Positions 1 to 25,281 of a DNA stretch of 25,281 nucleotides are shown in pieces. The position numbers and the translations under genes are program-made. The first letter of the stretch is position 1. The number at the start of each line of letters is the position of its first letter. A model generated the notes under the pieces. It saw only the letters and a program-made list of their open reading frames with translations. It was not told the origin of the DNA and did not search any database. Source of the DNA: a bacterium (lineage in GTDB: Bacteria > SZUA-182 > DTGQ01); contig JBFLZW010000034.1 in assembly GCA_040755755.1 (NCBI GenBank), positions 1-25,281 on the forward strand, given 5' to 3'.

Positions 1-72
1 TTTTGCTTGCTTCCAGGCCGTTGACACATCGATATATCCCGACTTTCATCAGGACCTTGCCGGATTGGTTGT

Positions 73-104
73 TCTCTGCGTCTCTGCGTCTCTGCGTCTC
101 TGCG
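73..104. repeat. Tandem octamer array (4 x TCTCTGCG)
   Basis: Four perfect head-to-tail copies of TCTCTGCG. The downstream GTGCTTTGTGTCC (about 124-136) resembles the octamer units of the inverted arrays at 9149-9281, so both may belong to one class of dispersed intergenic repeat. The function is unknown. Confidence 0.9.
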
Positions 105-257
105 GGAGATCTTTTTTCCCTGTGTGCTTTGTGTCCTCTCTATATTATAAGCTTGGCTTATGTAAGTGCCATTCGCCTTAATCTTTATTGTGTAATGCAA
201 GCTTAACGTTGCATAGGCCACGATAAACTATTCGATCAGTTAGAAATGAGGATGGGT

Positions 258-276
258 GGCTGATATGAAATCAGCC
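258..276 (-). terminator. Small hairpin downstream of the dockerin-like remnant
   Basis: GGCTGAT and ATCAGCC form a perfect 7-bp stem around a 5-nt loop about 60 bp past the stop codon of the minus-strand gene. No strong T-run follows on that strand, so a terminator role is only an inference from position. Confidence 0.35.
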
Positions 277-337
277 CCCCATTCATCTCGTGTTGCCGCA
301 TCTCAACTGGATACGGAATGGATGTGGCTTTTACTTA

Positions 338-1300
338 TCAATCCAGGCAACTGGGAACTCCAAAATATTCCCTAAATAAACAAAGTGCATCCGATGGAGT
401 AGTTGAGCCACTCTTATCTACGTCTGCGCATGGATCACAAGGACCCGTCACCAAATAGCACCGGAAGGCAACCAGGGCATCTCCAGGGGAGATAATGCCA
501 TCACCGGTAAGGTCTCCAGTGCAGCAGCCTTCGTCAATGTTCCCATCGCAGTTATTATCAATCCCATCGCAAATCTCAGTGCTGCAGGTTGTACTTGTTG
601 TATGAGTCCACACAATGGAAAACCACTGCGTTGTTCCTCCATCTTTGGCTGTTGTTTGATAGGAATGCGCTGATTTCATATCTGCCAGGAGTTCACCACC
701 AGCGGCAGCTCCCCTGCGAAGTTCAAACTTGCCATCCCCAAGTGTTGCAGTATTCCAGCTTATGAGGGGGTAATATCCTGGTTTGGCTACTTCGGCTGTC
801 TCATCGTTGATGTCTACTCTGATTACCCATCTCTCTGAGCTTGAACCAAATGCCCTGACATCTTTGCCATAATAGGCATTCTGATCGGGATGCTTCAGCC
901 GGGCCCTTACGGTATACTCAGGAGGAGCACCGGGAGCCGGAACCTGACTTACAGTATCTGCCATGCCGATGACTACATTGCTGACTCTAACCGCTGATCC
1001 TGCCTCCTGTCCCGTAACCTTAACCATTGACTCCCAGGCAATTCTCTGAGCAATATCATACATCAATTCTCGATAGCGAAATATTTGAGATCCAGAGGTT
1101 GAACACTTCACCTCCACCTTACGTGGTTGGGAAAGATTGATCCAATATCCTAATCCTGCTTCCAAGTTTTGGGTTAGATTAATCGGAATATAACCAGAAG
1201 CGGGATCAAAAGCATAGATAGCTGTTATTGCCTTTGGTTGAGCCTGGATACTGCATGGACAAGATACGCTCCCAATGAGAGACCATCCAGAGGGAATATC
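338..1300 (-). pseudogene. 5'-truncated dockerin/MopE-type secreted protein
   Basis: The reading frame is open from the IS edge at 1300 to a stop at 338, with no ATG start and no signal peptide. A TTG at 1165 would give 275 residues, but the frame plainly continues upstream with DIPSGWSLIG, which resembles the GWNLI-type modules of exported proteins. The C-terminal part carries a MopE-like metal-binding motif, EICDGIDNNCDGNIDEG. Two EF-hand-like dockerin halves follow, DLTGDGIISPGDAL and DVDKSGSTTPSDAL, each supplying the Asp/Asn/Ser spacing of a calcium loop. In dockerin families such pairs bind Ca2+ and attach proteins to cohesins or the cell surface. The 5' part, including the export signal, has been lost at the insertion sequence, so the gene is probably dead. 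Confidence 0.75.
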
Positions 1301-1315
1301 TTCGACCTGTGCAAT
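1301..1315 (+). repeat. IS left terminal inverted repeat
   Basis: TTCGACCTGTGCAAT is the exact reverse complement of 2475-2489. The following TAGAAATTA is similar to the inner right end apart from an indel. The open frame of the truncated dockerin-like gene continues into this repeat, which shows that the host gene was cut here. Confidence 0.85.
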
Positions 1316-1375
1316 TAGAAATTAGCGGCCAATTTAAACTCGATATCGCCTTCTTCAAACCACTTTTTATGTTCT

Positions 1376-2369
1376 TTATTTATCTTTAGTGATGCCTAAG
1401 GTAGCCAGTGCTACTGAGCCTCCCTCAGACCAACTCATACCATTATGTTTTTGTCTATCTGACACAATAAGGTCATTACTCTTTTCCCCTCGATTACTTG
1501 AGTTGCAGAGGCCAAGCTTTTTTCTGATCTCATAGCAGGGAATGTAAGATCTATTCCTTTCTATATAATTTACAAGATGCTCTATGGCATCTTTGTTCTT
1601 TATTAAACTTTCATTCAGGCTCTTAAGATATTCTATGGCCTTATCCGTCATTCCATACCACAAAAGGTACCTTAATCTACTCAGGACATCATTACGTATT
1701 TGCCGTCCTTTCATGGCTAAGCTAAGCTCTCTCTTGCACTTATCTTCCAGGTGATACCAGTCCAATATAATCCCTGTATTCCCAAACCAGGAGAAGGCAT
1801 TTACTATAGCGGCCTGGAGTATCTTGTGGCCGTCTACAAAGAATTGTATCCCTTTATTCAATAACTTGTTGCTTAGTAAAAAGGCAATGATTACCCTCAG
1901 AGTAAACAGGATGCTGTCACCATTTATCTTATAAGAGCCCTCTTCACTTTGAATATGAGCTACGGTATTATGGACATATCCCTTTTCTTTGGGGTGGTGG
2001 GCATCTTCGTTGTCATTCTTTTTTCGTTCTTCTTTTTGATGTTTTACTATGACCTCATCTATGCAGACATTCCTGCTTCTCCATCTACCTGATAGACCCT
2101 ACCATTTTTGACTACTTCTTCCCCATCTTTTTGCTGCTCAAGGGCTTTTTTTTAGACATCTGGCTTAAATGCTGCGCTATCCCATCCCTTATCGCTGCAT
2201 GCCCTACCTCTAAAAATGCCTGCTCGCTCTTATCTATGCTTATCGCTGCCTCCTCCGGCATAGTTATCTTAAAATTACCATCTTCTCCTCTTGTTGGCTC
2301 TCCCGTTCCTGTACATCCCTCGCTTATCTCTCTCACTTTTATCTCTACGCTGATTTCATAGTTAGCCAT
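1376..2369 (-). pseudogene. DDE-type transposase, frameshifted
   Basis: Three collinear frames make one protein. ATG at 2369 starts an 85-codon first part (stop at 2112). A second part follows after a T8/A8 tract (LEQQKDGEEVVKNGRVYQV...) and ends at a TAG near 2067. A third part follows (CIDEVIVKHQ...ILDWYHLEDKCKRELS...GEKSNDLIV...RQKHNGMSWS) to the stop at 1376. The FFVDGHKI, LDWYHL and KHNGMSWS motifs recall ISKra4/ISLre2-like (UPF0236-like) DDE transposases; I cannot decide which family. The step at the A8 tract fits a -1 slip and may be programmed. The second shift, at about 2065-2075, has no such signal and probably inactivates the gene. Confidence 0.7.
2146..2153 (-). other. Candidate -1 slippery site in the transposase
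   Basis: Read on the minus strand, the tract is eight A then G, giving A-AAA-AAG in the frame of the first transposase part. A -1 slip here joins MSKK to the collinear second frame (ALEQQKDGEEVV). This is the classic slippery heptamer of insertion sequences and dnaX. That it is functional is inferred. Confidence 0.5.
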
Positions 2370-2474
2370 GATAGCCTCCTTTATCGTTTGTTAAACTTTC
2401 TATCGGCTACCATAGAATCATGAATCAGTTTCTAAATATACTTTCTACTCCTTTGTTATATGAGATTAATTCCT

Positions 2475-2489
2475 ATTGCACAGGTCGAA
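2475..2489 (-). repeat. IS right terminal inverted repeat
   Basis: ATTGCACAGGTCGAA is the exact complement of the left end at 1301-1315. The integrase remnant is in frame immediately outside it. Confidence 0.85.
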
Positions 2490-2622
2490 ATGGTTAGGGC
2501 ATTCTGCTCTGGGAACTACCGAACGATATATTAATAGTGTTGCTGAAGCTTTAAAAATCGTTCAAAAACCTGCCAAGGTAGTTCAATTTAAAAAAGGGAA
2601 AAAAGAGGATTCAAATCTATGA
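2490..2622 (+). pseudogene. C-terminal remnant of a tyrosine recombinase/integrase
   Basis: The plus-strand frame abutting the right IS end encodes KWLGHSALGTTERYIN, the signature end of phage/ICE-type tyrosine recombinases. LGHS precedes the nucleophile Tyr of TTERY, and a lysine-rich tail runs to a TGA at 2620-2622. Everything upstream (the core-binding domain and the catalytic Arg/Lys/His-x-x-Arg) is missing. The fragment cannot work alone, but it shows that an integrative element once ended here. Confidence 0.75.
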
Positions 2623-2763
2623 GTGGATTTTCCCAGCGTAAGTCCAGCGTAAGCCAAAAATGGGGGTAAAATGAGCATAACACATTGAAAAATAAAGGAA
2701 TAACATCAAAATAACTGAAATAACTATCTTTTCAGCCATATTTTCAGTCTTTCCGTCAGACAG

Positions 2764-2822
2764 ACCCGGAGCCGCGGCTGCATCCGCACTTATACAGCAA
2801 TAAGCTGACTCTGGCTCCGGGT
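2764..2822 (-). terminator. Inverted repeat downstream of rpsD
   Basis: ACCCGGAGCC (2764-2773) and GGCTCCGGGT (2813-2822) are perfect 10-bp complements around a 39-nt loop that begins with a smaller GCGG/CCGC stem. It lies about 40 bp past the rpsD stop. No T-run follows on the minus strand, so it may be a rho-independent-like end, an mRNA-stabilising structure or a repeat element. Confidence 0.45.
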
Positions 2823-2861
2823 ATGGCAGCAGTTACCGGTGTTTCAAAGGCTAAAGGTGCT

Positions 2862-3476
2862 TTACAGATATTTTGCATAATATTCCACCACCAGGTTCTC
2901 ATCCACGTCCGCCGGGATCTCATCCCTCTGGGGAATTGAGATCAGTTTCCCCTGAAAAGCAGCCCTGTCCACCTCCAAATACGGGATTTTCGGCCGGGAT
3001 GCACTCCTTTCCAGGCCCTCCTGGACAGTAGCGGTTTCCCTGCTTCCTTCTCTCACGGCGATAGTATCCCCTGGCCTGACCGAATATGAGGGGATGCTTG
3101 CTTTCCGGCCGTTTACCGTAATGTGGCCGTGCCCCACCAACTGCCGGGCGGCAAGTCTGGTCGGGGCAAATCCCATTCGATAAACGAGATTGTCCAGACG
3201 CCGCTCAAGAAGCCGCAGGAGATTCTCACCGGCAACCCCTGGCTGACGCATGGCTTTTTCCAGATACCCTCGAAACTGCTTTTCCGAAAGCCAATAAGAA
3301 AACCTCAACTTCTGCTTCTCGGTGAGCCGTTTCTTGTAATCGGTCATCCTGGTTTGACCGGCAGGATGCATTCCGGGCCTTCCACTGCGTTTGAGCAGGG
3401 CACAATTGGCTGATCCGCAGACAGAATAACCCAGGCTTCGGCATATCCTGCATTTTGGACCTATGTAACGTCCCAT
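2862..3476 (-). CDS. rpsD: 30S ribosomal protein S4
   Basis: At 204 residues the protein has the usual S4 length. It opens with MGRYIGPKCRICR; Cys9, Cys12, Cys20 and Cys25 form the zinc-binding N-terminal site of the C+ type of S4. The core EKQKLRF...EKQF...NLLRLLERRLDNLVYRMGFAPTRLAARQLV-GHGHITVNGRK is the S4 RNA-binding domain, and the protein ends in the typical VVEYYAKYL. S4 nucleates 30S assembly on 16S rRNA. A strong Shine-Dalgarno (AAAGGAGG) sits about 10 bp before the ATG. The gene stands alone instead of with rpsM-rpsK-rpoA, next to mobile-element debris, so it may be a second, paralogous copy. Some core positions look unusual (HPAGQTRMTDY, FSYWLSEKQF). Confidence 0.95.
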   Translation of the reverse strand: MGRYIGPKCRICRSLGYSVCGSANCALLKRSGRPGMHPAGQTRMTDYKKRLTEKQKLRFSYWLSEKQFRGYLEKAMRQPGVAGENLLRLLERRLDNLVYRMGFAPTRLAARQLVGHGHITVNGRKASIPSYSVRPGDTIAVREGSRETATVQEGLERSASRPKIPYLEVDRAAFQGKLISIPQRDEIPADVDENLVVEYYAKYL

Positions 3477-3541
3477 TTGCTTAATACCTCCTTTACTACC
3501 GGGCTTATTTTATGGCTTGTGCTTACTTTCCTGTCATATTT

Positions 3542-3570
3542 ATTCTAGCCCTAATTCTTTGTTTTTTCAA
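3542..3570 (-). promoter_or_regulatory. sigma70-type promoter of rpsD
   Basis: On the minus strand TTGAAA (-35, 3565-3570) is followed after exactly 17 bp by TAGAAT (-10, 3542-3547). This predicts a transcript start near 3535 and a leader of about 60 nt before the rpsD ATG. The leader is long enough for the translational autoregulation known for S4, though I see no specific structure. Confidence 0.6.
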
Positions 3571-3645
3571 TAATTTTTTCAGGCAAACCGGGGACTTGTC
3601 CGGATTGCGGGGGGGAGTTACTGGCCGCTGACCCCTGGCCTATGA

Positions 3646-4209
3646 TTATGATAAAGACAGGATAACCGCCTGAATGAACATCCGGTGGGTGAGAAAGAAA
3701 AGCCTGCGGATCTGGAAACCGATCTTTAAGCCTATGGTACCGGAAGAGAGAGGATATCGACCAATCAACCGGTGCATCAGACCGCAAGCCCCTGAGCTTA
3801 CGGCGATAAAAAAACCGGCTGCCCGCCAGGATGTTTTAGAAAGGTTTATGAACCTGTTTTCCTTTTTGATGGCTATGACTTTCCCAAGAATTTGGTCGGA
3901 GTATATAACTTTATCAAAAGTCCTGCTTCCATCTCCCTTGGTAAGAAAGAAAACCGGCTTCCCTTTTCTCTTCCGGATAAGTACTACCCGGTGAACCACG
4001 ATACCGGAACATTGCGGATCGGTGATAACCACTAGATCGCCAATACAAATACGGTCAGTGTTAATTTGGGGAGATGCAACGACTTTATATCCGGGAAAGA
4101 GTAAAGGACACATACTGTAACCGCTTACCGAGAAGCAGAGATTTTGACCGGGCGGTATCAAGCCAGCCTTGATAATATGAATTGCTCTTTCTTTCAGTAC
4201 GTTCACCAT
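3646..4209 (-). CDS. S26/S24-family peptidase (signal peptidase I-like), candidate leader peptidase
   Basis: The N-terminal half has the S26 fold signature. FSVSGYSMCPLLFPGYKVV holds the catalytic Ser of the S-x-M-x-P box, and IGDLVVI and GIVVHRVV follow, then FLTKGDGSRTFD. A His in VVHRVV replaces the usual general-base Lys, as in SipW/archaeal-type signal peptidases. The C-terminal ~80 residues are basic and hydrophobic (LSKTSWRAAGFFIAV, FFLTHRMFIQAVIL) and may hold the protein at the membrane. Neither start has a good ribosome site: I prefer the ATG at 4209, and a TTG at 4230 would add seven residues. It is the last gene of the minus-strand run that starts with the RiPP precursor, so removing the leader peptide is a plausible job. 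That role is inferred from context. Confidence 0.75.
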   Translation of the reverse strand: MVNVLKERAIHIIKAGLIPPGQNLCFSVSGYSMCPLLFPGYKVVASPQINTDRICIGDLVVITDPQCSGIVVHRVVLIRKRKGKPVFFLTKGDGSRTFDKVIYSDQILGKVIAIKKENRFINLSKTSWRAAGFFIAVSSGACGLMHRLIGRYPLSSGTIGLKIGFQIRRLFFLTHRMFIQAVILSLS

Positions 4210-4253
4210 GACCGATCTTGCACCTGTCAAGGTTGAGGAGAAAAGGTATGATT

Positions 4254-4293
4254 CCCTGCCTGCCGCTCAGATCAATCTGAGCGGCAGGCAGGG
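4254..4293. repeat. Perfect 19-bp inverted repeat
   Basis: The arms 4254-4272 and 4275-4293 (CCCTGCCTGCCGCTCAGAT and its exact complement) are separated by 2 bp. The repeat sits between the beta-helix gene and the S26 peptidase gene. No T-run follows, so it is more likely an mRNA-processing, stabilising or attenuating hairpin, or a REP-like element, than a simple terminator. Confidence 0.85.
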
Positions 4294-4330
4294 CAGGGGA
4301 AAGGATGATTTTCAGAAGCTATTCCACAAA

Positions 4331-5923
4331 TTACATCCATAAATACCATTCGGGAATCGAGTACCATAAGGAGAAATAGCAGGGAGGATAGTGGATAAGG
4401 TTTAGCCATAGCAGGTATTGTGGGTATTCCAAGGAGCCGGAATCTCCGGGGCAGCGTTCGCCCGGCATATTTGACGGCGTGGCCGGAGAGACGGGGCCAT
4501 AGAAAGTACTCATGCCTCTGCCATCCACCTCTTCAAGTTGATAATAATACCTGTTCGAGGGGGATGCTGTATCATCGATGTAGGAATACTCGGCATTCAT
4601 CGTAGGCCCGCCGTAAGCCCCAATAGGGGCAGGATTGATTCTGGTGTATTCTCCGCTTTCTTCCTGAGCACGCCAGAGATTGAACCCTGCGGTATCGATT
4701 TCACTGAGCGTGGTCCAGGTGATAATAACGTTTTTCTCCTGTACATCGGCTGAAAATCGACCCAGGCTGACAAGCGTATTTATCTTGTATTCATAAGCCC
4801 CTATATCAGGTAAGGCACTACCGTCACTATCTCCATCCTGGGGTCTTACGATACCATCTTTGTCATCATCGGGTGCCCCCAAAGTCGTACCGGCATCGAT
4901 ACACGGAGAGCCATCCTGGAGATGGAAATCCCCTGATACCGGATCAACGAAGAGGGGATCGGCATCGAGCATGCCATACGAGCCACCCTTGATAACTGAG
5001 TAAGTGACTGTCATGGTAGAGCCGATACCGTCTATTTCCCCATTGTTATTGTTATAAATAATGCAGTTAGTGACAGTCGCGGAGTCACAGTAAATTCCTC
5101 CGCCATTGTGGGGTGCGCTGGCCGAATTTCCATACAGTGTGCAATTGATAACTTTGGTCTGGGTACTCTGGAGGGCATAAATTCCGCCTCCGTTCCCATG
5201 AGCTGTATTTTCGTTAATGACGCAATTGATTATCTGCGGTCTGGAAGAAGATCTGCTGGAGATTCCTCCACCATGTCTAGCTTCATTCGCAAAAAAAGTG
5301 CACCGGCTGATAAGCGGTGAAGCATTGCTGAAGCAATCGATTCCTCCCCCGTAGCCGTTGAGCGCCTTGTTCATGCTGATTATGCAGTTATCAATAGTCG
5401 GTGAACAGTTTCTACCACAGCATATCCCTCCTCCACCGCTGGTTGCCCCGCAGATATTTCCGGTAATAATACAGTTGGCAATTGTTGGTGAAGCAGGACC
5501 CGCACCTTGACCCGATGCTTTATTCATGCAGACAATTCCACCTCCACCGCTGTATTGGTTAAAACCGTTTGTCACCGTAATCCCTTTCAGTGCAGCGCCA
5601 TTTCCCCCTCCCCAGAAAGTGACTGCCGGACTTGTACCTCCTGCATCAATTATCGTGGTTTTTACTGTTTCCAGATCATCCGGGTTTGTACTTCTTACGG
5701 TAATGGCCTTGGAGACAAAATTGATATATTCCCTATACGTTCCCGGAGCGACAATGATTTCGTCTCCATCGTCAGCCGCGTTAATGGCTGACTGAATCTT
5801 GGTATAATCACCAGGTACATGGATTTCTTCTGCAACTGCCCGTGGTACCTGGAGCAATACTATTACCGCTGCAATCATCAATCCCAAAATCCAATTTAAA
5901 GCTAGTTTCAGAAATCTTTCCAT
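4331..5923 (-). CDS. Secreted right-handed beta-helix protein
   Basis: The 530-residue protein begins with a signal peptide (hydrophobic core 12-26, likely cleavage after AVA at about 31). Residues ~33-345 form a parallel beta-helix of the pectate-lyase/NosD type. It opens with IHVPGDYTKIQSAINAADDGDEIIVAPGTY and continues as repeats such as SPTIANCIITGN, SPTIDNCIISMN and SPLISRCTFFAN, with GGGI turns. SPCIDAGTTLG ... DIGAYEY (~335-378) is the usual cap of these proteins. A fibronectin-III-like module (~385-480, VIITWTTLSEIDTAGFNLWRA) follows. The last ~30 residues are strangely aromatic (YPQYLLWLNLIHYPPCYFSLWY). AAAGGAGG precedes the ATG. No catalytic residues are identifiable; substrate binding or polysaccharide cleavage is possible. 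It lies between pqqD-like and peptidase genes, so it may be cotranscribed with the RiPP cluster. Confidence 0.8.
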   Translation of the reverse strand: MERFLKLALNWILGLMIAAVIVLLQVPRAVAEEIHVPGDYTKIQSAINAADDGDEIIVAPGTYREYINFVSKAITVRSTNPDDLETVKTTIIDAGGTSPAVTFWGGGNGAALKGITVTNGFNQYSGGGGIVCMNKASGQGAGPASPTIANCIITGNICGATSGGGGICCGRNCSPTIDNCIISMNKALNGYGGGIDCFSNASPLISRCTFFANEARHGGGISSRSSSRPQIINCVINENTAHGNGGGIYALQSTQTKVINCTLYGNSASAPHNGGGIYCDSATVTNCIIYNNNNGEIDGIGSTMTVTYSVIKGGSYGMLDADPLFVDPVSGDFHLQDGSPCIDAGTTLGAPDDDKDGIVRPQDGDSDGSALPDIGAYEYKINTLVSLGRFSADVQEKNVIITWTTLSEIDTAGFNLWRAQEESGEYTRINPAPIGAYGGPTMNAEYSYIDDTASPSNRYYYQLEEVDGRGMSTFYGPVSPATPSNMPGERCPGDSGSLEYPQYLLWLNLIHYPPCYFSLWYSIPEWYLWM

Positions 5924-6017
5924 CTCGCTTTCCTCCTTTGGCCGTCAGGTTACAGTATATATTTCTCTCCTCATGATTAAGGCTGTTTCATGGCCGGTTC
6001 CCCCCACCCCAAAATGC

Positions 6018-6380
6018 TTAGCCGCTAACGACTCTAACCTGCCTCTCCGTGCTTACTTCATCCTCATCTTGCTTCACGATCATACCCTGAGCTGCGAAAT
6101 CATCGATTATCCTTTGAATATCCTGCTCAACCCTGGCTCCCTCTCTCTCTCCCGGAGAAAGGGAATACATTTCAGCAATAGCTACTGCCATATCTCTGAT
6201 AGAATGCTGGCCATCGCACATCTGCCAGACTTGAAGAGCTGCCTTATTAAGAATATGGACATGCTTCGTATCGGGATTGTATAAAATGGCTTCCCCATCG
6301 AGATCCCGAGCCTCGATCGAATCCTTCCTGCAGGGTGTCACGCCGTCTATCCCACAAGCCCCTTTATTTGGGTTACTCAT
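6018..6380 (-). CDS. PqqD-family RiPP recognition protein
   Basis: The 120-residue protein carries a PqqD domain in its central part. DGEAILYNPDTKHVHILNKAALQVWQMCDGQHSI corresponds to the beta-strand wing and helix, and VEQDIQRIIDDFAAQGMIV to the last helix. PqqD proteins are RiPP recognition elements: they bind the leader of a precursor peptide and present it to a radical SAM enzyme. I chose the ATG at 6380 because AAGGAG lies 8 bp upstream. A GTG at 6389 overlaps that ribosome site and is less likely. The start is about 15 bp after the HPr-kinase-like stop, which indicates a tightly packed operon. The radical SAM protein has its own N-terminal PqqD domain, so this cluster has two such elements. 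Confidence 0.88.
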   Translation of the reverse strand: MSNPNKGACGIDGVTPCRKDSIEARDLDGEAILYNPDTKHVHILNKAALQVWQMCDGQHSIRDMAVAIAEMYSLSPGEREGARVEQDIQRIIDDFAAQGMIVKQDEDEVSTERQVRVVSG

Positions 6381-6395
6381 CCTGTTCACTCCTTT

Positions 6396-7730
6396 TCATG
6401 GCTCACCACTATCCTCTTTTTCTCTCCTCCAGTTCCTTTCTCCAGGCTCCTGTCTAGTCAATCCTTCCTGTTCCGATCCTCCATCCGCCAGTCCAAGTAT
6501 CAAATCAGCCATTTTCTCAAGCTCCCCCGCAGTGATGCGGTAGCAGTCCACACCTTTCAGGGTCCGGCTCAGTTCAAGCAGTATTGAGGGCACACCACCC
6601 TGAGCCTCACCCAGGAGAGATGATGTCCATCCGCCCCGGAAGCTTCGTAAAAGCTCTCTTATGGCTATTGACTTTGGAATTTTCTCAAGATGCGGCTCCT
6701 GGGAATAATCAACTGCTCCCTGTTCGCTTTGGGCTATGTGAACTAATGCCACCCGATGCTTACGGCAAAGATCTTCTATCCGGGGCAGGAGAAAGTGTCC
6801 CCGCCTTCCGATAAGCCTTACCGTGGGAACGGGATTTTCCCGGTATTTCTCACATTCCTCCACGCCGGGGAGAGCTCTCAGATCATTGATCATCCCATCT
6901 TCAAATCGGTCGGTACTGATATAGAGAGATTTTTTATTCTCTCCCGGTAAATCACCTGGACGAGCGCTCACCTCACCTGACAGTGCCCCCGCTTTCAATG
7001 AAGGCCCCTTCGAGGGCGAAGATAAACAGATCAGGAATTTCAACGGGCAAGGACTGCTCACCCTGGCTTCAGGGATATCGATCAGATTCACCAGCATTTT
7101 TCTTCCACCAGGAATTGCCGAAAAAGAGTCAATGGTAACTTTACGAAAATCTTTGAACAGCTCCAATGCACTTTGCCGCAAACCAAGAGCCCTGGGGAAG
7201 GGATATATCAGCCAGTCCTTCCGGCTGATGCAGGCTATGTCATCGGTGAAAAAATGAAATCCCCGTTTGATAAGCTTCATAGTCAGGGTACTTTTGCCCT
7301 GGCAGGCAGCACCCAGGACCATGATACCCTGTTCCTTCCAGGATACAGCAGCGGCATGGAAGATAACGTGTGACCGCACTCTGGCAATGATTGAGTTGGT
7401 AATGACTGAATAGACATAAGCAGGCAACAGGTGAGATTGCGGACAGGGATAAATCCTCTCATCTGCGTAGATAAAAGGATTTTCCGAAATTTCTGGCTCG
7501 TTAATCACGTAATAGATGCCCTGTCCATTGTTTCTTTCACCAGGAGCCTGCAAAGATACATCAGGATACATCTTCCGGAAGTAGATCAACGATTCAGGCT
7601 GGTTCGTGCTTATAGTAAACGCAGTGTCAAAAAATCGGAAGGTGTACCTGACATGTGCTGCAGACGCTGCCGATGCTAAGCCGGTAAAGTCAACCACTGC
7701 TGCTTCCCTCATCTTCCCCGCCGACTCCAT
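6396..7730 (-). CDS. HPr kinase-like P-loop protein of a RiPP cluster
   Basis: The 444-residue protein has a P-loop at ~140-148 (GAACQGKST), preceded by the FHAAAV segment (125-129) typical of HprK-like proteins. FFTDDIACI (~160-168) follows as the DD motif, and then PFPRALGLR. The N-terminal ~110 residues resemble the variable front domain of the RiPP-associated HprK relatives. In lasso-peptide clusters, homologous kinases phosphorylate a Ser of the precursor. Here the partner is a radical SAM enzyme instead, so the substrate is unknown, and Ser46 or Ser51 of the precursor core are candidates. It overlaps the radical SAM gene end by 41 bp, which implies translational coupling. A second ATG (7712) is possible, and neither start has a strong ribosome site. 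Confidence 0.8.
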   Translation of the reverse strand: MESAGKMREAAVVDFTGLASAASAAHVRYTFRFFDTAFTISTNQPESLIYFRKMYPDVSLQAPGERNNGQGIYYVINEPEISENPFIYADERIYPCPQSHLLPAYVYSVITNSIIARVRSHVIFHAAAVSWKEQGIMVLGAACQGKSTLTMKLIKRGFHFFTDDIACISRKDWLIYPFPRALGLRQSALELFKDFRKVTIDSFSAIPGGRKMLVNLIDIPEARVSSPCPLKFLICLSSPSKGPSLKAGALSGEVSARPGDLPGENKKSLYISTDRFEDGMINDLRALPGVEECEKYRENPVPTVRLIGRRGHFLLPRIEDLCRKHRVALVHIAQSEQGAVDYSQEPHLEKIPKSIAIRELLRSFRGGWTSSLLGEAQGGVPSILLELSRTLKGVDCYRITAGELEKMADLILGLADGGSEQEGLTRQEPGERNWRREKEDSGEP

Positions 7731-9090
7731 TCGAAAATACCTTGGCCTTTTGGGCTGCCCTGCTGAAAATAGCTTGCGGATAAAACCTGTTCCTCAATTC
7801 ACACAGATCGTCAACCGCTTGAAAAGTTCCCTTGAGCCGATAAACATTCCCAGAGCACCCGCCCTGACAAAAATTTTTCCACAGGCACTGCCGGCATTGA
7901 GGAATGGTACTTTTGCGGTTTAAGCACATCTCCCGCGTTCTTACCATGATCGGCGACTCGATGGCCTGACATAAATCCACTTCCAAAACATTGCCGAGCC
8001 TGAACGGCGGTTCCATGAGCAATGGGCAGGGATAGATATCGCCTTGAGCATCGATAATCAGCATTTGCCCTATCTGGCACCATGAGGTCTGGCCAGGCGG
8101 ATGATGGAGTACAAAGCCCTGAAATCCTGGATTGATACGCAATTCTGGAAATTCGACAACTGCATCTTGATACAGGTAGCTGTAGAATTGAGCATAATCC
8201 TGACTGGATGGGGCCAGTTCATCCCAATATAAGCTGGCCGTGCCCATATTCTGGAGAGGAATAAACTTTACCTCGGAGATACCTTTCTCTTGAGCCAGTT
8301 TCAGCAGAGACGGAATATGGTCGAGATTATTTTTGCTGACTGTAGCGCACAAGCTGACTTTTTCTTGAGCCCCCAGTTTGCCCAAAAGATCAACAGCCAT
8401 CATGGTCCTGGCAAAAGCACCCTTTCCCCGGATATGGTCATGAATGCTCTCGCTGGGGCCATCCAGGCTGATCTGTATCTTCAGATCGAGATCATCGATA
8501 AGCCTGGCTTCCCACTCGGTAATCAGCGTTGCATTGGTAGCCAAAACTGTTTTGATCCTCCGAGCGGCATAAGACAGAATTGCAGGCAGGTCTTCCCGCA
8601 GAATCGGTTCCCCTCCGGTTATATTCAAAGATCCCGCTCTTGCCTCTTTGGCTTCATCGATAATTCTGAATATCTGCTCCGTGGTGAGATAGTCCTTTCT
8701 TTTTGACCCGTCAGTTACTCCGCAATGCCGGCACCGCAAATTACAATTTTCTGTAATATGCAGGTCCACCTTTTTGAGAGGAAAATCTCTCTCCCCGGAT
8801 ATTCCTGCAGGCTGGTCCATATCAGAGAGAGCAAGAAATCCGCTCTGAACAAGTCGGCTAATAAAACATTGAACATCCGAAAGCACTTGCTGAAAGGGTA
8901 ATCCATATCTCTGACATAAGATATGGGAAATTTGCCCTACACTATGACGGTTATCGCACAGCGAAAAGGTCGTAAACCCGACCTCATTGACCACCATCCA
9001 GGCAGGTCTGTCTCCCTGCACCAGGATATACTGCCGCCTGTTATCAGTTGAAATACCGACCGCCCTTCTCTGAGGCTTAAGCTCTATCAC
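7690..9090 (-). CDS. PqqD-domain/radical SAM/SPASM peptide maturase
   Basis: The 466 residues hold three modules. Residues ~1-90 are a PqqD/RRE domain (YILVQGDRPAWMVVNEVG, FISRLVQSGFLAL). The radical SAM core (~105-320) has the 4Fe-4S motif C116xxxC120xxC123, the GGEP motif (ITGGEPILREDL, ~157) and ISLDG (~207). The SPASM domain has C338-x11-G-x4-C355 and C399-x2-C402-x5-C408-x3-C412 with C430, matching the consensus for two auxiliary Fe-S clusters. Such enzymes install thioether, C-C or epimerised residues in RiPPs. The start is the GTG at 9090, because a stop codon lies just upstream in frame; GAAGG immediately before it is a close, weak ribosome site. It is placed between precursor and kinase and is the probable key maturase. 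Confidence 0.93.
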   Translation of the reverse strand: MIELKPQRRAVGISTDNRRQYILVQGDRPAWMVVNEVGFTTFSLCDNRHSVGQISHILCQRYGLPFQQVLSDVQCFISRLVQSGFLALSDMDQPAGISGERDFPLKKVDLHITENCNLRCRHCGVTDGSKRKDYLTTEQIFRIIDEAKEARAGSLNITGGEPILREDLPAILSYAARRIKTVLATNATLITEWEARLIDDLDLKIQISLDGPSESIHDHIRGKGAFARTMMAVDLLGKLGAQEKVSLCATVSKNNLDHIPSLLKLAQEKGISEVKFIPLQNMGTASLYWDELAPSSQDYAQFYSYLYQDAVVEFPELRINPGFQGFVLHHPPGQTSWCQIGQMLIIDAQGDIYPCPLLMEPPFRLGNVLEVDLCQAIESPIMVRTREMCLNRKSTIPQCRQCLWKNFCQGGCSGNVYRLKGTFQAVDDLCELRNRFYPQAIFSRAAQKAKVFSNGVGGEDEGSSSG

Positions 9091-9143
9091 CTTCTATCAC
9101 CATTGATATCTGGATGCAGCTCGAAATTCAAAAAGCGTAACTA

Positions 9144-9286
9144 CTCAGGCACAAAGGGGCAAAGGTACAGAGGCACAAAGTTACCTTTGCCTCTGTGCTG
9201 CTCAACTTCCCGATTACATTGTTGATTATTCATTGTGTCTTCTTTTCCCCTTTGTGCCTTTGTCTCTCTGTGCCTTTGTGCCTGAG
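9144..9286. repeat. Inverted octamer-repeat arrays between precursor and maturase
   Basis: Four degenerate 8-bp units (GCACAAAG, GGGCAAAG, GTACAGAG, GCACAAAG; 9149-9180) face four reverse-complement units (CTTTGTGC, CTTTGTCT, CTCTGTGC, CTTTGTGC; 9250-9281). The outer 14 bp, CTCAGGCACAAAGG (9144-9157) and its complement (9273-9286), are perfect. Another complementary segment at 9183-9198 allows alternative folds. It occupies the whole precursor-maturase gap and may attenuate transcription or protect the upstream precursor message. Confidence 0.85.
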
Positions 9287-9299
9287 ATGATAGGAGTAT

Positions 9300-9464
9300 T
9301 TAGCAGATTACACTACCCGCGAAACCACTACAGGCCTGAACTGACATTCCCTCCATCTCTTCAAGTAATTCCTGTTCAGAATAAGTAATCATAGTCGGGG
9401 GTTCATAAGTGGACAGAGATTGGTCGTTATTGTCGAAGTGCTTTTTTTTCTCCTCTGTTTTCAT
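9300..9464 (-). CDS. RiPP precursor peptide (radical SAM/PqqD type)
   Basis: The gene encodes 54 residues. The ATG at 9464 is set by AAAGGAGG 8 bp upstream; the frame stays open further up but without another site. Residues 1-19 are charged and polar. A leader motif follows, YEPPTMITYSEQELLEEM (20-37), with YxxP and a Leu-rich acidic stretch as in leaders bound by PqqD/RRE domains. EGMSVQACSGFAGSVIC (38-54) is small and hydrophobic, has cysteines at 45 and 54, serines at 41, 46 and 51, and ends in Cys. The leader/core boundary is probably near Gly39. It is encoded directly upstream of the maturase on the same strand. I do not recognise a named precursor family; its being a RiPP substrate is inferred from size, composition and neighbours. 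Confidence 0.78.
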   Translation of the reverse strand: MKTEEKKKHFDNNDQSLSTYEPPTMITYSEQELLEEMEGMSVQACSGFAGSVIC

Positions 9465-9666
9465 AAAACTATCCTCCTTTGAGCTGTTACTACCATCCTG
9501 GTTAGTAAAAAAAGAAAAAATTACTATGGCTCTTCTTTTAAGCAAGCAAGTAATATACCAGATTTTATGTCAGTTACTGAATAAAACCGCTTTTCTCCGG
9601 CAATAATCGTTAGCAGCTTGTATTTTTAGAGAATTAATCTCGATTTGGTATTTACCCGAAGTCTGA

Positions 9667-9694
9667 ATTATACATTTCACTTTTACAATATCAA
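9667..9694 (-). promoter_or_regulatory. sigma70-type promoter of the RiPP operon
   Basis: On the minus strand TTGATA (9689-9694) and a perfect TATAAT (9667-9672) are spaced by 16 bp. This predicts a start near 9660 and a leader of about 195 nt before the precursor ATG. The surrounding DNA is clearly AT-rich (about 9600-9780). It separates the RiPP run from the C25 peptidase gene upstream. Confidence 0.6.
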
Positions 9695-9823
9695 ATTATT
9701 TCTAATTTAGAATTTAAGTATATTATAAAAATAATAATAATCCCCTATGAAACAACTTGCACATGAGATGAAAAGTTTTGCCTAGTTGATTAGTTCTCGG
9801 AGCATTCTTCCGGTCGGTGCACC

Positions 9824-12800
9824 CTATCGGGTAGAGTCATTGATTTTCTCTGCCCATGGCCCTGGCCGCCAGTTACTCCTGGCCTCTCCCATCCCAATGC
9901 TGTACCCCTGGCTGCTCTCGATCTGATAGTCATCTCCGGCAGTCCGGGTAAAAAAAGAGTAGCATCCCTGCCACTTCCCATTCCTTTTATTGTATCCTGT
10001 CACACTGAAAGCATAACCTGCCCCGATCTCTTGGAGAAGATCATAAGAGGTGTAATTGCTCAGAGGAGCGGGGAAATTCAGCAGGTTGTAGCCTGCACGT
10101 AAGGTATATTGAGGGTAGAAAGCTGTGCAGGGAAGAGATACTGCCCGATCACTGTCGCCCCCGGCATAGAGAAGATAACCCTGTTCGGGAAGAATTTCAA
10201 AATTTGCCCCGGTGAAAGATTCACCATCCCATACTCCTGTCTGCCACTCTCCCTTGGCGGGATTATATCCACAAGTCTTCCTGATCGTAACACTCTGTCT
10301 GCTCAGATATTCCAGAAAATCTCCCGCCCTCCAGGGAAGAGTCAGCCCACCAGGCAGACCTAAGAGGTTACTGCCCGGCTTGATGGTGATTTGTGCACCC
10401 CTGCTGACCCCATATTTCCCCTGCAGTCTGGTAGCAGGATCCCCAAAGAGAAGAAAATTTTGTGCCATATCCCCTGAAATTCGATGCCGTGCATAGGCAT
10501 TTATCCGGGCCGCTGTCGTACAGACCCCCAGGATATTGTTCCCCTGTTGAAATATCTGGTCAAATAATTCCCCGGCCAAATTTTTTTGCTCGGTAGGATA
10601 GCTCACACTAACGGGAGCCCAGCAGGCAAGAGCGCCTTTGTTTTCAGCCCGCAGCAGCTCTTCAGCCAGACAGCAATCCAGTTTGGGATGAGGGAAAAAG
10701 CCGTTGAGGCAGGTCAGGAGGATAAAGAAGCCTGGCTGGCCGATATTTTCCAGCTTCTGGACATCGCCTGATTGGAATAACGCCGATCCCCATTTATCGA
10801 CGTTGCCATGACCACAATAGACCGTGATCAATTGTCCTCCGGAGATTTTTCTCCTTACCTCCTCGGCAGCCGCTTCATTGGTGGCATAGCTGGCTGCATA
10901 GACCTTCTGGATGTCGAGGCTCCAGGGTATAAAGTCCTGGGCAAGACCATCGGCCATGCTTTTAAATTCCGGATTCTCCTTGTCAGCCACGAAAAGAGCC
11001 TTCCGGTGCCAGGGCTGATCTCCCTGCTGTTCATAAGAGATAATTTTTTCGACAACTGACTGGACCTCCACCGGAGTCCGAACCGGGATTCTGCCCAGAA
11101 ACATATCCGGCAGGATATCATCTCCATCGACACAAACAAACCAGTTATCATTCGGAGTCTCGCCAAGATCGGCGGTAAAATACACGTGGGTGGGAATATA
11201 ATTTCCTCTGCCGGTCTCATAGTTGTCCAGATAATCCATGTTCGCATCGCCGACCAGGAGGACATACAAAGGGGCCGGAGGAGTCCAGTTCTGGTAGCTA
11301 TACCGCACAAAATCCTGAACAGCCCGCGGATCAAAGATCCCGGAGGAAAACTCATCATAAATGTCGTGAATATCCACGATCTTGACCCGCAATCCTTGAG
11401 CTTTCCGGTAGTCAGCCAGGGGCAGAATGCTGTCCCGGAAATCAGGATGAGTGATGATCAGGTAATCTGCACCGTTATCACTGGACCGCAGATCGTCCTC
11501 TTCCCCCGGCCTGGCAGCAGGTGATTCAAGAGAAAGCGGCACTTTTTCAGCCTGAGTACTCAGAGCGGCGTAGCGCCTGCTGCCGCTGAATTCATCGCTG
11601 AATTTTATCCGGTAAGTTGAACCTCCTTCGGTTTCAATCGAAGCAGGGCGTATTTTCAGAACATTTTCAGGGTCGGTAACATTAAAGACAGAAATTTCCT
11701 TTTCCATAAACCCTTGAACATCAAAATTACACCTTCCAGCCCCCTGACCCCCCTGAGCCGTGAACAGCAACTGGTGGTTGTGGGCTATAAAGGGTCGTGG
11801 ATAATCCAATTCGATCCAATTGACCAGGATGGTATCGATTGCAGCTCCGGTATCACCCGGGGCTTTGATGGTCAGGGTGTTGCTCCCCTCCTGTAAAAGG
11901 GTGCTGGAAACAGTGATTCGCCTTCGAAATTCAGTCTGTCCATCCCAGGAAAAATCATCGATCACCGACCCGTTCAGGGTTATGATCACATGGTGATCCG
12001 GTTTGGTGGCCGCGATATCCGTTTTCCCCTGAAAGAGCAGTCCTAAAGTGGCCCTTTCTCCATCAGCAGAGGAAAGCCGGGGCAGAGAGAATAAAAAATC
12101 CTCTGCTGCCGGTGCTGTGATCTGCTTCCAGAACCAGCGGTCTTTTTCCAGGGGCCCGGGAAGTATCTGCCAGTAAACATGATTTTCTTCCCGGTGGAGA
12201 TGATCGATAAAATGATCCGCCGCTGGTTCCGAAGGCGGGGAATTTTCATCCTGCTCCTTAATTCGTATTCCCGCTCCTGCCTCTTTCTGCTCCAGCCAAT
12301 AAATGTTTTTCCGGGTAAATGGTGAATTCATGGCTGCAGCCCAGAAAGTTATCCGGTCACCCGGGTCAAACAGGCCATCCTCAATTCCGGATATACTGAC
12401 CGGAACCTCCCGTCCCTGACAGTACATGGCCAGTTTTTGCGGGATTACCAGATTCAGGTCCCAGCCTGCGCGCTGTAAATCCGCTCCTGAAACACGATAG
12501 AGCCCTTCCTGTTCAAGAGAGATTTTCAGGGGAGAAAGCCGTGAATCGGAAATCCTCTTCCGGCTCCTTTCCTTCCGCTCCGCCAGAGGCGGAATAATGA
12601 ATACATCAGGATACTCCCTGACCAGCGGATAATTGATCAGGGTATTTTCCATCACCTGCTCAAATCCACAGAAATGCCGGTTTTCAGGTATCCATCCCTG
12701 AGATTGGCTGATTTCCCGGCTTCTGATCTGAGGAGCATCCTTGAAGGTAATCTTCAGTTTGACCCGCCGGTAAAGGCGCACCTTTCGTAAGGCTGGGTTG

Positions 12801-13345
12801 TATTGAACAGGGGCGATGGACAGGCGGGCAATTTTCCGATGTCTGAGGTATCCGGCAGGATCAACAAGGAAGGGTTTCTCCGGAATCCATTGATTTTGGG
12901 CATAACAGGCCCGATCGATAGTAAATTCTCCGCGAATGAAGGAGGTCGCATTCCCGGTAACCATAACCCTCCTCGGAGCGGGATGGATCAGCAGAGACTC
13001 TAAAATATCCACTTCCTGTTCCAGTACTTCCAGGATCAATTCAGCCGACGCAGGTATGGCCATCAGAAAGCCCTGGACCGGCAGTTGAGGTTTTCCCTCA
13101 TCCTGGGTCAGGCCAGTTCCGGACATGGTCAGGAACTGATATACGATCCCGCTTTCCTCCTGCTCCTCAATGCGAAGCTGCGGGGAAGAAAATTCCATAA
13201 CCATTCCCCCTGTCCCTGCCTCAAGTACTTTCAATCCTCCGGACTGAGAGGCATTGGCGCAGGGAGAGCAGGAGCAGGAAAAGAGAAGAAAACAGAATGA
13301 AAAAAACAGAGCTGTATAGGTTTTTGTTTTCTTATAGCATTTCAT
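9824..13345 (-). CDS. Exported C25 (gingipain-like) cysteine peptidase
   Basis: I start at the ATG at 13345 (1173 residues), because MKCYKKTKTYTALFFSFCFL is a clear export signal. A frame extension to 13438 would bury it. LLFSC at 20-24 could be a lipobox. Residues ~35-250 resemble the gingipain propeptide (LPVQGFLMAIPASAELILEV). The C25 domain spans ~627-975 (DYLIITHPDFRDSILPLADYRKAQ, VLLVGDANMDY, FLGRIPVRTP), with catalytic His846 in VYCGHGN and Cys879 in LLTCLNGF. The C-terminal ~190 residues have GWNLI-like modules (SNLLGLPGG, AGYNLLNFPAP) and no obvious type IX sorting tail. Family members are secreted endopeptidases. The substrate is unknown. No strong ribosome site precedes the ATG. 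Confidence 0.88.
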   Translation of the reverse strand: MKCYKKTKTYTALFFSFCFLLFSCSCSPCANASQSGGLKVLEAGTGGMVMEFSSPQLRIEEQEESGIVYQFLTMSGTGLTQDEGKPQLPVQGFLMAIPASAELILEVLEQEVDILESLLIHPAPRRVMVTGNATSFIRGEFTIDRACYAQNQWIPEKPFLVDPAGYLRHRKIARLSIAPVQYNPALRKVRLYRRVKLKITFKDAPQIRSREISQSQGWIPENRHFCGFEQVMENTLINYPLVREYPDVFIIPPLAERKERSRKRISDSRLSPLKISLEQEGLYRVSGADLQRAGWDLNLVIPQKLAMYCQGREVPVSISGIEDGLFDPGDRITFWAAAMNSPFTRKNIYWLEQKEAGAGIRIKEQDENSPPSEPAADHFIDHLHREENHVYWQILPGPLEKDRWFWKQITAPAAEDFLFSLPRLSSADGERATLGLLFQGKTDIAATKPDHHVIITLNGSVIDDFSWDGQTEFRRRITVSSTLLQEGSNTLTIKAPGDTGAAIDTILVNWIELDYPRPFIAHNHQLLFTAQGGQGAGRCNFDVQGFMEKEISVFNVTDPENVLKIRPASIETEGGSTYRIKFSDEFSGSRRYAALSTQAEKVPLSLESPAARPGEEDDLRSSDNGADYLIITHPDFRDSILPLADYRKAQGLRVKIVDIHDIYDEFSSGIFDPRAVQDFVRYSYQNWTPPAPLYVLLVGDANMDYLDNYETGRGNYIPTHVYFTADLGETPNDNWFVCVDGDDILPDMFLGRIPVRTPVEVQSVVEKIISYEQQGDQPWHRKALFVADKENPEFKSMADGLAQDFIPWSLDIQKVYAASYATNEAAAEEVRRKISGGQLITVYCGHGNVDKWGSALFQSGDVQKLENIGQPGFFILLTCLNGFFPHPKLDCCLAEELLRAENKGALACWAPVSVSYPTEQKNLAGELFDQIFQQGNNILGVCTTAARINAYARHRISGDMAQNFLLFGDPATRLQGKYGVSRGAQITIKPGSNLLGLPGGLTLPWRAGDFLEYLSRQSVTIRKTCGYNPAKGEWQTGVWDGESFTGANFEILPEQGYLLYAGGDSDRAVSLPCTAFYPQYTLRAGYNLLNFPAPLSNYTSYDLLQEIGAGYAFSVTGYNKRNGKWQGCYSFFTRTAGDDYQIESSQGYSIGMGEARSNWRPGPWAEKINDSTR

Positions 13346-13385
13346 GCCAATATTTTCTTGCGGGTACAACTCTGAGCTGAAACAG

Positions 13386-13425
13386 CCCGGTAATAACCGG
13401 GGGCACATCCACAGAATGTGCCCCC
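13386..13425 (-). terminator. Two overlapping hairpins between the protease genes
   Basis: GGGGGCACAT/ATGTGCCCCC (13399-13408 with 13416-13425) is a perfect 10-bp stem with a 7-nt loop. CCCGGT/ACCGGG (13386-13401) overlaps it by 3 bp, so the two stems cannot form fully together. They lie 70-110 bp past the subtilisin-like stop and just before the C25 gene. A terminator or attenuator is likely, but there is no clean T-run. Confidence 0.5.
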
Positions 13426-13495
13426 TCACATCTCTCAAAGCGAATTTACCATACCATCAATTCCATAACTTATGGGTATGCCTTACCAGCGAAGA

Positions 13496-16438
13496 TTAAG
13501 GCCAGCCGACTCCAGCAAGTGGAACGATAACTGCTGCTTCATCGGGATCATTGGAGAAGATAGCCATAGAATAGGTGAAGGTGCCTCCTTCTTCGGGGCT
13601 AAAGCTGAGCGTGATCGTGATGGATCCACCCGGGGCCAGCTCGTAAGGAGGAAGACCTCCCTCGATGGAGAATGGAGCGTCGATATCAATATAGTCTATT
13701 CTGAGGCTGGCATTTCCCTTGTTCTGGATGGTCAACTCTTTCTCGTAAGAACCGCCGACAGCGACTTCTCCGAAATCAATCAGGGCTCCCGGCAGATCGA
13801 TGTCAGGTGCAAGCATGCCCCAGCCATAGACGGAGATGCTGCACATGCCACCGGTACTCTTCACGGTCAGACTGGCATAATCTGATCCCTCGTTGATGGG
13901 AGTATACCTTACCATAATTTTTCCATATTGCCCGGCAGGAATGTTGAGACCACCGGAAGGCAGCTTGGTGGCCAGCTTGTATTCCGCGGTTCCATTGAGA
14001 GCAACCGAACTGACGTTCAGAGGAATATTTCCCTTATTATACAGGTACACAGGCTGATCCTTGCTCTTTCCTTTCAGTACGCAGCCAAAGTCAAGATAAT
14101 CAGGTTCCACACTGAGTTGAGGATAGGCAGCGTCTGAGGCCACAAGCTCGAGTGAGTAGTTGTTCCTCAGGGAAGAGGTATTAAAGCTGAACTGGCTGGC
14201 GTTCTCTCCGTCTTTCTGTGCACCTATGGTGGCGGAGCTTCCAAAATCATAGGGTGTAGGCTGAGAAGCGCCAAGCACCACGTCTTTATACCGGTATTCG
14301 ATTTCGGGTCTATCTTCATGGAATACCATCTGGAAAGTAACCCCATCGGTACCCGGAAGCGGGTTGTAATTCTCATCGAGCAGGTTGTAATGGGGCATGT
14401 CGTTCCACTGAATGATTAACTCCTGGTTCGGGGCAGAACCGTTTATCTGCCAGTAAACGTCCTGACCCGTGCCTGCCTCCGGTCGTGGACAGAGATCATC
14501 CCAGAACGGGACCATGAGATTACCATAATATACATTTGGAATCGGCATGTTGTCCCAGTCTATCCAGGTATCGATACTCACACCACCATTATCGAACACA
14601 AAGAGGTAGTCGGTTGGCTCTCCATAGATCGTGAGAGGGAAGGGAAGAGGGTATATCAATTGATAACCATCATCCACCAGATTCAGTGGAGCTCCTGTAG
14701 CCGAAATATCGGTGAACTCATGGGGAATCTCGCCGATCGTATACCGGGGCGGCAGAAGGGAAACAGAAACGTTAATCGTTTGGCTCAGGCTGCCGCTCTT
14801 GAAGATCAGCGCGAAGTCACCTATCCGTGGAGGTGTCCATCGGGCTGAGAAGACCCCATCCTGGGCGACCTTATCGGGGAAAATACCGTTATCCAGAAGA
14901 TTAACGGTAGTACTGTTGATCTTGCAGGTTACCGGCCCTACTGGATTAGCTCCCAGGATATCATGTACTTCAAGGTCAATTGGACTATAGAGAGCCCCTC
15001 TCATCCCGTTAGCCGGGCTCAGGATCGCAAAGAGCCGCGCATCAGCGGGAGAGGTCAATGCTCTTTCTGCATCGATTCTTTTGCCGGTAACGGAATGACC
15101 ATCAAGTGTCGGGATGGAATCGCCGGTTGACAAAATGAGATTTCTGATGGCCTTCCAGCTCCTGGTCTGATTCTGTGCCTTGAGAAGGGCTGCCAAACCG
15201 GAGACATGAGGCGCTGCCATAGACGTCCCCGACCATAAGTCATAGGGATATTCCTCAGTTGACCAGCAATACGGAAGCAGATATGAGCAGGTGCTCAGGA
15301 TACTGTCACCCGGAGCTCCGACATCGACCGTTCTTTTGCCGGAATTTGAGTACCAGGTGAGCTCATCATTGTGGTCCGTAGCGGCAACCGAAATAATGTT
15401 CATAAGGTCATAGCTTGCAGGATAGGCAGGATCCGAGTCATTATCCAATCCCTCGTTACCCGCTGCTGCAATGAACAGGATCCCTTCACTCTGGAGGGCC
15501 TTGATAGCATCATACAAGGCTCTCGAATAACCGCCCCCACCCCAGGAGTTATTGGCGGCAATGATGTTCACCCCGGCGCGTTTGCGGGCAACGATATACT
15601 CGAGACAAAGGATGGCATCATCCATCCAGCCATAACCCTCACTGTTCAGGAACTTGGTGGCCATGATGGATACATTCCAGTTGACACCACTGATACCCTG
15701 CGAATTATTGCCGCAGGCACCGATGATGCCTGCCACATGAGTACCATGCCCCATATCGTCCATTGGGTCTCCGGCGTATAACGCCCCGCCTATATAATAA
15801 TCAACCACATTTATCCCATGAATATCGTCAATATATCCGTTGTTATCATCGTCAAGACCGTTACCGGGGATTTCACTCTGATTGACCCACATATTTCCGG
15901 CAAGATCCGGATGATTGTAATCAACGCCCGTATCAACCGTCGCCACTACCACGGCGTGGGAACCTGTCTTGCGGTCCCATGCCCCTGGTGCATTAATGTC
16001 TGCATCCGGTGTCCCGCCAGTCTGTCCAACATTATCGAGTGCCCACTGATAGCCGAAATATTCATCATCAGGTATGGTCAGCGCAGAGAGTTTATAGTTC
16101 GGCTCTGCCCATTCTACATCCGAGCTCGCAGCTAAGGTGCCTAATGATTGTGTAAACCTGACACCATCAACCTTGAGCACATAGAAGTTAGGGATGATGA
16201 CGGATCTTTGATTCTTTACTGAACTCGATGTATATAAGACCTGTGCACCAATACTTTTCGTTATTGAATTAATACGGATCACATTTGCACTTGGTTTGAA
16301 CCTGACCAGTATTTCCCCTTCCTTGACCTCATGCCCCTGGAATGTCGCCTTCTTTGAATAGGCTAAATCCGCCGTCAGGGAAATCATCAGGGTAAATACC
16401 AATACGCATAATAGACCGTGAGTCATTGACTTTCTCAT
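13496..16438 (-). CDS. Exported subtilisin-like serine peptidase with Hydin-like repeats
   Basis: The 980-residue protein has a signal peptide (1-~28). A fervidolysin-type propeptide follows (~38-120, GEILVRFKP ... SSDVEWAEPNYKLSAL), then an S8 domain (~128-465). The catalytic residues are Asp169 (ATVDTGVDYNHPDL), His231 (GHGTHVAG) and Ser406 (GTSMAAPHVSG), with the oxyanion Asn in NNSWGG. Residues ~490-555 resemble a beta-sandwich, and ~560-760 resemble nidogen-like or other adhesion modules (FVFDNGGVSIDTWIDWDNMPIP). Two choice-of-anchor-D/ASPM-SPD-2-Hydin-like repeats follow (LSVEPDYLDFGCVLKG; IDFGEVAVGGSYEKELTIQNKGNA). The protein probably acts outside the cell or on its surface. GGAGG lies 9 bp before the ATG. 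It runs codirectionally with the C25 gene; cotranscription is uncertain because hairpins lie between them. Confidence 0.92.
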   Translation of the reverse strand: MRKSMTHGLLCVLVFTLMISLTADLAYSKKATFQGHEVKEGEILVRFKPSANVIRINSITKSIGAQVLYTSSSVKNQRSVIIPNFYVLKVDGVRFTQSLGTLAASSDVEWAEPNYKLSALTIPDDEYFGYQWALDNVGQTGGTPDADINAPGAWDRKTGSHAVVVATVDTGVDYNHPDLAGNMWVNQSEIPGNGLDDDNNGYIDDIHGINVVDYYIGGALYAGDPMDDMGHGTHVAGIIGACGNNSQGISGVNWNVSIMATKFLNSEGYGWMDDAILCLEYIVARKRAGVNIIAANNSWGGGGYSRALYDAIKALQSEGILFIAAAGNEGLDNDSDPAYPASYDLMNIISVAATDHNDELTWYSNSGKRTVDVGAPGDSILSTCSYLLPYCWSTEEYPYDLWSGTSMAAPHVSGLAALLKAQNQTRSWKAIRNLILSTGDSIPTLDGHSVTGKRIDAERALTSPADARLFAILSPANGMRGALYSPIDLEVHDILGANPVGPVTCKINSTTVNLLDNGIFPDKVAQDGVFSARWTPPRIGDFALIFKSGSLSQTINVSVSLLPPRYTIGEIPHEFTDISATGAPLNLVDDGYQLIYPLPFPLTIYGEPTDYLFVFDNGGVSIDTWIDWDNMPIPNVYYGNLMVPFWDDLCPRPEAGTGQDVYWQINGSAPNQELIIQWNDMPHYNLLDENYNPLPGTDGVTFQMVFHEDRPEIEYRYKDVVLGASQPTPYDFGSSATIGAQKDGENASQFSFNTSSLRNNYSLELVASDAAYPQLSVEPDYLDFGCVLKGKSKDQPVYLYNKGNIPLNVSSVALNGTAEYKLATKLPSGGLNIPAGQYGKIMVRYTPINEGSDYASLTVKSTGGMCSISVYGWGMLAPDIDLPGALIDFGEVAVGGSYEKELTIQNKGNASLRIDYIDIDAPFSIEGGLPPYELAPGGSITITLSFSPEEGGTFTYSMAIFSNDPDEAAVIVPLAGVGWP

Positions 16439-16488
16439 CTATGAGACCCTCCATATCCTGTTTAAGTGAAGTAACAATCGTTTACTCA

Positions 16489-16514
16489 TTGAATTCTCAT
16501 TTTGAATTCTCATT
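16489..16514. repeat. Tandem 13-bp direct repeat
   Basis: TTGAATTCTCATT occurs twice with no gap, 50-75 bp upstream of the subtilisin-like start. It may be a regulator site or a simple slippage duplication. Confidence 0.8.
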
Positions 16515-17117
16515 GGCCTTGAAATTACCCTGAACTCTTACTCTCTCCAGTGAGCAGTATATGGAGTGCCCACCCCCCTGAGTTCAAGCCCGGCCCAAAA
16601 ACCTTTTAGTAACCTTGTTTCAACTTTCCTGCGCACCAGAATATTGTCAAGGACCCCTGTTCGAGCGTATATTCATAACTCTTCCTCCTTATGCCTAAGC
16701 CAGTTTTAAGGCTAATGTTCCTCTTTTTGCCCCGAACAAGGTGGGCATACATTTGCCGTCCGGCTTTCAGTAGAAGTATGAGCATGCAAACTAAACAAAA
16801 TGGATGCGGGATGAGATGGGCACTTTCCTGGAGACAGTGCCGTACTATATACAACTTATCTCGTAAACAGATATTTGCAGGGCGAGGGTTGAGTTAGCCT
16901 TCTTGTTAGTGTAAGCAAATAATATACCAATTTTTAATCTATCTAATATAATATTAATTTTTTATGTAGAGTAAAAAACGCTAAAAGTATGTATTATAGG
17001 CAATTAATGTTAATTTACGCATTTCAGAGACCTTCACGGGTCTATCCTGGTAGTTTATAATTTATTACTTATTGAGGTACTATAAGTTTAATATGTTAAA
17101 ACTGGTTAGTTTTACTG

Positions 17118-17135
17118 TATGAAAATATTTTCATA
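17118..17135. promoter_or_regulatory. 18-bp perfect palindrome in AT-rich DNA
   Basis: TATGAAAATATTTTCATA reads the same on both strands and lies in the AT-rich core of the divergent intergenic region. This is where a dimeric regulator would be expected, but no regulator gene is nearby and the function is speculative. Confidence 0.4.
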
Positions 17136-17809
17136 TAATATGCAACATCATTCATGCTATATTCTCATCTATTTTTTATATCTTATTAACGGACACTTTT
17201 TAGTCTTTCTTTTCAGGAATGGGCATAATTGTATATCCCCCCGATAAAAAAAACTTGACATTTGATGTAAATTAGATTACTTCTAAGGCCCGATAATAAT
17301 CGTTTTATATACACATCTCATCTTTGCTTTACTCAGTTATCAACTACGATTTAAGTATCACCTTATGAATCACGTATCGCCTTTGTCACCCGGTTACAAA
17401 ATGGTCAGGCAAACAGAGACAATTTTGTAACTGAGATTTCTCCGTCTCCAGGGTCGTTGAAGCCACTGAAAATATCCGGGGGAAATGTGATCCGGTCATA
17501 CCATAGGAAATTGAATAACTTTGGCGGGCGAAGCGAAAAAGTTTATTCCATCCGGCGGTGCGGGTATGATTTATGCCCTTAGAGAAAATACCAAAGGGAA
17601 AGAATACCGTCCATCCATATCCCTGGAGGGGTTCCACAGCAGGGTTGAGAAAGGTAGCCTGTGCTGCAAAAGAGTCTGGCTAAATGCATTAGATTTACTT
17701 AAATTATACCCAGGAAGGGGGGAGTAATCCGGAAAGATATGATTTCTCAAGGGGCTGAAAGTACTCTGATAATATTCGACACACCTAAAAATACTATAGG
17801 AGAATTGCC

Positions 17810-18481
17810 ATGAGACTTCAAAGCTTATTCGGACAGAGGATCAGTTGTGCATTAGTTACAATTTTCATTCTCGCTATCTGCAGTACCTATGCCCAGGCAA
17901 AAGATAATCAGCCCTCTCCCCTGTTTAAGGAATCGCTGAAGGAAACGCTCAAAGAGTTTAACGATGGTACAGCAAAAATCAATGCCGGTAACGGGCTGCG
18001 GGAGGGTAACTATGAAACAAAACCAATAGAGATCAACACAAGCTTGGAGATCAACGCAACATTGCCCAGGAGAGAAGTAAAAGTGGAGGTTGACAAAAAC
18101 CCGCTTGGCAGAAAAACAAAGGTGGAAGTTGATAACCCCTCACGCAACAGAGAAGTAAAGATAGAAGTTGACAAAAACCCGCTTGGCAGAGAAGTAAAAG
18201 TGGAGATTGAAAAAGCTGGCTGCGATAAGGGTGAGCGTTTCCCTGGCCGGGGTGCCTTTCCTGTCCTCTTTCCCACGCTGGCTGGACGTACCTGTCAAGG
18301 TGTGCGGTGTTATGGATTTCCAACTCTGGCCGGAAATACCTGCAGTACTACCTGCGGTGTTCGCTCTACATGCAGCAATGGCCGGTTCTGCCGGATTTAC
18401 CCGTCACCCTGTGCTGAGGCGGACAGCACTGACCGATTGGCCAAGGGGGGCGAAAAGTCGTTGATCTTCAATATCTTTTAA
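17810..18481 (+). CDS. Secreted repeat-containing cysteine-rich protein
   Basis: The 223-residue protein starts at an ATG with AGGAGA upstream (6-bp spacing). It has a signal peptide (~1-30, ending YAQA). Residues ~31-85 are polar. Residues 88-135 hold charged repeats: REVKVEVDKNPLGR, KTKVEVDNPSRN and REVKIEVDKNPLGR, then EVKVEIEK. The nucleotide sequence contains a 24-bp exact direct repeat (18089-18112 and 18167-18190, 78 bp apart). Residues 138-201 contain eight cysteines (138, 162, 167, 178, 182, 188, 194, 201) and a duplicated PTLAG-x-TC motif (FPTLAGRTC, FPTLAGNTC). I do not recognise the family. Disulfide-rich or metal-binding surface roles are possible. It may pair with the two membrane proteins downstream, although a hairpin lies between them. 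Confidence 0.75.
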   Translation: MRLQSLFGQRISCALVTIFILAICSTYAQAKDNQPSPLFKESLKETLKEFNDGTAKINAGNGLREGNYETKPIEINTSLEINATLPRREVKVEVDKNPLGRKTKVEVDNPSRNREVKIEVDKNPLGREVKVEIEKAGCDKGERFPGRGAFPVLFPTLAGRTCQGVRCYGFPTLAGNTCSTTCGVRSTCSNGRFCRIYPSPCAEADSTDRLAKGGEKSLIFNIF

Positions 18482-18499
18482 CCTCTCCTGTCAAGAAGC

Positions 18500-18539
18500 C
18501 CTCACGTGCCCCGGCATGTTATCCGGAAGGCACGTGAGG
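18500..18539 (+). terminator. Terminator-like hairpin after the cysteine-rich gene
   Basis: CCTCACGTGCC (18500-18510) and GGCACGTGAGG (18529-18539) form a perfect 11-bp stem. An inner CCGG/CCGG pair lies in the loop, and TTTAT follows. It lies about 20 bp past the stop at 18481 and 34 bp before the next gene, so it is probably a partial terminator or attenuator. Confidence 0.6.
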
Positions 18540-18572
18540 TTTATCTGGAGATGAAAGGCGCAGACTCTTTCG

Positions 18573-21068
18573 GTGGCTAATCACCTTCCTGAATCCTACT
18601 ATGATGAGCCGTGCAGGCCGCGTCAGACATTTGGTACCATAGCCGTATTTCTGGCTCTCCTCGATATTAATCTGGGCAATATGCTCTATTTTGGACATCC
18701 TGCTGCCAGGATTGCTTCCTGTTTCCTCGGGGTGATTTTACTTGCCTCGCTTGTTCAGACAAACTGGCAGGTCTGGAAAAGGAACCTGTGGACCGCTTCC
18801 ATTCTGACTGCAGCAGGCTTTGCCTGGGTAGTGCTTTCCCTTGATTCAAAAGAGGCAGGGTTTATCGGGCTGGTCTGTGCTCTCGGATGTTTGACAATCC
18901 CTGGCCCTGGCAAAGATATCGAAGGCCATATCCCGGTGTTCATGACCGCCACCGGCCTGGTAGCTTTATTCGATTATGGATACAGCCATACCTCCCTGAT
19001 CTGGTATGGAGTGAAGCAGGCAAACCACCTTATGATGCGCCTGATCGAGATCGTGACCGGCCAGCCCATGCCCTTTGGGCATCATGCTTCCGGTTTTTTT
19101 CTTCTGGTCCCCTTTGTCGGTTATCTCGCCGCTCTCATCCTGCACGCTCACCGGCCAGGGAAAAGCAAGCCCGCAGGTAAGCTGATTATCGCCGGTATCT
19201 TTACCCTGTTCATCATCCTGGTCTGCCAGGCACTCTATCTTATAGGCCACCAGACTATCTTGTCCCGCATCCAGTTCAGAGCGTACCAGACTTTGTTCCG
19301 GCTTACCCCTTTTGAGACTCACTGGCTTGCTTTTCTGATATTCCTGGTTCCTTTCTCCCTGTACCGGCGAAGGCTCACGGTCTTGTCGGCATTGACCGGA
19401 TCGGCGACCCCACAGGATAAGCGCAAAAAAAGTCTGAGGTTTTCGGTGAAGTGGCTGACCGCCCTGGTTTTCATCCTCCTGGTGTCACTGCCTCTGGGGA
19501 ATAGATGGAGAATTTTCCATCCTTTGCCTTCCCGGGGGAAAACGGTCCTGATCTACGATAATTTAGACTGGTCTGTTCCTGAGTTTGGCAACTATGGCCA
19601 TCGCAGCGGGGGAATGTTCGGTAATTTGCCGGATTTCCTGACCTCTCTCGGCTACTCGGTCCGGCTGAGCAGAGAGCTTGGTGAGGCCGGGCTTTCGGAC
19701 GTTGACCTTCTGGTTATCATCAACCTCATGGAACGGCTTGATCAACCGGCCAGGGAGGCGGTCCATCGCTATGTTGCGGCAGGAGGAAGCCTGCTGGTCA
19801 TGGGTGATCATACCGGCTTTGGCTTTATCCGGGAGCCCTTCAATGACCTTTTACAACCGGCGGCCATTTCCTTCCGGTTTGACAGTGCCCGATCCCTCAT
19901 TCCATCCTGGCAGAATTGCATGGAAATACGGCCCCATCGCATAACCGAACATCTGGCCAGAGAAAGCGATGTCCAGATCTGGACCGGTGCCTCATTGGAA
20001 ACCCGCTACCCTGCAAGGCCGGTTCTGATCGGAGTCAGGGCTTTTTCCGATGCCGGCAACAAGGCCAACGGCCAGGATGGTTTCCTGGGCGATCTTCAGT
20101 ACGGGAAATCGGAATGGCTGGGAGATGTTGTCCTGGCAGCCGAAGCCAGGGTCGGGCAGGGGAAGGTTCTGGTATTCGGCGATACTTCCAGCCTGCAAAA
20201 TGGAAGCCTGCCCTATTGCCGCCAGTTTATCCAGGATATGTTCTTCTGGCTGATGGAAAAGCCCGGACCAGGACCGGAAATCGGCAGGCACATTCACCGG
20301 ATACTCTGGTTTTTCTTCCTGCTCCTTCTGGCCCTGCTCTGGTATGAGCACTCGTCCGCAGCCGTGCTCTGGCTGGTCTGCGCTCTATACCTGTTTCAGG
20401 CACCTGTCCGTCTGTTTCCCCAACCCGACCACCCTCCCCGCAGCACGGAAAAAGCAAGGATCGCTTACATTGATAACTCCCACGGTGAGTATTTCGATGT
20501 AACCGGCTGGCAAAAAAATTCTATCGATGGATTGGCCTACAACCTGATGAGAAACCATTATGCTCCCTTTATCGCCAGTGTGCTTGATCCTGCTCTGGTG
20601 AACAATTCAGCGATGTGGGTCTTCATCAGTCCAACCAGAAGATTTTCCCCGAAAGAGGTACGGATCCTGCACCGCTTCATGGCTCAGGGGGGGACGATTG
20701 TGTGGTCCGCAGGCTGGATGGTCCGGGAATCGAGCCTTTCTTTCCTCAAAGGGCTTGGATTGTCCTTCATCAATCTTCCCCTGGGACCGGTCAGGGAGAG
20801 CTATGGGGAGCATGAGGTCCGGTTTCAGGATGTCTGGCCTGTTCGGATCGACGGGCAGGTCAGGGGACGAACGAGTGTCCTGGTCCAAAAGTACGGCTAC
20901 CCTCTGGCTGTTTTCCAGCGATATGGCCGGGGAGGGATCCTGCTCATATCGGACAGTCGCTTCTTGCTCAACCAGAACCTTGAAAATATTGATAACTTTT
21001 ACCATGAAGGTAACATCCTTTTTCTCCGGGATGCACTGAAGAAAATTTCGCGGGGATGGGCAGGGTGA
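18573..21068 (+). CDS. Large membrane protein with two amidotransferase-like domains
   Basis: The 831-residue protein starts at a GTG with only a distant AAAGG. About eight hydrophobic segments lie within residues 20-310 (for example 20-35, 46-62, 171-190, 203-222, 250-265 and 292-308). A first GATase-1-like (DUF4350-like) domain follows at ~322-575 (KTVLIYDNLDW, DVDLLVIINLMERL, GGSLLVMGDHTGFG with GDHT at 411-414, VLVFGDTSSLQN). More membrane segments lie at ~585-620. A second domain runs ~640-815 (RIAYIDNSHGEY, MWVFISPTRRFS, GGTIVWSAGW, GGILLISDSRFL). This layout resembles uncharacterised DUF4350-type membrane proteins linked to extracellular assembly or gliding systems. No catalytic Cys nucleophile is visible, so a ligand-binding role is likelier than amidotransfer. 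The 3' end overlaps the next gene by 13 bp. Confidence 0.7.
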   Translation: MANHLPESYYDEPCRPRQTFGTIAVFLALLDINLGNMLYFGHPAARIASCFLGVILLASLVQTNWQVWKRNLWTASILTAAGFAWVVLSLDSKEAGFIGLVCALGCLTIPGPGKDIEGHIPVFMTATGLVALFDYGYSHTSLIWYGVKQANHLMMRLIEIVTGQPMPFGHHASGFFLLVPFVGYLAALILHAHRPGKSKPAGKLIIAGIFTLFIILVCQALYLIGHQTILSRIQFRAYQTLFRLTPFETHWLAFLIFLVPFSLYRRRLTVLSALTGSATPQDKRKKSLRFSVKWLTALVFILLVSLPLGNRWRIFHPLPSRGKTVLIYDNLDWSVPEFGNYGHRSGGMFGNLPDFLTSLGYSVRLSRELGEAGLSDVDLLVIINLMERLDQPAREAVHRYVAAGGSLLVMGDHTGFGFIREPFNDLLQPAAISFRFDSARSLIPSWQNCMEIRPHRITEHLARESDVQIWTGASLETRYPARPVLIGVRAFSDAGNKANGQDGFLGDLQYGKSEWLGDVVLAAEARVGQGKVLVFGDTSSLQNGSLPYCRQFIQDMFFWLMEKPGPGPEIGRHIHRILWFFFLLLLALLWYEHSSAAVLWLVCALYLFQAPVRLFPQPDHPPRSTEKARIAYIDNSHGEYFDVTGWQKNSIDGLAYNLMRNHYAPFIASVLDPALVNNSAMWVFISPTRRFSPKEVRILHRFMAQGGTIVWSAGWMVRESSLSFLKGLGLSFINLPLGPVRESYGEHEVRFQDVWPVRIDGQVRGRTSVLVQKYGYPLAVFQRYGRGGILLISDSRFLLNQNLENIDNFYHEGNILFLRDALKKISRGWAG

Positions 21069-23455
21069 TAAATTCCGGGTGGCTGCTCTTATGGTTTCTC
21101 TCCTCAGCCTGGCTGTTTCTGATGCCGGTGTTTGGTCCGCCTGCGCCGCTCTGGGGCGCAGGCGCATTAGCCCTTGCCGTTGGCTTTGGTTTTCTTGGCT
21201 TTCGGGTAGGCAGGAAAAGCAAGCCCTTTGCACTGTTCTTTTCCCTGGCTGATTCACTTACCCTCTGCGGTCTCATTTTCCTGGCTCAGGCAGCAGCCCT
21301 GCCGCTTTTTTATTTCCTGGGAGCGCGATATCACCATGTCCCGCTCCTGCAGCCTCTGGTCTACCCGCTGCTGAAAGCCGCAGGGCTTGGGATCAGCCTG
21401 AGTGACGGCGCATTTTTTGTCCAGACCGTGGACAGGGTATCAAAGGTCTCGATCACCCTGGAGCGGCTGGGATTTTTCCCCTTTTTGCTCTACCTTGCCG
21501 GCGGCTTGATGCTCCTGTTTGCCACCGGGCAGAGCAGGAGCAGGATGGTAAAATTTTTCCTTCTCCTCGGCGGCTACTGCTCGGCTCGCTTTCTCATTCT
21601 CCTTCTCATCAGCATTGACATCGATAGCCAGTGCATCTTCTGGTCCTCTCTGATCACCTCCGTGAGTTTTTTCCCTTTCATCCTCATCCTGGTTGAGCTT
21701 TTACCCCTCCCCGCCCGGCTTTCTTCCCTGGCCGTCGTCTATCCGGGTGTTGGAAAAAAACCATTTCGGGCTGGAAGCCCGCTCTTTCTTGGTGCTCTGT
21801 TTCTCATTCTGGCTGTCGGTTTCAAGGATCCGGGAGTGAAAAAACCGGGCCTGCTCCTCATTGACGAGGCCCACAGCGAGTGGGAGTGGACGGATGAAAA
21901 GTTTGATACCCGCCTTTTCGGCAAGAGGACCGATTACAATTTTTACTGTCTGAGCGAGTACCTGACCTGTTTCTACCCCCAGGTGAAAAAAAACTATCAG
22001 CCCCTGACCCGCCAGACCCTGACCGGGGTCGATGTCCTGATTCTCAAGACTCCTACCCAGGAATACTCGGATGAGGAGATTGAAGCGATTGATGATTTTG
22101 TGGCCCGGGGGGGCGGGCTTTTCCTTATCGGTGACCATACCAACGTGTTTGGCATGAGTACCTATCTCAATAAGGTTGCCGCCAGGTTTGGCCTGAGATT
22201 CCGGTATGATGTCACTTATGACCTTCCCACCTGCCAGCTGTCGCTCTATCAGCCGCCAGCCATTTTGCCCCATCCGGTTGTGCAGCATATTCCTGTCTTT
22301 CTGTTCGGCTCATCCTGTACGCTGACAATACCGCTGACCGCTTCATCGGTCATAACCGGCTATGGCCTGCGGAATCACTACCTGGATTATTCCCGGAAAA
22401 ACTTTTTCCCTGTCCCTGAAGAAGACCCGGATTACGAATTCGGGCTCTTTGTCCAGAGCGCAGCCGTCAGCTACCACCAGGGAAGGGTGCTGGCCTATAC
22501 TGACAGTACCTGCTTTTCGAATTTTTTCATCTTCATTCCCGGAAAGCCGGAACTGCTTCTGGGATCCGTGGAATGGCTTAACCGGAAAAACCGGTACGGT
22601 ATAATCAATTTTATACTTCTGCTTGCAGGCGTTGGCTGTTTTCTCTCCCTGGCAATCATCTGGCGGCCCGGTCGGAAAGATTTCCTCGGAAGCTTACTCA
22701 CCTTCGGCCTCCTGGCCGTGGTTCTGGGAGTTTCGATCAGCCATCTGCTGAACCGGAAAAATTATTCATACCCAAAGCCCAGGAGAAATTTCATCCAGGT
22801 AGCCCTGGAATCCGAGCACTCTTCATCTTTTCTGCCGGTCAGGCGTCTGGCTGAAAACCCGGACCACAGTTTTCTCACCTTTTTTGTCTGGATACAGCGC
22901 CTGGGATATGTCCCCTGTCTGAAACCCTCCCTGGAGGAGGCGCTCCAATGCGGACACGTGGCAGTGGTAATTGATCCGGTCAAGGACTTTACTCATCAGG
23001 AGATATCAGAGCTGAAACAATATCTTCTGCGGGGAGGCTCCCTGCTCGTTTTGGACAGCCCCCGCAATCAGCGGTCTACAGCAAACCGGATGCTGAAAGA
23101 ATTCGGCCTGACGATCGACCGGCACCATATTGTCAGGGGAAGGATATTCGATCAGGCTGCACTGCCCCTGGGAGAATTTGATCAGGCAGGTCAGATCAAG
23201 GGAGGATCCCCCCTTTTGACCGACCGGCAGGGGAATGCGGTTTTCTCCATCAAAAAATATGGCGCTGGACTCATCGCTGTTTTGAGCGCCTCTCACCTTT
23301 TTCAGGATGAGTCTTTAGGCTATACCAGTTCGATCCCGGACGAATATCAGCGATGGCTCAGTGGTATTGAATTCTGGATATTCGAGAGTCTGGCCCGAAA
23401 AGAATTCAGGCCTTTTTCGCTGAGTGGTCAGTGGTCAGTGATCAGTGGTCAGTGA
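21056..23455 (+). CDS. Paralogous large membrane protein with two amidotransferase-like domains
   Basis: The 799-residue protein has the same plan as its upstream neighbour. Membrane segments span ~8-260. A first GATase-like domain lies at ~265-510 (LLLIDEAHSEWEW, GVDVLILKTPTQEYS, GGGLFLIGDHTNVFG with GDHT at 359-362, VLAYTDSTCFSN). Membrane segments follow at ~520-570. A second domain runs to ~780 (FIQVALESEHS, HVAVVIDPVKDFT, GGSLLVLDSPRNQ, GLIAVLSASHLF). The stretch ~100-215 (LLKAAGLGISLSDGAFF, ITLERLGFFPFLLYLAGGLML, YCSARFLILLL) faintly recalls exosortase-like membrane proteins, without the catalytic Cys. The overlap with the previous stop implies coupled translation. The last residues (SGQWSVISGQ) come from a heptamer repeat shared with the convergent gene. 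Confidence 0.7.
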   Translation: MGRVINSGWLLLWFLSSAWLFLMPVFGPPAPLWGAGALALAVGFGFLGFRVGRKSKPFALFFSLADSLTLCGLIFLAQAAALPLFYFLGARYHHVPLLQPLVYPLLKAAGLGISLSDGAFFVQTVDRVSKVSITLERLGFFPFLLYLAGGLMLLFATGQSRSRMVKFFLLLGGYCSARFLILLLISIDIDSQCIFWSSLITSVSFFPFILILVELLPLPARLSSLAVVYPGVGKKPFRAGSPLFLGALFLILAVGFKDPGVKKPGLLLIDEAHSEWEWTDEKFDTRLFGKRTDYNFYCLSEYLTCFYPQVKKNYQPLTRQTLTGVDVLILKTPTQEYSDEEIEAIDDFVARGGGLFLIGDHTNVFGMSTYLNKVAARFGLRFRYDVTYDLPTCQLSLYQPPAILPHPVVQHIPVFLFGSSCTLTIPLTASSVITGYGLRNHYLDYSRKNFFPVPEEDPDYEFGLFVQSAAVSYHQGRVLAYTDSTCFSNFFIFIPGKPELLLGSVEWLNRKNRYGIINFILLLAGVGCFLSLAIIWRPGRKDFLGSLLTFGLLAVVLGVSISHLLNRKNYSYPKPRRNFIQVALESEHSSSFLPVRRLAENPDHSFLTFFVWIQRLGYVPCLKPSLEEALQCGHVAVVIDPVKDFTHQEISELKQYLLRGGSLLVLDSPRNQRSTANRMLKEFGLTIDRHHIVRGRIFDQAALPLGEFDQAGQIKGGSPLLTDRQGNAVFSIKKYGAGLIAVLSASHLFQDESLGYTSSIPDEYQRWLSGIEFWIFESLARKEFRPFSLSGQWSVISGQ
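23423..23450. repeat. Tandem heptamer array (AGTGGTC x4) at convergent gene ends
   Basis: There are four 7-bp units, AGTGGTC, AGTGGTC, AGTGATC and AGTGGTC, followed by a partial AGTG. The array supplies the stop-proximal codons of both the plus-strand membrane gene and the minus-strand HD-GYP gene. Confidence 0.9.
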
Positions 23456-24964
23456 AGGAATGTTTTGCAGGTATTTTTGCAATTTTTGCTGTGCGGAGAA
23501 AGAAAGATCGGCGAACCGCAATCCTATCTGAAATTGCTTCGATGATTCGACCTGCTGGCACCAGACCACCTGGGCCAGGGCTTCAATCCGGTCATTGGGT
23601 ATATAAACGGTCAGCTCTATGAGCCGGTGAACGGGAAAAATAATATCTGAAGTGAATAACAGCCCGCCCTGGCTCATATTCAATACTCTCCCCCTGCCAA
23701 TCCGCTCTTCCTTTACCTGGCCTTCGGGATCAAGCACGTATTCTATAGCCAGATCGACATTTATCCGCTTGTGCATCCTCAATTCCGTATGATAAATGCG
23801 CTTTTCAATGAAAAGATCGACCAACTGCGAATCAAAACAGGTGCCCTGATTTTTGATCAGGACTTCCAGGGCTTCGTCGACTGACACGGCTTTGCGGTAA
23901 GGCCGGTCGTGAGCGGTTAAGGACTCAAAGACATCGGCGATCGAGATCATTTTCGCCAGCTTATGAATCTGGTTATCCCGCAGGCCGATCGGGTATCCCC
24001 TGCCGTCAATCTGCTCGTGATGAGAGCTGGCAATCTGCGGTATCTCCTTAAGGTCATCCGGAAAATCGACAGCGTTCAGAATGTTTCTGGTATAAGCCGC
24101 ATGGTCTTTGATGCACTGGTACTCTTCAGGCGTCAGCCGGCCCGGTTTTTCCAGGATGGCATCCTTAATGCCGATTTTTCCGACATCGTGGAGAAGAGCG
24201 GCGTAATAGGCAACTTTGACCTCCCTTGTGCTTAAACCTAAAGCCTGGGCAAAATTGCGGACATAGATAGCCACTCTCTGAGAATGCCCTGCGGTAAACT
24301 CCGACCGGGCATCAATGGTTTCACCAAAAGAGCGCACTACGCTTTCGATAAATTTCTCTCTTTCCATATCTCTTTCAACATCTCGAATGGCTGCGGCTGC
24401 CAAAGAGGCAAAAGTCGTCAGCAGAGACTGGTCATAATCATTGAAATCTCTCCCCTGTTTGTTAATGGCTTCGATTACACCGACCAGTTCGGCTCCTCTG
24501 GCCAGCATAGGTACGGACAGGATGTTATAGGTGCGATAGCCGGTTTTTTGATCCCAGGAGGAGTCAAAGAAGGGAGAAGCAGCTACATCCCTGATCATCA
24601 GAGCTTCTTTGGTGGCTGCTACCTGCCCGACAACGCCCTGACCTACAGGCAGCCGGATTTCCTCGATTTCCAGATCCGGACTCACCCAGCTCCAGAGCTC
24701 GTTTTTGTTCCGGTCAAACAGAAAAATTGTACACCGGTCTACCTGCAGCACGTGTTTGGTTTGATCGTGGATTTGCCGTAAGAGGGAATAGAGGTCTTTT
24801 TCCTCGATCATGGCCCTGGTGAGGCTGAATATCGTTTCCAGACTATACTTATCGGAATAGGTGATATTTTCCATTGACTGTACCAACGGTAAAATTTTTC
24901 TCTTGCTCTTTATATCGTCAGGATTGAGAAGCAAGTTAGGAAAAAAATCTTTTTCAGAGGGCAT
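23435..24964 (-). CDS. GAF-HD-GYP-PilZ cyclic-di-GMP phosphodiesterase
   Basis: The 509 residues hold three modules. A GAF sensor lies at ~40-197 (VDRCTIFLFDRNKNELWSWV, GQGVVGQVAATKE, SVPMLARGAELVGVIEAINK). An HD-GYP domain spans ~205-392, with HDVGKIGI (His259-Asp260), HHEQIDGRGYP (315-325) and ADVFESLTAHDRPYR. A C-terminal PilZ domain spans ~395-500, with RMHKR and NMSQGG as the c-di-GMP-binding RxxxR and N-x-S-x-x-G motifs. HD-GYP enzymes hydrolyse c-di-GMP, and PilZ probably gives feedback by binding it. No signal peptide or membrane span is visible, so it is cytoplasmic. It is convergent with the membrane-protein pair and overlaps it by 21 bp. The start at 24964 lacks a clear ribosome site. 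Confidence 0.93.
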   Translation of the reverse strand: MPSEKDFFPNLLLNPDDIKSKRKILPLVQSMENITYSDKYSLETIFSLTRAMIEEKDLYSLLRQIHDQTKHVLQVDRCTIFLFDRNKNELWSWVSPDLEIEEIRLPVGQGVVGQVAATKEALMIRDVAASPFFDSSWDQKTGYRTYNILSVPMLARGAELVGVIEAINKQGRDFNDYDQSLLTTFASLAAAAIRDVERDMEREKFIESVVRSFGETIDARSEFTAGHSQRVAIYVRNFAQALGLSTREVKVAYYAALLHDVGKIGIKDAILEKPGRLTPEEYQCIKDHAAYTRNILNAVDFPDDLKEIPQIASSHHEQIDGRGYPIGLRDNQIHKLAKMISIADVFESLTAHDRPYRKAVSVDEALEVLIKNQGTCFDSQLVDLFIEKRIYHTELRMHKRINVDLAIEYVLDPEGQVKEERIGRGRVLNMSQGGLLFTSDIIFPVHRLIELTVYIPNDRIEALAQVVWCQQVESSKQFQIGLRFADLSFSAQQKLQKYLQNIPSLTTDH

Positions 24965-25063
24965 TTTGATTCTGGTGTCTGTTGTGCGACAGGCGAAAAC
25001 TCCTTTTAGGCCAATGTTCAGTATTTCCTATTGTCTATCATAGGCTGATCAGGTAAAATTAAA

Positions 25064-25080
25064 TTACAGCGGAGCTGTAA
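25064..25080. promoter_or_regulatory. Small palindrome upstream of the right-edge frame
   Basis: TTACAGC-GGA-GCTGTAA is a perfect 7-bp inverted repeat with a 3-bp centre, 45 bp before the last start codon and between divergent genes. It could be an operator or a small hairpin; the evidence is weak. Confidence 0.3.
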
Positions 25081-25124
25081 GGAAGGTAATATGATGATAT
25101 ACTCTAGCGACAAGGAGAAGGCTC

Positions 25125-25281
25125 GTGCCTGCATATCGGCATTATGCCGACTATCTGATCAAGAGAGCCATGAGTGATCTTGGCTCAATGGATGATTTTT
25201 TACGGTATGTTCTTTTCACCGACTCTCTCTGGCAGCAGAAGGTTATCGGATTTGGCAAGGATATCCGGGGGTTTGAAGGTC
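25125..25281 (+). CDS. Partial hypothetical protein running off the right edge
   Basis: From a GTG at 25125, with AAGGAGAAGG just upstream, the frame stays open to the last base. It begins MPAYRHYADYLIKRAMSDLG and continues DDFLRYVLFTDSLWQQKV..GFGKDIRGF. In-frame ATG codons at 25170 and 25188 are alternatives. The composition looks like a real protein, but I recognise no family. A competing 28-codon frame from the ATG at 25091, also with a passable ribosome site (AAGGAAGG), ends inside it. Confidence 0.45.
   Translation, partial: MPAYRHYADYLIKRAMSDLGSMDDFLRYVLFTDSLWQQKVIGFGKDIRGFEG

Follow-up and report, generated by a model that had tools for sequence, protein, structure and literature searches.

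A RiPP maturation system of an apparently undescribed type that probably serves secreted FN3-domain proteins

The LPP family of RiPPs (linear polyphosphorylated peptides; LppA/K/B/S/D/N, PMC13381572) provides a precedent for combining an RRE, an HPrK-like kinase, an archaeal-type signal peptidase I (SpI) and an NTP transferase, in which a PqqD protein and an archaeal-type S26 protease form the published leader-peptidase pair (PMC13381572). Paeninodin- and pseudomycoidin-type lasso peptides also rely on an HPrK-like kinase, with essential His, Lys, Asp and Asp/Glu residues, and PsmN adds hexoses to the phospho-Ser (PMC9266682). What LPP and paeninodin peptides do biologically is stated to be unknown (PMC13381572). 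Radical SAM/SPASM enzymes are found in RRE-fused thioether maturases such as CteB of the SCIFF system and in the SynChlorMet cassette (ScmA-F). C25 enzymes are known from type IX C-terminal sorting, where transpeptidation by PorU is documented (PMC4560394, PMC8545088); a review of RiPP leader proteases makes no mention of a C25 peptidase (PMC10885120), and the terms radical SAM and C25 are absent from the text of the LPP report (PMC13381572).

The locus analyzed here lies in a bacterial contig of the GTDB lineage SZUA-182; DTGQ01, and the whole stretch of 25,281 nucleotides is referred to as the window. All six minus-strand genes that a preliminary description had named were found in place from ORFs and Pfam/NCBIfam matches, and are listed here with the neighboring C25 gene and their internal features.

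9300..9464, minus strand: precursor peptide gene, 54 aa, SD sequence AAAGGAGG, homologues at other loci
9396-9407, 9330-9332 and ~9303-9344, minus strand: YEPP leader motif, invariant Cys45 and predicted core of the precursor, respectively
9091..9299, minus strand: intergenic stretch from precursor to radical SAM gene, 209 nt with a strong hairpin (-64.5 kcal/mol)
7690..9090, minus strand: radical SAM/SPASM maturase with N-terminal PqqD-type RRE (Pfam: PqqD 34.6, Radical_SAM 83.3, SPASM 30.9 bits)
8833..9030, minus strand: PqqD-type RRE domain fused to the maturase (Pfam PF05402, 34.6 bits)
6396..7730, minus strand: HPrK-like kinase (HprK_rel_A 53.9 bits, under the cut-off of 200; alignments; HprK and PEPCK fold matches)
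6018..6389, minus strand: free PqqD-type RRE protein (Pfam PqqD 39.8 bits; alternative start ATG at 6380)
4331..5923, minus strand: right-handed beta-helix protein, secreted, whose C-terminal part is an FN3-like domain followed by an aromatic tail
4484..4798, minus strand: FN3-like domain of the beta-helix protein (AlphaFold pLDDT 88, FN3 fold matches; adjacency statistics)
4254..4293, minus strand: 18-pair perfect inverted repeat between beta-helix and S26 genes
3646..4230, minus strand: S26-family protease, closest to archaeal-type signal peptidase I (TIGR02228 43.4 bits, cut-off 51.85; Ser39/His80/Asp100 and Asp106)
9824..13438, minus strand: exported peptidase of the C25 (gingipain/PorU) family, catalytic residues His877 and Cys910 (Pfam Peptidase_C25 289.8 bits, propeptide also matched); translation probably begins near 13342

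The assignment of all six genes to a single promoter finds no support beyond chance: the best sigma70-like site lies at 9694-9667 (11/12), but such sites are no commoner in the window than in shuffled sequence (13 vs 12.7). Given the spacings along the operon (209, -41, 6, 94 and 100 bp) and the 18-pair hairpin ahead of it, the S26 gene may form a separate transcript. The 209-nt spacer hairpin is a possible attenuator; the corresponding spacer of a paralogous locus on contig C4 of the same genome likewise forms a hairpin, followed by a T run. No Rfam family was detected in the window. Directly upstream of the C25 gene lies a subtilisin-like protease with choice-of-anchor D and X domains (13496-16438), and a similar long ORF occupies the matching position in G001, a sister species of the same genus. 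Two plus-strand multi-membrane proteins stand in tandem at 18573-23455, the second weakly similar to GldG.

Relatives were found by an alignment-based scan of genome contigs; a single-protein scan of the contigs returned none, and a plasmid search yielded distant radical SAM proteins only. Apart from the window's own, the comparison genomes are mostly draft assemblies. The gene set does return as a unit in other genomes, a point that the preliminary description had put forward for checking, but the six-gene unit given there is incomplete, since it omits the C25 peptidase, which is part of the conserved block. This block consists of the RRE-radical SAM/SPASM maturase, the HPrK-like kinase and the C25 peptidase, to which precursor, S26 and nucleotidyltransferase genes are variably attached, and it occurs in the phylum of the window and in a second, small one (that of genome G042), with scattered cases among Acidobacteriota. 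The window's own genome carries a second copy with its own precursor on contig C4 (radical SAM 52% and kinase 47% identical), and G001 shows the identical six-gene order with the C25 gene upstream. The succession radical SAM-HPrK-C25 is seen on C4, in G004 and at Acidobacteriota L033, L035, L036, L119, L122, L123 and L134, the three genes are likewise consecutive wherever the locus is complete in the G042 phylum, and the C25 gene adjoins the HPrK gene in nearly all relatives. Holophagaceae relatives present the order FN3 protein, precursor, radical SAM, HPrK, C25, S26 and nucleotidyltransferase (PF14907), the last of which the window lacks. Free PqqD homologues are found in G001, G003, G008 and the G042 phylum. 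The maturase is present in all four genomes examined of the G042 phylum; it is rare among Acidobacteriota (4/396 sampled genomes) and occurs in 4/93 genomes of the class of G060. The window contains no transporter, as had been reported, and ABC genes do occur at the relatives' loci L035 and L033.

Concerning the enzymes, the CxxxCxxC motif and the seven SPASM Cys of the maturase are invariant across homologues, and its profile aligns full length with PDB 5wgg (E 7e-31), the CteB thioether maturase. The two PqqD domains claimed earlier, one fused and one free, are both supported by Pfam (34.6 and 39.8 bits). Kinase alignments show conserved His125, Lys146 and Asp163, with Asp or Glu at position 164, and the kinase model matches HprK and PEPCK folds. 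In the S26 protease Ser, His and a KGD motif are common to five homologues; because of the LppS precedent in the LPP family, it is likely to act as the leader peptidase. The C25 peptidase has its catalytic dyad, with GHG (His877) and Cys910 invariant in 13 homologues, most of which show signal-peptide-like or lipobox-like N-termini as judged by eye, and it scores best against PorU models (257 bits, below cut-off).

A precursor model seeded with nine maturase-linked precursors recovers 34 precursors in 15 of 19 genomes, and a motif scan adds two. Among 38 precursors compared, a YxxP-type motif occurs in 37, Ser or Thr right after the invariant Cys in 36 and a second Cys in 34; an SD motif precedes all 30 tested. 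A fixed Cys-Cys linkage in the core was considered and dropped, given the four precursors in which the second Cys is absent. Of the 37 precursors that allow the measurement, 35 have the invariant Cys 23 residues from the leader Tyr, and those of the window and G001 have it at 25. The window leader reads YEPPTMITYSEQELLEEMEGM, to be compared with the family consensus YxPPxIxxYTSxEILExxGPALTC. All these precursors have a short core, which is nearly constant within the G042 phylum (SCTGFGGSASC and close variants). The maturase gene adjoins the precursor in every complete locus with a linked precursor, except for the C240 locus of G003, where the gene lies elsewhere. The preliminary description had made its case depend on conservation of the precursor frame, and in other genomes homologues do lie immediately 5' of the maturase gene. 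Between the window and G001 the precursors differ at 83% of synonymous and 19% of non-synonymous sites (pS 0.83, pN 0.19); therefore, the frame is translated and under purifying selection.

The secreted beta-helix protein, described earlier as embedded in the operon, is indeed present and secreted, but its relevance lies in the C-terminal FN3-like domain, which pairs with precursors elsewhere. Genomes of the G042 phylum carry no precursor next to the enzyme cluster; the model finds dispersed precursors instead (5, 5, 8 and 2 per genome), all 20 of which adjoin a same-strand gene for a secreted FN3-domain protein, against ~0.7 expected from the summed per-precursor chances. Precursor and FN3 model seeds overlap at several loci; since the seeds of both models exclude the G042 phylum, its 20 precursors are a fair test of adjacency. 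Taking all precursors together, an FN3 domain lies within 3.5 kb in 28/34, always on the same strand and in 24 of the 28 directly 5' of the precursor, where 0.8 would be expected from the FN3 domain count per genome. The other domains of the partner proteins differ (beta-helix, papain-like C1, C25-like), the FN3 domain alone being common to them. As for the remaining cases, the G078 precursor has no FN3 neighbor, two precursors lie at contig ends, the neighbor in G007 looks degenerate, and in the window and G001 the FN3 gene is 4.5 to 5 kb from the precursor, within the operon. Within the G042 phylum, roughly one FN3 protein in two lacks a recognized precursor alongside.

A search of FN3 protein tails across lineages revealed no universal C-terminal sorting signal: the window's genus has aromatic tails and Holophagae dockerin-like ones, while those of the G042 phylum often terminate in Arg/Lys. 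Tails rich in Trp, Tyr and Phe (10 to 15 of the last 40 residues) occur in 7/7 FN3 proteins examined from G000 and G001, among them those at window 4334-4483, at 11817-11933 of L020 and in the L117 and L028 proteins; other lineages differ, and the aromatic tail is possibly a lineage-specific C-terminal signal. The FN3 proteins of G003 and G004 (L160, L188, L191) end in VGSCFLSIFFQN, LGPCFLESVK and GGCFIKILGR, which are reminiscent of the CFI-box C-terminal motif, with no such NCBIfam match.

How does this locus compare with the systems described? With LPP it shares a YxxP leader (of the [Y/W]xxP type) with a discrete RRE, an HPrK-like kinase with the His-Lys-Asp-Asp residues (Asp/Glu at 164), an archaeal-type S26 leader peptidase with the Ser-His-Asp residues of SpI (TIGR02228 below its cut-off, at 43.4 bits against 51.85), NTP transferase and ABC genes in the window's relatives, and, in the window, the lack of a lasso cyclase. 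Beyond the LPP parts, it has a radical SAM/SPASM enzyme fused to an RRE, a C25 peptidase and FN3 proteins as partners, and it is not in Bacillota. The window leader is without the HQxIxFETxxS part of the LPP precursor motif (YxxPxVLxHQxIxFETxxS), and a maturase adjoins the precursor, where LPPs are linear phosphorylated products made with no further primary enzyme. Paeninodin- and pseudomycoidin-type clusters have in common with it the HPrK-like kinase, NTP transferase, PqqD-type RRE and YxxP-like leader, and differ in that the present system has a Cys core, a radical SAM enzyme and no adjacent lasso cyclase or transglutaminase-like B2 peptidase; both are absent among the window ORFs, the former (asparagine-synthetase-like) as had been claimed. 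The radical SAM/SPASM maturase with RRE and the Cys-containing core agree with sactipeptides and ranthipeptides, and the combination of RRE, radical SAM and seven-Cys SPASM with the CteB/SCIFF maturases (5wgg), but the precursor is unrelated to the six-Cys SCIFF peptide and the SCIFF maturase model gives 74 against a cut-off of 425. SynChlorMet has similar PqqD, HPrK-related and radical SAM/SPASM parts; here, however, there is one radical SAM gene and not two, and every model stays far under its cut-off (ScmE 99/400, ScmD 34/100). The same is true of HprK_rel_A (54/200), PqqD_rel_X (28/35), GeoRSP (101/400) and MftC (152/265 bits). Type IX sorting resembles the system in its C25 enzyme and in its many secreted proteins sharing a C-terminal beta-sandwich domain; the FN3 domain, however, fails to match a T9SS CTD model, and the precursor genes are extra.

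Every NCBIfam system scores below its cut-off, no NCBIfam model exists for the precursor family, and literature searches on radical SAM enzymes together with HPrK/PqqD or gingipain/C25 turned up no match to the present system; apparently no described RiPP class accommodates it. The preliminary proposal of an undescribed RiPP-type system with precursor, RRE-radical SAM, HPrK-like kinase, PqqD and S26 is thereby upheld, with recurrence of the genes, a conserved precursor and no characterized class that matches. Its emphasis on an unusual mix needs qualification: the combination is unmatched, but the pair of PqqD and archaeal-type S26 was already known from LPP (PMC13381572).

Two further clusters were noticed. 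Contig C83 of the same genome (43000-54000, L022) carries at 3947-10830 another RiPP-like cluster, with no C25, comprising a nucleotidyltransferase, PqqD, radical SAM/SPASM, a YEQP precursor (MEQKK...ACCKSNAC...), a secreted Ig-like protein with terminal repeated YQPWSSTSS, a weak HPrK-like protein and, on the opposite strand, a weak S26-like one. Contig C120 of G061 (L121) has at 3177-9750 a SynChlorMet-like cluster of PqqD, two radical SAM genes, an HPrK/S26-like fusion and an ABC transporter, with a Cys/Gly/Thr-rich precursor bearing a YETP leader.

We propose, with a probability of roughly 60%, that the locus encodes a RiPP maturation system of undescribed type that serves secreted FN3-domain proteins, best read as a hybrid of radical-SAM RiPPs and phospho-peptide (LPP/paeninodin) modules. 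The fused RRE would bind the YxxP leader, and the radical SAM enzyme would modify the core at the invariant Cys, most likely with a thioether, while the kinase would phosphorylate the adjacent Ser/Thr. The free PqqD protein could then present the precursor to the S26 peptidase for leader removal, after which the mature product would be exported and, outside the cell, the C25 peptidase would process the peptide, the partner protein or both. Because in several related bacteria one enzyme set serves many precursor genes, each beside an FN3-protein gene, the peptide probably acts together with these secreted proteins; the diversity of partner domains and the near-constant core fit one common product. 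Counted against the proposal are that FN3-like domains are common and in the G042 phylum often stand without a recognized precursor, the G078 precursor lacking FN3, the precursors without a second Cys, the FN3 distance in the window and G001, and the absence of nucleotidyltransferase and transporter from the window.

The same genes might instead make an ordinary secreted natural product, an antimicrobial or a signal, with FN3 proteins as frequent neighbors in regions rich in secreted proteins. RiPP enzymes, an S26 leader peptidase, nearby ABC genes (L035, L033) and the patchy spread in Acidobacteriota all suit such a product, but a diversifying antibiotic would hardly be encoded by numerous precursors per genome whose core scarcely varies, and the tight same-strand pairing of precursors with FN3 genes and the retention of the system in 4/4 genomes of the G042 phylum make this account rather unlikely. 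More doubtful still is cell-surface sorting, a many-to-one scheme like that of sortases in which a separately encoded RiPP would serve as the tag and the C25 enzyme would join or anchor this peptide to the FN3-domain cargo, much as PorU attaches A-LPS to cargo of the T9SS. It would account for an exported C25 enzyme closest to PorU models, for varied cargo with a single common C-terminal domain and for many precursors per enzyme cluster; however, no conserved cleavage motif follows the FN3 domain of the cargo, SprA/Sov of the T9SS matched in 0/13 genomes (control genomes gave no match either), and the C25 enzyme may be simply a protease.

The PqqD domains, the short constant core and the best-scoring NCBIfam model for the maturase (MftC of mycofactocin, 151.8 bits, cut-off 265) would suggest that the peptide gives rise to a redox cofactor or prosthetic group, in the manner of PQQ or mycofactocin. 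The mycofactocin core has a C-terminal Val-Tyr and that of PQQ a Glu/Tyr pair, neither of which is found in the present core, and the maturase aligns full length with 5wgg too, so that we regard a cofactor as very improbable.

A final point concerns the meaning of a RiPP system that serves secreted FN3-domain proteins. It unites two RiPP logics described apart, radical SAM maturation and the phospho-peptide route with HPrK, RRE and S26, brings in a C25 peptidase and links the peptide with a defined set of secreted proteins. With the peptide gene beside that of its probable partner, a role in surface or secreted-protein biology becomes directly testable, and if it were true that the C25 enzyme joins peptide and protein, this would be categorically new.
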